Part shown: positions 1-64,000 of the stretch, one piece after another
Position numbering within the stretch: the stretch's first letter is position 1
Layout: every line of letters begins with the position of its first letter
Assembly: GCA_036275915.1 (NCBI GenBank)
Contig: DASUCV010000020.1
Coordinates: forward strand, 1 to 64,000
Length of the DNA: 64,000 bases
Reading direction: 5' to 3'
DNA from: Candidatus Polarisedimenticolaceae bacterium
Lineage (GTDB): Bacteria; Acidobacteriota; Polarisedimenticolia; Polarisedimenticolales; DASRJG01
Notes under the pieces: model-generated
The model's database searches: none
What the model was told of the DNA's origin: nothing
Seen by the model: the letters and a program-made list of their open reading frames with translations, nothing else
Position numbers and translations under genes: made by a program

Positions 1-2
1 CC

Positions 3-422
3 TACATCCAGGATCCGTCGTTCGATCCCTGCACAGACGACACCTACATCCAGGATCCGTCGTTCGAGCCCGGCACCGACGACACCTACATCCATGACCC
101 GTCGTTCGAGCCCGGCACTGAAGACACCTACATCCAGGATCCGTCGTTCGATCCCGGCACCGACGACACCTACATCCAGGACCCGTCGTTCGAGCCCGGT
201 ATCGACGACACCTACATCCAGGACCCGTCGCTCGAGCCCGGCACCGAAGACACCTACATCCAGGACCCGTCGCTCGATCCCGGTATCGACGACTCCTACA
301 TCCAGGACCCGTCGCTCGATCTCGGCACCGAGGACTCCTACATCCAGGACCCGTCGCTCGATCCCGGCACCGACGACTCCTACATCCAGGACCCGTCGTT
401 CGAGCCAGGTATCGATGACAAC
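3..422 (+). repeat. 42-bp tandem repeat array, ten units
   Basis: Ten head-to-tail 42-bp units start at 3, 45, 87, 129, 171, 213, 255, 297, 339 and 381, each coding TYIQDPS(F/L)(E/D)PG(T/I)(D/E)D. Units differ mostly by single substitutions such as F/L, E/D and T/I. The array may continue upstream of the window. Confidence 0.9.
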
Positions 423-923
423 TACCACGACGACGCGTATGACCCGACCGCTGAAGGCTCCTACTACGATTCGCATCCCTTTGTTGGAGAGGACCCCAGC
501 GGCAACGAGCCCTCGTTCGATGAGCCGAGCTTCGACAACGGCGGCAACGAGCCTTCGTTCGATGAGCCGAGCTTTGACAGCGGCGGCGACGAGCCCTCGT
601 TCGATGAGCCGAGCTTCGACAACGGCGGCAACGAGCCCTTGTTCGACGAGCCGAGCTTCGACGGCGGCGGCGACGAGCCCTCGTTCGAAGAGCCGAGCTT
701 CGACAGCGGCGGCGACGAGCCCTCGTTCGAAGAGCCGAGCTTCGACAGCGGCGGCGACGAGCCCTCGTTCGAAGAGCCGAGCTTCGACGGCGGAGGTCAT
801 GACTCGGGGTCCGAGTTTGACGGTGGCAGCTTTGACAGCGGTGACTCCGGTGCTGGGGATTCCAATCCCGACGGCGCTGAGGCTTTCGACTCTGGGCCTG
901 ACTCTGACGGTGGAATCAACTAA
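3..923 (+). CDS. Acidic tandem-repeat protein, C-terminal part (5' end outside window)
   Basis: The frame beginning at base 3 is open to the TAA ending at 923, so about 306 C-terminal residues are visible and the start lies upstream of the window. Residues 1-140 of this part are ten copies of a 14-residue unit (TYIQDPSFEPGTDD-like). A unique linker follows, then seven copies of a second 14-residue unit (NEPSFDEPSFDNGG-like) and an Asp/Gly/Ser-rich tail ending GGIN. The protein is strongly acidic with almost no basic residues. No family was recognised. The composition resembles secreted or surface linker proteins that may bind cations, but that is inference. A strong terminator follows 44 bp downstream. 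An alternative frame from 94 gives an Arg/Ser/Thr-rich product that is an artefact of the repeat. Confidence 0.8.
   Translation, partial: YIQDPSFDPCTDDTYIQDPSFEPGTDDTYIHDPSFEPGTEDTYIQDPSFDPGTDDTYIQDPSFEPGIDDTYIQDPSLEPGTEDTYIQDPSLDPGIDDSYIQDPSLDLGTEDSYIQDPSLDPGTDDSYIQDPSFEPGIDDNYHDDAYDPTAEGSYYDSHPFVGEDPSGNEPSFDEPSFDNGGNEPSFDEPSFDSGGDEPSFDEPSFDNGGNEPLFDEPSFDGGGDEPSFEEPSFDSGGDEPSFEEPSFDSGGDEPSFEEPSFDGGGHDSGSEFDGGSFDSGDSGAGDSNPDGAEAFDSGPDSDGGIN
504..797 (+). repeat. 42-bp tandem repeat array, seven units of a second type
   Basis: Seven 42-bp units start at 504, 546, 588, 630, 672, 714 and 756, coding (N/D)EPSF(D/E)EPSFD(N/S/G)GG. The unit length equals that of the first array and both share an xPSF(D/E)xG core, so the second may be a diverged form of the first. 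The last three units use EEPSF and are nearly identical, suggesting recent duplication. Confidence 0.88.
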
Positions 924-966
924 TCGGAACGAAGGTCCGACGCATGACTTCGTGTTATCGCAATCC

Positions 967-1007
967 AAGGGCGGCGAGTGGCCTTCGCTCGCCGCCCTTC
1001 TTTTTCT
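967..1007 (+). terminator. Rho-independent terminator of the repeat-protein gene
   Basis: A perfect 12-bp stem (967-978 with 988-999, arm AAGGGCGGCGAG) encloses a 9-nt loop and is followed by CTTTTTCT. It lies 44 bp after the stop at 923. The opposite strand lacks a T-run, so it serves only the plus strand. Confidence 0.88.
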
Positions 1008-1029
1008 GCGGTCCGACACAGAACCGAGG

Positions 1030-4000
1030 TCACGGGCTGCCGATCAATACAAACGCGCCCCAGAATTGTGGAGAATGGTAGTTTGCCGTCGCGCGCACTT
1101 TCCGCTTCGCCTCCCACAAAGCATCCGCGAAACCAGTCGAAGTTGTGGGCCGATCTCCTGTCGGAACACTATCGAAGAGCGCCGTAATGACTTGCCGTGC
1201 GGCGGAATCGTCCACCGCCCACAGGGTCGAGACAACCCGACGCGCTCCTGCGATCAGGAATCCCCGAGAAAGTGATACAGCGCCCTCCAGGTTGATCTCT
1301 TCACCGGTATGAGTGCCGCAGGCGGCGAGAACCACGAGCTCGGCAGGAATACGCAAGGAGTAAACCTCGTGCAGTTCGAGTAGACCATCTGCCTCTGAGG
1401 CGACCGTCCCTGCCGGTAGTTTCAATACCAACGCGGCCCGTAGTCCATCGGATCCCGTCGACCCGATCGCGTGGGTAGCGAAGTGAACGAGCCTGGCGCG
1501 ACCTATGTCGGCTCGCACCTCTTGCTCCGTTGCCGTATCGTCATGGAGTAGCACAAGCCGACATCCGGGCTGTCGCCTCTGGATCGCGGCGGCGATGCTC
1601 TCTTGCTCGGGAATCGAGTTGCTCAATGCGGGGAGTCGGAAGGCCTGTTCGAGCGTTCCGTCTCGTTCACCGTCGACCCCACGAGCACCATTGACATCAG
1701 TGGGCGGCCCTGGACTTGAACCGCCGACGTTAGCGATCCGATTCACGACGCCCGCGACGGAGAGAAGTTCCAAGTCGGTCGTCCCGTGCGTCTCTTTTCC
1801 GTAGAACGAGAACGAGATCGACGGTGCGATCGTGATCACCGGCCCGTCATCAAGCCAGTATTTCGTCGACTCCTCAGTCGAGTCGACGGTGACAACGAGT
1901 GCATCCATCGGAACTTGATTCAATTGCGCATCAGGGATAACCGTCACGTGTCCGGCCTTGTGGATACGCGCCCACACCGGCTCGGGAACAAGCGCCCGCC
2001 AAAGTGCGTGCAACCACTGGTCGTTTGGAAAACCGTTTCCCTCGCAGCTTGACGCCAGTCTCGCTCCTCGTGGAGACGGCACGTCGTACTTCGCGCGGAA
2101 CCGGCAATCAAAAAGTCGTCCTAGCGATTTCGACGTCAACGGCCCGGACGATACCCCCAGCAGCTTGGCGGTGGATTCGTCCAGATTCAGACTGAATGCT
2201 TGCACTTCAGCACCCTGGGCCGACACAACGAACACCCGGGACGCTTCGACTCCGATTTGGAAGTACAGGATGTCGTTCGCGAACGCCTTCATGGCTTGGC
2301 GCAATTCATCCGTATTCGAGGTCAGGTGATCGATGGAGGCCATGACTTCCCGATATCGCGGATCGACCCGCCGGATCTCCCCGTTCGCGCGTCGATATTC
2401 CGAAAGTGCGATGGCGACTGCGTGCGCCGCATCATCCGAATCGTGCTCAGCCTGCAAGTCGCCGGCTAGCGCTCGTTCCATCAAGCTGCGCTCGAACGCT
2501 TGCGCCTTGCGGAGTGTTGCCTCCGCGACTCGTCGACGGTCGACCAAGTCTTGAGCGACCCCTGTCGAGGGATCGCTCAGTTGCGTCTTAGAAAACGCGA
2601 CTTCCTCAACCAAAGTCCGTGCTCGTGTGCGCTCTGCCCACCTCAGAGCCTCATTCGGATGTCCGGCAGCGATCTGCCGCGTAACCATGGTGTCGAACCT
2701 GGGAGCGTACCGCGCGAGGAAGGTCGCGCGAGTGGTGTCCGCCGCGCTACTCTCCTGCCGCATCGACTCGACGGAGCCGAGCGCTGCGCTGAGCACAACC
2801 AAGGATTCCTCGCGCTCATGAGCGGCCCACAGGACGTCCGATTTCTCGAACTGTGCCTTCGCGGCCGCTTCGCGCCACTCGGAGTGAAGGTTCACCTTCG
2901 CAAGTGCGTCATCTATTGTTTTCAGCGCTTCTGGAAGCTGTCGGATTGCCAGCTGCGCTCGAGATACTTCGATCAAGCTTTCGGCGACGTCGACGCTCTT
3001 CGGCGCAATCGCCGTTCGAATCTCCAAGGCCCGCCGGAGCAACGGAAGCGCGTCCCGCGGCTGGCCCTCGTCGATGAGTACGGTCGCGAGATCGTGGAGT
3101 GCTCGAGCAGTCTCAGAATGCTCTTTCCCGAGTCCCGTTTCTCGTATGGAGAGGGCCTCGCGCAGCAGCGTCTCCGCCTCGACATACTGAGAGTCTTCGG
3201 CCAAGAAGATGGCGAGCTGCGCGAGATACACAGAGAGCTTCGGATCTGTGCTATCTGGAGCCACATACAATGAGCGGGCCTCTTCCGCACACGCTCGGTA
3301 TTTCGCTTCGGCGTCTGCCCGTCGCCCTTGGAATCGAGCCAGCTCGGCCAGGTTGAAGGTGGCGGTAAGGATGCCCTCTTGGTCCTTGAGAGCTTGGCGT
3401 TCCGAAAACGACTCAATCTCGTACCTCTCGGCGTCTGCATAGCTCCCTTCGTCACGAAACGTTCCCGCCACGGAATTGAGCAACCACGCGTGCACCGGCG
3501 TGTGCTTCGGTGCAATGGCCAAGCCCTTGTTGAACTCGGCCCGGGCGGGGACCGAACCATCCGTCAAACGAGTGAGCTCGCCCGACGTCAGATATCCAAC
3601 CGCCTTGTCGGTGGGACTCGCATCAGACGATTGGAGATATCGCTGCCGATCGGTGACGATTGGGCGAGCTTCATCGTAGCGGCCCATCGCCCCGAGGATC
3701 TGTGCGATTCCCTCGAGCGTCGCACCCATCGCTGCGTCACGCTCGGTCTCGGGCTGTAGTTTTCGGTGCTCCAACGAGCGCTGTCCATACTTGAGAGCTT
3801 CGTCGAAGCGATTCCAGTTGAAACAGATACTCGAGAGATTGTCGAGACTGTCTGCGACGGAGGCGTGGTCCAATGGGCGCAGCTTTTCCCATTCTTCTAG
3901 TCCATGCCTTAGCACCTCAAGAGTCGTCGCCCTGAACTCTGGTTTCTCCGAGTTGTAGAGAAGGAGTCCAAGGTGATCTATGAAACGAGCGATGGACGGC

Positions 4001-4509
4001 GCATCATCAGGAAAGCATCGGCGGGCGCTTGCCTCGGCATCCTGGAGCATCTGAAGGGCTGTCTCGTTCCCGTCCTTCAGTGCGGATCGGATGCGATCGG
4101 TGAGTTGCGCAGCCTCCCAGCACGCTTGATCGCGCGGCGAAGCTGCGTAGGCGCTAGTTGCACCCACCGCCCGTGAAGGTGTGTCGGGCCCATCTTTGAT
4201 CTCCAGCGTCCAGACGCCGGGAGGATCCGCGAGCCAGGTGAATGTCACCGACTTCGCGAGCCATTCATCGCCTCTCTCTACGTGTCGAATCGCACCGGTT
4301 GGGTCTGTGAGTGTGATCGTCGCCGAGCCGTCGATCGTCGTCGCAACCCGGGCAGCTTGCCCGGCTTGGAGGTCACATCGCGGGTCGGAGGTTCGCCCTC
4401 CTACTCTCGGGCTTCCGCATCCGACGCACGCCACGACGAGTACTAGTGAATGAGATAAGAATTTCAACTGCGAATCCCAGCCGCGGGAACCTGAAGCACC
4501 CACCGACAT
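1030..4509 (-). CDS. TPR-CHAT caspase-like protease, probable lipoprotein
   Basis: 1159 aa. The N-terminus has a hydrophobic stretch (LVLVVACVGC) with Cys residues placed like a lipobox, suggesting envelope anchoring. Residues roughly 150-600 are tetratricopeptide repeats, for example the segments around SVADSLDNLSSICFNW and ETARALHDLATVLIDEG. The C-terminal third is a CHAT domain: strand-His motif VHFATHA (His near residue 1012) and strand-Cys motif VVLAACGTHTGE (Cys near 1064), followed by GFLIAGARRVVSTLW. These are the His/Cys dyad motifs of clan CD proteases. TPR-CHAT proteins typically cleave a partner after sensing a signal through the TPRs. Divergent from the secreted protein at 4647 and near a sigma/anti-sigma pair and two other proteases. 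Substrate unknown. Confidence 0.9.
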   Translation of the reverse strand: MSVGASGSRGWDSQLKFLSHSLVLVVACVGCGSPRVGGRTSDPRCDLQAGQAARVATTIDGSATITLTDPTGAIRHVERGDEWLAKSVTFTWLADPPGVWTLEIKDGPDTPSRAVGATSAYAASPRDQACWEAAQLTDRIRSALKDGNETALQMLQDAEASARRCFPDDAPSIARFIDHLGLLLYNSEKPEFRATTLEVLRHGLEEWEKLRPLDHASVADSLDNLSSICFNWNRFDEALKYGQRSLEHRKLQPETERDAAMGATLEGIAQILGAMGRYDEARPIVTDRQRYLQSSDASPTDKAVGYLTSGELTRLTDGSVPARAEFNKGLAIAPKHTPVHAWLLNSVAGTFRDEGSYADAERYEIESFSERQALKDQEGILTATFNLAELARFQGRRADAEAKYRACAEEARSLYVAPDSTDPKLSVYLAQLAIFLAEDSQYVEAETLLREALSIRETGLGKEHSETARALHDLATVLIDEGQPRDALPLLRRALEIRTAIAPKSVDVAESLIEVSRAQLAIRQLPEALKTIDDALAKVNLHSEWREAAAKAQFEKSDVLWAAHEREESLVVLSAALGSVESMRQESSAADTTRATFLARYAPRFDTMVTRQIAAGHPNEALRWAERTRARTLVEEVAFSKTQLSDPSTGVAQDLVDRRRVAEATLRKAQAFERSLMERALAGDLQAEHDSDDAAHAVAIALSEYRRANGEIRRVDPRYREVMASIDHLTSNTDELRQAMKAFANDILYFQIGVEASRVFVVSAQGAEVQAFSLNLDESTAKLLGVSSGPLTSKSLGRLFDCRFRAKYDVPSPRGARLASSCEGNGFPNDQWLHALWRALVPEPVWARIHKAGHVTVIPDAQLNQVPMDALVVTVDSTEESTKYWLDDGPVITIAPSISFSFYGKETHGTTDLELLSVAGVVNRIANVGGSSPGPPTDVNGARGVDGERDGTLEQAFRLPALSNSIPEQESIAAAIQRRQPGCRLVLLHDDTATEQEVRADIGRARLVHFATHAIGSTGSDGLRAALVLKLPAGTVASEADGLLELHEVYSLRIPAELVVLAACGTHTGEEINLEGAVSLSRGFLIAGARRVVSTLWAVDDSAARQVITALFDSVPTGDRPTTSTGFADALWEAKRKVRATANYHSPQFWGAFVLIGSP

Positions 4510-4546
4510 GCCCGCTTCCAGTCCCGAACTCTGATGGTGACGGTCG

Positions 4547-4597
4547 TTGACGACTCGACTTGCTGAGAACTATGCGGTTGCCTGTCACCGATGTCAA
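4547..4597. promoter_or_regulatory. Overlapping divergent promoter candidates between the CHAT and secreted-protein genes
   Basis: Minus strand: TTGACA (4597-4592), 17-bp spacer, CATAGT (4574-4569), which would start the CHAT transcript about 53 nt before its ATG. Plus strand: TTGACG (4547-4552), 18-bp spacer, TATGCG (4571-4576), leading toward 4647. The -10 boxes overlap, so the two directions would compete. The plus-strand -10 is weak. Confidence 0.35.
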
Positions 4598-4646
4598 CGG
4601 TACTGTTGTTGCAGCTTACGCAATCCGCTACGACGTTGGGGGGTCT

Positions 4647-6407
4647 ATGCGACATCGAATGATTGGGGCGACCATCGTCTTATTCTTGGCGCCATTTGTC
4701 TTGACCGCGTTTGCGGCGCCTGTCACCAAAAAACTCGATCGGCTGTTCCCGGTTGCGTCATGCCCGTTTCCAAGGCCCGATTGCGCCGAAACGTCCTTGA
4801 TTTGTCCGGACTACTGCGCCACTAATCCCGCAACACCCCTTTGTACGGACGCGAACAGCAACGGCGCGTGCTGCGAGCAGCCGTATGGGGAGTCCTCACC
4901 GGAGCACTGCGGGCTCAATGTTAGTCATGAGACTTCCGACCTGCAATTCGGGGTGCCCGCTGTAGGGGGCAATTACGGCGGGCCTGTCGCGATTACAATC
5001 CGTCGCACCGGGGACACCCAGCCGAGCGCGATCCGCGAGATTTCTTATTTGGCATTTATCGCCCAATCTCCCTACCTTGACAATCAGCCGACCCAATCAA
5101 GACTCGACGACTATCTCGGCAATGGAAATTACTGCGCCGCGAGTGATTCGTCCTGCGACGACTGCAAGCGCGAGAGCCCGCAGGACTGCTATCAGGGCGA
5201 TGGTCGGCCGACGGTCTTCTTTCCGGTCCGTTCGATTACCAGCGGCGAATTTGGATTCGAAGAACCGTTCAATGTGGCCCCGGACAACTCGCGACCCGAA
5301 TGCTACCGATCTGATTCTGTCGGGAGACGACACGGGACGTGGGTGCTTGGCGGCGGTGCGTCAATCGCGATTGATGAATTCCCGAGTTACCCACTGCGCT
5401 TGGGTTCAAGTAGTGACAATACCGGTGCGACGGCAACGCTCGTTGTGCCATTTGTACCAAGCGGGTTGTATGAGCTCTACGGAATCTGGTTCAGCAGTAC
5501 GAACGGTCAGAATGCAGTCACGTTTGAAGTCGCGACCGGAGACGACGAGCGCGTTTTCGATGAGGACGGGGACGGAGTGCCCAATGAGTGCGACAACTGC
5601 CCTTCGGTCCCCAACGGAGACTGCGACGCGTCCACCGCGGCTTGCGATATCAACGGGGACGGGATACTCAGCGCCGACGAGATAAGCAAGGGGAACCAAG
5701 CCGACACCGACGGAGATGGGAGAGGAGACGCATGCCCGGATTCGACACCTCCTACCAGTTCGGCAAGCGTGACGCCGGATCCTAATGCCGCCGGTTGGAA
5801 TAACACCGATGCGGTGGTGACGATCACGGCGGTGGACGAAACCGGCGGCTCAGGAGTCGCCTCGATCTCCGTCGAGACCTCCGGTGCGCAGGTCGTCCCC
5901 CTGACGGTAACCCCCGGCGCAAGCGCGATGGTGACGACAAGCGCCGAGGGCACGACCAACGTCAAGTTCTGGGCCACCGACAATGCCGGCAACACTGAGG
6001 CACCGCAGACACTGCCGGTAATGGTGGACAAGTCGGCGCCTCAGGTTACGTGCTCCGTGAATCCATCGTTCCTCTGGCCGCCGAACCATCGACTCGTGGA
6101 CGTCGTTGCAAGCGTGTCGGTCATCGATGCGCTCTCCGGGCCGGACAATTTCGTGCTCGATTCGGTTCTCGGTGACGAACCTGACAAGTCAAAGAACGGA
6201 GTGGACATCGCCAATGATATTCAAGGCTTCGTACTGCACACCGGGGACACCACCGGCAAGTTGCGTGCGGAATGCCTCGGGACGGGCGATGGCAGGACAT
6301 ATAAGTTGATTTATCACGGTCTCGACCACGCGGGGAACAGCAGCCAGTGCGAGGCAATCGTCGTGGTCCCCCATGACCAGCGGCGGGGAGCTTCCGGAGT
6401 CCACTAG
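4647..6407 (+). CDS. Secreted calcium-repeat / Ig-like protein
   Basis: 586 aa from the ATG at 4647, chosen because it follows a G-rich Shine-Dalgarno-like run and begins a clear signal peptide (MRHRMIGATIVLFLAPFVLT, cleavage near AFA). The mature N-terminus is Cys-rich (about residues 30-90). Residues about 305-365 hold thrombospondin type 3 / dockerin-like Ca-binding motifs (DEDGDGVPNECDNC, DINGDGILSADE, DTDGDGRGDAC). These are followed by an Ig-like module (about 365-460, with DETGGSG and DNAGNTE) and a C-terminal beta-rich domain ending GASGVH. It is probably an extracellular or surface protein. It is divergent from the CHAT gene and its end overlaps or abuts the sigma-like gene. No catalytic motif was seen. 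Confidence 0.75.
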   Translation: MRHRMIGATIVLFLAPFVLTAFAAPVTKKLDRLFPVASCPFPRPDCAETSLICPDYCATNPATPLCTDANSNGACCEQPYGESSPEHCGLNVSHETSDLQFGVPAVGGNYGGPVAITIRRTGDTQPSAIREISYLAFIAQSPYLDNQPTQSRLDDYLGNGNYCAASDSSCDDCKRESPQDCYQGDGRPTVFFPVRSITSGEFGFEEPFNVAPDNSRPECYRSDSVGRRHGTWVLGGGASIAIDEFPSYPLRLGSSSDNTGATATLVVPFVPSGLYELYGIWFSSTNGQNAVTFEVATGDDERVFDEDGDGVPNECDNCPSVPNGDCDASTAACDINGDGILSADEISKGNQADTDGDGRGDACPDSTPPTSSASVTPDPNAAGWNNTDAVVTITAVDETGGSGVASISVETSGAQVVPLTVTPGASAMVTTSAEGTTNVKFWATDNAGNTEAPQTLPVMVDKSAPQVTCSVNPSFLWPPNHRLVDVVASVSVIDALSGPDNFVLDSVLGDEPDKSKNGVDIANDIQGFVLHTGDTTGKLRAECLGTGDGRTYKLIYHGLDHAGNSSQCEAIVVVPHDQRRGASGVH

Positions 6408-7395
6408 AGGGGCGACATTGTCTCGGGAATCTGACTCGCGAATAGACCCAACTAAGTCGTCGATCCATGACTACGCGCTGTTACGGCTGATCGAGGGGCA
6501 GGACGATGCACTGCCTGCGCACTTTCCGGGGCGCAATCGGATCGTCGACAACTTTCGGCGGATCCAGGACACGATCAAGACCGTCGTCGAACGAACCGTC
6601 GAACGAAATCGCTACACGCGTTTCGTAGCAAGTCGGCTCGCGGTTCACGCCCCAGATTTTGTTGCGGAACATCCCGCCGAGTTCGAGAACGAGATCGAAG
6701 GAAAGCTGAGTGAACACGTCGAGCGCATAGGAGGTCAGGAGCGGAACAAACAAGTACTACGAAATTTTGCTCTCTGGTACCGACTCGCGAGCGTCATGGG
6801 TAGCGCGCAGAATCGGGCAATTCCAGGAGCTCTCGCCGTTGTGACGAAGGACTTTGAGGAGGTCTCTCGCTTCCTCAATCCGGAACGTCCGGAGTTTCGT
6901 CGCTTGTTGGGGGAACGTCAAGGCGTTGACCCAAGTAGCGTTGCGGAGCGTGTCGAAGACAATCTGTTGGCGCACTGGCAGGCCTATGAGGGCACGGCAC
7001 CACTCGGAGCTTACATACGCACGATCGTCACAAGACGGAAGCAGGAACTGCTGCGAGGTCTTGGAGAAGGCGTCCTCGATCACGACAGCATCGAAGCTGT
7101 ATTCGAATTGCCTGCGGAGGGAGAGGACCCCGTCGAGCTCCTCGATCGGCCATCCGCTCGTGAGATGGCGCTTCGGGTGAAGGCCGTGGTCTCCGCCGTC
7201 GAGAAGTTCGACGAGGTGGACAAGTTGATCTTCTTCGCGCGGATGGAAGACCCACCGCTGCCCTACAAGTTGATCCTGGACCGTTTAGGAACGATTCCAG
7301 CGAACAACATGAAGAGGGAGAGCGCTGTTCGTGCTCGTCACACCCGACTGGTCGCAGAGCTTCGACAGGCTTACGAGTCCACGCTGAGACGCTAG
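6373..7395 (+). CDS. Divergent ECF-like sigma factor
   Basis: Up to 340 aa. The ATG at 6373 overlaps the upstream gene by 35 bp; a TTG at 6418, just behind AGAGGGG, is an equally plausible start. Residues about 190-235 resemble sigma-70 region 2 (NLLAHWQAYEG, then PLGAYIRTIVTRRKQELLRG). Residues about 275-335 resemble region 4 (FDEVDKLIFFARM, then a helix-turn-helix around LILDRLGTIPANNMKRESAV). The roughly 190 N-terminal residues are not recognised. The role would be recruiting RNA polymerase to alternative promoters. It is tail-to-tail (4-bp overlap) with a zinc-finger anti-sigma-like gene, which supports the call. Sequence similarity to classical ECFs is low, so the assignment rests on pattern and context. 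Confidence 0.62.
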   Translation: MTSGGELPESTRGATLSRESDSRIDPTKSSIHDYALLRLIEGQDDALPAHFPGRNRIVDNFRRIQDTIKTVVERTVERNRYTRFVASRLAVHAPDFVAEHPAEFENEIEGKLSEHVERIGGQERNKQVLRNFALWYRLASVMGSAQNRAIPGALAVVTKDFEEVSRFLNPERPEFRRLLGERQGVDPSSVAERVEDNLLAHWQAYEGTAPLGAYIRTIVTRRKQELLRGLGEGVLDHDSIEAVFELPAEGEDPVELLDRPSAREMALRVKAVVSAVEKFDEVDKLIFFARMEDPPLPYKLILDRLGTIPANNMKRESAVRARHTRLVAELRQAYESTLRR

Positions 7396-8288
7396 TCGTC
7401 GGAGGTTCGCGGAGCCGACGGGCCGATCTGAATTTTAAGGCTGTCGATTGCGGTCCCATCCGAAAGTTTGACATCGAGCGCGACGATTACGCCTTTCGCA
7501 ACATCACTGGCCGAGATCGTTCCGCGAATCGGTGCGATCTTGACCAATCCGAACTCCAGTGGCGGCCCGAAGAGTGTGTTGCCATCGATCACTGCTCCTG
7601 TATCCCTTAGTACAGCTTCGACGTGCGCGCCGGGGGTTGCGAGTGAGGTCAGGAATTGCAACGCGCGGTCACTGCCACCGAGGCCGATCGATATCGTCGT
7701 GACGCGCCTGCCGTGGAGTTCGACTTGTGCCCAACCTGCCGGCTCCGTTCCGCCCTTGCCCGAATCGCCGCTGACGGCATTCACAGGCATTAGGACTGAC
7801 GAAGACGACGAAGCGCCGAATCGGTACATCGTAGGAATCAGAATTGCGATCAAGAGCAAGTAGGCTGCTGCTGTCAGCCAGTTTCGCCGGATTGCCAGCA
7901 CGTCGAACACAACCCAACTCGACTTGGACGAGGACGCAGGTATGACATCGACCGCAGGGGCCTCGGCGATCCAGGACCGAAGCTGACTAAGGAGCGACGA
8001 ACACTCGGTACAAGTGTCCGCATGTAACTTCCATGCGTCCAAGCCCTCCGGCGCGAATGATCCCCAATCGCCCGCTAGGGCAACGAGGACTTCGGGTCGA
8101 GGATGGGCGGTCACCGCATTCGACGGGCGAGTTCGGAGTTCGTGCTTCACCAGGTCGACACGTCGGGCGAATCGGGCGCAGTTGGCGCAGTTCTCGACAT
8201 GCGTCGCGGTCTCCCGTGATTGCAGATCCTCGTCGTCATCCGATTGGAGGAGCAGCCGAGCCTGAACTCTCGTACAAGCGATCGGCAA
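7392..8288 (-). CDS. Transmembrane anti-sigma-like protein with two zinc-finger motifs
   Basis: 298 aa. The start is TTG at 8288, fixed by an AAGGAGG Shine-Dalgarno about 5 nt upstream. There are two HxxxCxxC zinc-binding motifs of the zf-HC2 anti-sigma type, H30-C34-C37 and H89-C93-C96. A single membrane helix spans about 137-155 (NWLTAAAYLLLIAILIPTMY), and a roughly 140-residue C-terminal domain is probably outside the cytoplasm. Zf-HC2 proteins hold ECF sigma factors inactive until proteolysed or conformationally changed. Two fingers in one protein is unusual. The gene is last in a minus-strand run behind the trypsin and caspase genes and is convergent with the sigma-like gene. Confidence 0.75.
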   Translation of the reverse strand: MPIACTRVQARLLLQSDDDEDLQSRETATHVENCANCARFARRVDLVKHELRTRPSNAVTAHPRPEVLVALAGDWGSFAPEGLDAWKLHADTCTECSSLLSQLRSWIAEAPAVDVIPASSSKSSWVVFDVLAIRRNWLTAAAYLLLIAILIPTMYRFGASSSSSVLMPVNAVSGDSGKGGTEPAGWAQVELHGRRVTTISIGLGGSDRALQFLTSLATPGAHVEAVLRDTGAVIDGNTLFGPPLEFGLVKIAPIRGTISASDVAKGVIVALDVKLSDGTAIDSLKIQIGPSAPRTSDD

Positions 8289-8387
8289 GTTCGCCTCCTT
8301 TCGCGAGACTCGGCTCGACCGAGCCGCCGAGCCCCCTCAAACTAGGGACGCGACGTCGGAACGGTCGCTGCGAGAGGATCCCTGAGA

Positions 8388-10649
8388 TTATTCAACTTTG
8401 AACGATAGTCTCCGGGCTACCCACTCGCCCAGCTGAGATTCGTGGGCTCCCGGAGGCCGTGAAAACCGTCGGACAGCCTCGGGCTCGCCCCGACGAGGTA
8501 ATTCGCAGGCTTTCTTGAAGCTCTCTTGCCCGGCCTCCAGCGCGCGCACCTCTTCCATGAGGCTCAGGAGTCGCATGGGGTTGGTGTCCGCCACAACCAT
8601 GATCGAGTCCGTGCCTCCGGTACGGGAAACCAGGAACGGAATCGACATCGGCGCGGACCATCGGCTAGGGATCCGAACCGTCGCGCCGTCGCTTGACTCC
8701 AGCTCGTGAGTCGCCGAAGGATCCCATAGCTCTATTGACGGGCCCCCGCGGGCAGATGCGATATCCAACACATGCACGATGGCGACGTAGCTTCCGCGTT
8801 GTGCGTCGATCTGCAGATTCAAGTCAGCACAGTCGTCTGTCTGTCCAGGCTTGCACCGGACTCCAGTAATGACTCTCCTGCGCGAATCCAAGAGTCGGGC
8901 GTCGAGATTGAACGAGCCATCACCCCGGAGATCGAGCAGTTGCCGAACTTCCGCGCCGTGCAGCTCGGAGTAGGAAGCGATTGCAATCTTCTGCACGACG
9001 TCGCCGATTAGCTCCGGCTTCAAGTCGGAAGCGTTTGGCGGAATCGCGGAATCGAGGAGCTTCCGGCTAGTCGTTCCTCCTACAACTCCGAAGCGAAGTG
9101 AGCGCGATGATGAAGCGTCGACACTGAGTCGAAAATACCGCTCGGGATGAGGACCGAACTTCGCCATCTCATCGTCAGCGGGTCGGCCGTCCCTGAATAC
9201 GATCGCTGGGTGATCTGACACAAGCCGGTTGACGAGCTGCACCGCCATGTTCGAGGGGAATCCGTCCACGTAGACGATCGGACGATCATACTCGAAGGGG
9301 ATATTGCAGCGGACCGCAACTACGTCGGTCCTGTCAGCAATAGGATCTGTCGCGATACCGGTCACCTTCGTCGAGTCAGGCCATCGATATCGAACCGACT
9401 GCTGGTCACGGACGCCGACCAGTGCGAGGCGGGAGGAAAAGGCATCCCGCATTCGAGCCCGCCGTACGAGCACGTATGAGTCGAGCGGACTCACAGGCAC
9501 CGACGCTGGGACCTCTATCGTCCACTGGTTTCCAATCTCGAGATGGGCGGCCATCGCAAGTCGTGGATCGACATCACGATCCGTGAAAAGGAACGGCTCG
9601 TTTTCACGCCCCGCTTGCGCGCTGAACCCGGGTTGCATCTTCCGAAAAGAGCGCTCTGCGACCTCCGATCGAACACGCTCGAAAAGGAGCGAGATCGGGG
9701 CGCCTTGATCCAATCGCTCTGCCTCGCTCCAGAGCACGTAAGAAAATAATCCGCGCGGCACGGAGTCGAACAACTGTTCGTAGGCGGTCGATCCACCCTC
9801 ATCCGTACCGCCTCGATGGACGTTCGACACGGCCGACAGGACGACGTAGCGGGCATCGGAAGGCAGGATTCGCCTGCCCGGCGAGCTCGCGTCGTGTCCC
9901 GCGTGGTCCATCGCTTTCTTTTCCGCCAGCACGCGTGCCCGGTCCGGAGTGTCTCGATTGAAAGTCATGTCCGCATGGCTCGTGTAGAGTTGCGTACGCG
10001 CATCGAGTTCCGGAACGACTCGCTCCTTGAGATCGACGCCACGGCCGCGAGGAAGCGATGCCGAGTGGCACGCATCGAAGATCAACAGGACATTCCGAGC
10101 GTCCGGACTCAGTCGATCGAACCACAAGAACAGCTCGTCATCCACGATGTCCGGGATGTTCTCTGTTCGTGCGTCGTACGGCAGAAGACTTGCGTCGTTG
10201 CCACCGCCCTCATCGCCGTTAATATCTGGAGCCTCCCCGCCATGGCCGCTCCAGAAAACGACAAGCGTATCCTCCCGACGAGTCGCTTCGACGGAAGCGA
10301 GGATTGCATCACGAATGCGCTTTCGCGTTGGGAGGTGGTCTTCGGAACCGAGCGGATCGCCGCTTACAAGCACCGTGATGTCATCAAAGTGGTACTTCGA
10401 TCGCAATAAGGTTTCGAGCGACCTGACATCGTGTGGCGGGCCCGCGAGAGGCTCGATGTCTCTACTCAGATATGAGCCGACCCCGATCAGGACGGCCCGC
10501 CGTATCCCCTTGTGAAATGCTGGTGTCGGCTCCTTCGGCGCGGGCCGTGATGCGCTCGCCACGATGATGGCGAAGCCGACTAAGACGATCCCCAATGCGG
10601 ATCGCATGCTCCAGACCACCCCACGATTCATTTCGCGTTTGAGAGCCAA
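8388..10649 (-). CDS. Exported caspase-family (C14) protease
   Basis: 753 aa. An N-terminal hydrophobic segment (about residues 13-33, SMRSALGIVLVGFAIIVASA) suggests export or membrane anchoring. The peptidase C14 domain spans about 48-340, with the catalytic His in FWSGHGG (H136) and Cys in LIFDACHSAS (C194). DDIT and DGRP-containing segments are typical of bacterial metacaspase-like proteins. The C-terminal 400 residues are beta-rich and unassigned. The start overlaps the end of the trypsin-like gene by 22 bp, indicating one operon, and the anti-sigma-like gene follows after 99 bp. Family members cleave after Arg/Lys or Asp; the target here is unknown. Confidence 0.87.
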   Translation of the reverse strand: MALKREMNRGVVWSMRSALGIVLVGFAIIVASASRPAPKEPTPAFHKGIRRAVLIGVGSYLSRDIEPLAGPPHDVRSLETLLRSKYHFDDITVLVSGDPLGSEDHLPTRKRIRDAILASVEATRREDTLVVFWSGHGGEAPDINGDEGGGNDASLLPYDARTENIPDIVDDELFLWFDRLSPDARNVLLIFDACHSASLPRGRGVDLKERVVPELDARTQLYTSHADMTFNRDTPDRARVLAEKKAMDHAGHDASSPGRRILPSDARYVVLSAVSNVHRGGTDEGGSTAYEQLFDSVPRGLFSYVLWSEAERLDQGAPISLLFERVRSEVAERSFRKMQPGFSAQAGRENEPFLFTDRDVDPRLAMAAHLEIGNQWTIEVPASVPVSPLDSYVLVRRARMRDAFSSRLALVGVRDQQSVRYRWPDSTKVTGIATDPIADRTDVVAVRCNIPFEYDRPIVYVDGFPSNMAVQLVNRLVSDHPAIVFRDGRPADDEMAKFGPHPERYFRLSVDASSSRSLRFGVVGGTTSRKLLDSAIPPNASDLKPELIGDVVQKIAIASYSELHGAEVRQLLDLRGDGSFNLDARLLDSRRRVITGVRCKPGQTDDCADLNLQIDAQRGSYVAIVHVLDIASARGGPSIELWDPSATHELESSDGATVRIPSRWSAPMSIPFLVSRTGGTDSIMVVADTNPMRLLSLMEEVRALEAGQESFKKACELPRRGEPEAVRRFSRPPGAHESQLGEWVARRLSFKVE

Positions 10650-11914
10650 TAGTCGATCGTTCCATCGCCATCCACGTCGAGGCCACGCTTGTCGATTACT
10701 CCGTCCTCGTCCTCGTCGAAGACGTAGAAATTGGGTGGCCCTGAGCCAGCGAGGTTTATCGCGAGGCCATCGGCGACGCCGTTGTGATTGGAGTCAAGAA
10801 TCCAAAAGTCGACCTCATCGTCGGAGTCGACGTCAACCGCGTACGCATCGTTGATACCGTCATTATTGATGTCTACTTCTTGGAACCGAGAGTCCGGCGG
10901 CAGTTCCTTGCCAAGGAGCTTGGAGGCGTTCTTCGGTAGCGCTGGAGACTTCGGTGCTACATATGTCGGCGGATGTTTGACGATCTCGTCGATCTCGCTC
11001 ACCGCAATTGCCATGTTGAGTCCTTGAACCACAGCCTGTTTCCCTCCGGACTCGGCGAACGCGACGAGCCCAATCACCTGCCCATCGCCGTTGAAGAGTG
11101 GGCCGCCTGAATTGCCCGAGCTGATAGGTGTCTGAGTCTGGATCACGCTTGCCTTCAGGTCGACCGACGGCGATTGGAAGTATCCGGACACCTCGAACTC
11201 TGGCCGGATCTGGCTCACAATTCCTTGCGAGAGACTCCATGGGTAACCGAGCGGATGTCCGATCGCAAAGACGTCGTCACCTACTCGCACTGCCTTGAGG
11301 CTTCCGAGGGGCACCGGCTGCACGTTGAGCGCAGTCGCCGGCACCCTCAGCAATGCCAAGTCCGCAGAGGGCTTGGCTGCGATGACGTGCGCCACGAATA
11401 TGTCTGCGTGTTCAGCGGGTTGCATCTCGCTTGAGCGGGTCAGAATGCATGCTGTGGGCTGGTTTTCCACCACGTGATAATTCGTGGCGATGAGCCCTGA
11501 CTTGTCGATGACAACGCCGGCTCCCTCACCGTCAGGCGTCATGATGCGCACCACGCTGTCTGCACGCTTCTTGTAGACGCTGACCGCACCAGGCGACTTC
11601 CCAACGCTCGGGTTCTTCGATCCGCCTTGTTGACCTCCTTGCGACAGGGCCTCCGCGCAACGGCTGTAAGTGATTGCTGAGCGCTCATCCAGGTTCTGGA
11701 CGAGACGTGGGTAGCTGCTTCTTAGTGTCGGCGAAATTCCATTGATAGGGTGCCAAGTCGGCTTCTGTCCGCCGCGGCTCGCCTTGACGGTCGCAACAAG
11801 CGCAGCCGGTACGTTTGTGACCCCATTCCCATTCGAAGGCGTGGCGGCGGGAGATGAAGTGGTCGCTCTGACGAGCAACAGGCATGCGACAAGAGTGGCG
11901 ACTTTAGGTTCCAT
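10628..11914 (-). CDS. Exported S1C trypsin-like (HtrA/DegP-like) protease with C-terminal Ca-repeat tail
   Basis: 428 aa. A Shine-Dalgarno (GGAGGT) precedes the ATG and the N-terminus is a short signal peptide (LVACLLLVRATTSS). The chymotrypsin-fold domain (about 110-310) has all three catalytic residues: H147 in ATNYHVV, D185 in SADLALL and S269 in SSGNSGGP. There is no PDZ domain, unlike classical DegP. Residues about 345-428 carry Asp-rich EF-hand/TSP3-like motifs (DINNDGINDAY, DSDDEVDF, DEDEDGVIDKRG, DVDGDGTIDYW), suggesting Ca-dependent stability or localisation. It is the first gene of the run trypsin - caspase - anti-sigma-like. Confidence 0.88.
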   Translation of the reverse strand: MEPKVATLVACLLLVRATTSSPAATPSNGNGVTNVPAALVATVKASRGGQKPTWHPINGISPTLRSSYPRLVQNLDERSAITYSRCAEALSQGGQQGGSKNPSVGKSPGAVSVYKKRADSVVRIMTPDGEGAGVVIDKSGLIATNYHVVENQPTACILTRSSEMQPAEHADIFVAHVIAAKPSADLALLRVPATALNVQPVPLGSLKAVRVGDDVFAIGHPLGYPWSLSQGIVSQIRPEFEVSGYFQSPSVDLKASVIQTQTPISSGNSGGPLFNGDGQVIGLVAFAESGGKQAVVQGLNMAIAVSEIDEIVKHPPTYVAPKSPALPKNASKLLGKELPPDSRFQEVDINNDGINDAYAVDVDSDDEVDFWILDSNHNGVADGLAINLAGSGPPNFYVFDEDEDGVIDKRGLDVDGDGTIDYWLSNAK

Positions 11915-12241
11915 GGGACCTCCGTGCGTTGCGTCGCACTAATAGTTGCGGAGAGTATGCCTCAACTGTTCACCAATCCCTCCCCTCCCGTCTTGCCGTC
12001 CTAGTGCCCCCGCTCTAGGACCCATTCGAATCGGGTGGCGAAGGGTCAGCAACCGCGCGGACCGAGGTTGAGATGACTGGACCCCCGCTGACGACGATGC
12101 CCGCGTCGCGGGGGGACGCAGCGCTCGTGTCGGTCGTTCGCGGCCCTCTGTGCAACTCAAGAGGCCGCCACGTGCCCACTTGCCTAACGAACTCCACCCC
12201 GAAACGTATGAGATCGTTGATCGCCGCCTGGGAGGACCCGA
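11915..12241. other. Intergenic region between the divergent protease and metallopeptidase genes
   Basis: 327 bp without a convincing gene. It contains the Shine-Dalgarno of the trypsin gene at its left edge and GGGAGGA just before the ATG at 12242 at its right edge. GC rises to the level of region 2 across this interval, so it marks the right boundary of the lower-GC protease module. No clear inverted repeat or attachment site was seen. Confidence 0.6.
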
Positions 12242-13447
12242 ATGCGCTTCGCCTTGCCTGCCGCCCTGATCGCCGGCGCCGCGCTGCTCGCCATCGCCAC
12301 GCCTGCCGAGGCGCGCTCGAAGCCCAGCCACGACCCCGACAAGGCGAAGATCGTCACCTCCGACCTTCCCAACTTCGTGCGCGCGTTCGCGCTCGCCTCG
12401 GCCCACGACGCGCCCGCGGAGAAGGAGAAGATCTTCCAGCGCGAGTACCTCGACAAGGGAACGCCCGGTCTCAAGGACTTCGTCAGAGAGCGGATCCAGT
12501 CGGCGAAGAACCTCGCCGCCGCGACGGCGAAGAGGCCGAACTACTACGCATCGCTCGAGCAGGCCGTGCCGCAGGTCGCGGCAATGGAGCCGGCAATTCG
12601 CAAGAGCCTGCGCAAGCTGAAGGACCTCTACCCCGGCGCCGTCTTCCCCGACGTGTACATCCTCATCGGCGTCATGAACTCCGGCGGCACCGTCTCGGAC
12701 GCCGGCCTCCTCATCGGGCTCGACATGCACGCGAAGACGGAAGGCACCGACATGTCCGAGATGAGCGATTGGCTGAAGGCTGTCCTCGGCCCGCTCGACG
12801 CGCTCCCCGGCATCGTCGCGCACGAGCTGATGCACTACCAGCAGGGGCCGGAGGGCAAAACGCTCCTCGCGAAGGCGTGCAGCGAGGGGTTCGCGGACTT
12901 CGTCGGCGAGCTGATCTCAGGCCAGAACATCAACGCCCACCTGCGCGCCTACGGCGACGCCCACGAGGCGGAGCTGTGGCGCGAGTTCCGCGCCGAGATG
13001 AACGGCACCGACTTCTCGCACTGGCTCTATCAAGGAAGCAGCGCCACCGGCGACAGGCCTGCGGACCTCGGCTACTACGTCGGCTACCGCATCGCCGCGG
13101 CGTACTACGCGAAGTCCTCAGACAAGAAGAAGGCCGTGCGGGAGATCCTCACCGTGACGGATTACGAGAGATTGCTGCGGGAGAGTGGGTACGGGGAAGG
13201 GGCTCATCCCAACAGCAGCTCGAGATCTTCGCGCGTGAGCGTGCGCAGCACCGACTCGTCCGCGGCCAGTATCGAGTCGGCGAGCGCGCGCTTGTGTTCC
13301 TGCAGCGCGATGATCTTCTCCTCGACGGTGTCGCGAGCGACCAGCCGATACGCGATGACCGGCTTGTCCTGGCCGATGCGGTGCGCGCGGTCGATGGCCT
13401 GCGCCTCGACCGCGGGGTTCCACCACGGATCCAGAAGGAAGACGTAA
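12242..13447 (+). CDS. Exported zinc metallopeptidase (DUF2268-like) with read-through C-terminus
   Basis: 401 aa as it stands. A signal peptide (MRFALPAALIAGAALLAIAT, cleavage near AEA) is followed by a domain with a zinc motif AHELMHYQQ (H194, E195, H198) and a downstream acidic ligand candidate in CSEGFADF (E215), the pattern of predicted Zn proteases of the DUF2268 type. Recognisable protein ends near residue 321 (RESGYGEG). The last 80 or so residues (Ser/Arg-rich) are encoded antisense to the SNF2 gene, a convergent overlap of 244 bp. The natural stop appears to be lost, or a frame error is present. A good GGGAGGA ribosome site precedes the ATG. Confidence 0.72.
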   Translation: MRFALPAALIAGAALLAIATPAEARSKPSHDPDKAKIVTSDLPNFVRAFALASAHDAPAEKEKIFQREYLDKGTPGLKDFVRERIQSAKNLAAATAKRPNYYASLEQAVPQVAAMEPAIRKSLRKLKDLYPGAVFPDVYILIGVMNSGGTVSDAGLLIGLDMHAKTEGTDMSEMSDWLKAVLGPLDALPGIVAHELMHYQQGPEGKTLLAKACSEGFADFVGELISGQNINAHLRAYGDAHEAELWREFRAEMNGTDFSHWLYQGSSATGDRPADLGYYVGYRIAAAYYAKSSDKKKAVREILTVTDYERLLRESGYGEGAHPNSSSRSSRVSVRSTDSSAASIESASARLCSCSAMIFSSTVSRATSRYAMTGLSWPMRCARSMACASTAGFHHGSRRKT

Positions 13448-16400
13448 CCCGCCGCCGTGAGGTTCAGCCCGTACCCGCCGGCCTTCAGGCTCAGGAGGAA
13501 CAGACGGCAATCGGGGTCCGTCTGGAAGCGTCGGACGGCCTCCTCGCGTGCCGCCGCCGGAGTGGCGCCGTCGAGGTAGGCCGTGCCGATGTTCAGCGCG
13601 TGGAGACGCGGCTTCACGAGCGCGAGCAGGCTCGTGAACTGGGAGAAGACGAGGGCTTTGTGTCCCTCTTCGAGCACCTCGCCGAGACGCTCGACGAGGA
13701 GATCGAGCTTCGCGCTGTCCGCGAGGTCGTTGCCGTCGATCAACCCGGGGTGGCACGCGGCCTGCCTCAGTCGCAGAAGCGCCTCGAGGACGTGAATCTT
13801 CGACGTCGCGAGCCCTTGGCGGCTGACGCGGCCGAGAATCGCCGCCCGGTAGTGCGTGCGCAGCTCGTCGTACGCCCGCCGCTGGATCGTGCCCAGCTCG
13901 CACCACAGGGTCTGCTCGGTGCGGGTGGGAAGCTCGGGCGCCACCCGCTCCTTCGTGCGGCGCAGGATGAACGGCCGCAACGCACGTGCGAGCGTTTGTT
14001 GTCCCGCGTCGGCGCCCACGGCCTCGGTCAGCGCCCGAAAAGCCGGAGAGCTGCCGAGCATGCCGGGATTCAGGAACTCGAAGATGCTCCACAGCTCACC
14101 GAGATGGTTCTCGATCGGCGTGCCGGTCAAGGCCAAGCGATGACGCCCTCGAAGCAACCGGGCGGCCTTGGCGGCCTGGCTCGACGCGTTCTTGATCGCC
14201 TGCGCTTCGTCCAGCACGATGTAGTCGAATTCGATCTTCGAGAGCGCCGCCGCATCCCGCCGCAGCGTGCCGTAGCTGGTCACGATGAGGTCATGCGTTC
14301 CGACGTTTCCTGTGTCACGGGAGATTCCCGTGTGGTCGAGCACGCGCAACTTCGGGGTGAAGCGTCTTGCTTCGGCGATCCAGTTGAAGACGACCGAGCG
14401 TGGCGCGACCACGAGCGACGTGGGCCGCGCAGCGTCTTTCCCCCTCCCGCGGGAGGCCAGGAGGGCCAGAACCTGCACCGTCTTTCCGAGGCCCATGTCA
14501 TCGGCCAAGCAGCCGCCGAATCCGAACTCTCGCAGGAAGCGAAACCAGCCGAGCCCCTCGCGTTGGTACGCGCGCAGCGTGCCTTCGAACGACCGCGGCT
14601 CCGCGACGGGCCCGACGCCTTCGAAGCGCGCGAGCTTCTTCCTCGCCTTCTCGAAGATCGCGTCGGCGGAGATCTCCGGCATCTCCGCGAGGAGAGCGTC
14701 GAGGAATCCGGCCTGATGCGCTCCGAAGCGAACCGACTTCGCGTCGGCGCGCGCCATCGCCGCCAGTGGTGCGACGCGCTCCAGCCACACTTCCGGCAGC
14801 ACGCCCCACGATCCGTCACCGAGCCTCACGTACCGCTCGCCCTTGCGGGCCGCCGCCAGCAGCGCCGGAAGCGGGACTTCGGTATCTCCGAAGGTCGCTC
14901 CTCCCTGAAGCTCGAACCAGTCCTGCCCCGACACGACGCGCAGCCGCTGCGACGTGGACGACCGGTAGACGTTCCCCTCCGCCTCGACCCGCCACCCCGC
15001 CTCGATCAGGGGCGCGACTACTTTCGGGAGGAACGAAGGGGGAAGGAGCCACTCGCCGTTACTCCGGGCCGGACCGTCGTCGCGGAATCCCGCACCGAGC
15101 AATCTCGTCCGGGCGGCGTCCTCGGCCACGCGATCACGCGTGACGAACACACGGCGGCCGGCCTCGAAGAGCCTCGCCCGCGCATCGTTGGCGTCGACCT
15201 CCATGCCGTCGTAGAGGAACGACAGGCGAGCCATGAGCTTTTCCTGCCCGTCGAACCGACGAGGCCTCTCGATCTTCAGCGCCGGCACCGGAGTCCCGCC
15301 GACCTCGGCAAAGCGCAAGCGTTCGGGAACGCGCACCTCCGCGCCCCGCGTGCGCTCGAAAACCGAAGCGACGAGCCGCGGCCCATCGTCGGCCCGGACG
15401 GCGATCGGACCTTCCTCCTTGATCATCGCGAGCACCGCATGACTGGCGGGATCGGCGAGGCGCGAGACCGCACCCTCGTGAAGGAAGTACCCGGAGGAAA
15501 GGACGAAATCGATCGCGTTCGCGCTCAGCTTCTCACCCGGCCGCTCGACCGTTGCGCTCAGCGTGTACCCGCCGCGTTTTCGCGCTTCCGCGACCTCGAC
15601 GACCGTCCTCCATGGATCGACGAGGTCGGAACGCAGCGGCAGCGCCGCTTCGCTCTGCCCGCGCGAGACGAAGCAGCGCGCCGTCGCCGCAAGCGCCGGG
15701 ACCAGGAGTTCGATGCCCTCGGCCGACAGCAACGCGGGGTTCCCGACGCGCTCGTGCACGCGCCCGCCGCCGAATCGTGATTCCCTGGTGTCGCTGCCGC
15801 GAATCAGCGCGAAGACTCTGCGGTCGGCCGGGTCCGCGAGATGCTCGGCCTCTCCGAAGCGGATGCTGAGCGGGATCTCGCGCCCCCACGTTCCATCTCT
15901 CTTCTTGTCTCGGCGTTTCAGCTCGACGACGAGCGCTCCGTACCTCGAGGCGTTGGCAAGATCGATCGTGTACCGCAGCTCGGCCTTCGCCTGGTCGAAC
16001 GGCGGCGCTTGAGCGTTTCGATCGCGCGCGAGATCGAGCGCGCTCAGGCGCTGGAGCCATGCCGGGTCACGTGACTGTTCGGGCACCCGCTCCGGCCGGG
16101 ACGGTGCCTCGAGCGCGTCCCGCGACGCGCCGGTCTTGACGAGCGACGGATCGGGCGCGAGGTCGATCGGGCTCGCATTCGCGCCGAACTTCTTCGACCG
16201 GTCGGCCTCGAGGATCGCCGCCCACACGTGCTTGCACGGCTCCACGTTCTTGACGAAGTACGGACATGAGCAAGAACAATGGAGGCTGGCGCCTTCCAGG
16301 GCCAGCGAGACCGCGTATTCCTCCGTGCCCCGGACGATCGCCAATGCGTGCGGGCCATCGACGAACGCGATTCGGGCCCGCGCCCGCTGAAAATAGTCGA

Positions 16401-16485
16401 GACCCCGCCGCCGCTGGATCTCCGAAATCCCGTTCTCCAGCCGCAGCGACAGCGACACGATCTCCTCTAGAGCCCCCGCGCCCAT
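13204..16485 (-). CDS. SWIM zinc-finger / SNF2-family helicase (RapA/HepA-like)
   Basis: 1093 aa. An N-terminal SWIM zinc finger (CSCSCPYF near 70-77, then CKHVW near 84-88) is followed by a roughly 500-residue linker. A full SNF2 motor follows: Walker A DDMGLGKTVQ (about residue 660), DEAQ box LDEAQAIKN (about 757), ALTGTPIENHLGELWS, and helicase C motifs VFSQFTSLL and WWNPAVEAQAIDRAHRIGQ. Proteins of this layout are ATP-driven DNA translocases that remodel nucleoprotein, often acting on RNA polymerase or in repair. The ATG lies inside the upstream radical SAM gene (19-bp overlap), so the two are translationally coupled. An internal GTG a few codons on is a possible alternative start. Confidence 0.92.
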   Translation of the reverse strand: MGAGALEEIVSLSLRLENGISEIQRRRGLDYFQRARARIAFVDGPHALAIVRGTEEYAVSLALEGASLHCSCSCPYFVKNVEPCKHVWAAILEADRSKKFGANASPIDLAPDPSLVKTGASRDALEAPSRPERVPEQSRDPAWLQRLSALDLARDRNAQAPPFDQAKAELRYTIDLANASRYGALVVELKRRDKKRDGTWGREIPLSIRFGEAEHLADPADRRVFALIRGSDTRESRFGGGRVHERVGNPALLSAEGIELLVPALAATARCFVSRGQSEAALPLRSDLVDPWRTVVEVAEARKRGGYTLSATVERPGEKLSANAIDFVLSSGYFLHEGAVSRLADPASHAVLAMIKEEGPIAVRADDGPRLVASVFERTRGAEVRVPERLRFAEVGGTPVPALKIERPRRFDGQEKLMARLSFLYDGMEVDANDARARLFEAGRRVFVTRDRVAEDAARTRLLGAGFRDDGPARSNGEWLLPPSFLPKVVAPLIEAGWRVEAEGNVYRSSTSQRLRVVSGQDWFELQGGATFGDTEVPLPALLAAARKGERYVRLGDGSWGVLPEVWLERVAPLAAMARADAKSVRFGAHQAGFLDALLAEMPEISADAIFEKARKKLARFEGVGPVAEPRSFEGTLRAYQREGLGWFRFLREFGFGGCLADDMGLGKTVQVLALLASRGRGKDAARPTSLVVAPRSVVFNWIAEARRFTPKLRVLDHTGISRDTGNVGTHDLIVTSYGTLRRDAAALSKIEFDYIVLDEAQAIKNASSQAAKAARLLRGRHRLALTGTPIENHLGELWSIFEFLNPGMLGSSPAFRALTEAVGADAGQQTLARALRPFILRRTKERVAPELPTRTEQTLWCELGTIQRRAYDELRTHYRAAILGRVSRQGLATSKIHVLEALLRLRQAACHPGLIDGNDLADSAKLDLLVERLGEVLEEGHKALVFSQFTSLLALVKPRLHALNIGTAYLDGATPAAAREEAVRRFQTDPDCRLFLLSLKAGGYGLNLTAAGYVFLLDPWWNPAVEAQAIDRAHRIGQDKPVIAYRLVARDTVEEKIIALQEHKRALADSILAADESVLRTLTREDLELLLG

Positions 16486-17339
16486 TCCGGCCGGATGGGG
16501 ATGCGGCCGGCCAGCGCGTCATCGAGGAGCTCGAGCATCCGTGCGCCGTCACGGGGAAGTCGTCCGCCGAGCGGCAGGTAGTTCGAGGCGTGATTCGTCC
16601 GGAAGATGGCGTCGCTGGGCTGCGCCTCGGCGATGAACGTCCGTGCCTCACGGAGCAACCCTTCGATAGAAGGAAGCGCGAACTTCCCGGCGGCCTCGAG
16701 CTTCGCGATCGGCGTGCCCGGAATCACGGTGAGGGTGAGGAGCGACAGGAAGCGCGGGTCCATCGCGGTGGCGAGTCTGGCGGAGGCGGTCGCGTGCTCC
16801 TCGCTGCGCTCGGTCCCACCGGCGCCGAGGAGGAAGATCGCGGAGAGCTTCATGCCGGCCTCGCGCGCGCGGCGGGCGGCCTCGACGTGGTCGTCGAAGC
16901 CGGCCCCTTTGGCGATGCGCTTCATCGTGACGTCGTCCCCCGATTCGGGTCCGATGTAGAGCAGGCTCAAGCCGGCCTCGCGAAGGCGGGCGAGCTCCGC
17001 GGGCGACTTCTCGTTGAGGTTGATCGCCGTGGCGTACGCGCTCACGCGCCGGAGACGCGGAAAGGCGTCGCGGCACGCCGCGAGGATCGTCTCCCATGTG
17101 GCGACGTCCATCCCGAGCGCGTCGCCGTCAGCGACGAAGACCCTGTCGACCGACTCGCCGTGAACCGAGCGCGCGGCGCTGATGTCCTCGAGCGTCTCCC
17201 TCAGCTCGCGCACGCGGTACCGCTTGTCGCGGTACATGGCGCAGTAGGTGCAAGCGTTCCACGAACAGCCGATCGTGGCCTGGAGAATGAGCGAGTCCGC
17301 CTCGCTGGGCGGGCGGAAGACCGGTTCCTCGTAGCGCAT
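16467..17339 (-). CDS. Radical SAM enzyme with CX4CX2C cluster motif
   Basis: 290 aa. The 4Fe-4S motif is GCSWNACTYC (C25, C30, C33), i.e. CX4CX2C rather than the canonical CX3CX2C, followed by AMYRDKRY. Other family features are FVADGDAL, a glycine/SAM-binding segment and YIGPESGDD in the TIM-barrel. It is short, with only a small extension after the barrel. Substrate unknown; the fold generates a 5'-deoxyadenosyl radical from SAM. The end overlaps the SNF2 gene start. The closest recollection is a group of Elp3/HemN-like radical SAM proteins with the same GCSWxxC spacing, which makes the spacing a subgroup trait rather than damage. Confidence 0.85.
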   Translation of the reverse strand: MRYEEPVFRPPSEADSLILQATIGCSWNACTYCAMYRDKRYRVRELRETLEDISAARSVHGESVDRVFVADGDALGMDVATWETILAACRDAFPRLRRVSAYATAINLNEKSPAELARLREAGLSLLYIGPESGDDVTMKRIAKGAGFDDHVEAARRAREAGMKLSAIFLLGAGGTERSEEHATASARLATAMDPRFLSLLTLTVIPGTPIAKLEAAGKFALPSIEGLLREARTFIAEAQPSDAIFRTNHASNYLPLGGRLPRDGARMLELLDDALAGRIPIRPEWARGL

Positions 17340-17468
17340 GGGCGTCGAACCAGAGGGTAGCGCATCGGCCCTGAGGATCCCGTCAGATGCCGCGCCGGCT
17401 CCTCGCCTCCACGACTATCATCCCGCTCACCACGACCCCGCTACGGATCTGCGCAAGGAGCCGTGCCC

Positions 17469-19778
17469 ATGAGCCTGATCTCCCGCACCACGCTGCTCGC
17501 TGCCACGCTCACCGCCGTCTTCACCCTCGCAACTGGGACGTCGGCAGCCGAGCCTGCCAAGGCCGCCGACTTCCCCGCCCTCGACTTCGAGCACGGCGCA
17601 GCAGGCAAGCTCCCGCCCGGCTGGCGAACGGGAGTCAACGCCCCCACCGGCGACAAGGACGCATCCGCCTTCACCGACGACAAGGTCTTCCACGGCGGCG
17701 CCCAATCGATCCGGCTCGAAAGGGACGACAAGAGCGCCGGCGACTTCAGCGCGATCAACGCCTCGGTCCCGATGAACTTCGCCGGCACGACGATCGTGCT
17801 CCGCGGCTGGCTGCGCACCGACGGCGTGGACGGCCGCGCGGGGCTCTGGATGCGCGAGGACGGCGACACCACCGCGATCGCCTTCGACAACATGCAAGCG
17901 ACGCCGCTCAGCGGCACGACCCAGTGGACCGAGTACTCGATCCAGCTTCCGGTCGACGCGAGCGGCCGCACGCTCGTCTTCGGCGCGCTCCTCATCGGCA
18001 AAGGCAAGGTGTGGGTCGACGACTTCCAGCTCCTCGTCGACGGCAAGCCGGTGCAGACCGTCCCCAAGATCGAGCGCCCCAAGACGCCGCTCGAGACCGA
18101 CCACGAGTTCGACGCCGGCTCGAAGATCGTGATCGACAAGCTGACGCCGCTCCAGACTGCGAGCCTGACGACGCTCGGCAAGGTGTGGGGGTTCCTGAAG
18201 TACCACCACCCCAAGGTCACCGGCGGCCAGGTGCACTGGGACTACGAGCTGTTCCGCGTGATGCCGCGCGTGCTCGTCGCCGCCGACACCGCCGCCGCGC
18301 GCCAGGCGATCGTCGACTGGATCAAGACCCTCGGCGAGATCGCGCCGTGCGACCCGTGCGCCACCGTCCCCGACGGCCTCGCCCTCCGCCCCGACATCGA
18401 CTGGATCCACGACAAGGCCGCGCTCGGCGAGCCGCTGTCGGCGCTGCTCGAGCAGGTCTACCGCAGCCGGCCGGCGAACGGCGATCAGGCCTACGTCAAG
18501 ATGAAACCCGAGGTCAACAATCCCGAGCTCCTCCGCGAACCGCGCTACGACACCCCCGAGCTTCCCGACGTGGGCTACCGGATCCTCGCGCTCTACCGGT
18601 GGTGGAACGTCGTCCTCTACTGGTCGCCTTACCGCGACGTCATCGGCGCCGACTGGAACGCCGTGCTCCGCGAGTTCCTCCCGCGCCTCGTCGCCGCGAA
18701 CGACGTCGCCCGCTACCGCCTGGAGATGTTCGCCCTCATCGCGCGCCTGAACGACGGCCACGCCAACCTGTGGGGCCAGCTCGACGCGCGCCCGCCGGTG
18801 GGAAGCTGCTCCCTCCCCGTGCGCGTCCGCGCGATCGAAGGGAAGGCGATCGTCTCTGCCTACGCAAACGACGAGACCGGCCACGCCTCCGGCCTGAAGA
18901 TCGGCGACGAGATCGTCGGCGTCGACGGCACGCCCGTCCCGCGCCTCACCGCATCATGGACGCCGTACTACTGCGCCTCGAACGACGCCGCGCGCGCCGC
19001 CGCGATGATGAACAGCCTGACCCAGGGCGCGTGTGGCCCCGTGAAGCTCACCGTCGAGCGCTCCGGCAAGACGGAGCCGATCACCGCCCAGCGCGGCAAG
19101 CCGACAAACGCCGAGCAACAGACCGGCTTCACCCACGACCTCGCCGGCCCCGCGTTCCGCAAGCTGTCGAACGACGTGGCCTACCTCAAGCTGTCGTCGT
19201 TCAAGATCGCCGACGTCCCGACCTACCTCCACGACGCCGAGGGAACCAAGGGCTGGATCATCGACATCCGCAATTACCCTTCCGAGTTCGCCGTGTTCGC
19301 CCTCGGCGGCCACTTCGTCGCGCGGCCCACCCCATTCGTCCGCTTCACGAACGGCGATCTCTCCAACCCCGGCGCCTTCGTGTGGACGAAGAACGAGGAG
19401 ATCCCTCCGCTGGCGCCGCTCTACTCCGGCAAGGTCGTCATCCTCGTCGACGAGGCGTCGATCAGCCAGGCCGAGTACACCGCGATGGCGCTGCGCAGCG
19501 GCCCCAACGCCACGGTGGTCGGCAGCACGACCGACGGCGCCGACGGCAACGTCTCTCCCGTGCCTCTCCCGGGCGGATTGCAGACGCTCATCAGCGGCAT
19601 CGGCGTCTTCTACCCCGACAAGAAGCCGACGCAGCGCATCGGCATCGTTTCCGACGTCATCGTGCGCCCCACCGTCGCCGGCTTCCGCGCCGGCCGCGAC
19701 GAGGTCCTCGAGGCGGCGATCAAGCAGATCGTGCCGGGGATGGAGGAGAAGAAGGTGAGGGAGATGGGGAGGAGGTAG
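17469..19778 (+). CDS. Exported S41-family (C-terminal-processing-like) peptidase
   Basis: 769 aa from the ATG at 17469, preferred over GTG 17463 because AAGGAG sits 8 nt upstream. A signal peptide (LLAATLTAVFTLATGTSAA) is followed by a beta-sandwich region resembling a carbohydrate-binding fold (about 35-190). A helical N-lobe comes next, then a PDZ-like domain (about 450-490, ASGLKIGDEIVGVDG) and the S41 core (about 540-760) with GWIIDIRNYP and the likely nucleophile Ser in DEASISQAEYTA. Members degrade or process periplasmic proteins. No partner genes are nearby; it stands between the divergent radical SAM gene and the defence island. Confidence 0.88.
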   Translation: MSLISRTTLLAATLTAVFTLATGTSAAEPAKAADFPALDFEHGAAGKLPPGWRTGVNAPTGDKDASAFTDDKVFHGGAQSIRLERDDKSAGDFSAINASVPMNFAGTTIVLRGWLRTDGVDGRAGLWMREDGDTTAIAFDNMQATPLSGTTQWTEYSIQLPVDASGRTLVFGALLIGKGKVWVDDFQLLVDGKPVQTVPKIERPKTPLETDHEFDAGSKIVIDKLTPLQTASLTTLGKVWGFLKYHHPKVTGGQVHWDYELFRVMPRVLVAADTAAARQAIVDWIKTLGEIAPCDPCATVPDGLALRPDIDWIHDKAALGEPLSALLEQVYRSRPANGDQAYVKMKPEVNNPELLREPRYDTPELPDVGYRILALYRWWNVVLYWSPYRDVIGADWNAVLREFLPRLVAANDVARYRLEMFALIARLNDGHANLWGQLDARPPVGSCSLPVRVRAIEGKAIVSAYANDETGHASGLKIGDEIVGVDGTPVPRLTASWTPYYCASNDAARAAAMMNSLTQGACGPVKLTVERSGKTEPITAQRGKPTNAEQQTGFTHDLAGPAFRKLSNDVAYLKLSSFKIADVPTYLHDAEGTKGWIIDIRNYPSEFAVFALGGHFVARPTPFVRFTNGDLSNPGAFVWTKNEEIPPLAPLYSGKVVILVDEASISQAEYTAMALRSGPNATVVGSTTDGADGNVSPVPLPGGLQTLISGIGVFYPDKKPTQRIGIVSDVIVRPTVAGFRAGRDEVLEAAIKQIVPGMEEKKVREMGRR

Positions 19779-19852
19779 AGGCCGGTTCTCCGACCCGATG
19801 GTTATCCCGGTGCAACCGCTTGATGCTCGCTCTCGATTAGACTCTGCCCCTC

Positions 19853-21784
19853 ATGCGCCTTTACTCCGGGCTCTCCACCGACTTCATACGTGACGCCGCG
19901 CACAATCGAATCGCCGCGAAGCTGAAGGACGCATACTTCCGGGAATTCCGTCACAACCCGCCTCCGTCCGAGGTCAACTCCTGGCAGAACTCTCTTCGGG
20001 CAATGTCACAGGTCGTCGACCTTGCGGGTTTGCATGACCACGGCGTCCTCCTCGAGTACCAGTTGCCCATGACGAGCAAGCGATTGGACTGCATGGTCTG
20101 CGGCCAGAATGGTGAGCGCCGCGATCAAGCGGTCATCGTTGAGCTCAAGCAGTGGCAGGCCTGCGGAGACGCCGGTGTCGAAAACCTCGTTACCGCGTTT
20201 GTGGGTGGGCGCGAGCGTGACGTACTGCATCCGGCAGCCCAAGTAAATCAATACGAGCGCTACCTCGAGGACAGTCATACCGCGTTCTATGAGGGGACAG
20301 CGCCGGTAGGCCTGGCGTCGTGCGCCTACCTGCACAACTACTACGCTACCGATGGTGACACGCTGTTTACCGATCGATTCGCGTCGATTCTGTCGCGCTC
20401 GCCGGTATTCACGGCCGACGACGTCGATCCGCTGCAGGAGTTCCTTCGAGTCCGCCTCTCCTCCGGCCACGGTGAGCCGGTGCTGCGACGGGTCGAACAG
20501 AGCAAGTACCGCCCAAGCAAGAAGCTTCTGGAGCATGTCGGAAAGCTCGTCAAGGGGCATCCGACCTACGTCTTGATCGATGAGCAGTTGGTGGCGTACG
20601 AACGTGTGCTGGCCACCGCGCGTGCTGGGTTCGACGCTCGAAAGAAAGAGGTCATCATCATCCGGGGCGGCCCCGGCACGGGAAAGTCGGTAATAGCGAT
20701 GAACCTCCTCGGAGACCTTTCAGCGGCGGGATTGAACGCTCACTACGCCACCGGGTCGAAGGCGTTTACCGAAACACTTCGCAAGGTGATCGGTAGTCGC
20801 GGCAGTGAGCAGTTCAAGTATTTCAACAGTTACGCTAACGCCGATGTGAACGCAATCGACGTACTAATCTGCGACGAAGCGCACCGCGTTCGGGAGACGA
20901 GCAACAGCCGTTACACGAAGAAGACCGAGCGCTCGACGAAGCCACAAGTGCGCGAGCTGTTCGACGCCGCTAAGGTCAGCGTGTTCTTCGTAGATGACAA
21001 ACAGAGCGTGAGGCCCGGCGAAATCGGCACGACCGATTACTTGCGAAAACAGGCGTCCGACTGCGGATGCGAAGTTCGCGAGTACACACTGGAAGCGCAG
21101 TTCCGTTGTGCCGGGTCGGATGCTTTCGTGAACTGGATCAACAATACGCTTGGAATCGAGCGGACCGCGAACGTCATCTGGGAGGGAGATGAACGGTTCG
21201 ACTTTCGCCTCTTCGAGTCTCCGGGATCCCTCGACGAAGAGATCCGCCGAAAAGCAGCAACGGGAGTAACGGCGCGTTTGACCGCTGGGTTTTGCTGGCC
21301 ATGGTCCACTCCCAACACCGACGGTACACTCGTAGAAGATGTTGTGATCGGAAATTTCCGGCGGCCGTGGAATGCACGACCGGATGCTGGCAAGCTCGCC
21401 CGCGGGATTCCGAACGCAAACTTGTGGGCTTACGATTCGGGGGGGATCGATCAAGTCGGCTGCGTGTACACGGCGCAGGGCTTTGAGTTCGACTTCGTCG
21501 GTGTGATCGTTGGGAACGATCTACGCTACGACCCCGACACTGGCGATTGGATCGCCGATCGCACCCAGTCGCACGACCGAAAGGTCAAAGCAGGCAAGCA
21601 TCGATTCGCGGAATTCATTAAGAACACCTACCGGGTATTGCTGTCACGTGGGCTGCGCGGATGCTACGTCCACTTCATGGACAAGGAAACCGAACGATTC
21701 GTGCGGAGTCGAGTGGAATGGAAGAGTGGACCTGCTCTCAACGTCGCCGCCGAGTCAAAGAATAGCTCAGACCCGGGGACTTGA
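19853..21784 (+). CDS. PD-(D/E)XK-like nuclease / DUF2075 helicase fusion, copy A
   Basis: 643 aa. The N-terminal 120 residues fit a PD-(D/E)XK nuclease core: E69 in LEYQLP, D79 in KRLDCMV and the E97-L-K99 motif in VIVELKQW. A P-loop NTPase of the DUF2075 / Schlafen group 3-like superfamily 1 type follows, with Walker A GGPGTGKS (272-279), Walker B LICDEAH (338-344), then a Q/R-containing LEAQFRCAGSD and a C-terminal YRVLLSRGLRG motif. It would be a DNA- or RNA-directed helicase-nuclease. The next gene is a paralogue starting 4 bp after this stop. Base composition is visibly lower in GC than the S41 gene upstream, suggesting acquisition. A role in defence is inferred. Confidence 0.82.
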   Translation: MRLYSGLSTDFIRDAAHNRIAAKLKDAYFREFRHNPPPSEVNSWQNSLRAMSQVVDLAGLHDHGVLLEYQLPMTSKRLDCMVCGQNGERRDQAVIVELKQWQACGDAGVENLVTAFVGGRERDVLHPAAQVNQYERYLEDSHTAFYEGTAPVGLASCAYLHNYYATDGDTLFTDRFASILSRSPVFTADDVDPLQEFLRVRLSSGHGEPVLRRVEQSKYRPSKKLLEHVGKLVKGHPTYVLIDEQLVAYERVLATARAGFDARKKEVIIIRGGPGTGKSVIAMNLLGDLSAAGLNAHYATGSKAFTETLRKVIGSRGSEQFKYFNSYANADVNAIDVLICDEAHRVRETSNSRYTKKTERSTKPQVRELFDAAKVSVFFVDDKQSVRPGEIGTTDYLRKQASDCGCEVREYTLEAQFRCAGSDAFVNWINNTLGIERTANVIWEGDERFDFRLFESPGSLDEEIRRKAATGVTARLTAGFCWPWSTPNTDGTLVEDVVIGNFRRPWNARPDAGKLARGIPNANLWAYDSGGIDQVGCVYTAQGFEFDFVGVIVGNDLRYDPDTGDWIADRTQSHDRKVKAGKHRFAEFIKNTYRVLLSRGLRGCYVHFMDKETERFVRSRVEWKSGPALNVAAESKNSSDPGT

Positions 21785-21788
21785 TTCG

Positions 21789-23711
21789 ATGGCATCCGAT
21801 GACTCACTTTCACCACATGGGTGGCATTCTAATTTCCCGGAATTCGAGAAAGCCTCCCCACGTGTCATCAGAGCGCGGCTGAGCGAATTCATCATCGATG
21901 CCAACCCCCAGCAGGTGGGCGCTTGGGACGATTCCATCCCAAAGCTTCAGACCGAAGTCCGCGAGGTGATGACCGATGAGCCCGATGCGGACCTCTATAC
22001 CGCCATCCTGGAGTACCAGTTGCCGTTGGAGTCTCGCCGGGCAGATGTCATCCTGCTCGTTCGGGGCGCGGTCGTAGTTCTTGAGTTGAAAGGCAAGACG
22101 AGCGCTAGTCAAGCGGATATTGATCAAGCGGCGGCGTACTCACGAGATCTCAGCAATTATCACCGCGCGTGCTCGGGACGCGCTGTTCACGCTGTTGTCG
22201 TACCCACGGCAGCACGCGGCGAACTCGGCGTTCGTTCAGGCGTGCACATTGTCGGACCTGATGCTCTTGACAGGCTCGTCCGCAGACTCCAGCCACCGTG
22301 GCCGCGCGACATTGTGGAGGCTCAGGCATTTCTGGGCTATGACGCATATCGGCCGCTTCCGACGCTCGTGCGAGCGGCGCGAGAACTGTTTGCCTCCGGC
22401 GCACTTCGTCGCATCGAGCGAGCAAGCGCGAACACTGCGCCGGCCATTGACGAGGTGACTCGGATCATCCGCGAGGCTGCGGCGACACGCAGCAGACGCC
22501 TTGTCTTGGTAACTGGCGTACCGGGTTCCGGGAAAACGCTCGTGGGACTGCGAATTGTCCATGCGCATTTCCTCGATGATCTCGCGATCGCGCGCGCGGG
22601 TGAACGACCCTCGGCACCGGCGGTATTCCTTTCCGGAAACGGGCCACTGGTCGAGGTATTGCAATACGAGCTTCGCGGCGCCGGTGGCGGTGGGAAAACA
22701 TTCGTGCGAGGCGTGAAGGACTACGTGAAGCAGTACTCTCGTGGAACGAGCAGGATTCCACCAGAACACGTCCTTGTTTTTGACGAAGCCCAACGAGCTT
22801 GGGATCGAGAGCGCGTAGAGGAAAAGCATGAGCAGGGAGGCGCGGCCGGCAGGTCCGAGCCAGAGCATTTCATTGAGTTCGCCTCACGTATTCCGGATTG
22901 GTGTGTTGTTGTCGGGCTCATTGGAAGCGGTCAGGAAATCAATGTGGGTGAGGAAGGCGGATTGATTCAGTGGAGACAGGCTATCGAAGGTGCGCCAAAC
23001 CCGTGCGAATGGCAGGTTCACGGCCCCGGCGACGCATTGAACGACTTTGGTGGCTCAGCCATTCGCAGTGAGACGAACTCCGGACTCCGGCTTAATGTTG
23101 GAGTTCGCTATCACCTCGCCAAAGACGTCGACGCGCTAGTCGAGTGTGTCCTTGCGGGCGATTCCGCTGGTGCAAACGCGTTGGCGCTGAGGCTTGACGG
23201 CACTTACAGCCCAAGAATTACCCGGAACTTGAGTATCGCGCGAAAGTACCTCCGAGATCGATATGCGAACGATTCCGAAGCGCGATTCGGACTTGTTGCG
23301 TCGGCTCGCGACAAGGATCTCGTCGGATTCGGTATCCCTAATGATTTCGCGTCGACAAGAATCCGTTACGGTCCTTGGTACTCGGATGGCGATGACGGTC
23401 CGTATTCTTGCCGTCACTTTCGTGAGCTCGTTACGGAGTTCGGAGCGCAGGGATTGGAGCTCGACGCCACATTACTTGCTTGGGGAACAGACCTCATTCG
23501 CGTCGACGGAGAGTGGTCGACGAAGAGAGCACGAGGTTACAAACGGGGCGTGCACGTCCGCAACCCGCATCAGCTTCGTCTGAACGCCTACCGAGTCCTT
23601 CTCACTCGCGGGCGTGACGGTACGGTCATTTTTGTCCCACCTCTTCTCGAGTTGGACGACACCGCGGATTTCCTCTCCGCGTGCGGATTCGTCTCGCTCG
23701 AAAATCGGTAA
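21789..23711 (+). CDS. PD-(D/E)XK-like nuclease / DUF2075 helicase fusion, copy B
   Basis: 640 aa from the ATG at 21789, 4 bp after copy A. It has the same architecture: nuclease core with E75 in LEYQLP, D86 in RRADVIL and E99-L-K101 in VVLELKGK; Walker A GVPGSGKT (243-250); Walker B VLVFDEAQR; arginine motif near NVGVRYHL; and C-terminal YRVLLTRGRDG. The EYQLPxxSxR segment is almost identical between A and B while the rest is highly diverged, so this is an old duplication kept as a pair rather than a recent one. A heterodimeric or two-strand function is possible (inference). Lower GC, as for copy A. Confidence 0.82.
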   Translation: MASDDSLSPHGWHSNFPEFEKASPRVIRARLSEFIIDANPQQVGAWDDSIPKLQTEVREVMTDEPDADLYTAILEYQLPLESRRADVILLVRGAVVVLELKGKTSASQADIDQAAAYSRDLSNYHRACSGRAVHAVVVPTAARGELGVRSGVHIVGPDALDRLVRRLQPPWPRDIVEAQAFLGYDAYRPLPTLVRAARELFASGALRRIERASANTAPAIDEVTRIIREAAATRSRRLVLVTGVPGSGKTLVGLRIVHAHFLDDLAIARAGERPSAPAVFLSGNGPLVEVLQYELRGAGGGGKTFVRGVKDYVKQYSRGTSRIPPEHVLVFDEAQRAWDRERVEEKHEQGGAAGRSEPEHFIEFASRIPDWCVVVGLIGSGQEINVGEEGGLIQWRQAIEGAPNPCEWQVHGPGDALNDFGGSAIRSETNSGLRLNVGVRYHLAKDVDALVECVLAGDSAGANALALRLDGTYSPRITRNLSIARKYLRDRYANDSEARFGLVASARDKDLVGFGIPNDFASTRIRYGPWYSDGDDGPYSCRHFRELVTEFGAQGLELDATLLAWGTDLIRVDGEWSTKRARGYKRGVHVRNPHQLRLNAYRVLLTRGRDGTVIFVPPLLELDDTADFLSACGFVSLENR

Positions 23712-23742
23712 GGACACAAGTGAGCTGCAAAGAAGCTTGCAC

Positions 23743-24690
23743 TCATCCCAGGTACCGTTCCCGATTGTGCCAGTGTAGGTATTGCGAGTTCGGCCTCTCC
23801 GCCAGCGCCATCGGCAGCCACAGCTCCCGCCCTTGCAGCGCGTAGTAGTCGCGCCCGTTCTCGAAGTCTTCCTTGAGCCGACGGCTGACCTCGAACTTGT
23901 ACTCGGGCGTCACCGTTACGTACCCGCGATCGAAGAGCGCGTGGAGGTCGCGACGCAAGAGCAGCCCGTTGTCGACGCGATGCTCGCCGCCTTGCCCGTA
24001 TGGACGAATGTGTGCCGCCTCGAGCGCGGGTAACGTGCGCTCCTTCGTCACGGCGCAGCGTCGCTCGAACGCATCGGTGACGATGACGCGGAAGGAGCCC
24101 TGGCCGAGGCGCGGCGTCATGATCGTGGGCTTGCCGAACCTCGCCGCCGGTTCGGCGATCGACGCAGCCGGCGCGGCGGCCGTTCCTGTCATCCGCGCGG
24201 TGCGCCGCGCGAGCCGCTGCTGCACGTCATCCCACAGGCGGCGGCCGACGACGTCCGACGTGTCGTATCCCTTCCCTTGGACGATGTTGGGGTGCCAGTC
24301 GGCCGGCTGCGGGATCCAGTCCTCGCGGTCGAAGAAGAACGGCTCTTCGAGGATGATGCAGCCGATTTTGTAGTCGTCGTGCGGCTGCGGCTTCTGCTTG
24401 CGGTACTTCTCGATGCGCCGCCGCATCTCCTCGAGCGTCGTGGCTCCGTTCTTCTCGCCGAAGGCGTCCCATGCCAGGCTGACGGGGTAGAGGCTCGCGT
24501 GTGCGAAGAAGCCGCCGCCCACGATGACGTTGCGCGGCGCGTGGAGCTTGAAGAGGAAGAGCCCGCCGGGTTGGAGGGCGCGGAACACCGTGTTGCCGCC
24601 CGGCTGCCAGAAGTTCGCCTCGTCGAGCCCGGGCGTGCTCGACAGCAACTCGTGCCAGTCTCCGTCGGTGACGGCGACGAAGAGATCCAT
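23743..24690 (-). CDS. HNH endonuclease with N-terminal PUA/EVE-like domain (type IV restriction candidate)
   Basis: 315 aa. Residues about 195-290 are an HNH nuclease: FERRCAVTKE, H227 in EAAHIRPY, N241 in VDNGLLL and H250 in LHALFD. The N-terminal 155 residues start DLFVAVTDGDWHELL and include WQPGGN and FFLFKLHAPRN-like strands, which recall PUA/EVE-type folds that read modified bases; this part is a tentative call. A modified-base reader joined to HNH is the layout of modification-dependent restriction enzymes. Convergent with helicase-nuclease copy B (32-bp gap), consistent with one island. GC is back to the chromosomal level. Confidence 0.75.
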   Translation of the reverse strand: MDLFVAVTDGDWHELLSSTPGLDEANFWQPGGNTVFRALQPGGLFLFKLHAPRNVIVGGGFFAHASLYPVSLAWDAFGEKNGATTLEEMRRRIEKYRKQKPQPHDDYKIGCIILEEPFFFDREDWIPQPADWHPNIVQGKGYDTSDVVGRRLWDDVQQRLARRTARMTGTAAAPAASIAEPAARFGKPTIMTPRLGQGSFRVIVTDAFERRCAVTKERTLPALEAAHIRPYGQGGEHRVDNGLLLRRDLHALFDRGYVTVTPEYKFEVSRRLKEDFENGRDYYALQGRELWLPMALAERPNSQYLHWHNRERYLG

Positions 24691-24872
24691 TGGGATCGGC
24701 TACCCCCCGCCTTGAGTACGGCGGAGTTTAGCAGGGGTTGTGGGTAGGAAACCTGTGGAATTGTAGGCGTGGCGCGCGTTAGGGGCCTGCTTAGGTCGCC
24801 TTCTGAAGTCTCCAAGTTGAGGTGTATATAGCGACCATGCTGAGCGGCCTCTACCCACCTCGGGCATAGCTG

Positions 24873-25595
24873 ATGCGGTTGCTCCTCTGGAACCTCAACC
24901 ATCGAGTCTCCAAGAAGGTCATCCCGCCTCTGACGGTTTCGGCGATCACAGCCGCGAGACCGGATGTCCTCGTGTTGACCGAGTATGTCGAAGGCCCGTC
25001 GCACGAGTGGTTCGTCCGCGAGCTCGACGATGCGGGGCTGTCGCACGTTCTGATTTCGGCGGAGTTCGAGGGCAACAACCGCGTGCTCATCGCCGCACGG
25101 CGACCCCTGTTTCCGGGGCCGCTCCAAGCGCCTCCGCTGGACTCGTCTTCGCCCCCGAACTCGCTCCACGTCGTGGTGCCGGAGCTGGAGCTGAATGTCC
25201 TCGGCATTCGGATGCCGGCGTTCGAAGGCCGGGGCGCGGGGCGCCTCCGGAACGCGTGGTGGGACTGGATGGCCGAGGCAGCGGCGACGATCCGCGAGGG
25301 CCAAGCCGTACTGGCGGGCGACCTCAACACGGACCCTGAGCGGCGCGGGCCTTCCGGTGGCATTCGCTTGCAGCGCCTGGTAGCAAGCGGATGGCGACGC
25401 GCACTTCCTCTCGACGGGCACAGCTGGTGGGACCTCCGCGGTCGCGGCTATCGGTTGGACCACGTCTTCGTTACCCCGACTCTCGAGCTGATCGGTGCCG
25501 AATACGTCACCCGATTCGGGGATCACCAGCTCGTCGGGAGGAAGAACGGGTTCTCGTCAGACCATGCTGCGCTCCTTGTCGACGTTCAGAGTTGA
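24873..25595 (+). CDS. Endonuclease/exonuclease/phosphatase (EEP) family protein
   Basis: 240 aa with the full EEP motif set: LLLWNLNH at the N-terminus, LTEYVEG (metal-binding Glu), GDLNTDP, LDHVFVTP and the terminal SDHAALLVDV. It is compact, with no signal peptide, so probably cytoplasmic. Family members include AP endonuclease-like and phospholipase-like enzymes, and the sequence does not decide which. No clear Shine-Dalgarno precedes the ATG at 24873. Divergent from the HNH gene across 182 bp in which no other feature was found. Confidence 0.85.
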   Translation: MRLLLWNLNHRVSKKVIPPLTVSAITAARPDVLVLTEYVEGPSHEWFVRELDDAGLSHVLISAEFEGNNRVLIAARRPLFPGPLQAPPLDSSSPPNSLHVVVPELELNVLGIRMPAFEGRGAGRLRNAWWDWMAEAAATIREGQAVLAGDLNTDPERRGPSGGIRLQRLVASGWRRALPLDGHSWWDLRGRGYRLDHVFVTPTLELIGAEYVTRFGDHQLVGRKNGFSSDHAALLVDVQS

Positions 25596-25767
25596 TCGCG
25601 GTCGTTGGGCGATCCCTGGATTCGGTTGCCGATAGTTAACCCACTCGAGTGCGTCAGGACAACCCTCCACCGCATGGAGGCGGTAGCTTCTCCTCGAGGT
25701 CCCAAGCCTCAGGGGTCCGGGAATGCAAACCAAGCGACACGCAGAGAGGCGCAGATACAATTTGTCC

Positions 25768-25992
25768 ATGAGTCGCGAATTCGATGAGCTGCTTCGGGAG
25801 GCGCTGAGTCTTCCAGCGGACGAGCGGTCTGCTCTTGCCGGCGCGCTCATCGACAGCCTTGATACGACAACCGATCCGGATGCCGAGGTCGCGTGGATCA
25901 TGGAGATCGCGCGTCGCAACCGGGAGATCGATGAGGGCACAGTCCTACCGATTCCGTGGGCCGAGGCCAGGCGGCGCCTCGTCGGTCAGTAA
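25768..25992 (+). CDS. Unstab_antitox-type antitoxin of a ParE-like module
   Basis: 74 aa from ATG 25768; an upstream in-frame ATG at 25723 would add a basic stretch that is not part of the family. The motifs LPADERSALAGALIDSL and EIDEGTVLPIPWAEARRRL match the small addiction-module antitoxins (Pfam Unstab_antitox, often annotated TIGR02574). These proteins bind and neutralise a ParE-family toxin encoded immediately downstream. The stop overlaps the next ATG (TAATG), but that toxin is truncated, so this is an orphan antitoxin. Confidence 0.8.
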   Translation: MSREFDELLREALSLPADERSALAGALIDSLDTTTDPDAEVAWIMEIARRNREIDEGTVLPIPWAEARRRLVGQ

Positions 25993-26084
25993 TGCAGCGC
26001 CGAGCGGTTCGGATTGCTCCAGCGGCGCTGGAGGATGCCGGGGCTGCGTTTGCGTGGTGGGCGGCGACGCGCGGAATTCGGTAG
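25992..26084 (+). pseudogene. Truncated ParE-family toxin
   Basis: The ATG overlaps the antitoxin stop. Thirty codons follow, starting MQRRAVRIAPAALEDAGAAF and continuing AWWAATRGIR, which match the N-terminal helices of ParE toxins (VRISPAAxxDIxxAFxWY pattern). Full ParE proteins have about 90-100 residues. The TAG stop lies inside a palindromic REP-like half-element (26073-26094), and the next kinase gene begins 32 bp later, so the remainder of the toxin is gone. Confidence 0.75.
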
Positions 26085-26094
26085 CTGTCCCCTT
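26073..26094 (-). repeat. REP-like half-element, diverged copy
   Basis: A 22-bp stretch with 17 of 22 identities to the inverted arm of the element at 47164-47215 (shared core AGCTGTCCCCT). It provides the stop codon that truncates the ParE remnant and lies 22 bp before the start of kinase 1. Confidence 0.55.
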
Positions 26095-26116
26095 ATTCCG
26101 GTAAACTCCGTCCGCT

Positions 26117-28900
26117 TTGACCCTCTCTCCTGGTAAGGACCTCTCCCACTACCGCCTCGTCGAGCGAATCGGCGAGGGCGGGATGGGCGTCGTCTGGCGA
26201 GCGACTGACACGACGCTCGGGCGCGACGTCGCGATCAAGGTGCTGCCGGCGGAGTTCGCGAGCGATCCCGAGCGCATGGCGCGGTTCGAGCGCGAGGCGC
26301 GCCTGCTCGCGTCGCTCAACCATCCGGGGATCGCGGCGGTGTACGGCGTGGGCTCGGCGGAGGGCGTGCGCTTCCTCGCGATGGAGCTGGTTGAGGGAGA
26401 GGACCTCGCCGAGCGCCTGTCGCAGGGGCCGATGCCGGTGGTCGAGGCGCTCGAGACGGCGCGGCAGATCGCCGAGGCGCTCGAGGTCGCGCACGAGAAG
26501 GGGATCATCCACCGCGACCTCAAGCCGGCGAACGTGAAGCTCACGCCGGACGGCCAGGTCAAGGTGCTCGACTTCGGCTTGGCGAAGGCGACGGTGGCGG
26601 AGGGGCGCGGGTCGGGCCCGACTTCGACGCCGACGATCCTCCCGACGATGACGAGCGCCGGCACGGCGATGGGGATGATCCTCGGCACCGCGGCGTACAT
26701 GAGCCCGGAGCAGGCGCGCGGGAAGGCGGTGGATCGGCGCGCCGACATCTGGGCGCTGGGTTGCGTGCTTTACGAATGCCTGACGGGCAAGCGCGCGTTC
26801 GACGGCGAGACCGCCTCGGACACGATCGCGAAGGTGCTCGAGCGCGAGCCGTCGTTTGCGGCGCTACCGGCGGCGACGCCGGCGCGCGTGCGCGAGCTGC
26901 TCCAGCGCTGCCTCACCAAGGATCCGAAGCTGCGCCTGCGCGACATGGGCGACGCTCGGATCGTGCTCGACGAGGCGCTGGCGTCACGCACGCCGTCGGG
27001 AAGCTTGCCGGTCGCGGTCGATGCGCCGGTCGCCGCGACGGCCGGCGGGCGACGCGCGTCGCCCGTCATCCTCGCGGTGGTCGGCGTCGCGGGGCTGGTG
27101 ATCGGTGCGGTGGCATGGGCGCTGGTGGCGGCGCGTCCGGCGGTTGCTCCCGCGCGCGGGACCGAGTGCGTCACGGTCACGATGCCGCCGGAGCTGTCGG
27201 TGCCCGGCCTTGGCGCGTTCTCCATCACGCCCGACGGCAAGACGATCGTCGTACGCGCGCAGCCGAAGAACGCCGACGGGTCGAGCGCGGGTCCGCCGCG
27301 CATTTACGCGCGCCGCCTCGATCAATATGAGTTCAAGGAGCTTCCGGGCACCGAAGGCGCGCAGGGGTTCCTGACCCCGCGGAGCGGCTCTTTCTTGTTT
27401 TTCGCGCCGGTCTCGGCGGGAGCCCCGCAGTTCCGGGGGTTCCGAGCGCCGGTGGATGGAAGCGCACCGCCCACCTCGTTCGTCGACAACGACACGTCGT
27501 GGACCTGGACGGTGGAGAGCCGCGACGGCGATCTCCTCGCCGTGAAGCAGTTCACCGATTTCGTGCGATGCCCACCCGGCGGACCGCCTTCCTCGCCGAT
27601 CAAGATCGATTCGGGGCGGCAAGGGGTCGTCCGGTACGAGCTGTGGAACACGCTTCCCGGAAATGGGGGCGTCCTGACGAACATCGTGGTGTATGACGCC
27701 AAGGGTTGGCATTACAGCTTCGGCGTCCTCGACCCGAAGACCGGCAAGCTCACGACGCTCGAAGAGGACGGCGGCAACCCCGTCTATTCCACCGCCGGAT
27801 ATCTGGTCTTCTCGCGCGGCAGCACGCTCATGGCGATGCCGTTCGACGCGCAGTCCGCGAAGCCGCGTGGACCGGCGGTCGCCGTCTGGAGCGGCGTGAG
27901 CACGTCGTTCACGTTCCAGCCGGGGTATTTCGAGATTTCGGACGATGGGACTTTGGTTTACCGCCCGGGGCAAACCGGCGGCATCCGGCAGATGGCCTAT
28001 GTCGACGCTTCCGGCCGGGTCGACCGGTGGCACGGCGAGCCGCGCGGGATCGACATCGGTCCCGAGCCATCGCCGGACGGCCGTCGCTTCGCCTGCTCGA
28101 TCGTGAACGGCCGGGGCATCGACGAGATCTTCGTCTCGGATCTCGATCGCCCGGGGTTCCGGCGGGTCAGCGACGATCCGAACGCCGATTGCTCGTCGGC
28201 GCAATGGTCTCCCGACGGCCGGCGTCTCGCGTACGCGCGCGGTGGCAAGGACGGAAAGGACGGCGTCTACGTCGTGAGTGCTGACGGCGGCGACGCGCGC
28301 CGCGTGTATGCGACCGTGAACCAGGCGGAAAGAGCAGTGGCGTACTCGTGGCTCCCCGACGGCTCGGCGCTCTTCATCGCGAGAAACTCGCCGGGCAAGG
28401 GGGAGCTGATCCTGGTGCCGGTCGCCGGCGACGAAAAGGACGCGGCGCGCGTCAAGGTGCTTGCGACGAACGAGCTCTTCATCGATCAGCCCCGCGTCTC
28501 ACCTGAGGGCCGGCGTCTGGCGTACATGAGCGCCGAGTCGGGGATGCGCCAGGTCTACGTCGCCGAGCTGCGGCCGGATCGGACGCTGGGACACGCCTTG
28601 CCGCTACAGACGTCGGGCGGCCGCGAGCCCCGCTGGTCGAGGGACGGCAAGTGGCTGTTCGTCCGCGACGAGCGCGACCGCGTGATGAAGGTCGCCGTCG
28701 GGCCGGCACCGGACATCACCGTCTCATCCCCCGAGATCGCGGTCGACCTGGTGGCCGCGGGCGTGACGCTATGGTCGGTCCTCCCCGACGGCCGCTTCTT
28801 CGTCGGCCTCAAGAGCGATGACGAGGGCGACCTGACGAAGCTGAGCGTGGTCCTCAATTGGACCGACGAGATGAAGCGGAAGCTGGGCGCGGCGCACTGA
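26117..28900 (+). CDS. Ser/Thr kinase with PD40 beta-propeller (kinase 1)
   Basis: 927 aa, TTG start at 26117. Kinase domain (about 12-280): glycine loop GEGGMG (19-24), Lys41 in [18 protein letters not shown] (about 131), DFGLAK (about 152) and MSPEQARGK. A membrane helix spans about 315-337 (VILAVVGVAGLVIGAVAWAL), and the remaining 590 residues are PD40/TolB-like propeller repeats (SPDGRRLAYAR, SPEGRRLAYMS, SRDGKWLFVRD), expected outside the cytoplasm as the sensor. It ends with the family tail VVLNWTDEMKRK. It is bracketed by inverted REP-like half-elements at 26073 and 28906. Ligand and substrates unknown. Confidence 0.93.
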   Translation: MTLSPGKDLSHYRLVERIGEGGMGVVWRATDTTLGRDVAIKVLPAEFASDPERMARFEREARLLASLNHPGIAAVYGVGSAEGVRFLAMELVEGEDLAERLSQGPMPVVEALETARQIAEALEVAHEKGIIHRDLKPANVKLTPDGQVKVLDFGLAKATVAEGRGSGPTSTPTILPTMTSAGTAMGMILGTAAYMSPEQARGKAVDRRADIWALGCVLYECLTGKRAFDGETASDTIAKVLEREPSFAALPAATPARVRELLQRCLTKDPKLRLRDMGDARIVLDEALASRTPSGSLPVAVDAPVAATAGGRRASPVILAVVGVAGLVIGAVAWALVAARPAVAPARGTECVTVTMPPELSVPGLGAFSITPDGKTIVVRAQPKNADGSSAGPPRIYARRLDQYEFKELPGTEGAQGFLTPRSGSFLFFAPVSAGAPQFRGFRAPVDGSAPPTSFVDNDTSWTWTVESRDGDLLAVKQFTDFVRCPPGGPPSSPIKIDSGRQGVVRYELWNTLPGNGGVLTNIVVYDAKGWHYSFGVLDPKTGKLTTLEEDGGNPVYSTAGYLVFSRGSTLMAMPFDAQSAKPRGPAVAVWSGVSTSFTFQPGYFEISDDGTLVYRPGQTGGIRQMAYVDASGRVDRWHGEPRGIDIGPEPSPDGRRFACSIVNGRGIDEIFVSDLDRPGFRRVSDDPNADCSSAQWSPDGRRLAYARGGKDGKDGVYVVSADGGDARRVYATVNQAERAVAYSWLPDGSALFIARNSPGKGELILVPVAGDEKDAARVKVLATNELFIDQPRVSPEGRRLAYMSAESGMRQVYVAELRPDRTLGHALPLQTSGGREPRWSRDGKWLFVRDERDRVMKVAVGPAPDITVSSPEIAVDLVAAGVTLWSVLPDGRFFVGLKSDDEGDLTKLSVVLNWTDEMKRKLGAAH

Positions 28901-28905
28901 TCCCA

Positions 28906-28927
28906 GAGGGGACAGCTTCCGAAACTC
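28906..28927 (+). repeat. REP-like half-element
   Basis: A 22-bp arm identical to the forward arm of the elements at 35741 and 47164 (core GGGGACAGCTTCCGAAAC), 5 bp after the kinase 1 stop. No matching inverted arm was found within the next 150 bp. The rest of the interval to 29107 holds only a short GGTACG/CGTACC inverted repeat near 29010 and no gene. Confidence 0.75.
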
Positions 28928-29107
28928 TTTTGCGCGGCGAGTGATTCCGGAAAAGCACGACGAGGTGGCTGGCGCTTTTCTGTGTGGCCAGCCTCGCGTT
29001 CCACCGATGGTACGAAACGTACCGTGGGTGGTACGCGGGACCGCGTTTCTGAAAAAAGGACCTGCTCCGCCGGCGCCGTTGTCTTCGACTGTCGACTGTT
29101 AACTTTC

Positions 29108-31342
29108 TTAGAACCAGTAATGCATCACGACGCGCGCCCACGTGAAGTCGTAGGCGGGGACGCGCGCGCCGAGGTAGACGCTCTCGGTAGCGCCGCCGTC
29201 GACCGCGCCCATCCAGGGCTGCATGATGTCGCGCTGGAAATTCGCCTCGTCCCAGTTCTCGTAGGTGACGAGGAACGAGAGGTCGAGGTGCTTGCGCAGC
29301 TTCCATGTCGCGTCGGCGGTGAACGTCTCGAGCTTCGATGACGTGTTTGGGAACGGGGTGCCGTTGCCGTTCGCGTTGCCGCCGGGGGCGAAGAACGCGG
29401 GCTGCTTGCCGACGGCGTCGTTCACCGCCGCGTGCGCGCTGAGGCGCCACTTCGCGCCGACGTTCGCGAGCACGCCGAGGCTGTAGTTCCTCGTCTTGTC
29501 GTCGGGCGTGGTCGACCAATCGTCGGCCGGGGCGGCGGCAGCGTACCGCGCGTCGAGATTCCACTTGTAGCGGTCCTCGCCGTAGTCGCCGGTCACCGTG
29601 ACGCCCTTCCCGCAATCGACGGCGAAGTCGAGGGTCCAGCTGTCGCTCTGGGCCGACGTCACGCCGAAGGTCGAGTCGGGGTACGCATCTTCGAGGGAGA
29701 AGAGCTGCAACCCGAGCTGAAGCCGGTCGATCGGCGTGATGCTCGCCATGATCTGGAACTTGTCGCGGTCGCGGTTGGCCTGGTCGAAGGTGCGCGTGCC
29801 GACCGGATCGTTGGTCGAGAGGTTGTAGCTGTCGTACCGGCGCTCGCCGTGCGAGTAGCTCAGGCGGATGTCGCCGATCGCGCCCGGCGTCCACGCCGCG
29901 AAGATGTCGAAGATGTCCTCGTTGGTGTGGTCGGCGTCGCGGAAGGTGTAGTCCCAGCTCTCGCGCCGCCCGCCGACCCCGACCGACAGTCGCGGGTTCG
30001 GCTTGAACGTCGCGTCGGCACCGTAGGTCCTCTGCTCGTAGCCGAACGGCTCGGAGACTGCGTCCGTGTCCAGGCCGACGTCGGCGCTGACCCAGTTGGG
30101 GAGGACGTACGTCGGCGTGTTGTTGTCGTACTTGTAGTCGTGCGCGAACGCCTCGAACGAGAACCATCGGAGCGGGTGTCCGGTGACGCGCGCGTCCCAG
30201 CGCGTGAGGTCGATCTTTCCGTCGTACGCCGAGGCCGCGGTCGTGCCGTCCTTGAGGACGACGAACGGCGCGGGCGGGACGATCGCGCTGTTGAGCGTGA
30301 ACGGCAGGAAGTCCGAGTCGTTCTTGTTCTCGCCGACCGCGAACTCGAGGCTCGCGCGCCCCCAGTCGGCGAAGCGCCAGCCGGCGTGGAGGTTCACCCA
30401 CGCCTGCCGCGAGTCGGGCGGCGCCGACAGCAGGAACCGCGACGACGCCAGGTTGTTCGGCGCCGCCGGGTTCGGGACCGTCGGCGTGCCGTCGGTCGCG
30501 CGCAGCGGGTTGTCGACGATGTACGCGTCGTAAACCGTCGTGCCGAGCGACGCGCTCGACAGGTCGTTCGTGAACTGGGACCACTCGACCGAGCCCCCGA
30601 CGTCGAATCGCTTCTTCGCGTAGTCGACGCCGAGGCTCGCGACGCGGCTCGTGAAGTCGGTCGGCGCGGCGAATTCGGTGACGTCGGTGCCGACGCTGAA
30701 GTTCGTCGCAAGGGTCTGGTCGTGCGTGCCGTTGCGCTGCTCCTGGCTGAAGGCGGCGGTCGTGGTGAGGCCGGCGACCGGCGTGTTCCACGTGACGTCG
30801 GCGAAAGCGCGATCGCGGCGGTACCGGATGTCGATCGGCTGCGCTGCGGCGAGGCTGTTCTGGAGATTCGTCCCGATGCCCGCCACCGGGTTCGCCGTCT
30901 CGTTGGCCTGACGGATCGTGACGGGGAAGAGCATCGTCCCGCCGCCGCCGTTCGCGAAGAGCGTGGCGGCGGTGTTCGAGTACCAGACCGGGATCTGGTC
31001 GTAGCCGACGTGGATCCGGAGACTCTTCGCGTTGCTCGCCGAGAAGAGCACGCGCTGATCTTGCTGGAGAAGGTCCGTCGCGAAGAGGTCGAAGCGCCAG
31101 TCATGCGTGGTCGCGAAGAAGTTGAACTGGTCGAGGAAGAAGCCGTTCGGGATCTCGCGGTACTGCTGCGCCTTCGACGAATCGTCGAGGCCGTCGGCCG
31201 TGCCGAGACCGATCGCCACGTCGCCGGAGGTTGTCCCCTCGGCCGGCGGCGGAGGCGCCGGCGGAGGTGTGTCGGCGCTCCACGAGCGACCGATCGCCGC
31301 CAGGACGACCGCGATGCCGGCGAGCCACGAGGTGCGTCGCAT
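29108..31342 (-). CDS. MtrB/PioB-family outer-membrane beta-barrel
   Basis: 744 aa. Signal peptide MRRTSWLAGIAVVLAAIGRS, then a Pro-rich linker and a long series of alternating hydrophobic/polar strands with repeated aromatic residues. The C-terminus ends VVMHYWF, with the terminal Phe typical of BAM-inserted barrels. Features such as GFFLDQFNFFATTHDWRFDL and the size match decaheme-associated OMPs. Such barrels sheath multiheme cytochromes so electrons can cross the outer membrane. It lies 3 bp downstream of the decaheme cytochrome gene, one operon. No outer-surface cytochrome (MtrC-like) gene is present in the window. Confidence 0.88.
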   Translation of the reverse strand: MRRTSWLAGIAVVLAAIGRSWSADTPPPAPPPPAEGTTSGDVAIGLGTADGLDDSSKAQQYREIPNGFFLDQFNFFATTHDWRFDLFATDLLQQDQRVLFSASNAKSLRIHVGYDQIPVWYSNTAATLFANGGGGTMLFPVTIRQANETANPVAGIGTNLQNSLAAAQPIDIRYRRDRAFADVTWNTPVAGLTTTAAFSQEQRNGTHDQTLATNFSVGTDVTEFAAPTDFTSRVASLGVDYAKKRFDVGGSVEWSQFTNDLSSASLGTTVYDAYIVDNPLRATDGTPTVPNPAAPNNLASSRFLLSAPPDSRQAWVNLHAGWRFADWGRASLEFAVGENKNDSDFLPFTLNSAIVPPAPFVVLKDGTTAASAYDGKIDLTRWDARVTGHPLRWFSFEAFAHDYKYDNNTPTYVLPNWVSADVGLDTDAVSEPFGYEQRTYGADATFKPNPRLSVGVGGRRESWDYTFRDADHTNEDIFDIFAAWTPGAIGDIRLSYSHGERRYDSYNLSTNDPVGTRTFDQANRDRDKFQIMASITPIDRLQLGLQLFSLEDAYPDSTFGVTSAQSDSWTLDFAVDCGKGVTVTGDYGEDRYKWNLDARYAAAAPADDWSTTPDDKTRNYSLGVLANVGAKWRLSAHAAVNDAVGKQPAFFAPGGNANGNGTPFPNTSSKLETFTADATWKLRKHLDLSFLVTYENWDEANFQRDIMQPWMGAVDGGATESVYLGARVPAYDFTWARVVMHYWF

Positions 31343-31345
31343 CCG

Positions 31346-32197
31346 CTACCTCATGAGCGCGGAGCCGTTGGGGCTCTGCGACCCGTGGATCTGCGTGTGG
31401 CAGTTGACGCACGACTTGTTGAAGACGAAGCGCGACTTCCCGTCGCGCGGCTGGCCGGGATGGCTCGTGCCCAGGTGGCAGCTCTGGCAGAGGCGCGGCG
31501 GCGTCGCGACCAGGAGGTTGTCGTGGAGCGAGCCGTGCGGGTCGTGGCAGTTGAGGCAGTCCTCGCGCACCGGCGGGTGCTCGAAGAGGACCGGGCCGCG
31601 CTTCTCCATGTGGCAGCGGTAACAATTGTCGTTGACCGACGCGTCGACGAGCAGCGCCTTCGTCGTCGTTCCGTGCGGGTTGTGGCAGTCGCTGCACTGC
31701 ATCTTGCTTTCTCGCAGCGGCATGTGGCTCGACATCATCGTCTGGATGCGCTGCATCTTGTGGCAGGCGAAGCAGACGTCGGCTTGCACCGGGAACTTCA
31801 GGAGCGACGCGTTCTTGCCGTCCTTGTTATGGATCGCGTGGCACGAGAGGCACGAGAGATCGTTCTGCTGGTGGATCGAGCCCGGCCAGTCGCGGACGTG
31901 TTGTTGATCGTGGCAGCCGAGGCACGTTTTCGCCGCGGCGGCCGGGGCGAGCTTCGCAGGGTTGACGATCTTCGTCGCGTCGCCGCCGGCTTCGACGTGC
32001 GCGCTCCCCGGACCGTGACATCCCTCGCAATCGGCGACGCCGGGATGATCGGCGTAGTGGCGGAGCGACGCGCCCTCGGCCTCGTGGCAGCTCACGCAGA
32101 CGTCGGCGCCGACCGCGTGGGGCGCTGAGGTCTCGGCGGCGCGTACGGCGGCCGCGGTGAAGAGCAGGCTCGCGAACAAGAAGGCGCTTCGACGCAC
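31346..32197 (-). CDS. DmsE-type decaheme c-type cytochrome
   Basis: 283 aa with a signal peptide (MRRSAFLFASLLFTAAAVRA) and exactly ten CXXCH heme sites in order: CVSCH, CEGCH, CLGCH, CLSCH, CFACH, CSDCH, CYRCH, CLNCH, CQSCH, CVNCH. Length and spacing match the DmsE/MtrA family that carries electrons through the outer membrane inside an MtrB-type barrel. It is the first gene of the operon. The predicted role is respiratory electron exchange with an extracellular acceptor or donor; direction cannot be told from sequence. Confidence 0.93.
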   Translation of the reverse strand: MRRSAFLFASLLFTAAAVRAAETSAPHAVGADVCVSCHEAEGASLRHYADHPGVADCEGCHGPGSAHVEAGGDATKIVNPAKLAPAAAAKTCLGCHDQQHVRDWPGSIHQQNDLSCLSCHAIHNKDGKNASLLKFPVQADVCFACHKMQRIQTMMSSHMPLRESKMQCSDCHNPHGTTTKALLVDASVNDNCYRCHMEKRGPVLFEHPPVREDCLNCHDPHGSLHDNLLVATPPRLCQSCHLGTSHPGQPRDGKSRFVFNKSCVNCHTQIHGSQSPNGSALMR

Positions 32198-32547
32198 GGG
32201 GACGTCCTCGGCGCCGGATCATAAGTGGTTCCGTCGGTTGGGATTGAGAAATTCTTTGTCAATTAAGAAGGATGTGTTCGGTGCGGTTGTATGTCCGGCC
32301 GTAGATTGGCCAGGTTGAACAATCAGAATCTTCCTACCGGCCTGCCGGTCCCGCGCGTCACCAAGGTGCGGGTAGCCGTCCCCCTCCACTCCCCTTATGA
32401 TGGCCGGCATGGTCACGCACTTCAGCACCTGACGGACGACAAGGCCTGAGGGACTCAGGCCCCATCGCCCAGCGGCCGGCCGCAGACGCTGATCGCCCGA
32501 TCCGGGTGAGCGCCTGAAGCTGGGCGCTCGGCATCGGAGCTGGCGAC
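32198..32547. other. Divergent intergenic region between cytochrome and flavoprotein operons
   Basis: 350 bp with no gene seen. A stretch around 32235-32285 is clearly AT-richer than its surroundings. It contains TTGACA on the minus strand (32262-32257), about 60 nt before the cytochrome ATG, a possible -35 box, but no convincing -10 box lies at the right spacing. No strong hairpin was found. Confidence 0.4.
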
Positions 32548-33678
32548 ATGTTCAAGCTCGATTCGGCAATCCAGGACAAGCTCGAGACGATCGCGACGGG
32601 TGTGGCCGCCGCGCAGGCGGAGGCGGTCGACCGCGAAGGCGCGTTTCCGAAGGCCACGATGGACGCGCTGGCGTCGGCGGGCCTCTATGGACTGATCAGC
32701 GATCGCGAAGTCGGCGGGCTGGGACAAGGCCCGGGCGCCGCGGCGGCCGCGGTCTCGCGCATGGCGCGCACGTGCGGGTCGACGGGGATGGTCCTGGCGA
32801 TGCACTACGCCGGAAGTGCGGTGATCGAGAAGCATGGGCCGCAGGACGTCCGGCGCGACATCGCGAAGGGGAAGCACCTCAGCACGCTCGCGTTCTCGGA
32901 GGCAGGTTCCCGCAGCCACTTCTGGGCGCCGGTCTCCACCGCGAAGCCTAACGGCAAGGGCGTGATCCTCGATGCCGAGAAGAGCTGGGTGACCTCTGCG
33001 GGTGCGGCGACCGCGTACGTCTGGTCGAGCAAGCCGGTCGCGGCGGAGGGCGCCAGCACGATCTGGCTCGTCCCGTCGGGGAGCGCGGGCCTCGAGACGC
33101 CGGCACGGTTCGACGGGCTCGGCCTGCGCGGCAACGACTCGCGCCCCGTGAGCGCGTCGCACGTCGCGATCCCGGAGTCGCATAGGCTCGGCGACGACGG
33201 CGCGGGGTTCGGGATCATGATGGGCGTCGTCCTCCCCTACTTCAATCTCATGAACGCCGCGTTCTCGGTCGGCCTCATGGAGGCGGCGACCGAGCGGACG
33301 GCGGCGCACGCGGCGGGCGCGAGGTACGCCCACATGGACGCGTCGCTCGCGGACCTGCCGACGATCCGCGCGTTCATCGCGAGGATGCGCGTGAAGACCG
33401 ACATGGCGAAGGCGCTCGTCGCCGATGCGATCGACGCCGCGGAGAGCGGGCGCGACGACGCGATGCTGCGCGTCCTCGAGTGCAAGGCCGCCGCGGGCGA
33501 GACCGCGCTCGAGGTGGCGCAGCTCGGCATGCGCGTCTGCGGCGGTGCCGCGTACCGCAAGGACGTGGGCGTCGAGCGCGTCTTCCGCGACGCGCAGGCG
33601 GCGAGCGTGATGGCGCCGACGACCGACCAGCTCTACGACTTCATCGGGAAGGCCTGCTGCGGCCTTCCGCTGTTCTGA
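32548..33678 (+). CDS. Acyl-CoA-dehydrogenase-fold flavoprotein lacking the usual catalytic Glu
   Basis: 376 aa spanning the whole ACAD fold: N-terminal helices (LASAGLYGLISDREVGGLG), the FAD-contacting middle domain (LAFSEAGSRSHFWAP, KSWVTSAGAA) and a C-terminal four-helix bundle (VAQLGMRVCGGAAYRKD, RVFRDAQAASVMAPTTDQL). Where most ACADs have YEGTSE with the catalytic Glu, this protein reads VMAPTTDQ. That resembles ACAD-fold monooxygenases or desaturases rather than beta-oxidation enzymes. It is first in a tight operon with a PhnD-like protein (2-bp gap) and a TusA-like/di-iron fusion. Substrate unknown. Confidence 0.82.
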   Translation: MFKLDSAIQDKLETIATGVAAAQAEAVDREGAFPKATMDALASAGLYGLISDREVGGLGQGPGAAAAAVSRMARTCGSTGMVLAMHYAGSAVIEKHGPQDVRRDIAKGKHLSTLAFSEAGSRSHFWAPVSTAKPNGKGVILDAEKSWVTSAGAATAYVWSSKPVAAEGASTIWLVPSGSAGLETPARFDGLGLRGNDSRPVSASHVAIPESHRLGDDGAGFGIMMGVVLPYFNLMNAAFSVGLMEAATERTAAHAAGARYAHMDASLADLPTIRAFIARMRVKTDMAKALVADAIDAAESGRDDAMLRVLECKAAAGETALEVAQLGMRVCGGAAYRKDVGVERVFRDAQAASVMAPTTDQLYDFIGKACCGLPLF

Positions 33679-33680
33679 TC

Positions 33681-34526
33681 GTGCGCACGCTCACGCTCGG
33701 CGCGGTGGCGTACGACCCGAAGGTCGTCACGATCTGGGAAGGCTTCAAGGACTACTTCATCGCCAACGGCCTGAAGTTCGACTTCGTCCTCTACTCGAAC
33801 TACGAGCGGATGGTCGACGGACAGTTCGACGGCGAGATCCAGGTCGCGTGGAATTCGCCGCTCGCGTGGATCGAGGCCGAGCGCTTGGCTACGGCCGTGG
33901 GCCGTGAGGCTTCCGCGATCGCGATGCGCGACACCGATCGCGATCTCACGTCCGTGATCGTCGTGAAGACCGGCTCCCCGGTGCGCACGCTTGCGGACCT
34001 CCGAGGGAAGACGGTCGCGGTCGGCGCTTCGGATTCGCCGCAGGCCACGCTGATTCCGCTTCTCCTGATCGCCGAGTCGGGCCTCACGCCCGGCGTCGAC
34101 TTCACGCTGATACGGCACGATCTTCTGGTCGGGAAGCACGGCGATCACATCGGAGGCGAGCGCGAGGCGGCGCGCGCCCTCATCGCGGAGCGCGCCGATG
34201 CGGCGTGCATGATCGATGCGAACCACCTCGGGTTCTCGCGCGACGGCACGCTGCCCGCGGGCTCGACGCGCGTCCTCGCTCAGACGCCGCCGTACGACCA
34301 TTGCAACTTCACGGTGCTGGGCGACGCACCGAAGGCGGAGATCGCGAAGTTCACGGACCTCCTGCTCCGCATGTCGTACGACGACCCGGCAGTGCGAGGC
34401 CTTCTCGACCTCGAGGGCCTCAAGAAGTGGATGCCGGGGCGAACCGAGGGCTACACGCAGCTGGGCCGCGCGGTCGATGCGTTCGACACGCTCGGGGCGT
34501 GGCTCGCGGGCGTGGGACAGCGATGA
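33681..34526 (+). CDS. Cytoplasmic PhnD-like periplasmic-binding-fold protein
   Basis: 281 aa from GTG 33681, 2 bp after the flavoprotein stop. Motifs of type 2 solute-binding proteins related to PhnD: FEFVLYSNYERMV-like N-lobe, DLRGKTVAVGASDSPQAT and LLLIAESGLTPGVDFTL. There is no signal peptide or lipobox and no ABC permease or ATPase gene nearby, so it is unlikely to be a transport component. Proteins with this fold are known to work as enzymes (MqnA/MqnD, Thi5) or as intracellular sensors. The end overlaps the next gene by ATGA. Confidence 0.78.
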   Translation: MRTLTLGAVAYDPKVVTIWEGFKDYFIANGLKFDFVLYSNYERMVDGQFDGEIQVAWNSPLAWIEAERLATAVGREASAIAMRDTDRDLTSVIVVKTGSPVRTLADLRGKTVAVGASDSPQATLIPLLLIAESGLTPGVDFTLIRHDLLVGKHGDHIGGEREAARALIAERADAACMIDANHLGFSRDGTLPAGSTRVLAQTPPYDHCNFTVLGDAPKAEIAKFTDLLLRMSYDDPAVRGLLDLEGLKKWMPGRTEGYTQLGRAVDAFDTLGAWLAGVGQR

Positions 34527-35719
34527 CGATGCTCGATCTCGGCGACCTCGGGCTCGACCGCGGCGGCCACCTGCTGATCAAGCGCGCCCTGCGCGACGTT
34601 CCCGCCGGTGGCACGCTCGACCTCTCGGGAACGGGCGAGGAGCTGCGCGTTCACCTGCGTGCCTGGTGTCGCGCGCACGGGCACGATCTGACGATTCTCC
34701 CGCCGCGGCCCGGGGGACCGGTCGCGCGGATCACGCGCGGGTCGGCCGACCGCTTCAGCGGCGCGACACCCGCGGGCGCCCCCGATCGCCGCGAAACCGG
34801 TGCGGTCGTCGACCACCCGCCGGCGCGCTGGGGACTCGCGGCACGCGGTGCCGTGGTCGAGGCGGGAAGCCCCGTATTCGACTTTCCGATCTCGGCGAAG
34901 GAGGTCGTATGGGCCGACGAGGCGGCGGCGCTGTATGCGCAGGCCGCGGCGGCGCAATGGGACCCGGCGACCGCGGTCGATTGGGGCGCGCCGATCACGC
35001 ACCCCGCCGAGATCGAGGATGCCGTCGTCCAGGTCATGACCTTCCTCATCGAGAACGAGACGGCGGCGCTCATCGTCCCGGCGAGCTTCCTCGCGCGCAT
35101 CCATCCGCACTTCCGCGAGGTCCTCCAGCTCCTGGCGATCCAGGCGAGCGACGAGGCGCGGCACATCGAGTGCTTCACGCGCCGCGCGCTCCTCCTCAGG
35201 AAGGGTCTCGGCTTCTCGACGGCGGGCGGGCAGGAGTCTCTCAAGACGCTGCTCGAGGAGCCCGACTTCGCGCTCGCGTTCTTCCTGCTCTCGGTCCTGG
35301 GCGAGGGATCGTTCCTGTCGCTCCTGTGGTTCCTGCACGAGAGCGCTCCCGACCCGGTGACGCGCCGTGTGTCCCAGCTCGCCGCGGTCGACGAAGCGCG
35401 GCACGTCGCGTTCGGCCTGGCGCACCTCCGCCGGCACATGAGCCTCGACCCGGGTCTGCGCCCGCGCCTGGCGGCTTCGGTCGAGAGGCGCCACGAGGCG
35501 CTCCGGAACACCGACGGCCTGAACGAGGAAGTCTTCGACGCGCTCGTCCTCCTGGCCGCCGGATCGTGGGATCCCGCCGACATCGCGAAGGGCTACGACC
35601 GCGTAACGGCCCTCCAGCGCGACATGGATCGCGGGCGCCGCCAGCGCCTCGAGAAGCTCGGCTTCCCCACGGACGAAGCGGCGGCGCTGTCCGCGCTGCA
35701 CACGCGGAACTTCATGTAA
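34523..35719 (+). CDS. TusA-like domain fused to ferritin-like di-iron oxygenase
   Basis: 398 aa, ATG overlapping the upstream stop (ATGA). Residues about 1-65 resemble a TusA/SirA fold (LLIKRALRDVPAGG, LRVHLRAWCRAHGH) but without the CPxP sulfur-carrier motif. Residues about 130-330 form a four-helix ferritin-like domain with two EARH metal-binding repeats (ASDEARHIECF and VDEARHVAFG) and an earlier ENETAALIV helix giving Glu ligands, as in di-iron oxidases of the R2/AurF type. With the flavoprotein and binding-fold protein it forms an oxidative three-gene unit of unknown product. Confidence 0.8.
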   Translation: MTMLDLGDLGLDRGGHLLIKRALRDVPAGGTLDLSGTGEELRVHLRAWCRAHGHDLTILPPRPGGPVARITRGSADRFSGATPAGAPDRRETGAVVDHPPARWGLAARGAVVEAGSPVFDFPISAKEVVWADEAAALYAQAAAAQWDPATAVDWGAPITHPAEIEDAVVQVMTFLIENETAALIVPASFLARIHPHFREVLQLLAIQASDEARHIECFTRRALLLRKGLGFSTAGGQESLKTLLEEPDFALAFFLLSVLGEGSFLSLLWFLHESAPDPVTRRVSQLAAVDEARHVAFGLAHLRRHMSLDPGLRPRLAASVERRHEALRNTDGLNEEVFDALVLLAAGSWDPADIAKGYDRVTALQRDMDRGRRQRLEKLGFPTDEAAALSALHTRNFM

Positions 35720-35740
35720 TCATCTGGGCCGTGGGCTCGA

Positions 35741-35818
35741 GAGGGGACAGCTTCCGAAACTCCTCCTTTCGCGTTGCGTCCGAGCGCCTCGAAGGCGAGT
35801 TTCGGAAGCTGCCCCCTT
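35741..35818. repeat. REP-like palindromic element, long-loop copy
   Basis: Forward arm 35741-35762 (core GGGGACAGCTTCCGAAAC) and inverted arm 35797-35818 with one mismatch (GCTGCCCCC instead of GCTGTCCCC), separated by 34 bp. It sits between the di-iron gene and the membrane glycosyltransferase and touches the latter's start region. Confidence 0.82.
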
Positions 35819-35829
35819 TGATCCTCGCC

Positions 35830-37359
35830 GTGATCATGCTGGCGTCGGCCACGCTCTGCACCCTCGCGACGCGCGACAGCAGCGCGACCGACGACGAGCC
35901 CGCGCACATCGCCGCGGGCTACCTGAAGGTCGCGAAGGGCCGCTTCGACTTCTACAACGAGCAGCCGCCGCTCGTGAACACGGTCTCGGCGTTGCCGCTG
36001 ATGCTCGGAAAGTACTCGCTTCCGCCGGATTGGAACGAGCCGAACGTGAACCCGTGGCATTTCGGTAAGGCGTTCCTCTACCGCTCGGGGAACGACGCCG
36101 ACGGGATCCTGTGGCGCACGCGCTTGCCCATCGTCGGTCTCTTCGTGATCCTCCAGCTCGTCGTTTACGCCTTCGCCTTCGAGCTGACGCAGCGCGCGTG
36201 GGCAGCGCTCCTCGCGACGACGCTCACGGCGTTCTGCCCGAACCTCCTCGCACACGCCGGGCTTGCGACCGTCGATCTCGGCGCGGCGCTCTTCGCCTTG
36301 CTCGCGGCGTTCCTGTTCCTCCGGTTCCTGCGCGAGCCGTCGACCCCGCGCGCGATCGCTTCGGGATTCGGCTTTGCCTGCGCCGTGCTGACGAAGGTGT
36401 CGCTGATGCTGCTCGTCCCGTGGGCGATCGTCGTCGCGACGTTCTTTTTCTTCGGCGAGCGCGATCGTTGGGCGGCGCGCGCGACCTACGTGCTGCCTCG
36501 CCTCCTGCTGATCGCGGTCGTCGCGCTCGCCGCGATCGACGTGTTCTACCTCGTCGAGATGCGCGGCGGCTCGCCGATGGCGCCGTTCACCGAGTATGGG
36601 ACGAGCATCTCGACGGTGTTCCGTTGGGTCTCCGACGCCTACGCAAAGCCACAGTTCCTGCTCGGCCGGTTCTCACCGACCGGCTGGTGGTACTACTACC
36701 CGGTCGCGATCGCCCTCAAGACGCCGCTGACGACGCTCGTCCTCATGCTCGCGGCGTTCGGCGCCGCGCTCGCGCGACCCTGGCGCTGGGGATTCGACGC
36801 GGCGACGATCGTCCTCTTCGTGCTCATGCTCCTGGGCGTCTCGTGCGCGTCGAGCATGAACATCGGCCTCCGCCACGTGCTGCCGCTCTACCCGTTCCTC
36901 TACGTGCTCACGGCACCGGTCGCGCTCGCTGCGGTGCGACGCTGGAAACGATTCGCGATCGTCGCGGTCGTTCTCCTGTGCGCGGGCACCGTCGTCAGCG
37001 CCGCCCTCGCCTTCCCCAACTACATCGGCTACTTCAACGCGCTCGTTCCTGCGCGAAATGCCGACCGCTACCTCATCGACTCGAATCTCGATTGGGGCCA
37101 AGACCTGCGCCGCCTCGGCCGCTTCATGGACGAAAAGAAGATCGCCAAGATTCACGTCTGGTACTTCGGCGGCGGCGACCCGACCTACACGCTCGGCGAG
37201 AAGGCGATCGCGCTCACGAGCTGCGACGCCGCGGAGCCGGGCTACTACGCGATCAGCCGCCAGTACTTTCGCGGGAACGAGAAGGAGTGCGAGTCCGCGT
37301 TCCGAGACGCGCGCTACGTCGCGACCGTGGGCAGCTCGATCCTCGTCTTCGAGAAGTAG
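35830..37359 (+). CDS. GT39/ArnT-like membrane glycosyltransferase
   Basis: About 509 aa from GTG 35830 (TTG 35818 and ATG 35836 are alternatives; none has a clear Shine-Dalgarno). The frame is also open upstream through the REP-like element from GTG 35731. First helix ILAVIMLASATLCTLAT, then the luminal DDEPAHIAAGYL segment with the acidic pair typical of GT-C lipid-phosphosugar transferases. There are around ten membrane helices, an RHVLPLYPFLYV motif, and a C-terminal soluble tail with DSNLDWGQDL. It would transfer a sugar from a polyprenyl-phosphate donor on the outer face of the inner membrane. Acceptor unknown. Confidence 0.8.
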   Translation: MIMLASATLCTLATRDSSATDDEPAHIAAGYLKVAKGRFDFYNEQPPLVNTVSALPLMLGKYSLPPDWNEPNVNPWHFGKAFLYRSGNDADGILWRTRLPIVGLFVILQLVVYAFAFELTQRAWAALLATTLTAFCPNLLAHAGLATVDLGAALFALLAAFLFLRFLREPSTPRAIASGFGFACAVLTKVSLMLLVPWAIVVATFFFFGERDRWAARATYVLPRLLLIAVVALAAIDVFYLVEMRGGSPMAPFTEYGTSISTVFRWVSDAYAKPQFLLGRFSPTGWWYYYPVAIALKTPLTTLVLMLAAFGAALARPWRWGFDAATIVLFVLMLLGVSCASSMNIGLRHVLPLYPFLYVLTAPVALAAVRRWKRFAIVAVVLLCAGTVVSAALAFPNYIGYFNALVPARNADRYLIDSNLDWGQDLRRLGRFMDEKKIAKIHVWYFGGGDPTYTLGEKAIALTSCDAAEPGYYAISRQYFRGNEKECESAFRDARYVATVGSSILVFEK

Positions 37360-37360
37360 C

Positions 37361-37624
37361 TCAGACCTCGGGATCGGGAGTCCACATCACGCGTTCGCCG
37401 GCGCGCGTCGGCTTCCCCGGTTCGGCGGGCTCGACCTTGCAGCTCACGAGCTGGCGCGCCCAGCCCACTTGCGATTGGAGCTGCGAGCTGCCGAAGTACC
37501 GGACCGCCCTGACGTGGGCGTCGGACTCGTCGCGCGCTTCGATCAGCGTCTCGTGATTGAACCTGCGCTGCTCTCCTCGGACGGTCTCGATGTAATCGTA
37601 CGTGACGACGAATCGTCGAAGCAT
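37361..37624 (-). CDS. Small hypothetical protein
   Basis: 87 aa from the ATG at 37624, chosen for its GGGAGG Shine-Dalgarno; an upstream ATG would add a basic tail. No signal peptide or membrane helix. It contains FVVTYDYIET and several aromatic/charged beta-strand-like segments and ends WTPDPEV. No family was recognised. Convergent with the glycosyltransferase, 1 bp after its stop. Confidence 0.55.
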   Translation of the reverse strand: MLRRFVVTYDYIETVRGEQRRFNHETLIEARDESDAHVRAVRYFGSSQLQSQVGWARQLVSCKVEPAEPGKPTRAGERVMWTPDPEV

Positions 37625-37764
37625 CGCAACCTCCCGTGGCCGAAGGGTTGCGATGAGTCTACGTGATGCGCCATGCGACCGCACTCCGCTCGTGGGAAAA
37701 TGCCCGCAATGACAAAGGACGTGATCTCTCTCGGTGGACAGGTGTGGAAGCTAACCCCGGTGCG

Positions 37765-39348
37765 ATGAGCTGGCGCCGGCCGGCGTACTGGCTGGGGCAG
37801 GACGCGGCGCCCGTCGGCGCCGAGCGGCGCTTCCATCTCGCGCGCTTCCTGATCCTGCGCCTACTCGGCCTCGTCTATTTCACCGGGTTCATGGTCCTCG
37901 TGAACCAGGGCCGGCAGCTCATCGGCTCGCACGGGCTCCTCCCCGTCGCGGAGTTCATTCCGCGCGCGACACAGCAGCTCGGCTCCGTCGCGGACGGGTT
38001 TCTGCGCCTGCCGAGCGTGTTCTGGTTCGCCCACTCCGATGCGTGGCTCACGGGTCTTGCGTGGGCCGGCGCCATCCTCTCGTTCCTCGTCATGATCGGC
38101 CTCACGAACGCCGGCGCGATGCTCGTGCTGTGGGCGCTCTACATGTCGTTCGTCCATGTCGGGCAGGACTGGTACAGCTACGGCTGGGAGATCCAGCTCC
38201 TCGAGACCGGCTTCCTCGCCGTCTTCCTCTGTCCGTGGAATTCCTGGCGGCCGTTTCCCCGGAACCGCCCCGCGCCGATCGTGATCTGGCTGTTCCGCTG
38301 GCTCATCCTCCGCATCATGGTCGGTGCCGGCATGATCAAGATGCGCGGTGACTCGTGCTGGCGCGATCTCACGTGCCTCGACTACCACTACGAGACGCAG
38401 CCGAACCCGAACCCGCTGTCGCGCTTCTTCCACTTCGAGCCCAAGTGGCTGTCGCGCGTCGGGTGCGCGTTCAATCATCTCATCGAGCTCGTGTTCCCGT
38501 GGCTCATGTTCCTCGGCCGGTGGCCGACCCGCGTGGCGGGGATCGGCTTCGTCGTCTTCCAGTGCACGCTCATCGTGAGCGGCAACCTCTCGTTCCTGAA
38601 CTGGCTCACGATCGTGCCCGCGCTCGCGTGCTTCGACGACGCGTTCCTGGCACGCGTCCTTCCCCGCGCGTTCGGCCGGTGGGCCGAGGAGGCCGAATTG
38701 GGGCGTCCCACCGCCGTGCCGTGGCGTGAGCGCCTGCGATTCGTCACACTGATCGTGCTGACGGTCGCGATCGGTTGGCTGTCGATTCCCGTGGTGACGA
38801 ACCTGCTGTCGGTGTCGGGACGCCAGATCATGAACACGTCGTTCGACCCCCTCGATCTCGTCAACACCTACGGCGCCTTCGGCTCGGTCGGGCGCGAGCG
38901 GCGCGAGATCGTCTTCGAGGGCACATCGGACGCGAACCCCGACGATCCGAGCGTGACGTGGCGCGAGTACCAGTTCAAGTGCGCGCCGTGCGAGGTGACG
39001 CGCCGGCCGTGCTTCATCAGCCCTTACCACTACCGGCTCGACTGGCAGATCTGGTTCGCCGCGATGGCACGGCCCGAGCAGTACCCCTGGACGCTGCGCT
39101 TCACGTGGAATCTCCTGCACAACGATCCGGTGACGCTGTCGCTCCTCGCCGGGAATCCGTTCCCCGCGGCACCGCCGCGGTTCATCCGTGCGCGGCTCTA
39201 CGTCTACCGGTTCGCGCCGATCGGGTCGGACGCGTGGTGGAAGCGCGACCTCATGGGCGATTGGCTGCCTCCGCTCTCGACGGAGGATCCACGCCTCATC
39301 CAGTTCTTGAAGACGTATGGATGGCTGCCGGGATCGTCGGGATCATGA
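37765..39348 (+). CDS. Lipase maturation factor (LMF1/DUF1222) family membrane protein
   Basis: 527 aa from ATG 37765. Multiple membrane helices occupy the first 380 residues, including FLILRLLGLVYFTGFMVLVN and the conserved GQDWYSYGWEIQLLETGF and MVGAGMIKMRGDSCWRDLTC segments that identify the LMF family. The C-terminal 150 residues are soluble, with FEGTSDAN and WQIWFAAMA. Vertebrate LMF1 folds lipases in the ER; the role of bacterial members is uncertain. The stop overlaps the DCC-family gene (ATGA), and a DCC-family partner suggests a shared redox or folding function. Confidence 0.88.
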   Translation: MSWRRPAYWLGQDAAPVGAERRFHLARFLILRLLGLVYFTGFMVLVNQGRQLIGSHGLLPVAEFIPRATQQLGSVADGFLRLPSVFWFAHSDAWLTGLAWAGAILSFLVMIGLTNAGAMLVLWALYMSFVHVGQDWYSYGWEIQLLETGFLAVFLCPWNSWRPFPRNRPAPIVIWLFRWLILRIMVGAGMIKMRGDSCWRDLTCLDYHYETQPNPNPLSRFFHFEPKWLSRVGCAFNHLIELVFPWLMFLGRWPTRVAGIGFVVFQCTLIVSGNLSFLNWLTIVPALACFDDAFLARVLPRAFGRWAEEAELGRPTAVPWRERLRFVTLIVLTVAIGWLSIPVVTNLLSVSGRQIMNTSFDPLDLVNTYGAFGSVGRERREIVFEGTSDANPDDPSVTWREYQFKCAPCEVTRRPCFISPYHYRLDWQIWFAAMARPEQYPWTLRFTWNLLHNDPVTLSLLAGNPFPAAPPRFIRARLYVYRFAPIGSDAWWKRDLMGDWLPPLSTEDPRLIQFLKTYGWLPGSSGS

Positions 39349-39752
39349 GCGAGAGCGGACCGATCCTCTTCTACGACGGCGTGTGCGCGCTGTGCAACGG
39401 TGCGGTGACGTTCGTCTTGAAGCGCGATCGATCGCGCGCCGTCCGTTTCGCCGCGCTCCAGGGCGACACGGCGAAGGCGTATCGCGCGTCGCACCCCGGC
39501 CTCGACGGCGTCGATTCGATGATCTGGGCCGGCGACGGTGGCGCGCCGCTGATCCGCTCCGATGCGGCGATCGCGATCGGCCGCCACGTCGGCGGCGTGT
39601 GGGGTGTGATGGCGTCGATCGCTCGCGTCGTGCCTCGATTCCTCCGCGACACGGTTTACGACTTCATCGCGCGGATCCGGTATCGCACGTTCGGCAAGTA
39701 CGACGCGTGTCCGATCCCTCCGCCCGAGCATCGCGGACGGTTTCTGCCTTGA
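39345..39752 (+). CDS. DCC-family thiol-disulfide oxidoreductase-like protein (DUF393)
   Basis: 135 aa. Begins ILFYDGVCALCNGAV, the DxxCxxC signature that names the family, with Cys at 14 and 17, followed by RSRAVRFAALQ and a C-terminal Arg-rich stretch (DFIARIRYRTFGKYDACP). It is translationally coupled to the LMF-family gene. The predicted role is thiol-based redox, possibly at the membrane. The 44 bp before the next kinase contain GGGGACTCTCCCC, a weak echo of the REP-like core. Confidence 0.87.
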   Translation: MSESGPILFYDGVCALCNGAVTFVLKRDRSRAVRFAALQGDTAKAYRASHPGLDGVDSMIWAGDGGAPLIRSDAAIAIGRHVGGVWGVMASIARVVPRFLRDTVYDFIARIRYRTFGKYDACPIPPPEHRGRFLP

Positions 39753-39796
39753 GGAATTGGGAAGCAAAAGGGGACTCTCCCCATTAAGATGGCCGG

Positions 39797-42448
39797 ATGG
39801 GCGTCGCTTCCGGCCAGATGCTGCTGCACTACCGTCTCGTCGAGACGATCGGCGAAGGCGGGATGGGTGTCGTGTGGAAGGCGATCGACACCAATCTCGA
39901 CCGTGAGGTCGCGGTCAAGATCCTTCCCGCGGCGCTGGCCGGCGACCCGGAGCGCCTGGCGCGCTTCGATCGCGAAGCGAAGGTCCTCGCGTCGCTCAAC
40001 CACCCCAACGTTGCGACGGTCCACGGCTTCCACGACGTCGACGGCGTCCGCTTCCTCGTCATGGAGCTGGTCTCCGGCGAGACGCTCGAAGAGAAGCTGA
40101 AGCGCGGCCCGATCCCGGTTGACGAGGCGATCCCGATCGGGCGGAAGATCATCGACGGCGTCGAGTACGCGCACGAGCGCGGGATCGTCCACCGCGACCT
40201 CAAGCCGGCGAACGTCATCCTGACGGCCGACGGCGGCGTGAAGGTGCTCGACTTCGGCCTGGCGAAGGCGATCGCCGGCGACGCCGGCGCGTCGCCGACC
40301 TCGACACCGACGGTGATCCCGACGTTGACGAGCATGGGAACGGTCGCGGGGATGATCCTCGGCACCGCGGCGTACATGAGCCCCGAGCAGGCGCGCGGCG
40401 TGAGCCTCGACCGGCGCTCCGACATCTGGGCGTTCGGCGCCGTCTTCTACGAGATGCTCACCGGCCGGCGCGCGTTCGAGGGAGAGACGATCTCCGACAC
40501 GCTCGCGTCGGTCCTCCGCGCGCCACTCGAGTGGGACGCGCTGCCGGCGTCGACGCCACCCGCGGTCGTACGCCTCCTGAAGCGTTGCCTCGAGCGCGAC
40601 CCCAAGAGGCGCCTGCGCGACATCGGAGAGGCGCGCATCGCGCTGGACACGATGTCGGCGGAACCCGAGACCGCAACCGCCGTGGTGACGACGAAGCGCT
40701 CACCTCTTCCCTGGGTTCTTTTCGCTGCCGCGTCGATCGCCGCCATCGTTCTCGGCGGCGCGTCGATGCTTCGCAAGCCGCCCGAGGCTCGCGTCGTGCG
40801 GTTCACGGTTCCGGCGGACCCGAAGGTAACGAGAATGGACTGGCCGCGCCTCTCCCCCGACGGAAGAATCCTCGCCTTCCAGGGACTCGACGCCGGCGGA
40901 AAGGTCTCGATCTGGGTCCGCCCGATCGATTCGCTGACGGCGTACCCGCTGGCGGGGACCGAGGGCGCCACGGGCCGGCCGTTCTGGTCCCCCGATTCGA
41001 AGTACCTCGCGTACTTCGACGGCAACCAGCTCAAGAAGATCCAGGTCGCCGGTGGGCCGCCGCAGACGATCGGGGAGGCCGAATTCGGCTCCGATGGGTC
41101 GTGGGGCGCGACAGGAACGATCATCTTCGACGGGCGGAACGCCCAGGACTCGATTCGCCAGATCCCGGCCGCCGGCGGTAAGGCCAGCCCCGTGTTCTCT
41201 CCCGCGGGACTGAAGAAGCTCCCGAACAACGCGTGGCCGTTCTTCCTGCCCGATGGGAAGCACTTCCTTTTCACGAGCAGCGAGACGAACGACGTGAGCA
41301 GTTTGACGGTGTTTGCCAGCAGCGTCGGCGGGGACGACGCGAAGAAACTGGTGCCGACCGGATCGCGCGTGGAGTACGCGGACGGCCACCTCGTCTACGT
41401 CCTCCGCGGCACGCTCGTCGCGCAGAAGTTCGACCCCGATCGGCTCGAGGTCTCGGGAGATCCGGTGCCTCTCGCGGATCGCGTCAACGAGAACAACACG
41501 CGCGCGCTCTTCTCGGTCTCGACCACGGGCGCGATCGCTTTTCAGAGCGGTGCGGCGGCCGACAACAGCGAGCTGGTCTGGATCGATCGCAGCGGCAAGG
41601 AATTGGGCAAGGTGGGTCCGCCCGCGCCGTACGTCGACGTGATGGTCGCGCCCGACGGCGCGAGGGTCGCGTACTCGCTGCGCGACGAGCGTGACGGCAG
41701 CCTCGATGTCTGGGTGCGCGACCTCGCCCGGGACACGGCGTCGCGATTGACGTTCGACCCCGCCGATGACGCACGGCCGGTCTGGACTCCCGACGGGCAG
41801 CGCATCGCGTTCATGTCGACGCGCGGCGACGGCAAGCGGCGGTGCTACGTGAAGGCCGCGAACGGGATCGGCACCGAGACGCTCCTCTACGAGGGCGACC
41901 GGCCGGTCACCCCGGAATCGTTCTCCCCCGATGGCAAGCTGCTCGCGTACGACGTCTTGTTCACCGGCGCACCGACGACGATCGGCGTGGTCTCGCCGGA
42001 GGCGAAGGGGACGCCGGTCGAGATTGCCGGGACGACGAACTTCTTGAACCCGAAGTTCTCGCCGGACGGCAGGTTCATCGCCTACACCTCCGCCGAGACT
42101 CGAACTAACGAGGTCTACGTCCAGACGTGGCCGCTCGGCGGCGGGAAGTGGCAAGTCTCGAACGGCGGAGGCACCGGTCCGCGCTGGCGCTCAGACGGCA
42201 AGGAGCTGTTCTATCGGACACCGGATTTTGACTTCGTCGCTGTGCCGGTCACGCTGGGTGCGCAGTTCTCGGCGGGGATTCCGAAGACGCTCTTCAGGCG
42301 GCGGATCGTGACCGGTCCGATCGGCATCATGAGTTGGTCGGTGGCGGCGGACGGGCAGAAGTTCCTCTTGAACGCGACGACCGGTGGTGCGTCGATCCCC
42401 GAGTTCTCGGTCATCCTCAACTGGCCCGAGACGCTGCGCGCGGATTAG
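39797..42448 (+). CDS. Ser/Thr kinase with PD40 beta-propeller (kinase 2)
   Basis: 883 aa. Glycine loop GEGGMG (19-24), Lys41 in [18 protein letters not shown] (about 131), DFGLAK and MSPEQARGV. A membrane helix lies near 301-325 (WVLFAAASIAAIVLGGASML). The C-terminal 560 residues are PD40-like propeller repeats (SPDSKYLAYFD, TPDGQRIAFMS, SPDGRFIAYTS), ending in the tail VILNWPETLRAD. It begins 44 bp after the DCC gene. The stop overlaps the convergent nucleotidyltransferase stop by 4 bp. Confidence 0.93.
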   Translation: MGVASGQMLLHYRLVETIGEGGMGVVWKAIDTNLDREVAVKILPAALAGDPERLARFDREAKVLASLNHPNVATVHGFHDVDGVRFLVMELVSGETLEEKLKRGPIPVDEAIPIGRKIIDGVEYAHERGIVHRDLKPANVILTADGGVKVLDFGLAKAIAGDAGASPTSTPTVIPTLTSMGTVAGMILGTAAYMSPEQARGVSLDRRSDIWAFGAVFYEMLTGRRAFEGETISDTLASVLRAPLEWDALPASTPPAVVRLLKRCLERDPKRRLRDIGEARIALDTMSAEPETATAVVTTKRSPLPWVLFAAASIAAIVLGGASMLRKPPEARVVRFTVPADPKVTRMDWPRLSPDGRILAFQGLDAGGKVSIWVRPIDSLTAYPLAGTEGATGRPFWSPDSKYLAYFDGNQLKKIQVAGGPPQTIGEAEFGSDGSWGATGTIIFDGRNAQDSIRQIPAAGGKASPVFSPAGLKKLPNNAWPFFLPDGKHFLFTSSETNDVSSLTVFASSVGGDDAKKLVPTGSRVEYADGHLVYVLRGTLVAQKFDPDRLEVSGDPVPLADRVNENNTRALFSVSTTGAIAFQSGAAADNSELVWIDRSGKELGKVGPPAPYVDVMVAPDGARVAYSLRDERDGSLDVWVRDLARDTASRLTFDPADDARPVWTPDGQRIAFMSTRGDGKRRCYVKAANGIGTETLLYEGDRPVTPESFSPDGKLLAYDVLFTGAPTTIGVVSPEAKGTPVEIAGTTNFLNPKFSPDGRFIAYTSAETRTNEVYVQTWPLGGGKWQVSNGGGTGPRWRSDGKELFYRTPDFDFVAVPVTLGAQFSAGIPKTLFRRRIVTGPIGIMSWSVAADGQKFLLNATTGGASIPEFSVILNWPETLRAD

Positions 42449-42960
42449 GCCGTCGCGATCCGACTCCACGCGTCGCGCGCTTCGCGGGGCAGTTTCGACA
42501 GGCGTTCCTCGACCTTCGAGCGCCAGCCATCGGGATCAGCCTGGAGCAGGAGCCTCACGTCGAGGAGGTCCTGTGGTCCACCGGCGACGAGCTTCAAGAG
42601 AATGAGGTCGGCGGCTTCGACGAGCGGAAGCTTGGCCCCATCGGACTCGATCCACTGCCTTCGGGCGACGATCTCAGCTGCGAGGGAACCGCGGCCGACG
42701 ATGAGATCGACCGGCTCGGTCGCATTCCATCGGACGACGCCCGCGAGAGGATCTAGGGCATCGCCGCGACGAATCTCGGGCGGATCGAACGCCGCCCAGA
42801 ACGATGGGTCGAGCACGCGCGCGTCCGCGGTGTAGAGATCCACGTCGACGGTCGATCGCGCGATGCCGTGTGCGGCGAGGGCGGCGCCGCCGATCAACGC
42901 TGCGGGAACGCCTTGGGCTTCGAGGTGGACCAGGACGCCTGCGACTCGCGTCACGCTCAA
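42445..42960 (-). CDS. Nucleotidyltransferase-fold toxin-like protein (AbiEii/DUF6036-like)
   Basis: 171 aa from TTG 42960, which overlaps the upstream gene's stop (TTGA). Motif GGAALAAHGIARSTVDVDLY contains the GG/GS and DxD features of minimal nucleotidyltransferases used as toxins, followed by VDLIVGRG and a helical tail with DLILLKLVAGG and DLLDVRLLL. Similar proteins transfer nucleotides to tRNA or proteins. Paired with a small upstream protein as in toxin-antitoxin modules. Target unknown. Confidence 0.75.
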   Translation of the reverse strand: MSVTRVAGVLVHLEAQGVPAALIGGAALAAHGIARSTVDVDLYTADARVLDPSFWAAFDPPEIRRGDALDPLAGVVRWNATEPVDLIVGRGSLAAEIVARRQWIESDGAKLPLVEAADLILLKLVAGGPQDLLDVRLLLQADPDGWRSKVEERLSKLPREARDAWSRIATA

Positions 42961-43199
42961 TCGCCGTCCATGACCCGCGACGGACGCCGCCCGGCATTCT
43001 TCTGGCGCGAGAGGATCTTGCGCGCGGTGGCCTCGGAGACGCCCGGATGGTTGGCGAGGAAGAGCGCCATCGCCGCCCTGCCCAGTTTCAGCGCGAGCTG
43101 AACACGCTCTCCGGGCGTTCCTTGGAAGTGCTTGGCAGCCTCCGATTCCAGATCGCGCTTGGGGAGAGGAGCCATGCGCGAATCGTAGCACTCGGCCAT
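42957..43199 (-). CDS. Small antitoxin-like partner of the nucleotidyltransferase
   Basis: 80 aa (ATG 43199; ATG 43175 would give 72 aa). It has a helical segment (GERVQLALKLGRAAMALFLA) followed by a helix-turn-helix-like stretch NHPGVSEATARKILSRQK and a basic tail. Its stop overlaps the nucleotidyltransferase start, so the two are made together. Likely antitoxin or regulator by position; the family was not recognised. Divergent from kinase 3 with only 23 bp between starts, so promoters must overlap coding sequence. Confidence 0.6.
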   Translation of the reverse strand: MAECYDSRMAPLPKRDLESEAAKHFQGTPGERVQLALKLGRAAMALFLANHPGVSEATARKILSRQKNAGRRPSRVMDGD

Positions 43200-43222
43200 C
43201 GCGCCTTGATACGATCGCTGCC

Positions 43223-45877
43223 ATGCAGCCGGGAACGATTCTCCAGCAGTACCGCCTCGTCGAGAAGATCGGCGAGGGCGGCATGGGCGAGGTATGGAAG
43301 GCGACCGACACGACGCTCGCGCGCGACGTCGCCGTCAAATTCCTTCCGGCCTCGCTCGCCGCCGACCCCGAGCGGCTCGCGCGGTTCGAGCGCGAGGCGA
43401 AGGTGCTGGCCTCGCTCAACCATCCGGGGATCGCCGGGATCTACGGACTCCACGAGGCGAACGGCCTCCGCTTCCTCGCGATGGAGCTGGTGCCGGGCGA
43501 GGATCTCGCGCAGCGGCTCGAGCGTGGAGCGATTCCGGCCACTGAAGCGGCGGACATCGCACGGCAGATCGCTGAGGCGCTCGAGGTCGCGCACGATCAG
43601 GGGATCGTCCACCGCGACCTCAAGCCTGCGAACGTCAAGCTCACCCCGGACGGCAAGGTCAAGGTGCTCGACTTCGGGCTCGCGAAGGCGCTCGACCCGA
43701 ACGCGTCGGGCGGCAAGTCGGGAGTGGACTCGCGCTTCTCACCGACGATCACGTCGCTCGGCACGGTGGCCGGCGTGATCCTGGGCACCGCTTCCTACAT
43801 GAGCCCCGAGCAGGCGAAGGGGAAGCCGGTCGACCGCCGCACCGACATCTGGGCGTTCGGCTGCATCGTCTACGAGATGCTCGCCGGCAAGCGCCCGTTC
43901 GACGGCGAGGGAATCTCGGAAGTGCTCGCCGCGGTGATCATGGCGCCGATCGCCTTCGACGCGCTGCCGGCATCGACTCCTTCTCCGTTGAAGGCGCTCG
44001 TGCAGCGTTGCCTCGAGCGAGATCCGCGGCGACGCCTTCGAGACATCGGCGAGGCGCGTCTCATCCTCGAAGATTTCCAGGCCGGCAAGCTCGTGGACGC
44101 TCCGGCGGCCGCCGTCGCGACGGCGGCTCCCGCTCGGTCTCGCGGCAAGCTTGCGCTGATCCTCGCGGTGGGGGTGGCCCTCGCGATCGTCGGGCTCGGC
44201 GTCGGTCGCATGCTCGCGCCGCGGCCGGCCGATCTTCCCGTGCGCCGTTTCGAGATCGCCGCGAAGGGTCCCTTCCGCTCGGTCGACCAGAGCCGGCTGA
44301 TCGGGATCTCCCCCGACGGCAAGACGCTCGCGTACGTGCAGGCGGAGAAGCTCGAGCTGCGACCGATCGCGCGTCTCGAGCCGACGACCGTCACGACCGC
44401 GGCGACGCCCCTCATCGTCTTCTGGTCTCCGGACAGCTCCACGCTCGGCTACGTCGCCGGCCAGAAGATCTACAAGGTGGCGGCGGCCGGGGGCGAGAGC
44501 ACGCTCATCGCCGACATTCGCGTTCCGCTCACCGGCGGCGCCTCCGCGTCGTGGTCGCCCAACGGCAAGATCTACCTGACGACCGGCGACAGCGGCCTCC
44601 AGGAAGTCGCCGCGACCGGCGGTGACTTTCGCGAGGTCCTGCCGCTCCAGAAGGAGAAGGAAGCCGACCTCCACGACGCGAGCTGCAACCCGGACGGGAG
44701 CGTGCTCTTCGTCTCCCACCTGGCCGGCGCGCGGCCGTGCGTCCTGAGCATCTTCGCCGACGGCAAGCGCAAGGAGCTCTTGAAGATCGACGAAGACCAG
44801 GACATCTGGTTCCCGGTCTACTCGCCCGCGGGCTACATCCTCTATCACCGTCATCCCGCCAACGCGGGCGTCTGGGCGCTGCCGTTCTCGTTGTCGCGGC
44901 GCGAGGTCACCGGTGAGCCGTTCATGGTGGTGCCGGACGCCGATGTGCCGAGCGTCTCGAACGACGGAACGCTCGTCACGGTACAGGGCGTCAGCTCACG
45001 CCTGTCGCGTCTCGCCTGGGTCGATCGCACCGGCAAAGTCGGAAACATGGTCGGTCCCGTGCAGGAGCAGTGGCCGTTTCCCGAGCTCTCGCGTGACGGC
45101 CGCGTCGTCGCGATCGCGGCGAAGGAGAACGAAGTCAACGACGTCTGGATCGAGGACGTCGAGCGCGGGACGCGCACCCGGATGAACGCGAAGCTATCCA
45201 CCTACAGCTGTCAGGCCTGGGCCCCCAACGGCAAGCAGATCCTCTACTCCGACGGGAACGCGCCTCCGATGTCGCTGAAATCGAGGGCGGTCGACGGCTC
45301 GGGGGAAGCAAAGGAGCTTCACAGCGGCTGGTATCCGACGTACTCGCCGGACGGACGCTACCTTCTGTTCACGGATTACGACCGCGGCGCCACGAACTGG
45401 GACCTCTTCGTCAGCGATCTGACGGCCGGAACGCCCGCCGTTCCGCTCGTGCGGACGAAGGCGAACGAAGTCGCCGCGCGGGTGTCGCCGGACGGGCACT
45501 ACGTCGCCTACCTCTCCGACGAGAGCGGTCCCGACGAGATCTATCTGCGCCGGTTCCCGACGGGCGAAGGTCGGTGGCAGGTTTCGACGAACGGCGGCGA
45601 GTGGCCGCGGTTCAGCGCGAAGGGCGATAAGCTCTGGTACGTCAACGCCGACGCGATGATGGAGGTCGACATCACGCTCGGCGCCGAGCCGAAGCTCGGC
45701 GCACCTCGGCTGCTGTTCAAGCGCACCTCGCTCGGCCGCGGCCTTCCCTTCGGTTGGGCTCCGGGTTTCGACGTCGCCCCCGACGGCAGCAAGTTCCTCA
45801 TCGTCGTCCCCGAGGACAAGCCCGAGGAGCACGGCGGCATCGTCGTCGAGGAGAACTGGACCAAGGCCGTCAAGTAA
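43223..45877 (+). CDS. Ser/Thr kinase with PD40 beta-propeller (kinase 3)
   Basis: 884 aa. Glycine loop GEGGMG (17-22), Lys39 in [18 protein letters not shown] and DFGLAKALD. Membrane helix about 306-328 ([19 protein letters not shown]). PD40-like repeats ([44 protein letters not shown]) fill the rest, with the tail [11 protein letters not shown]. It ends directly against the stop of the convergent cupin gene with no gap. Overall it is most similar in layout to kinase 1 (same [11 protein letters not shown] and ANVKLTPDG wording). Confidence 0.93.
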
Positions 45878-46375
45878 TCACTCGCCTTCCCAGTAGTCCA
45901 CGCCGTCCTTCTTGAACGCCACGATGCCGAATTCGGCGTCGGCACGCTTGCCGCCGGGTGGGCGGCCGGCGACCGCCACGTACTTGCCGGAGTCGGGGTA
46001 CTCGACGACCTCGGGATCGAGTAGGGTGCTGACGGCGAGATAGCGCAGCTCGGCCGATCCTGTGTTGACGAACTGATGCGCGCTCTCTTCACCGGGCGGG
46101 CAGCACACGACGTCCATCGGCTTCAGCGGATGAGCACCGCCGGGCCAGCGAAACTCTCCAGTCCCCGAGAGGATCAGGAACATCTCTTCGTTGGTGTGGT
46201 GGAAGTGGTAAGGGAACGCTTTCTTTCCGGGCGGGATCGAGGTGACGTTGTATCCGAGCTTCTGCGCGCCGAGAGGTCCGGCGACGGGGAAGACGCGACA
46301 GGTGAACCGGCCGTCGTGCTCGTACGACTCGCCCTCGGGAAGCTCGTTCAAGTTCATGACCCGCGCCTTGTCCAT
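45878..46375 (-). CDS. Single-domain cupin
   Basis: 165 aa from ATG 46375 (AAGGGG 8 nt upstream). The cupin core has metal ligands in HFHHTNEEMFLILSG (His, His, Glu) and the second-motif His in EESAHQFVNTG. It ends with a DUF-like tail around FKKDGVDYWEGE. No signal peptide. Cupins range from sugar isomerases to binding proteins, and nothing here decides which. Divergent from the kinase remnant at 46400. Confidence 0.83.
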   Translation of the reverse strand: MDKARVMNLNELPEGESYEHDGRFTCRVFPVAGPLGAQKLGYNVTSIPPGKKAFPYHFHHTNEEMFLILSGTGEFRWPGGAHPLKPMDVVCCPPGEESAHQFVNTGSAELRYLAVSTLLDPEVVEYPDSGKYVAVAGRPPGGKRADAEFGIVAFKKDGVDYWEGE

Positions 46376-46399
46376 GACGATCCCCTTTAGAATTCGCGC

Positions 46400-46523
46400 A
46401 TGGTACCGGGCGAGCTCCTCCTGCACTACCGCCTCTCCGTGCCGATCGGTGAGGGCGGCATGGGACAGGTCTGGCGCGCTTGTCTACGTCAGCGACTGGC
46501 GCGCCGCGCTCAACGGACCTTGA
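46400..46523 (+). pseudogene. Internally deleted PD40-kinase remnant
   Basis: Codons from ATG 46400 read MVPGELLLHYRLSVPIGEGG and continue MGQVWRA, matching the first 28 residues of the PD40 kinases including the glycine loop. The match then stops. In another frame the next codons read LVYVSDWRAALNGP and a stop at 46523, which fits the C-terminal tail pattern of the same family (VVxNWxxxL). About 2.6 kb of gene body would be missing. The tail half of the match is short, so that part is tentative. Confidence 0.6.
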
Positions 46524-46977
46524 ACGCCGATTGCCCCGCCGCGAGCGTCGAGCCGCTCTTGGCCTGCGCGACGACCGTCCACACGTAGGACTTGCCCTTC
46601 GGCATCTTCGCGCGCTCTTCCGGGGTCAGCTCGAACGACGTCGTCGTCGACGCGCGCTCGAACAGCGTCGTCGTCGCTCCCTTCTCGTAGACCCTCACGA
46701 TGTATTGCATCCGCCCGTTCACGGCGTCCCAGGTGAAACGCACGGGTGCTTCTGCGAGCGTGCCGCCCAGCGGCTCGCTCGTCTCGATCGCGGGGGCGCC
46801 CGCGGGGATGTAGAACGCTCTCGACGCGGTGCTCGTCGTGCCCGAGAACGTCCACATCAGCCAACCGCACACCGCCACGAGTCCGATGCCGAGAGACCAG
46901 CGGATGACGCGGGCCCACGGATTGACGTGCTCCATGCGTTCGATCTCTTCGGCAAGGTGGTCGATTGCGTAGGACAT
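46510..46977 (-). CDS. Membrane-anchored protein with fibronectin III-like domain
   Basis: 155 aa with a GGAGG ribosome site before the ATG. A cytoplasmic N-terminus (SYAIDHLAEEIERMEHVNPW) is followed by one membrane helix (about 25-44, VIRWSLGIGLVAVCGWLMW) and an outer beta-sandwich region with FTWDAVNGRMQYIVRVYEK and YVWTVVAQAKSG, the FN3-like strand pattern. Function unknown. The 3' end overlaps the kinase remnant by 14 bp. Confidence 0.65.
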   Translation of the reverse strand: MSYAIDHLAEEIERMEHVNPWARVIRWSLGIGLVAVCGWLMWTFSGTTSTASRAFYIPAGAPAIETSEPLGGTLAEAPVRFTWDAVNGRMQYIVRVYEKGATTTLFERASTTTSFELTPEERAKMPKGKSYVWTVVAQAKSGSTLAAGQSAFKVR

Positions 46978-47117
46978 ATGAGCCTCCCGGGAGACGCTCC
47001 CAACGTCATTGTTGCGATCGCCAACGCGCGCGTCGCGCCCCGCAGCGGACCAAGAAGGTCCACTCGGTCCGGAGCGATTCCGCGGGAGCGCCTAGAGTGG
47101 CTGGTGCCCGAGAGACC

Positions 47118-47154
47118 GAGCCCGGCGATGGGGGTGGCGCCGGGCTCTTTTTTT
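47118..47154 (+). terminator. Strong Rho-independent terminator without an upstream gene
   Basis: A perfect 10-bp stem (47118-47127 with 47138-47147, arm GAGCCCGGCG), 10-nt loop and seven T residues. The nearest plus-strand coding remnant ends 600 bp upstream, so the transcript it ends is not obvious. Confidence 0.85.
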
Positions 47155-47163
47155 GAAGGCACA

Positions 47164-47215
47164 GAGGGGACAGCTTCCGAAACTCGGCACTTCGAGTTTC
47201 GGAAGCTGTCCCCTC
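47164..47215. repeat. REP-like palindromic element, compact perfect copy
   Basis: Two identical 22-bp arms in inverted orientation (47164-47185 and 47194-47215; core GGGGACAGCTTCCGAAAC) around an 8-nt loop. It lies 9 bp after the terminator T-run and 18 bp before the kinase 4 start. It would fold into a very stable hairpin in DNA or RNA. Confidence 0.92.
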
Positions 47216-47233
47216 TTCCCCTATGATCCGCAG

Positions 47234-49894
47234 ATGCCGATCACCGTGGGGTCCCGTCTCGGAGTCTATGAAGTCATCGCGGCGCTCGGCGCCGGCGCCA
47301 TGGGCGAGGTCTGGCGCGCGCGCGACACACGCCTCTCGCGCGAGGTCGCGCTGAAGGTCCTGCCCGCGTCACTCTCGATGGACGCGGAGAGGCGCCAGCG
47401 CTTCGAGCGCGAGGCGCAGGTCCTGGCGTCGCTCAACCATCCGAACATCGCGGCGATCTACGGTGTCGAGGAGGCCGAAGGGTCGACGGCGCTCGTCCTC
47501 GAGCTGGTCGAGGGGCCGACGCTGGCCGAGCGGATCGCAGAGGGCCCAATCCCGAACGAGGAGGCGGTCGCCATCGCGAAACAGATCGCGGAGGCGCTCG
47601 AATACGCGCACGAGCGGGGCGTCGTCCACCGCGATCTGAAGCCGGCAAACGTCAAGCTTTCGCCCGACGGCCGGGTCAAGGTGCTCGACTTCGGGCTCGC
47701 GAAGGCGATCGCGGCCGACGCGACCGGACGCTCCGACTCCGCGATCTCGCCGACGATCACCTCGCTCGGCACCGTCGCCGGCGTCATCCTCGGCACCGCG
47801 GCCTACATGGCGCCCGAGCAGGCGCGCGGCTCGAACATCGACCGCCGCGCCGACATCTGGTCGTTCGGGGCCGTCCTATGGGAAATCCTCACCGGCAAGC
47901 GCCTCTTCGACGACGCGACGGTGTCGGACACGCTCGCCGCCGTGCTCCGCGCGCCGATCGAGTGGGATCAACTGCCCAAGTCCACTCCTCCTGCGATCGT
48001 GCGTCTCTTGAAGCGCTGTCTCGAGCGCGACACGAAGAAGCGCCTGCGCGACATCGGCGAAGCCCGGATCGCCCTCGAGTCGCCGATCGACGAGCCGGTG
48101 GCGGTCGCGAGCTCCGTGGTGATGCCACCGAAGCGCTCCCCTCTCGCGACGGTCGCGTGGGCGGCGGCGGTCATCGTCGTCGCGCTCACCGGCCTCGCCG
48201 CAGTCGGCTTTCTGAGGAAGCCGTCTGCGGAGTCGCGGGTCCTGCGATTCCAGATCCCGCTTGAAAACAAGATGGCAGCGATCACGTGGTCCCGCGTGTC
48301 GCCCGACGGTACGATGCTCGCGTTCCTGGCACGCGGCGAGTCCGGCCGCGCTTCGATCTGGATCCGGCGCCTCGACGCATTCGAGAGTCAAGAGCTCTCG
48401 GGAACTGAAGGCGCCGGGCGCTTCTGGTGGTCGCCCGACAGCCGGTTCCTGGCCTTCTTCCTCGGGAACCAGCTCAAGAAGGTGCCGGCGGCCAGCGGTC
48501 CCGTGCAGCTCATCGGTGAGGCCGACGGAGGCTCCGACGGAACGTGGGGCGCCGGCGGCGCGATTCTCTTCGACGGACGCGCGATCGATCCGTTGCGACG
48601 CATCGACGCCGCCGGAGGCGGCGTCACGCAGGAGAACAAGCCCGACACGGCGAACGGCGAAGCCGGTCAGACCTGGCCGTGCTTCCTTCCCGACGGGAAG
48701 CACTTCCTCTTCGTCGCCCAGTCGAACGTCCCTGGGGAGAAGACGACCATCAAGGTCGCCGAGCTCGGGAAGCCCGGCTCGAAATCGCTCGCGCGCACGA
48801 GCTCCCGCGTCGAGTACGCGAGCGGCTATCTGGTCTACGTCCTGGACGGCAATCTCGTCGCGCACCGGTTCGACGTCGACAAGCTCGCCTTGTCGGGGGA
48901 GCCGATTCCCCTCGCCGAGCACATCGCCACCGACGCCAACGGCGCTGCGACCTTCTCCGTGTCCACGAACGGTGACCTCACCTATCTCCCGGGCGCCGTC
49001 GGCGTCGACAGCGAGCTCATGTGGGTGGATCGTGCCGGCAAGGAGCTGGACAAGCTGGGTCCTCCGGCCGGGTATCGCGAGCCGGCGCTGTCGCCCGACG
49101 GCACGCGGGTCGCCTACGGCCTCGCCGACCCGCGCGGCAACGGCGAGGACATCTGGGTGATGGACCTGAAGCGCGCTGTCGCTTCCCGGTTCACCTTCGA
49201 CCCCGGTGTCGAGATCTGGCCGGTCTGGTCACGCGACGGGCGCCAGCTCACGTATACCTCGGACAAGACCGGATCGTTCAACATCTACGTGAAAGACGCG
49301 AGCGGAACCGGGACGGAGCGAGACCTGACGCCCGACAAGAATTTCCAGTCGGGACCGCTCGACTACTCGCCGGACGGCAAGTGGCTGGCGGTCGATTTCC
49401 TTCCGCCGTCGCGGCGCTGGCAGATCAAGATGATTCCCACGCAGGGCGAGCTCAAAGCGACCGACTACCTCACCGACAACGTGGTCCAGGTCATGGGCCG
49501 GTTCTCCCCCAACGGCCGGTTCGTCGCGTACGCCTCGAACGAGAGCGGCACCCGCGAGGTATATGTGCAGTCATTCCCGATCGGGAGCGGCAAGTGGCAG
49601 GTGTCGAGCGGCGGCGGCGAGATGCCGCTCTGGCGCTCCGACGGCAAGGAGCTCTTCTACAAGACACTCGTCGACGAGTTCGTCGCCGTGCCGGTGACGA
49701 CCGAGCCGCGCTTCGAGCTGGGCGCCCCCAAGAACCTGTTCAAGCGCGCCGTCGACCGAAGCGCCGCCGCGTCCGTCGGGACCCGATTTGCCGTTACCCC
49801 GGACGGGCAGAAATTCCTGATCAACTCCGCGCGAGAGGGCCGCGGGCTGCCGGTCTCGGTCATCGTCGGCTGGCCTCAGACACTTGCCAGGTGA
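47234..49894 (+). CDS. Ser/Thr kinase with PD40 beta-propeller (kinase 4)
   Basis: 886 aa from ATG 47234; the frame is also open upstream through the REP-like element, but family alignment starts at MPITVGSRLGVYEV. The glycine loop is GAGAMG rather than GEGGMG. Lys41 lies in VALKVLP, with [20 protein letters not shown] and MAPEQARGS. Membrane helix about 302-325 (ATVAWAAAVIVVALTGLAAV). Propeller repeats include SPDSRFLAFFL, SRDGRQLTYTS, SPDGKWLAVDF and SPNGRFVAYAS, and the tail is VIVGWPQTLAR. Convergent with the RES toxin, 7-bp gap. Confidence 0.93.
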   Translation: MPITVGSRLGVYEVIAALGAGAMGEVWRARDTRLSREVALKVLPASLSMDAERRQRFEREAQVLASLNHPNIAAIYGVEEAEGSTALVLELVEGPTLAERIAEGPIPNEEAVAIAKQIAEALEYAHERGVVHRDLKPANVKLSPDGRVKVLDFGLAKAIAADATGRSDSAISPTITSLGTVAGVILGTAAYMAPEQARGSNIDRRADIWSFGAVLWEILTGKRLFDDATVSDTLAAVLRAPIEWDQLPKSTPPAIVRLLKRCLERDTKKRLRDIGEARIALESPIDEPVAVASSVVMPPKRSPLATVAWAAAVIVVALTGLAAVGFLRKPSAESRVLRFQIPLENKMAAITWSRVSPDGTMLAFLARGESGRASIWIRRLDAFESQELSGTEGAGRFWWSPDSRFLAFFLGNQLKKVPAASGPVQLIGEADGGSDGTWGAGGAILFDGRAIDPLRRIDAAGGGVTQENKPDTANGEAGQTWPCFLPDGKHFLFVAQSNVPGEKTTIKVAELGKPGSKSLARTSSRVEYASGYLVYVLDGNLVAHRFDVDKLALSGEPIPLAEHIATDANGAATFSVSTNGDLTYLPGAVGVDSELMWVDRAGKELDKLGPPAGYREPALSPDGTRVAYGLADPRGNGEDIWVMDLKRAVASRFTFDPGVEIWPVWSRDGRQLTYTSDKTGSFNIYVKDASGTGTERDLTPDKNFQSGPLDYSPDGKWLAVDFLPPSRRWQIKMIPTQGELKATDYLTDNVVQVMGRFSPNGRFVAYASNESGTREVYVQSFPIGSGKWQVSSGGGEMPLWRSDGKELFYKTLVDEFVAVPVTTEPRFELGAPKNLFKRAVDRSAAASVGTRFAVTPDGQKFLINSAREGRGLPVSVIVGWPQTLAR

Positions 49895-49901
49895 GCGGCG
49901 C

Positions 49902-50459
49902 CTAGGTTTCAGCCCTCCACGGACGCGAGAGGGTGGAGGCCGCTTCGAGGAGCGCCGGATCGTCCGGCGTCAACGCCCGAACGCGTCGAACTCGCAGGCG
50001 ATCGATGCGCCAAAGGCCGAACGATCCCCAACGGGAATCGTAGTAGCTCCACCATCGGACACCGGACGATCGCTTCTCTTCGAAGACCGCGAGAGCCCAA
50101 CGTTGGGTGACCGTCCGGTCCCTCGTCACGACCGCGGAGGGGCGCAGCTGGCGCCGCACCAGCTCGTGAGCGTCGTCGAGGTCGACGATGTGATCCCCTT
50201 TCGACTCGATTTCCGCGAGGGCGCGCACGCTTCCCGGCGTGCGGCCCCGCAGGAGAAGCGGCGTCCAGATCGCGTGGTTACCGAACGCTTCGGCGACGGC
50301 ACCCGCGGCCGAATCCGAGCAATACAACGTGCGGTAGCGGCCCGGGTTGTCGACGCGGCCGGCACCCTGGACCGTCGACATATGGAGCGCGTGTCCCGGA
50401 TCTCCGTCAGCCGCGCTCGAATCCCAGGGAAAGACGCGAAAGAAACTACGCGTAGGCAC
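49902..50459 (-). CDS. RES-domain toxin
   Basis: 185 aa from GTG 50459, overlapping the antitoxin end by 14 bp; an upstream ATG would add 25 residues antisense in character to the family. RES hallmarks: N-terminal FFRVFP, then GRYRTLYCSDSAAGAVAEAF with the conserved Arg, Tyr and Glu of the NAD-cleaving site, and a C-terminal SWWSYYDSR-like strand (WWSYYDSRWGSFGLW). RES toxins deplete NAD+ when freed from a Xre antitoxin. Gene order antitoxin-toxin matches MbcTA/Xre-RES loci. Confidence 0.9.
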   Translation of the reverse strand: MPTRSFFRVFPWDSSAADGDPGHALHMSTVQGAGRVDNPGRYRTLYCSDSAAGAVAEAFGNHAIWTPLLLRGRTPGSVRALAEIESKGDHIVDLDDAHELVRRQLRPSAVVTRDRTVTQRWALAVFEEKRSSGVRWWSYYDSRWGSFGLWRIDRLRVRRVRALTPDDPALLEAASTLSRPWRAET

Positions 50460-50850
50460 CCTGCTCCTCGGCGTCGATCGCCTGCACCACCGCCGCGGCG
50501 CCGGAGAGCCGCAAGATGTCGATGGGACGCGCACGCAAGTGGGCGTTGTGCGACGTCAGCCAGATTTCCGCCTGCTCGCGGGGAAAGAGGTGCAGCAGCC
50601 GTGCCATGACGTACTCGAGGTCGATCACGTCGCGCTGCCGCTCGGCGCTGATGCGCTCTTCACCGCGGCGCCACCGCGACGGCTGGGATGGGTTCACGCC
50701 GAGCAGCTCCGCGAGGCGATTGTTTCCGAAGGTCGCGATGAGGCGGCCGAGACGCTCCTCCAGCAAGAGACCTGCGGCCGCGGGCTCGGCGATCTTCAGC
50801 GCCCCCGCGTGAGGCTTGGCCTTGTACGCCACTTTTCGAGGCGGGCTCAT
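50446..50850 (-). CDS. Xre/MbcA-type antitoxin of the RES toxin
   Basis: 134 aa, ATG at 50850. A basic N-terminus (PPRKVAYKAKPHA), a helix-turn-helix (LAELLGVNPSQPSRWRRGEE) and a C-terminal domain with AEIWLTSHNAHLRARPIDIL, the DUF2384-like toxin-binding region in which xxNxxLxGxxP-type residues are conserved. It would cap the RES active site and repress its own promoter. No Shine-Dalgarno is visible, and the promoter appears to place the transcript start at the ATG itself. Confidence 0.88.
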   Translation of the reverse strand: MSPPRKVAYKAKPHAGALKIAEPAAAGLLLEERLGRLIATFGNNRLAELLGVNPSQPSRWRRGEERISAERQRDVIDLEYVMARLLHLFPREQAEIWLTSHNAHLRARPIDILRLSGAAAVVQAIDAEEQGAYA

Positions 50851-50886
50851 ACCCAATAATTTACGTTGGGCAGATGCAGCGGTCAA
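50851..50886 (-). promoter_or_regulatory. Promoter and palindromic operator of the RES-Xre locus (leaderless)
   Basis: On the minus strand TTGACC (50886-50881), a 17-bp spacer and TAAATT (50863-50858). The -10 box is inside the inverted repeat CCCAA-N9-TTGGG (50852-50870), a natural site for autorepression by the antitoxin. The transcript would start at about 50850-50852, at the ATG, leaving no leader. Confidence 0.6.
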
Positions 50887-50991
50887 GTCGACGATTGTCC
50901 GTCTCGATACGTCCGCTCCTTGTCCACTCATTCCCTGTTTCGTTGCCATGACGCCGGGTACATTCATTGCCGGAAACGACCGGAGGCACCC

Positions 50992-51948
50992 ATGAGCCAG
51001 CGGATCTTCGTCGCCGTCGCTCCCGACGTTCATCTCTTGGACCTGGCCGGACCCGTGCAGGTCTTCTACGAGGCCAACGGATTCGGCGCAGACTACGAGA
51101 TCGTTCACTGCGCAGCGACGACCAAGGTCACGTCGGCGCAGGGGTTGGTTCTCTCCGAGCTGGCTCCCCTCCCGAAGCTCGAGGCCGGTGACACCGTCCT
51201 CGTTCCGGGCCTCGACTCGAGGGTGCTCCACAAGGCGCGTGCGATCCCGGGCAAGTGGCTTCGCGACGGCGCTGCGGCCGGCGCCCGGATCGCATCGATC
51301 TGCAGCGGCGCGTTCTCGCTGGCGGCCGCGGGCCTCTTGGACGGCCGCGAGTGCACGACGCACTGGAAGATCACGGAGCGCCTTCAGCGCGAGTTCCCCG
51401 AGGCACACGTCGCCGAGAACCGCCTCTTCGTGAAGGACGGCAATGTCGTGACGAGCGCCGGCGTCGCTTCCGGCATCGACATGGCGCTCTCGCTCGTCAT
51501 GGACGACCACGGTCCGGCGGTCGTCGCCAAGGTCGCCCGCGAGATGGTCGTCTACCTGCGCCGCTCCGGCGAGCGCGAGCAGGTCAGCCCCTACCTCGAC
51601 TACCGGACGCACCTCCACGATGGCGTGCACCGCGTGCAGGATTTCGTCGTCACGTACCCGCACAAAAACCCGAGCCTGAGCGAGCTGGCGCGCGTCGCGG
51701 CGATGAGCCCGCGCAACCTCACGCGTCACTTTCGCGAGGCGACCGGGATCACGATCAAGACGTACAGCGGCCGCGTGAAGGTCCAGCTCGCGCAGGACCT
51801 GCTGCGGAATCCGCGCCTCACGCTCGAGAGCGTGTCGGAGAGCTGCGGGTTCAAGGACCCGCGGCAGTTCCGGCGGCTCTGGAAGCAGACGATGGGCGGC
51901 AATCCGTCCCAGTGGAGACACGACACCTCGCGCCTCGACGCGCGCTGA
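50992..51948 (+). CDS. GlxA-family regulator (DJ-1/PfpI + AraC HTH)
   Basis: 318 aa from ATG 50992 (GGAGGC upstream). Residues about 1-190 are a DJ-1/PfpI class I amidotransferase-like domain with LLDLAGPVQVFYEAN and the nucleophile-elbow-like ICSGAFSLAAAG. Residues about 215-310 form an AraC-type DNA-binding domain (LARVAAMSPRNLTRHFREAT, SVSESCGFKDPRQFRRLW). Such proteins activate genes for metabolism of small nitrogen compounds or stress. The next gene, 11 bp on, is an exported DJ-1 protein and the likely target. Confidence 0.9.
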   Translation: MSQRIFVAVAPDVHLLDLAGPVQVFYEANGFGADYEIVHCAATTKVTSAQGLVLSELAPLPKLEAGDTVLVPGLDSRVLHKARAIPGKWLRDGAAAGARIASICSGAFSLAAAGLLDGRECTTHWKITERLQREFPEAHVAENRLFVKDGNVVTSAGVASGIDMALSLVMDDHGPAVVAKVAREMVVYLRRSGEREQVSPYLDYRTHLHDGVHRVQDFVVTYPHKNPSLSELARVAAMSPRNLTRHFREATGITIKTYSGRVKVQLAQDLLRNPRLTLESVSESCGFKDPRQFRRLWKQTMGGNPSQWRHDTSRLDAR

Positions 51949-51959
51949 GAGGAGACTCG

Positions 51960-53060
51960 ATGACCGCAGTTCAGGCCTCCGCCCTCGCGATCGCCCTCAC
52001 CGCCGTCGCTCCTGCCGCCGCGAAGGAGCCGCCGAAGTACACGCGGAACGTCGCGGTCGTGCTCTACGACGGCGTCGAGATCCTCGACTTCGCGGGCCCG
52101 CTCGAGGTCTTCGGCGCGGCGGCGCGCTTCGGCAGCGCGCGCCAGCAGCCGGCGTTCAACACCTACACCGTCGCAGCGACGAAGGACATGCTCAAGAGCT
52201 ATCGCGTGAAGATCCAGCCCGAGTACTCGATCGACGACGCGCCGAAACCGGACATCATCGTGATCCCCGGCGGGAACACGGGGAACCTCCTCGACGACCC
52301 GAAGTTCATGGCGTGGCTCAAGGCTTCGCAGCCGAAGGCCGAGATCACGCTGACTGTCTGCACCGGCGCCTTCACCGTGGCCAAGCTCGGCCTCTTGGAC
52401 GGGAAGCAGGTGACGACGTTCTACGGCGCGATCGACGATCTGCGCCGGGATACGCCGAAGGCCGAGGTCATCGATGGCCGCCGGTTCGTCGACAACGGCA
52501 CCATCGTCACGACCGCCGGCGTTTCCGCCGGGATCGACGGCGCGCTCCACACCGTCGCGCGCCTTCTCGGACGCAACATCGCCGACCAGACGGCGCGCTA
52601 CATGGAGTACCACTGGACTCCCGAGCCCTACCTCGCCAAGGACTACGTCACCCTGAACCCGAGCCTCGACGAGGCCGGCCGCAAGCTGCAACAGGCGCAG
52701 ATCTTCGAGAACGAGAAGCAGTACGCCGAGGCCGAGAACGCCTACCGCTCGCTCACGACCGCGGACCCGCAGGACGGCTTCGCGTGGTATCGCCTCGGCT
52801 CGACCCTTCAGGCGGCGGGAAAGCTCGACGATGCGATCGCCGCTTCACAACACGCCTCCGAGTTCTCCGACGTGCGCGCGAACGCGCTCTACAACCTCGC
52901 CTGCGCCTACGCGCTGAAAGGGAACACCGACGAGGCCATCGGCCAGCTCGAGAAGGCGGTCGCCGCAGGATTCAAGGCGATGGGAGCGCTCGATCAGGAT
53001 CCGGACCTCGCGAACATCCGCTCGGATGCCAGGTTCAAGAAGATCGTGGATGCCCTGTGA
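51960..53060 (+). CDS. Exported DJ-1/PfpI protein with C-terminal TPR repeats
   Basis: 366 aa from ATG 51960 (GAGAGGAG upstream). Signal-peptide-like start (ASALAIALTAVAPAAA). The DJ-1/PfpI domain spans about 28-220: ILDFAGPLEVFGAA, IVIPGGNTGNL, and Cys in TVCTGAFTVAKLG. Residues about 240-366 hold TPR-like helices (AQIFENEKQYAEAENAYRSL, FAWYRLGSTLQAAGKLDDAI, ALYNLACAYALKGNTDEAI). The domain is close in wording to the upstream GlxA gene but exported. Function unknown; DJ-1 proteins act as glyoxalases, chaperones or hydrolases. Confidence 0.83.
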   Translation: MTAVQASALAIALTAVAPAAAKEPPKYTRNVAVVLYDGVEILDFAGPLEVFGAAARFGSARQQPAFNTYTVAATKDMLKSYRVKIQPEYSIDDAPKPDIIVIPGGNTGNLLDDPKFMAWLKASQPKAEITLTVCTGAFTVAKLGLLDGKQVTTFYGAIDDLRRDTPKAEVIDGRRFVDNGTIVTTAGVSAGIDGALHTVARLLGRNIADQTARYMEYHWTPEPYLAKDYVTLNPSLDEAGRKLQQAQIFENEKQYAEAENAYRSLTTADPQDGFAWYRLGSTLQAAGKLDDAIAASQHASEFSDVRANALYNLACAYALKGNTDEAIGQLEKAVAAGFKAMGALDQDPDLANIRSDARFKKIVDAL

Positions 53061-53091
53061 CAGGTGTGCCAGAAAATAGTACACTCTTGGT

Positions 53092-53457
53092 GTGAAGCTC
53101 GATCCTGAAGCGATCCGCGGGCGGTGCGAGGCTTTGGGGCTGCCGCTGGCGCAGGTGCTCCGTCGATCCGGCATCAGCCGGACGGCCTACTACTCGCTGG
53201 CCCGGAAGGAGTCGGTGCTGCCGAAGTCGGTCGTGAAGCTCGCGAAGGCGCTCGACGCCACCCCGGCGGAGATTCTCGACGGGCGGCCCTTCGAGGAGCG
53301 GCGAGCCGAGCGGCGATTGCGACGTGCGAAGGAGATCGTGCGACGGCACCCCAAGCTCGACTTTCACGACATCTGGCAATCGCTCGTGCTTCTCGAGCTT
53401 CCTCCCGGCGAGAGATTGAGAAGGGCGCTCAGGCGTGGACGAGCACGGACCGTTTAG
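53092..53457 (+). CDS. XRE-like HTH protein, probable antitoxin
   Basis: 121 aa from GTG 53092. A helix-turn-helix (LPLAQVLRRSGISRTAYYSL) followed by SVVKLAKALDATPAEIL is the XRE pattern. The C-terminal half is Arg-rich and helical. The end overlaps the nucleotidyltransferase gene by 23 bp. It would repress its own promoter and neutralise the partner (inference). No Shine-Dalgarno is clear. Confidence 0.75.
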   Translation: MKLDPEAIRGRCEALGLPLAQVLRRSGISRTAYYSLARKESVLPKSVVKLAKALDATPAEILDGRPFEERRAERRLRRAKEIVRRHPKLDFHDIWQSLVLLELPPGERLRRALRRGRARTV

Positions 53458-53947
53458 CGGCGAGGAGGGAGAGTTTCTTCGCGCGCTCCTCGATGAGGGG
53501 GTGGAGTTCCTGGTCGTCGGTCTCGCGGCGGCCGCCCTTCAGGGCGCGCAGGCGGTGACGCAAGACGTCGACCTTTGGTTCCGAGACCTCGCCGACCCCG
53601 GCATCCAGAGAGCGCTTCGAAGGGTGGGAGGGATCTACGTCCCGCCGACGGGATCGACTCCACCGCTCCTCTCCGGCCGCGCCGTCGCTCCGTTCGACAT
53701 CGTCTTGACGATGCACGGCCTCCGTCCGTTCGAGGACGAGGCGGCAGGCGCGAGGCGCATGCTCGTCGACGGCATTCCGCTGAGATTGCTTCCGCTGGAT
53801 CGCATCATCGCCAGCAAGAAAGCGGCGCGGCGCCCGAAGGACTTTGCCATTCTGCCCGCGCTCGAGGCGGCGGCACATGCGGAAAGTATTAAGAAACCGC
53901 CACGGGCTGCAACACGCCGAAGTGCGCGCCCGAAGGGTCGGCGATGA
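53435..53947 (+). CDS. Nucleotidyltransferase-fold toxin-like protein, second locus
   Basis: 170 aa from GTG 53435. VEFLVVGLAAAALQGAQAV then TQDVDLWFRD carries the nucleotidyltransferase DxD site; PFDIVLTMHG supplies the third acidic strand, and LDRIIASKKAARRPKDF is the conserved C-terminal helix of the DUF6036/AbiEii-like group. The last 20 or so residues are basic and overlap a VOC-gene remnant on the other strand, so the original end may have been near 53890. Same family type as the gene at 42445 but not closely similar. Confidence 0.75.
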   Translation: MDEHGPFSGEEGEFLRALLDEGVEFLVVGLAAAALQGAQAVTQDVDLWFRDLADPGIQRALRRVGGIYVPPTGSTPPLLSGRAVAPFDIVLTMHGLRPFEDEAAGARRMLVDGIPLRLLPLDRIIASKKAARRPKDFAILPALEAAAHAESIKKPPRAATRRSARPKGRR

Positions 53948-53975
53948 AGGCGAAGGTGCCGGCGCCGGGGACGAT
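53889..53975 (-). pseudogene. 3' remnant of a VOC (glyoxalase/bleomycin-resistance) family gene
   Basis: On the minus strand 28 codons read IVPGAGTFAFIADPSGAHFG then VLQPVAVS and TAA. This is the characteristic last strand of VOC proteins (VPGxGxFAxxxDPxGAxFxxxQP). A TAG lies immediately upstream and no further VOC sequence precedes it, so only the 3' end survives. Confidence 0.7.
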
Positions 53976-54004
53976 CTACGGCACCAGCGTGAGCCGGCGG
54001 CCTC

Positions 54005-54487
54005 TCATTTCACCTTTTCCCAGCGATCGGTGTAGCGCTTCGTCGTCAGACGGATCCCGTCGCGGGTGACCTGGAGCCGCAGGTGCTCGCCCGGGATCTC
54101 GAAGGAGAAGCCGGTGGCGTCGGAGATCGCGGCGGTGCACTGCGGGGCGGTCGCAGCCGTGTCGTATTCCACGCCGGGCGCGCCGAGGTTGCTCTGCATG
54201 CCGTACAGCTCGGTCTCGCAGTACTTGCCGCCCGAGAGCGTGTACGTCGCGATCACCGCGACGGAAACCTGGGAGCCGTCCGCGTTCGGCCATTTCAGGA
54301 TGACCGTCCGCGTCGTCTTCGTGAACGTCATCGAGCCGAGGACCTCGGGAGGATGGAGCTTGGCGCCGCCCTCGGTCATGGCACGCTCGGCGAGACGGTA
54401 CGTGCCGACGATCTTCCTTTCGTCGCCGGCGGCGACCGGGCCGATTCCGAGGCAGACGACGACCGCGGCCACGCCGAGCGTTCTCAT
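54005..54487 (-). CDS. Exported lipocalin-like protein
   Basis: 160 aa from ATG 54487 (AAGGAG upstream). Signal peptide MRTLGVAAVVVCLGIGPVAA. The mature part starts KIVGTYRLAERAM, then MTFTKTTRTVILKW and repeated beta-strands ending TTKRYTDRWEKVK, a pattern of lipocalin-like (lipocalin_5 type) barrels. It probably sits in the periplasm; ligand unknown. It lies 10 bp after the cNMP kinase gene on the same strand, so they are likely cotranscribed. Confidence 0.65.
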   Translation of the reverse strand: MRTLGVAAVVVCLGIGPVAAGDERKIVGTYRLAERAMTEGGAKLHPPEVLGSMTFTKTTRTVILKWPNADGSQVSVAVIATYTLSGGKYCETELYGMQSNLGAPGVEYDTAATAPQCTAAISDATGFSFEIPGEHLRLQVTRDGIRLTTKRYTDRWEKVK

Positions 54488-54497
54488 CGGGACTCCT

Positions 54498-55808
54498 TCA
54501 ACGTCGGAAGAGCTTGTCGAGGAACGCGCCGCCCGGCACACCGACCCAGAGGGCGGCCTCCTTGAGGCTGCCGAGGCGCTTGGTCGGATCCTTCTCGAGG
54601 CCCGCGACGAGGAGCCGGTGCATCTCGGGTGAGATCCCGGGACCGATCTCGTACGGCGGCGGCACGACCAAGGCCTGCTTGTCCTTGAGGAGCTGGGCCA
54701 TCGAGCGGACCTCGAAGAGCCTCCTACCCGCGAGCAGCTCGTACGCGACGCAGGCGAAGGCGTACACGTCCATGACGACCCCGCTGTCGTCCCCGATGAT
54801 CTGCTCGGGCGCCATGTAGAGCGGTGTCCCGAGGACCGACGCCTCCGTGGTCGTGGTGTCGTCCTCGCTGATCGTCTGCTGCTCCTTGGCGAGTCCGAAG
54901 TCGGTGAGCTTGACCTGTCCCTGCGGTGTGAGGATGACGTTGCCCGGCTTGAGGTCGCGGTGCACGACGCCGCGATCGTGGACGAACGCCAGCGCGGTCG
55001 CGAGCTGGCCGAGGATCCGCCGCGCTTCGAGCTCGGGGAAGGCGCCGAAGCGAGTCAGGAGGTCGCCGAGGTTCGCGCCCTCGCAGAACTCCATGACGAT
55101 GAACTCGGTGCGAAACGCGGGGAAGTGACCGATGAGGCGCGCGATGTTCGGGTGCTCGAGAGGCTCGACGATCCGCGCCTCGCGCTCGAAGCGCGAGATC
55201 GCGCCGGGCTGGAAGACGAGGCGGTGGCTCATCATCTTGAGCGCGACGCGCCGGCCGCTCGCGAGCTCGAGCGCCTCGTAAACGACCGCCATGCCTCCGC
55301 GAGCGACACAGCTCAGGATGCGGAACCCGTTCAGCTCCTTGCCGCCGAGCCCGTCGTGGAGCGCGCGGCCGAGACGCTCGGCGACGAGGTTCGTGAGGAC
55401 GATCGTCAGCTCGGGGTTGCGGCCGGCGAGCGCCTCGAAGTCGGACGCGGTGATGACGAGGGTCCGGAGCGGGACTTCCGCCACGACGACGTCCGCGGTC
55501 GCCGGCTCCTCGGTGATGAGCGACATCTCGCCGATGACCGAGCCCGGGATCACGCTCCCGATCTTTCGCGCGAAGCCGTGGTCGTGGAGGATCACGTCCG
55601 CGGTTCCCTCCGCGACGACGTGCAGCGCCTCCGCATCCTGCCCCTGCCGGATGACGACCTCTCCGGGCGCGTAGATGCGCTCTCGCGCCGCCAGGAAGAA
55701 CTGGTCGACGAGCCTGCGTCGGAGCGGCCGAAACGGCTCGCTATCCTGGAGAACGCTGCGTGATGCCGGGTCGGCCGGCCGCTCGATCATCGTGCGATGA
55801 TGCGCCAA
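54498..55808 (-). CDS. Cyclic-nucleotide-binding Ser/Thr protein kinase
   Basis: 436 aa (ATG 55808 or 55790). Residues about 35-150 are a cNMP-binding domain ([40 protein letters not shown]). Residues about 165-430 are a kinase domain with an atypical glycine loop ([11 protein letters not shown]), [26 protein letters not shown] and MAPEQIIGD. No membrane helix or propeller, so it is cytosolic and distinct from kinases 1-4. The cNMP domain probably gates the kinase. The second-messenger ligand is not certain. Confidence 0.9.
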
Positions 55809-55845
55809 GCCCCCGCGCGGTCACAAGGGGGAACCGGAAGGCACC

Positions 55846-57255
55846 ATGATCGAGAGCTTGCTCCGGACGAAGCCTCTCACCCGCCTGCTCGCCGAGGCCG
55901 CGGACGAACGATCCGCGCTCAAGCGGACCCTCCGCGCGTGGGATCTCATCGCGATCGGCATCGGCTGCATCATCGGCGTCGGAATCTTCGTCCTCCCCGG
56001 AGTCGAAGCCGCCAAGCACGCGGGGCCGGGGATCATCCTCGCCTTCGCCGTCGCCGCCGCCGCATGTGCCTGCTCCGCCCTGTCGTATGCCGAGCTGGCC
56101 GCGATGATCCCCGTCGCGGGATCGGCGTACACGTACGGCTATGCGACCCTGGGGGAAATCTTCGCCTGGATCATCGGGTGGGACCTGATCCTCGAGTACA
56201 TGGTCGCCGCGATCCTCGTCTCGATCGGATGGTCGGCGTACTTCGTCAACATGCTCGCGCAGGTCGGCGTGCATCTGCCGACGGCGATCGTCGCGGGGCC
56301 GTTCGCCGACCCGCCGGGGATCGTGAACGTCCCCGCGGTGGCGATCGTGCTCGCGCTCACGCTCCTCCTCGTGCGTGGCATCCGCGAGAGCGCGGGGTTC
56401 AACCTCGCGATCGTCGTCCTGAAGCTCGCGGTGATCGTCCTCTTCCTCGTGCTCGCGTCGCCGCACGTCGAGCCTTCGAACTGGAAACCGTTCCTCCCGT
56501 TCGGCTTCGGCGGCGTGATGACCTCCGCCGCGATCGTCTTCCTCGCGTACGTCGGCTTCGACGCCGTGTCGACGACCGCCGAGGAAGCGGTCAACCCGCA
56601 GCGCGACATGCCGATCGGGATCGTCGGATCGCTCATCATCGCGACGGTGGCGTACATGGCGGTCTCGGCGGTGATGACCGGGGTCGTTCCCAGCTCGGAG
56701 CTGGGCGTCGCCGATCCGGTCGCGCTCGTCCTCAACCGCCTGCACATGCCGTGGGCCTCGGCGATCATCAGCGTCGGCGCGATTGCCGGGATCACGAGCG
56801 TGCTGCTCGTCCTCCTGCTCGGCCAGCCGCGCATCCTCTTCGCGATGTCGCGCGACGGCCTGCTTCCCCCGGCGCTCGCCGTCGTCCACCCACGCTTTCG
56901 CACGCCGCACCGTACGACCATCCTCACCGGCACGATCGTGTGCGTCGCGGCGGGGCTCATGCGTCTCGACGTCGCTGCGGAGCTGGCCTCGATCGGGACG
57001 CTGCTCGCGTTCATCATCGTCTCGGCGGGCGTCATCGTTCTACGCGTGACGCGGAAGGACCTGCACCGTCCGTTCAAGGTGCCGCTCTTCCCGTTCGTCC
57101 CCGCGCTCGGCATCGTGCTGTGCGGCTACCTCATGGTGAGCCTCCCGTGGCAGACGTGGGTGCGGCTCGTCGTGTGGCTCGCCGTCGGCCTCGTGATCTA
57201 CGCGCTCTACGGCCGGAGGTCGAGCCTCCTTGCCAGGAAAGGAACGACGTCATGA
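55846..57255 (+). CDS. APC-family amino acid permease
   Basis: 469 aa with about twelve membrane helices. The family signature is in helix 1 (IAIGIGCIIGVGIFVLPG), with the CAT-like SYAELAAMIPVAGSAYTYGY and ILFAMSRDGLLPPALAVVHP segments of cationic or neutral amino acid transporters. It transports an amino acid with protons or by exchange; substrate unassigned. The stop overlaps the DUF1028 start (ATGA). Confidence 0.92.
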   Translation: MIESLLRTKPLTRLLAEAADERSALKRTLRAWDLIAIGIGCIIGVGIFVLPGVEAAKHAGPGIILAFAVAAAACACSALSYAELAAMIPVAGSAYTYGYATLGEIFAWIIGWDLILEYMVAAILVSIGWSAYFVNMLAQVGVHLPTAIVAGPFADPPGIVNVPAVAIVLALTLLLVRGIRESAGFNLAIVVLKLAVIVLFLVLASPHVEPSNWKPFLPFGFGGVMTSAAIVFLAYVGFDAVSTTAEEAVNPQRDMPIGIVGSLIIATVAYMAVSAVMTGVVPSSELGVADPVALVLNRLHMPWASAIISVGAIAGITSVLLVLLLGQPRILFAMSRDGLLPPALAVVHPRFRTPHRTTILTGTIVCVAAGLMRLDVAAELASIGTLLAFIIVSAGVIVLRVTRKDLHRPFKVPLFPFVPALGIVLCGYLMVSLPWQTWVRLVVWLAVGLVIYALYGRRSSLLARKGTTS

Positions 57256-58199
57256 GGCGATCCGCGGTGCTCTTGTCCCTTCTCGCCGCGACCGTGTCCG
57301 CGGCGGCGCCACCCCAACCTGCCACCTTCTCGATCGTCGCCGCCGATCCCGAGGCCGGCGAGGTCGGCGTCGCGGTCGCGAGCCGCTTCTTCGCCGTCGG
57401 CACGGTGGTGCCGTTCGCCGAGGCGGGCGTCGGCGCCGTCGCGACACAAGCGTTCGCGAACACGACGTTCGGGCCGCGCGGCCTCGAGCTCCTGGCGCGC
57501 GGCCTGAAGGCCGACGAGGTCGTCCGCGTCCTCACACGCGACGACGACGGCCGCGAGCAGCGCCAGCTCGGCGTCGTCACCGCTGCGGGCGATGCGGCCA
57601 CCTACACCGGAACGAAGTGCAACGCCTGGGCGGGAGGCCGGAGCGGCCCGAGCTACGCCGTTCAGGGGAACATCCTCACCGGGGCCGACGTTCCCGCGGC
57701 GATGGAGAAGGCGTTCCTCGATACGAAGGGGAAGACCCTCGGCGAGCGCCTCTACGCCGCGATCGTCGCCGGCGACAAGGCCGGCGGCGACAGCCGCGGC
57801 CACCAGTCGGCCGCGCTCGTCGTCGTGCGCGCGAAGGGCGGGTACGGCGGCTTCACCGATCGCGCGATCGACCTGCGGGTCGACGACGCCCAGGACCCGA
57901 TCGGCGAGCTCGGGCGCCTGCTCGGCATCGGCCTCGTCAACGCGTACTGGAACCGCGGCTGGACCGCGTTCACCGAGAAGAAGTTCAAGGACGCGCTTCC
58001 GTGGCAGGAGAAAGCGGCGCAGATGGCGGAGACGCAGCCGGCCGTCCTCCCCGAGGTCCTCTACGATCTCGCCGTCATCCGTCTCGCCGCGGGCGACAAG
58101 GAAGGATCGAAGAAGGCGCTCGACCGCGCGGTGTCGCTGAACCCGAAGCTCTCGAAGCAGGCCGCGGGCGATCCCGACCTCACGGGACTGGGGAAATGA
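57252..58199 (+). CDS. Exported DUF1028 Ntn-hydrolase-like protein with TPR tail
   Basis: 315 aa. A signal peptide (RRSAVLLSLLAATVSAAA) ends shortly before ATFSIVAADPEAGEVGVAVA, the start of the DUF1028 domain in which other members begin at MTFSIVA. GAVATQAFANTTFGPRGL and YAVQGNIL are further family motifs. The last 90 residues are a TPR-like pair (WTAFTEKKFKDALPWQEKAA, YDLAVIRLAAGDKEGSKKAL). Some members are thought to be amidohydrolases of peptides or modified amino acids; that is unproven. Coupled by ATGA to the permease and to the ankyrin gene. Confidence 0.85.
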   Translation: MRRSAVLLSLLAATVSAAAPPQPATFSIVAADPEAGEVGVAVASRFFAVGTVVPFAEAGVGAVATQAFANTTFGPRGLELLARGLKADEVVRVLTRDDDGREQRQLGVVTAAGDAATYTGTKCNAWAGGRSGPSYAVQGNILTGADVPAAMEKAFLDTKGKTLGERLYAAIVAGDKAGGDSRGHQSAALVVVRAKGGYGGFTDRAIDLRVDDAQDPIGELGRLLGIGLVNAYWNRGWTAFTEKKFKDALPWQEKAAQMAETQPAVLPEVLYDLAVIRLAAGDKEGSKKALDRAVSLNPKLSKQAAGDPDLTGLGK

Positions 58200-59308
58200 C
58201 CGCCGAAGAGTTCATCGAGGCCTGCAAGGACGGCCGACTCGACGTCGTCCGAACGGCGCTCGACGCCGGGATGGACGCGAACGCCTCCGTCCCGTACGAC
58301 GACGGCGAGCGCCAGGTTCCGATTCCCGCGCTCTACTTCGCCGCGGTCGGCAATCATCTCGACGTCGTCCGCCTCCTCCTCGATCGCGGCGCAAACCCGA
58401 ACGACGGCGAGTCGGTCTTTCATGCCGCCGAGCTGAACCTGCGCGATTGCCTCGAGCTTCTCGTCGCCCGCGGCGCGGACATCTCGAACGCTTGCGCCGC
58501 CTACGGGAACACGCCTCTCTACTTTCTCTCCGGCTATCACCCGACGGTGCCGAACGCCCCGACGGTGGCGCTCGGCATGCGCTGGCTTCTCGAGCACGGC
58601 GCCGATCCGAACGTGACGAGCGGCAAGGACCGCGCGACCCCCCTCCAGCAGTGCGCGCAGAACGGTTGGACCGAGGTCGTCTCGATGCTCCTCGAGCACG
58701 GCGCCGACCCCGCGCAGAAGCGAGCCGACGGCCGTACCGCGTACGCGCTTGCCGTACGCGGCGGGCATCGAGAAGTTGCCGCGCTGCTACCCGCAAGCGA
58801 GCTTCACCCTGTCGACGAGCTGATCGGCGCCTGCTCGCGAGGCGACGAAACCGCGGCGCGGGCGGTCCTCGCAAAGCATACCGGCATCATCGCGTCGTTC
58901 ACCCACGCCGATCGCCACACCGTGTCTCAGACTGCCAGCAGCGGCAATGCCGCGGCGATCCGCACGATGAAGGCCGTCGGCTTCGACCTCGCGTGGGAGA
59001 GCACCTGGGCCGGCACCGCGCTTCACCACGCCGCGTGGCACGGCAACGTCGCGATGACACGACTCTTGATCGAGCTGGGCGCACCGATCAACGTGCGCGA
59101 TCGCCGCTTCGGAAGCTCACCGCTCGGTTGGGCGGCGCATGGGTCCAAGAACTGTCGCGCTGCCGACGAGGACTACCTCGCGATTGTCCGCGCACTTCTC
59201 GACGCGGGCGCCGACCGCGCTTCGTCGATCAATCGGTGGAACGAGCCGGCGGACAAACTCGGAAGCGAGAAGGTCGACGCGTTCTTGGAGGCGTGGTGGA
59301 GATGCTAG
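58196..59308 (+). CDS. Ankyrin-repeat protein
   Basis: 370 aa, ATG overlapping the DUF1028 stop. Ankyrin repeats run through most of the length: GRLDVVRTALDAGMDANAS, NHLDVVRLLLDRGANPN, LGMRWLLEHGADPNV, GWTEVVSMLLEHGADP and GNVAMTRLLIELGAPINVRD. No signal peptide, so it is cytosolic. Probably a protein-binding scaffold; its partner is unknown, though coupling to an exported enzyme and a permease is notable. Confidence 0.9.
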   Translation: MTAEEFIEACKDGRLDVVRTALDAGMDANASVPYDDGERQVPIPALYFAAVGNHLDVVRLLLDRGANPNDGESVFHAAELNLRDCLELLVARGADISNACAAYGNTPLYFLSGYHPTVPNAPTVALGMRWLLEHGADPNVTSGKDRATPLQQCAQNGWTEVVSMLLEHGADPAQKRADGRTAYALAVRGGHREVAALLPASELHPVDELIGACSRGDETAARAVLAKHTGIIASFTHADRHTVSQTASSGNAAAIRTMKAVGFDLAWESTWAGTALHHAAWHGNVAMTRLLIELGAPINVRDRRFGSSPLGWAAHGSKNCRAADEDYLAIVRALLDAGADRASSINRWNEPADKLGSEKVDAFLEAWWRC

Positions 59309-59379
59309 AGACACGCCGTGCTGGTTCGCTTGCTGGTGGGTCTAGTGATTCCTGCGAGCTCGAGCTCGCCAACTGAGAG

Positions 59380-59877
59380 TTACGGGAGAATCGTGCACGA
59401 ACCGGAGCCTGAGGTCGAATCGCAGGCGCCCTGTCCGCCGTTCCTTGTGCAGTCAACCGTTGCTGCGTTGCCAGTCGAGTCCTCGCAATGGGAACCGGTG
59501 GAATTCCCATTGGCGTCATAAGCCTGTGTGCAGTTGCCGCTGCTGCTACCAGTGCCCGACATGTAGTTCGTGTTCCCGCACTTCGTCGCAGTCGTTGCGT
59601 CCGGGGTCGCTCCACCCGTTCCGCACGACCCGATGTTGGCGATGCTCACGCAACCCTTGATGGTGTTGCCAACAGCCTGATTGCCACTATTATCGTGACA
59701 ATCCACGTCGATCCCCCCAGATCCGTGGTTCGTTACGACACAGCCGCCCCCGCTTGTGCCTGTCTTCAGGGTGTACGAACTGCTGTCAAACTGGAACGTC
59801 TCTTGTGCAGCACGCGCACTCCGCGCGAGAAACGGGGCCGCGGCGAAGATGAAACAGAGAGCCACTTTCCGCATCAT
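59380..59877 (-). CDS. Exported Cys-rich hypothetical protein
   Basis: 165 aa (ATG 59877 or the adjacent ATG). Signal peptide MMRKVALCFIFAAAPFLARS, then a small domain rich in Gly, Ser, Thr and Asn with about eleven Cys (GGGCVVTNHGSGGIDVDCHD, GCVSIANIGSCGTGG, SGNCTQAYDANGNS). Disulfide-stabilised secreted protein; no family recognised. GC is below that of the neighbours, suggesting transfer. The 194 bp upstream to 60071 show no gene or clear promoter. Confidence 0.65.
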   Translation of the reverse strand: MMRKVALCFIFAAAPFLARSARAAQETFQFDSSSYTLKTGTSGGGCVVTNHGSGGIDVDCHDNSGNQAVGNTIKGCVSIANIGSCGTGGATPDATTATKCGNTNYMSGTGSSSGNCTQAYDANGNSTGSHCEDSTGNAATVDCTRNGGQGACDSTSGSGSCTILP

Positions 59878-60071
59878 GTTGCGCTTCCTTCGGTCCTTGG
59901 GGTGATCGTCGGAACTGAGACCGTCGGCCGCGCCCGCACAAGGTTCACGGAAGCAGTCTCGTGTCTTGTCGCAGAAGATATGCGAACGGCCGGATGCTCG
60001 TCATGGGGTCTTACCCTACCAATTCCTGACGAGAGTCCGTCGCAAGGGCTGTGCGGCGGTGACTCCTCGTC

Positions 60072-61724
60072 TTACTGGCGAGTTCGCTCCAACGCTACCT
60101 TTAGATTCGCCTCGGTCTCGCGGTCGCCGGGCACGAGCCGTAACGACTCCCGATATTCCATCGCGGCTTCCGCGGGGCGCCCCGAAAGCAGGAGCGCATT
60201 CCCGAGGTTCGTGTGGATCGTCGCCGGGTCCTGCGGGTGCGCGGCGAGCGCCTTCTTGAAGTTCGCGATCGCGTCGAGGAGACGGCCCTGCTTGGCCCAG
60301 ACGATGCCGAGGTTGCTCAACGTCTCGGGGTCGCCGGGCTGGCGTTCGAGGACGTGGAGGTAGTGCAGCACCGATTCGTCGAGCTTTCCTTCGTGCGCGA
60401 GCAGGCCGGCGACTCGATTCTCCGCGGCGCGGTTGCCGGGGTCGAGCGCGATCGCCTTCTCGTACTGCTCGCGAGCCGCCGCGATCTCGCCACGAGCTTC
60501 GTAAGCCGCGCCGAGATCGACGCACATCGTCGCGCTCGGTCCGGCGACTTCGATGGCGTGCGTGAAGAGCGAGACGGAGTCGTGCCAGATCTTCGCCTGC
60601 GCGAAGGTGGCGACGGCGAGCGCGAGAACGATTGGAATTCCTGCCACGAGCACGCGCCTCCCCATCCAGGCGACGGCGATGAAGAGGCCGATCGACGGGA
60701 GGTACATGTAGCGATCGGCCATCCCCTGCTTGCCGACTTGCACGAAGCCGAGCACCGGGACGAGCGTCACCAGGAACCAGAGCCAACCGACGAGGAGATG
60801 AGGACGGCGCCCGCGTTGCCACGAGACGAGCGCCGTGATCGCGAGAACGACCGCCAGGCCGATGAGGGCGCGCCATGGAAACACGGACGCTCCCGGGTGC
60901 GGGTAGAAGACGGCGAGGCTCCTTGGCCAGACGGCCTTGCCGAGATAGGCCGCGATCGACCAGAACGCGTTCCCGATGCGGACGTCAAGCGGGATGCGCT
61001 CCCACGACGCGACGGCGCCTCCTGCGTGCTGGGTCTGGTAGGTGATCGCCGCCGAAGCGGCGGAGAGGACGAAGAGCGGGAGCTTCTCGACGACGCGCAC
61101 CTGCCAGATCGATTCCTCGTCCCGCCGCAAGGGCCACTCGTCGAGGAGCAGGAGGATGAACGGCAACGTGACCAGCATCGGCTTCGCGAGGAGGCCGATC
61201 GCCATGAAGAGCGCGACGATCGCGATCCGGCCCGCCGACGGCGCCCGGAAATAGCGGACGTACGCGGCGATCGCGAGGAGACCGAAGAGGGTCGAGAGGA
61301 CGTCCTTCCGTTCGGCGATCCATGCCACCGACTCGACGTGGAGGGGATGCACGGCGAAGAGCGCCGCGGCGAGCGCGCTCGGACCGAGCGCCCCGGTCAT
61401 CGCGTCGAGCAACAGGAAGAGGATGACGACGTTCGCGACGTGGAACAGGAGGCTCACGGCGTGGTGCGCGGCGGGCCGGTCGCCGAAGAGGGTCCAGTCG
61501 AGCGTGTGGGAGATCCACGTCAAGGGATGCCAGTTCGCGGCCCGGGTCGACGTGAAGGCGAATTCGATCGCACGGAGATCGAGCCCGTGCTGGACGTTCG
61601 GGTTCGCCGTGACGTAGACGTCGTCGTCGTAGTTCGTGAAACCGGCCTCGAGGACGGGGAAGAACGCGGCGATCGTCAGCGCCGCGAGCAGCGCCGCGAC
61701 GCCGGCCTTTCTCAGCGGCGGCAC
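60072..61724 (-). CDS. TMTC-like membrane glycosyltransferase with C-terminal TPRs
   Basis: 550 aa from GTG 61724, overlapping the M28 gene end by 13 bp. The first helix is followed by FTNYDDDVYVTANPNV, the acidic loop of GT-C enzymes. Further landmarks are ANWHPLTWISHTLDW, HPLHVESVAWIAERKDVLST and KQGMADRYMYLPSIGLF, all typical of bacterial TMTC-like proteins. From about residue 385 to the end are TPRs (CVDLGAAYEARGEIAAAREQ, LSNLGIVWAKQGRLLDAI, HTNLGNALLLSGRPAEAA). Vertebrate TMTCs are O-mannosyltransferases; bacterial acceptors are unknown. Confidence 0.87.
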   Translation of the reverse strand: MPPLRKAGVAALLAALTIAAFFPVLEAGFTNYDDDVYVTANPNVQHGLDLRAIEFAFTSTRAANWHPLTWISHTLDWTLFGDRPAAHHAVSLLFHVANVVILFLLLDAMTGALGPSALAAALFAVHPLHVESVAWIAERKDVLSTLFGLLAIAAYVRYFRAPSAGRIAIVALFMAIGLLAKPMLVTLPFILLLLDEWPLRRDEESIWQVRVVEKLPLFVLSAASAAITYQTQHAGGAVASWERIPLDVRIGNAFWSIAAYLGKAVWPRSLAVFYPHPGASVFPWRALIGLAVVLAITALVSWQRGRRPHLLVGWLWFLVTLVPVLGFVQVGKQGMADRYMYLPSIGLFIAVAWMGRRVLVAGIPIVLALAVATFAQAKIWHDSVSLFTHAIEVAGPSATMCVDLGAAYEARGEIAAAREQYEKAIALDPGNRAAENRVAGLLAHEGKLDESVLHYLHVLERQPGDPETLSNLGIVWAKQGRLLDAIANFKKALAAHPQDPATIHTNLGNALLLSGRPAEAAMEYRESLRLVPGDRETEANLKVALERTRQ

Positions 61725-62878
61725 AGGGCGACCGCGGCCTCGCTGGCGAGGCGAGCGCAGGCGGCGAGCGTGTGGGGATCGAGATGGTCGGCGACGTCGT
61801 GCCGCGAGTGCACCGACATCGTCGCCGCGCCGAGAGCGCCGCTCGAGAAGGTGAGGCACGCGACGCCGCGATGGTGGAACGGGATCGCGTCGATGCCGAC
61901 CGCCGGCGGCAGCCAAATCTGCCGGGGGTTCAGGCCGAGACGCCCGGCCGCGTCGAGCGTCGTCCGCGCGATCTCCGGCGCGAACCGGTGGAAGATCCCG
62001 TAGCTCGTCAGGAGCACGAGGCGGCCGGGGGCGCCCGCGCCGTCGAAGTTCAGAGCGTAGACGGGGCGGTCCGCGAGCGTGGGCAGGTGCCGGTCGAGCC
62101 AGCGCATCGCGCCGATCATGTGGTCTTCCTCGGCGCTCGGTGTCAGAAAAATGAGATCGACGTCGTCGGGGACGAGCCTCGGAAGCGTGCGGGCGAGCGC
62201 GGTCACGATCGCGACCGACCCCGCGTTGTCGACGCCTCCGGGCGACTCGTTGCCGCTCGTCAGCGTGGAGAGGACGAAGAGGCACGCCGTGGCGACGAGG
62301 CCGAGCGCGGGCACTGCGAAGCGGCCGCCGATCGTGCGAGCGAGCGCGAGGTCGGCGACGAGGAGGACGAGCATCGCCGTCGTCGCGACGAGGGCGAGCA
62401 GGACCGGACCGTTCCGCCACGGAAACGAGAGGTTTTGCGACTTGCTGTCGTAGTGCGCCATTGCGATCAGCGTGAGCCGCGGTGCTTCGGGCTTCCTTCG
62501 CCCCATCACGTTGACGGTCTCGGTCGGCCCTTCGCCCCGGTAGAGCCGCTCCGCCCACGGCGACCAGACGACGACCGTCCCGGCGACCGCGAGCGCGGCC
62601 GCAGCGAGGCCGAGCGCGCAGCCGGGAGAGCGCGGTGCGAGAAGGCCGGCGGCCGCGAGGAGCGATCCGCCGGTCGCCGCGACGATTCGTATCGCACGGA
62701 GCGCGGGGCGGATGTCGTAGCGGAACGGCTCCTCGCTCACCGCGAGGCCGGCGCTCCGGAACCACCCGGAAACGATCGCCTGGGCGCGGCGGCAGCCGTC
62801 GGTCCCCGGGTAACGTGGGAAGGCGATGGCACGCGCGTCCCTGAGAATTTGCCCGCCGTCGAGACCCGAAGCGCTCAC
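61712..62878 (-). CDS. Membrane-bound M28-family zinc aminopeptidase
   Basis: 388 aa. Two to four membrane helices (about 63-105 and 160-205) are inserted within the M28 fold. Zinc ligands and catalytic residues appear in order: AHYDSK, PGGVDNAGSV, TPSAEEDHM, NFDGAG and SVHSRHDVADHL. It probably trims peptides or modified amino acids at the periplasmic face. Its stop overlaps the start of the TMTC-like gene. It begins 36 bp from the divergent GNAT gene. Confidence 0.87.
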   Translation of the reverse strand: MSASGLDGGQILRDARAIAFPRYPGTDGCRRAQAIVSGWFRSAGLAVSEEPFRYDIRPALRAIRIVAATGGSLLAAAGLLAPRSPGCALGLAAAALAVAGTVVVWSPWAERLYRGEGPTETVNVMGRRKPEAPRLTLIAMAHYDSKSQNLSFPWRNGPVLLALVATTAMLVLLVADLALARTIGGRFAVPALGLVATACLFVLSTLTSGNESPGGVDNAGSVAIVTALARTLPRLVPDDVDLIFLTPSAEEDHMIGAMRWLDRHLPTLADRPVYALNFDGAGAPGRLVLLTSYGIFHRFAPEIARTTLDAAGRLGLNPRQIWLPPAVGIDAIPFHHRGVACLTFSSGALGAATMSVHSRHDVADHLDPHTLAACARLASEAAVALCRR

Positions 62879-62914
62879 GCGCGGCTACCCTAACGCCGCA
62901 GGAGGACGATTGCC

Positions 62915-63412
62915 ATGACCGAGTTCGAGATCCGGCCGGCGCGCCGCGACGATTTGCCTCAGGCCTCGCTGCTCGCGGCCGAGCTGGTGCGCCTCCACCA
63001 CGGTTTTGATGCGCTGCGTTTCATGATCTTCGAGCCGATCGCGCCCGGCTACGAGCGCTTCATGGCCTCCCTCCTCGGCCGCAAGGACGCCGTGGTCCTC
63101 GTCGCGATCCAGGATGGCAGCGTCGTCGGCTATCTCATCGCAACGCTGGAAGATCGCGACTGGAGCGACCTGCGCGACGCCTGCGGGAAGATCCACGACG
63201 TGTACGTCGCGGAGGGCGCGCGCGGGAAGGGGATCGCCTCGGCGCTGTGCCGGGAAGCGCTCGAGCGGATGGCGGCGATGGGAGCGCCTCGCGTCGTCCT
63301 GATGACGGCGTGGCAAAACGAGGGGGCGCGCAAGCTCTTCGGTGCCCTCGGCTTTCGCCCGACGATGGTCGAGATGACGCGCGAGTCCGAGTCCCCTACG
63401 CGTCGATCGTGA
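62915..63412 (+). CDS. GNAT-family N-acetyltransferase
   Basis: 165 aa with a GGAGGA ribosome site. The acetyl-CoA-binding motif A is VYVAEGARGKGIASALCREA, followed by VVLMTAWQNEGARKLFGALG with the motif B Asn. N-terminal EIRPARRDDLPQASLL is typical. Acceptor not predictable. Its end overlaps the convergent GST gene by 17 bp. Confidence 0.92.
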   Translation: MTEFEIRPARRDDLPQASLLAAELVRLHHGFDALRFMIFEPIAPGYERFMASLLGRKDAVVLVAIQDGSVVGYLIATLEDRDWSDLRDACGKIHDVYVAEGARGKGIASALCREALERMAAMGAPRVVLMTAWQNEGARKLFGALGFRPTMVEMTRESESPTRRS

Positions 63413-63992
63413 CGTGTCCCGGCTGCGCCTTGACGCGCGCGAGCCACTGACGAATGGCCGGGTACCGATCGAGGTTGAAGTCGCCTTCGCCGGCGACGTG
63501 CGTGTACGCGTAGAGAGAGATGTCCGCGAGCGTATAGCCGTCCCCCACGAGGAACGATCGCCCGGCGAGATGGCGCTCCATCGCATCCAGCGCCTTGTAA
63601 CCGCCCTTGTGCTTCTCGCCGAGCGCAACCGGATCGACTTCCTTGCCGCGGTAGTGCAGCCAGTTCCTCGCCACCGCGATGTGCGGCTCGTGATCGTATT
63701 GCTCGAAGAATTGCCACTGGAGGACCTGAGCCCGCTCGTACCGGTCGGTGGGCACGTACCTCGTCCCTTCGGCAAAGTACCAGAGGATCGCGTTCGATTC
63801 GCCGAGGGGACGACCATCGTCGAGCACGATCGTCGGCACGCGCAGCGACGGGTTCTTGCCGCCGAGCACCTCGGGCCGGTTGGACCGGTCGTGCACCGAG
63901 AGCTCGCGTCGCTCGTAATGCAGCCCGAGGTGCGCGAGAAGGAGGCGGACCTTGTAGCAGTTGCCGGAGATGGCGCTGTCGTAGAGGAGCAT
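63396..63992 (-). CDS. Glutathione S-transferase family protein
   Basis: 198 aa, ATG at 63992; only 8 bp upstream are visible. Thioredoxin-like N-domain with YDSAISGNCYKVRLLLAHLG, VPTIVLDDGRPLGESNAIL (cis-Pro and the glutathione-binding ES pair), and an all-helical C-domain with GDGYTLADISLYAYTHVA. It conjugates or reduces with glutathione or a similar thiol; substrate unknown. Confidence 0.92.
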   Translation of the reverse strand: MLLYDSAISGNCYKVRLLLAHLGLHYERRELSVHDRSNRPEVLGGKNPSLRVPTIVLDDGRPLGESNAILWYFAEGTRYVPTDRYERAQVLQWQFFEQYDHEPHIAVARNWLHYRGKEVDPVALGEKHKGGYKALDAMERHLAGRSFLVGDGYTLADISLYAYTHVAGEGDFNLDRYPAIRQWLARVKAQPGHVTIDA

Positions 63993-64000
63993 CGAGTTCT

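Follow-up and report, generated by a model that had tools for sequence, protein, structure and literature searches.

Regulated proteolysis is an established trigger for anti-sigma factors of the RseA type, and Craspase is reportedly a CRISPR system which releases a sigma factor by proteolysis. In type III-E systems, Csx29 cleaves Csx30 and relieves in this way the inhibition of CASP-sigma, a process likened by the authors to the action of DegS on RseA (PMC10028731). ECF54 sigma factors are found near CHAT and subtilase genes; they have been described without an anti-sigma factor, and proteolytic control has been proposed for them (PMC8999054). In full-text searches of an open-access library no paper was found to join CHAT proteins with zf-HC2 proteins, and the Craspase paper alone to join a CHAT domain, an ECF sigma factor and an anti-sigma factor.

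The window analyzed here, a stretch of 64,000 nucleotides, forms the start of contig G000:C20, 205 kb in length, in a draft genome of 4.5 Mb and 24 contigs. Six genes, described in the earlier note as an envelope protease module, reside near its left end, and their ORFs have been confirmed as real (Table 1). GC3 measures 0.65–0.69 in all six and rises to 0.91 and 0.84 in the two genes that follow; the six are therefore viewed as a single compositional island. GC3 is 0.83 in the ORF preceding the island. The GC content is about 0.60 (0.58–0.61) in the island and 0.67–0.69 beyond 12 kb, in line with the lower-GC segment seen earlier, and the island was apparently acquired horizontally. The TPR-CHAT gene is divergent from the gene of the secreted Ca-repeat protein, which overlaps the sigma-like gene by 35 bp. 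The sigma-like gene converges on the anti-sigma-like gene, with an overlap of 4 bp. The S1C and caspase genes share 22 bp. The anti-sigma gene belongs to one gene run only, S1C-caspase-zf-HC2, and the CHAT gene sits in a separate unit. A shared promoter motif, envisaged for the module genes, was not retrieved, as no bipartite motif common to the upstream regions of the island genes scores above shuffles (8 shuffles per pair). No established defence system was recognized by PADLOC, the matches of which are limited to generic entries for caspases and trypsin-like proteases and to BovA at 0.0017, and the sequence gives no sign of the suicide response once suggested.

Table 1. Features of the six-gene island (window coordinates)
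Feature	Position	Strand	Evidence
Compositional island, all six genes inside	1030..11914		GC3 and GC
Exported TPR-CHAT protein, 1159 aa, lipoprotein-like N-terminus	1030..4509	-	PF12770 1.9e-44, TPR_12 4.3e-26
Secreted TSP3 Ca-repeat and OmpL47-type protein	4647..6407	+	TSP_3 1.3e-5, OmpL47-type domain 9.3e-15; ATG at 4647
Probable ECF-like sigma factor, very divergent, 340 aa, 140-aa N-terminal extension	6373..7395	+	hhalign to ECF profiles
Putative sigma region 4-like domain, residues 261-339	7153..7389	+	low-confidence AF2 model and VIA-align
Anti-sigma-like protein of 298 aa, zf-HC2-like, one TM helix, start codon TTG	7392..8288	-	hhalign to CHAT-linked anti-sigmas
Stretch bounded by zinc-finger motifs HVENCANC and HADTCTEC	8001..8201	-	translation read directly
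Predicted TM helix of anti-sigma-like protein	7827..7883	-	Kyte-Doolittle hydropathy, window starting at residue 136
Exported caspase/metacaspase-like C14 protease, 753 aa	8388..10649	-	PF00656 1.5e-15; PDB metacaspase-1 4f6o 4.4e-13
Secreted trypsin-like S1C protease, Ca-repeat tail	10628..11914	-	PF13365 8.1e-32; triad by eye

As in the type III-E Csx29-Csx30-CASP-sigma set, a TPR-CHAT gene of the window lies close to the genes of a probable sigma factor and its putative inhibitor. In contrast to type III-E loci, CRISPR-like repeats are absent from positions 1–20 kb, the contig end lying 1 kb to the left of the CHAT gene, and neither Cas7-11 nor Csx30 is found among the six island products. 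The CHAT protein is exported rather than cytosolic, the inhibitor is a zf-HC2 membrane protein in place of Csx30, and the identification of the CHAT protein as Csx29 is ruled out by a score of 16.8 bits (E 0.0024) to the Csx29 profile, the cut-off of which is 300. In gene content, ECF54 neighbourhoods resemble the window in the vicinity of an ECF sigma gene and protease genes; they differ in the anti-sigma factor, since a zf-HC2 transmembrane protein is present in the window and often in CHAT/ECF neighbourhoods of the class. The RpoE-RseA-DegS system likewise combines an ECF sigma with an anti-sigma that crosses the membrane once and with a secreted S1C protease, but the S1C protein of the window carries a tail of Ca repeats and lacks a PDZ domain, and the sigma and anti-sigma genes are convergent. 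The caspase has the C14 catalytic core and the His/Cys dyad of bacterial metacaspases and orthocaspases, and differs from them as it is long, exported, and encoded in a gene run with the S1C protease and the anti-sigma.

Three exported protease types with catalytic residues and N-terminal signals intact had been recognized at the outset, and matches to PF12770, PF00656 and PF13365, along with the motifs, bear this out. The TPR-CHAT protein combines TPRs and a CHAT domain with an intact His/Cys dyad (HFATHA / LAACGT, read by eye in the translation). The caspase, of the C14 metacaspase-like type, retains its dyad (WSGHGG / DACHS) and features a signal peptide. Caspases were identified in 4/41 class genomes, and outside the window none resides beside a detected sigma or CHAT gene. 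The S1C protease has a signal peptide and an intact triad (NYHVV / SADLALL / GNSGGP). A Trypsin_2 domain was found in it, no PDZ was found, and HtrA-family NCBIfam models all score below cut-off, so that assignment to DegS/HtrA is excluded. A scan of genome contigs with the S1C protein retrieved a weak relative only.

The product of the 6373–7395 gene is probably a highly divergent ECF sigma factor, as judged from profile alignment and modelling. No sigma match to Pfam sigma-70 regions 2 and 4 was obtained at E values up to 10, NCBIfam and phmmer gave no match, and no relatives were detected at E 1e-3 in 297 genomes of the phylum. An ECF profile was made by combining three CHAT-linked sigmas with 22 sigma factors which PF04542 retrieved from the genome under study. 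In hhalign comparisons residues 142–335 match regions 2 and 4 of the profile in order (P 8.8e-5, score 35.1). The maximum of 150 shuffles is 21.4. Of 200 neighbourhood proteins, those which outscore the product are all sigma-like, the best non-sigma reaching 25.6. A second ECF profile with CHAT-linked sigmas gave an hhalign E value of 1.1e-5. The match is not beyond doubt, because the hhalign probability is 60–82%, and hmmsearch with the ECF profiles is not significant. Single-sequence AF2 models are uninformative for the whole protein (pLDDT 41) and weak for residues 141–340 (pLDDT 51.6, pTM 0.46). Sigma factors make up nearly all the top 50 chains aligned by VIA-align to the latter model; the best is 6in7_B (AlgU, Z 6.3), and 2h27_D (E. 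coli sigmaE region 4) has Z 5.8 and rmsd 2.0 on 69 residues. Foldseek alone, used with the same 200-residue model, found nothing with E below 0.3. The earlier note had named failed profile searches for sigma regions 2 and 4 as a refutation; taken literally, this is the outcome with Pfam and NCBIfam, but the more sensitive hhalign comparison and the structural ranking favour a sigma factor.

The transmembrane double zinc-finger protein encoded next to it stands as first described. With its pair of HxxxCxxC motifs and a single TM helix it is a protein of the zf-HC2 anti-sigma-like type, and residues 21–108 of its cytosolic part align by hhalign (prob 97.3, E 2.4e-11, score 76.4, shuffle maximum 21.3) to 34 CHAT-linked anti-sigmas, all zf-HC2 membrane proteins encoded directly downstream of CHAT-linked sigmas, a profile which any zf-HC2 anti-sigma might match too. 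The RsrA-like match has an E value of 0.0027 only, and the PF13490 threshold is not reached. Four of the seven outside matches of the protein adjoin CHAT genes (G135:C282, G243:C281, G012:C68, G135:C73). The C-terminal domain is predicted to lie outside the membrane, a topology which would let an exported protease reach it; this outer domain has no detectable match in CHAT-linked anti-sigmas. Anti-sigma genes are usually, not obligatorily, located directly downstream of their sigma gene on the same strand. All the sigma/zf-HC2 pairs counted in the class (32/32) are co-directional, with zf-HC2 downstream, an order from which the convergent genes of the window depart.

CHAT genes were identified in 35/41 class genomes, and 62 of the 84 surveyed have a profile-detected ECF sigma gene within 5 kb. 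These proportions are descriptive, because the survey is almost complete for the CHAT genes of the order, whereas the rest of the class is represented by a sample led by score. In 82 class loci 53 sigma genes lie at 2 kb or less from CHAT, versus 2 in the 399 kb located 4–8 kb away. In the complete genome G006, 13/21 CHAT genes have a nearby sigma gene, as detected by PF04542 alone, whereas circular shifts gave a mean of 2.5 and a maximum of 10 in 5000. Neighbourhoods of ECF, zf-HC2 and TPR-CHAT genes are strongly enriched in the class, and the combination of a protease with a switch is common there. The clearest example, L053, found in the same order, features sigma, zf-HC2, CHAT and S8 subtilase genes in one line, and three other CHAT genes of the genome under study (L093, L094, L095) have an adjacent ECF sigma gene. 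The clustering of sigma genes at CHAT genes and these loci support at class level the intuition of the earlier note, which had linked sigma, anti-sigma and proteases. The exact set of the island is not conserved: its five genes co-occur in none of the other genomes searched, an outcome which the earlier note had named as a refutation, and their status as a conserved module is rejected.

The CHAT protein of the window is an exception to this association. It groups with those of L042 (same genome), L043, L166 and L169 (support 100/99), none of which has a sigma gene, and kinase or FecR-like genes accompany the CHATs of this clade. Almost every class member inspected retains the catalytic dyad. 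It is apparently lost in L151 only among 13 non-window rows, inspection of which traced the loss of catalytic residues in several sigma-linked CHATs mostly to alignment error. The CHAT neighbour in L042, in L098 (same family) and in L169 is a secreted protein with an N-terminal K-x-[LIV]-D-R-x-F motif and a GWW motif; MopE-type metal-binding repeats follow in L042 and L169, and L043 carries a shorter version. The secreted Ca-repeat protein of the window, the nature of which is confirmed by its domain matches and a visible N-terminal signal, occupies the same slot. It features the N-terminal motif and Ca repeats, along with a degenerate form of the second motif, and its KxLDRxFP and PxGxYxxxGxW motifs are placed as in L042, L098 and L169. 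In a leave-one-out partner profile it ranks first of 251 at E 0.006 and is not listed by hmmsearch; hence its equivalence to the partner of the clade, from which it would have diverged, is possible and only suggestive. The partner profile finds four places only in 41 class genomes, all beside CHAT genes, which are its own training rows and inform only on absence elsewhere.

The reading preferred here, held with somewhat more doubt than confidence, is that the island may couple exported proteolysis to a switch of the ECF type. The zf-HC2 protein would hold the sigma factor at the membrane, an envelope signal would trigger regulated proteolysis of its outer domain, and the freed sigma would transcribe the island, with production and export of all three proteases and of the secreted neighbour of CHAT. 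The proteases are more likely to be outputs of the switch than its trigger. The sigma factor and the zf-HC2 protein are cognate on a slight balance of probability; transcription of the island genes by the sigma has a little less than an even chance. Sigma identity, the family match of the anti-sigma, export signals and catalytic residues, common composition, the class-wide ECF enrichment, L053 and L093–L095 support the switch. Counted against it are the convergence of sigma and anti-sigma genes, the lack of sigma relatives in the 297 genomes, the sigma-free CHAT clade, the rarity of caspases, the negative promoter search and the non-significant hmmsearch.

The island may alternatively host two unrelated, non-interacting units, the CHAT gene with its secreted neighbour, independent of sigma, and the S1C-caspase-zf-HC2 run, with or without the sigma. 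The odds tilt against this arrangement, which is nevertheless a serious possibility: the CHAT clade lacks sigma genes in L042, L043, L166 and L169, kinase or FecR-like genes accompany it, and its conserved neighbour is the secreted protein, traced by its profile solely to CHAT-adjacent places. One foreign composition common to all six genes speaks against two units, as does the weak match of the window protein to the clade partner when left out of the profile. It is improbable that the 6373–7395 product is another helical protein and that the zf-HC2 protein is without a sigma partner at this locus. Failed Pfam, NCBIfam and phmmer searches, the modest hhalign probability and low-confidence models would suit such a protein, but the in-order match to ECF regions 2 and 4 is far above shuffles and above every non-sigma protein compared, and the structural ranking is dominated by sigma factors.

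A trigger resembling Craspase, in which an exported CHAT, S1C or caspase protease cuts the anti-sigma outer domain directly to start transcription, seems unlikely. The predicted topology fits, CHAT dyads are preserved, and precedents exist in the cleavage of Csx30 by Csx29 and of RseA by DegS (PMC10028731), and in the ECF54 sigmas near CHAT and subtilase genes (PMC8999054). The CHAT clade, however, is sigma-free, the S1C protein lacks the PDZ used by DegS, and the outer domain does not match those of CHAT-linked anti-sigmas. It is doubtful that the first cut comes from any of the three exported proteases; S1C or caspase would be better candidates than CHAT, because their genes run into the anti-sigma gene and the CHAT clade needs no sigma. 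A first cut by CHAT is very unlikely, and is the weakest version since the clade is sigma-free and the sigma and anti-sigma genes are convergent.

The locus is a new variant of ECF/CHAT neighbourhoods, in which the genes are real and the interpretation is partly supported. At class level an analogy survives: these neighbourhoods may be seen as a CRISPR-free analogue of the Csx29/Csx30/sigma set, with putative cleavage of the anti-sigma, and they take the precedent of ECF54 further. A broader proposal is quite unlikely as a whole: exported TPR-CHAT proteases, ECF sigmas and zf-HC2 membrane anti-sigmas would form a widespread CRISPR-free proteolytic switch in the class, the Craspase circuit would have been recruited from a system of this type, and the window would host a version enlarged to three proteases, its sigma having diverged strongly. 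The window adds a case in which caspase and trypsin-like protease genes run into an anti-sigma gene. If exported TPR-CHATs are routinely wired to ECF sigma/anti-sigma pairs in the absence of CRISPR, such wiring may be general and predate Craspase, and natural gene sets would be available by the dozen for testing whether CHAT proteins cut anti-sigmas or are simply made under sigma control.

Within 5 kb of 62 of the 84 CHAT genes at the class loci L042, L053 and L093-L172 lies an ECF sigma gene, and sigma/zf-HC2 pairs at these loci run in the same direction in all cases (32/32). Apart from ECF54, no literature description of such neighbourhoods was found.

Other partners also adjoin CHAT genes. 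Large TM proteins are encoded beside them at L046, L047, L049 and L051; those at L046 are a DUF4384 protein and a Ser/Thr kinase that also contains DUF4384. An ECF sigma is additionally close by at L047 and L049. S8 subtilase genes recur next to CHAT in the class (L123, L153, L162), and belong to a neighbour cluster spanning 13 loci. The secreted KxLDRxFP/GWW family, metal-binding repeats being present in part of it, was found next to a single CHAT clade and nowhere else among the searched genomes of the class. The small caspase-like product at L056 has a hydrophobic stretch at the N-terminus. In the window, the repetitive ORF differs from the island in GC3 (0.83).

Features in the window outside the island and at compared loci
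Feature	Location	Remark
Highly repetitive ORF, YIQDPSFDPGTDDT units	window 1-923	extends past contig start
Secreted protein, AHELMHYQQG zinc-peptidase-like motif	window 12242-13447	immediately beyond island
Second stretch of reduced GC	window 20000-24000	0.58-0.60
Secreted protein, KxLDRxFP + GWW family	L042:5832-8294	
Same family	L098:4646-7048	
Same family	L169:9028-11685	
Same family	L043:7875-8753	
Sigma, zf-HC2 TM protein, TPR-CHAT, S8 subtilase genes	L053:6450-13277 (G006:C1, same order as window)	co-directional, single line
ECF sigma and small caspase-like genes	L056:1819-3675 (G071:C194)	~0.5 kb apart

The gene line at L053 is a cleaner instance of the protease/sigma/anti-sigma idea than the window.

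Follow-up and report, generated by a model that had tools for sequence, protein, structure and literature searches.

Nuclease and helicase are joined in a single polypeptide in Nhi and AbiO, where the motor belongs to SF1; Nhi is activated by phage SSB (PMC10732053). PF09848 has already served as an Abi marker (PMC10121019), and the field is thus familiar with this domain. PDC-S41, a phage-defence candidate in PADLOC, is mostly encoded by stand-alone genes. The eukaryotic Schlafen group 3 proteins (SLFN11, SLFN14) share the PF09848 helicase family, and Dna2 and AddAB couple an SF1 motor to a PD-(D/E)XK nuclease with Q-x3-Y, a RecB-like nuclease motif. Literature searches covering papers other than subscription articles and preprints returned none on PDC-S41, none on DUF2075 with phage and defense, and none joining DUF2075 with MazG; the papers that mention DUF2075 are, by title or abstract, on other subjects. 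Given the literature covered, this is no proof of novelty.

The locus described here lies in a window of 64,000 nucleotides from a Candidatus Polarisedimenticolaceae bacterium (contig DASUCV010000020.1) and holds two such fusions, gene 1 and gene 2 (Table 1). Gene 1 resembles Nhi and AbiO in combining nuclease and SF1 helicase in one chain, but the PADLOC models for AbiO (1.2e-10, model positions 176-305 of 468) and Nhi (5.4e-10, 180-306 of 470) matched its helicase region only, leaving the nuclease half unmatched and the match short of full length. Gene 2 has the architecture of PDC-S41. Both differ from the Schlafen proteins in that the N-terminal RNase core is absent and a PD-(D/E)XK domain stands in its place, and from Dna2 and AddAB, both of which appear in the structural match lists, in that the helicase is of another family, iron-sulphur cluster cysteines are not visible and a conserved second subunit is missing.

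Table 1. Positions of the features discussed, numbered from the first letter of the window.
Feature	Position	Strand	Basis
Gene 1 (P0001), PD-(D/E)XK nuclease + SLFN-g3/DUF2075 helicase fusion	19853..21784	+	ORF, 643 aa; PF09848; AlphaFold2 model
Gene 1 nuclease core, residues ~40-165	19970..20347	+	alignment of 16; N-domain model and structural realignment
Gene 1 helicase domain, residues 265-610 (Walker A GGPGTGKS, DEAH, QGFE, YRVLL)	20645..21682	+	PF09848; UvrD/SLFN11 structural matches
Gene 2 (P0002), PD-(D/E)XK nuclease + SLFN-g3 helicase fusion, PADLOC PDC-S41	21789..23711	+	PDC-S41, PF09848
Gene 2 nuclease core, residues ~46-140	21924..22208	+	alignment of 15; profile match to gene 1
Gene 2 helicase domain, residues 237-617 (Walker A GVPGSGKT, DEAQR, QGLE, YRVLLTR)	22497..23639	+	PF09848
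HNH endonuclease (P0003), 315 aa, convergent	23743..24690	-	HNH_2 8.9e-13
Addiction-module antitoxin-like ORF, 89 aa	25723..25992	+	PF09720 8.6e-13; GC 0.615

Architecture and kinship of the two proteins

The original prediction of two adjacent genes, 4 bp apart on one strand and each combining a PD-(D/E)XK nuclease with a DUF2075 helicase, was borne out. PF09848 matched over nearly the whole model in gene 1 (E 4.3e-90, 303 bits) as well as in gene 2 (E 6.8e-55, 187 bits; curated cut-off 24 bits), the latter read from an in-frame ATG to give a product of 640 aa. In the nuclease cores, E68, D79, E97-x-K99 and Q130-x3-Y134 are invariant across the aligned 16 sequences of the gene 1 family, as are E75, D86, E99-x-K101 and Q113-x3-Y117 across 15 of the gene 2 family. 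The helicase residues expected of such motors are likewise unvaried among the relatives; the Walker A lysine is K278 in gene 1 and K249 in gene 2.

AlphaFold2 models of the full gene 1 product and of its N-domain reached pLDDT values of 85.6 and 88.5, respectively. Foldseek alone gave weak, non-significant matches to the N-domain (best E 0.061). Upon structural realignment, the best match was Can2 (Z 7.3, 136 residues, rmsd 4.2); the matches in rows 1-32 we take to be restriction-endonuclease-fold nucleases, and the first unrelated protein presumably stands in row 33. On this reading of the matches, the predicted N-domain has a restriction-endonuclease fold. For gene 2, the same fold is suggested solely by the profile match to gene 1. 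The motor of gene 1 was closest to UvrD (Z 21.9) and SLFN11 (Z 20.0), and Dna2 is included in the Foldseek list. Purifying selection acts on gene 1, as the dN/dS against its nearest relative is 0.158 (NG86, 446 codons).

The two proteins are distant paralogues, as strongly diverged as had been predicted: BLASTP aligned them in short pieces only, the main two with 27% and 35% identity, and a profile comparison was colinear over 534 columns at 20% identity (E 5.4e-23). Gene 2 is a full-length member of PDC-S41, as model PDLC05014 (positions 6-633 of 657) covered residues 12-626 with an E of 1.6e-124 and 414.7 bits. Gene 2 and the nearest relative tested (L060) scored ~390-415 bits against 790 for another member (L071), and both are divergent members of the group. 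If gene 1 and gene 2 are indeed separate defence genes, gene 2 adds to PDC-S41 a divergent protein whose active sites are intact. Gene 1 matched PDC-S41 in three short pieces only (59.9 bits) and is therefore not a member; no model of the PADLOC release searched covers its family in full length.

Distribution of the two families

The divergence outside the catalytic motifs had been taken as a sign of a maintained two-subunit function, and this was not supported. A gene 2 homologue adjoined gene 1 in none of 29 other gene 1 loci, and gene 1 adjoined gene 2 in none of 21 gene 2 loci, with ORFs chosen by a greedy longest-frame script rather than a gene caller. The 29 loci exclude three fragments (L020, L021 and L022), remnants in one genome (G064; L055 and L057), a relative of 22% identity (L056, G047), a broken frame (L080/L083, G550) and duplicates (L058, L078); they include one with only 226 bp upstream (L010) and two that run off the contig at the 3' side (L050, L051). 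A gene 2 relative was present anywhere in only one of 19 gene 1 genomes, there on another contig. The nearest relative of gene 1 (75%, G137) lies on a contig that ends before the expected place of gene 2, and that genome holds no gene 2 match. A phylum sample of 297 genomes yielded 12 with gene 1 and 21 with gene 2, and the families met only in the window's genome and in one other (G223), where they are ~8.9 kb apart. Finally, with at most six candidates scored per genome, 64 genomes bore PF09848 and an intact tandem was confined to the window's genome, the 63 others having none. A conserved order of gene 1 and gene 2, for which a survey had been proposed, was not found in these loci and genomes. 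The pair had also not been recognised as a named system; gene 2 by itself is the listed candidate PDC-S41.

We consider it most probable (about 0.7) that gene 1 and gene 2 are separate, horizontally mobile, single-polypeptide nuclease-helicases of an anti-phage or anti-plasmid type, similar to Nhi and AbiO in mode, which have been juxtaposed with the HNH gene in a small low-GC defence island and are not co-adapted subunits. Their 4-bp spacing speaks against this reading, since co-transcription and coupled translation are likely, and two genes may act together in a single lineage even where other lineages have not kept the arrangement. Together with the common strand and architecture and the active-site residues intact in both, that spacing would fit a lineage-specific two-subunit defence system, in which the two diverged nuclease-helicases pair up as a heterodimer, as helicase or nuclease subunits do in AddAB and RecBCD. 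A Hymenobacter plasmid carries a further tandem of DUF2075 genes, beside restriction-modification genes, and such tandems are hence not unique to the window. Both of its proteins are of the gene 1 type, however, rather than gene 1 and gene 2, and the absence of the pair from the loci and genomes surveyed and the occurrence of each family alone make a two-subunit system improbable. If gene 1 and gene 2 each stand alone, listing them together as a novel two-gene system would be a mistake.

As separate enzymes, the two proteins might each act through a UvrD/Schlafen-like SF1 motor. The presumed substrate is foreign DNA in replication, on which the motor would load at exposed ends, gaps or forks. 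Driven by ATP, it would travel along the DNA and pass it to the PD-(D/E)XK nuclease in the same chain, a Mg-dependent enzyme, with the foreign DNA being degraded or the infected cell arrested.

The gene 1 family has members in both Bacteria and Archaea (46-66% identity), and 21 of 72,556 plasmid records matched it over at least 80% of the query, a range and presence in keeping with transfer. No gene 2 was found among the viral contigs searched. The best structural matches of the motor being repair helicases, the proteins could also be imagined as Dna2/UvrD-like enzymes of DNA repair or plasmid maintenance; this appears highly unlikely in view of their patchy presence in the phylum sample, the similarity across domains (58-66%), the low GC, the defence-like neighbours and the PDC-S41 listing.

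Neighbouring genes and the HNH endonuclease

GC is 0.589 in gene 1 and 0.588 in gene 2 against 0.690 in the gene upstream, and the predicted HNH neighbour and trace of a toxin-antitoxin module were likewise recovered (Table 1). The antitoxin-like ORF shares the low-GC stretch with the pair, the association observed being one of position. No convincing attachment repeats were detected at the island, nor any tRNA in the window.

Neighbourhoods of both families look defence-rich. At 1e-15, 122 PADLOC models were matched by 100 of the 142 listed gene 1 neighbours, nine by 64 of the 71 gene 2 neighbours and five by all 100 control genes from 12 loci. These counts are inflated by overlapping models, the 25 gene 1 matches listed being all to methyltransferase models with four members each; the gene 1 set leaves out MazG genes and loci L019, L067, L068 and L069, among others. 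Of the observations that would have spoken against the original prediction, one half was made: homologues indeed lack the paired arrangement, yet their nuclease residues are conserved and their surroundings look defence-like.

P0003 scored below the cut-off of NCBIfam NF045808, the phosphorothioate-dependent McrA-type HNH model (62.5 versus 180 bits, C-terminal HNH part only). Its relatives lie directly beside gene 1 relatives at L048 (in the order HNH-MazG-gene 1 on one strand), L010 and L020, and beside a gene 2 relative at L034. The functional unit might accordingly be a nuclease-helicase of either family plus the convergent HNH protein, which would act on (perhaps modified) DNA before the nuclease-helicase finishes it. 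HNH genes were present in five of 20 genomes bearing gene 2 against 13 of 179 in the comparison sample, although the p-value is modest (Fisher, 0.022) and the two samples overlap in design. Most HNH relatives are found elsewhere: among 12 HNH loci, only that of the window and one other (L095) have gene 1 or gene 2 within ~1.5 kb, and in 25 of 29 gene 1 genomes tested, G223 apart, HNH was absent or, in G064, ~11 kb away. Shared residence in islands explains the association, and we consider such a unit improbable.

A MazG-like neighbour in the gene 1 family

A gene for a MazG-like nucleotide pyrophosphohydrolase adjoins gene 1 in 21 of the 29 loci, compared with none of the 21 gene 2 loci. It is located upstream on the same strand in 17 of them, downstream on the same strand in three, one of these being frameshifted (L014), and downstream on the opposite strand in one (L009). 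Loci with MazG include one from Bacillus (L008) and one on a Priestia plasmid (L118). Five members of the gene 1 family, L004 among them, end in a C-terminal LexA-like S24 tail, the A-A-G site, Ser and Lys of which are invariant in all five. The window's gene 1 belongs to this nuclease-helicase family but has no S24 tail, and neither a MazG-like gene or remnant in the window (nine MazG queries, E <1) nor a PF12643 (MazG-like) match in its genome was found.

In most gene 1 relatives, the MazG-like partner may lower or clean the dNTP pool, and the window's gene 1 has lost such a partner or never had one. Tentatively, gene 1 could descend, minus MazG, from a defence cassette that is uncharacterised and found across domains, composed of a MazG-like NTP pyrophosphohydrolase and a PD-(D/E)XK/SLFN-g3 nuclease-helicase. 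In some cases, a self-cleaving S24 tail would add a switch to the enzyme that responds to the formation of RecA filaments. Depletion of dNTPs, breakdown of DNA and the SOS signal would all be linked in a cassette of this kind; in the window, the role of MazG might be taken by the second nuclease-helicase or be dispensable. The cassette of the gene 1 relatives is a better lead than the window pair, and, if this reading is right, the family could tell whether immunity by nuclease-helicases is tied to hydrolysis of the nucleotide pool and to the sensing of SOS.

On a gene 1 tree of 30 rows including the window (21 with MazG, nine without), seven label changes were counted, at least four of them forced by supported branches, and 134 of 500 label shuffles were as low, indicating that MazG presence is scattered over the tree. 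A single loss of MazG was rejected on these labels, although the tree is weak, with 13 of its 27 inner branches unresolved and two long branches joined to each other. The gene 1 family was met at one locus on the viral contigs searched, and there, too, a MazG-like gene lies upstream.

Domain organisation and fold

Gene 1 and gene 2 lie 4 bp apart on the same strand, and both encode an N-terminal PD-(D/E)XK domain and a C-terminal PF09848 helicase domain (Pfam E-values of 4.3e-90 and 6.8e-55, respectively). In the alignment of 16 relatives of gene 1, the nuclease residues E68, D79, E97, K99, Q130 and Y134 and the motor motifs G272-G-x-G-T-G-K-S, D341-E-x-H and Q542-G-x-E were invariant; likewise, E75, D86, E99, K101, Q113 and Y117, together with P245-G-x-G-K-T, D332-E-x-Q-R and Q554-G-L-E, were invariant for gene 2 (n = 15). 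The Q-x3-Y element is a mark of RecB-like members. PF09848 and these motifs confirmed the original prediction in describing both as real genes with nuclease and helicase domains. As single sequences the two matched in short pieces only; comparison of the family profiles (E 5.4e-23, 534 columns, 20% identity) indicated that the two families are colinear paralogues.

Coordinates of the genes and regions discussed
Feature	Sequence	Coordinates	Strand	Length
Gene 1	window	19853-21784	+	643 aa
Gene 2 (start ATG at 21789)	window	21789-23711	+	640 aa
HNH endonuclease gene (P0003)	window	23743-24690	-	
Stretch of GC 0.60	window	1030-11914		
Tandem DUF2075 genes	L117 (Hymenobacter plasmid)	1904-5890		
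Open frame with gene-2-like nuclease domain	L061	8176-10356		726 aa
TPR protein	L004	5706-7658		
MazG-like gene	L004	7661-7999		
Gene-1 relative with S24 tail	L004	8001-10457		
TPR protein	L005	313-2262		
Gene-1 relative with S24 tail	L005	2617-5073		
TPR protein	L013	3326-4186		
TPR protein	L063	2438-3631		

A model of gene 1 predicted from 16 sequences (pLDDT 85.6) gave DSH9, SLFN11, RecD2 and Dna2 at the top of the Foldseek list, and its motor realigned best with UvrD (Z 21.9, 309 residues, rmsd 3.8), along with FBH1 and SLFN11 (Z 20.0). A sequence search of solved structures returned nothing beyond a zeta toxin P-loop and Schlafen motors, the latter with E-values of about 0.003-0.005. Modelled alone (pLDDT 88.5), the N-terminal domain had no significant Foldseek match, the best being Cap4 (E 0.061). 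When the candidates were realigned, the CRISPR ancillary nuclease Can2 led (Z 7.3, 136 residues, rmsd 4.2; the tool cautions that Z below 8 can reflect a common arrangement), and rows 1-32, including Shedu SduA, Cap4, FokI and EndoMS, are what we take to be nucleases of the restriction-endonuclease fold. Because this realignment is combined with the invariant motif, we accept that fold as established for the modelled domain despite the low Z.

Gene 2 is a full-length, divergent member of PDC-S41, a phage-defence candidate of PADLOC (E 1.6e-124; for comparison, L071 scored 790 bits and L060 393). For gene 1 no full-length PADLOC model was found; those of PDC-S41, AbiO and Nhi matched short stretches, the latter two in the motor only. 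Most likely, each protein would work by itself on replication or recombination intermediates of foreign DNA, tracking along the DNA and cutting it, as proposed for Nhi; according to PMC10732053, Nhi is triggered by phage SSB.

Distribution and genomic setting

The 19 gene-1 loci obtained from genome_contigs spread over bacterial records (Desulfobacterota-type, Rokubacteria, Bacillus, Bacteroidota, Actinobacteria and Acidobacteria) and several Archaea, with 57-66% identity over near full length for the first eleven. None of the 19 encoded a gene-2 relative, which was present in one of these genomes on a different contig. Of the 297 genomes sampled from the window's phylum, 21 had a relative of gene 2 and 12 a relative of gene 1; only two had both, the window's own and G223, whose two genes share a contig at a distance of about 8.9 kb. 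A maintained two-subunit function, as originally proposed, was not borne out, as gene 2 adjoined none of the 29 other loci with a substantial gene 1, and gene 1 none of the 21 gene-2 loci. PF09848 was detected in 29 of 294 genomes of the phylum and 35 of 296 of a Bacteroidota-side sample, and among these bearers the window's genome alone had two intact adjacent copies. A Hymenobacter plasmid carries two DUF2075 genes 240 bp apart and 34% identical to each other, each resembling gene 1 more closely than gene 2, with a methyltransferase gene alongside. Thus, DUF2075 tandems do arise, yet gene 1 with gene 2 was seen once; as a pair, they are ordinary.

Gene-1 relatives in L010, L020 and L048 (G223; HNH, MazG and gene 1 in this order on one strand) had a relative of the convergent HNH gene next to them, as did one gene-2 relative, in L034 (G045). 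Across the phylum, 18 of 199 genomes carried HNH. It was present in 5 of 20 gene-2 genomes, a modest enrichment (p 0.022), and, with G223 assigned to the gene-2 group, in 3 of the 29 gene-1 genomes tested. Recurrence beside both families could reflect a functional link of HNH to the nuclease-helicase genes; we read it as shared residence in defence islands.

The neighbours of gene 1 (n = 100 tested) matched 122 PADLOC models at E 1e-15 (models being counted, not genes), the 25 listed all being methyltransferase models with four members each. For neighbours of gene 2 (n = 64) the number was nine (AbiEi, AbiU, MzaE and two candidate families); a control set of 100 genes, drawn from genomes of the same kinds, gave five.

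The GC content is 0.589 for gene 1 and 0.588 for gene 2 (at third positions, 0.711 and 0.602, respectively), lower than the 0.68-0.70 (0.84-0.95) of five flanking genes. That of the HNH gene is 0.669, so its arrival in the same event is not required. A dN/dS of 0.158 between gene 1 and its nearest relative points to purifying selection on gene 1.

The window's second stretch of low GC encodes a CHAT-TPR protein, a caspase (Peptidase_C14) protein and a trypsin-like protease near one another, and may be a caspase-type conflict cluster. An open frame in L061 begins with 168 residues that share 54% identity with the nuclease domain of gene 2 but continues, in its C-terminal part, as a trypsin-like protease (Trypsin_2, 2.8e-19); the match to the gene-2 motor lies in a different frame, and the arrangement represents either decay or a domain swap.

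The MazG-like partner and S24 tail of gene-1 relatives

The part deserving further work is the MazG/nuclease-helicase cassette of the gene-1 relatives. In 21 of the 29 other loci (among them L004, L005, L008, L015 and L118), gene 1 adjoined a MazG-like gene (about 110 aa), in 17 of these directly upstream and on the same strand, versus none of the 21 gene-2 loci (Fisher p 6.5e-8). Both partners checked matched PF12643 (E 1e-15 and 2.6e-13), and the core E-x-x-E-L and E-x-x-D was kept with few departures (n = 20). In a Priestia plasmid record the matching neighbour is annotated as nucleotide pyrophosphohydrolase and is preceded by a gene with an McrB N-terminal domain. MazG presence was scattered across the weakly resolved gene-1 tree. 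The window's gene 1 has neither a MazG-like neighbour nor an S24 tail, and no PF12643 match was found in its genome.

Five gene-1 relatives (L004, L005, L046, L047 and L053) end in an S24 (LexA/UmuD-type) tail; of two scanned, PF00717 matched one above and one just below the cut-off. All five share A-A-G, G-[ED]-S-M and the lysine of T-[VI]-K, the Ala-Ala-Gly, Ser and Lys pattern being as in LexA. The tail may respond to RecA, possibly as a switch on the nuclease-helicase, and MazG may deplete or cleanse dNTPs.

Upstream of the MazG gene, four loci encode a TPR protein, conserved in its C-terminal region, that is possibly a third component. L109 (contig 155 of G064) is a decayed cassette: its gene-1 remnants contain stops, and MazG-like pieces, one of them nearly full length, occur at three places in the island, which also contains the HNH gene.
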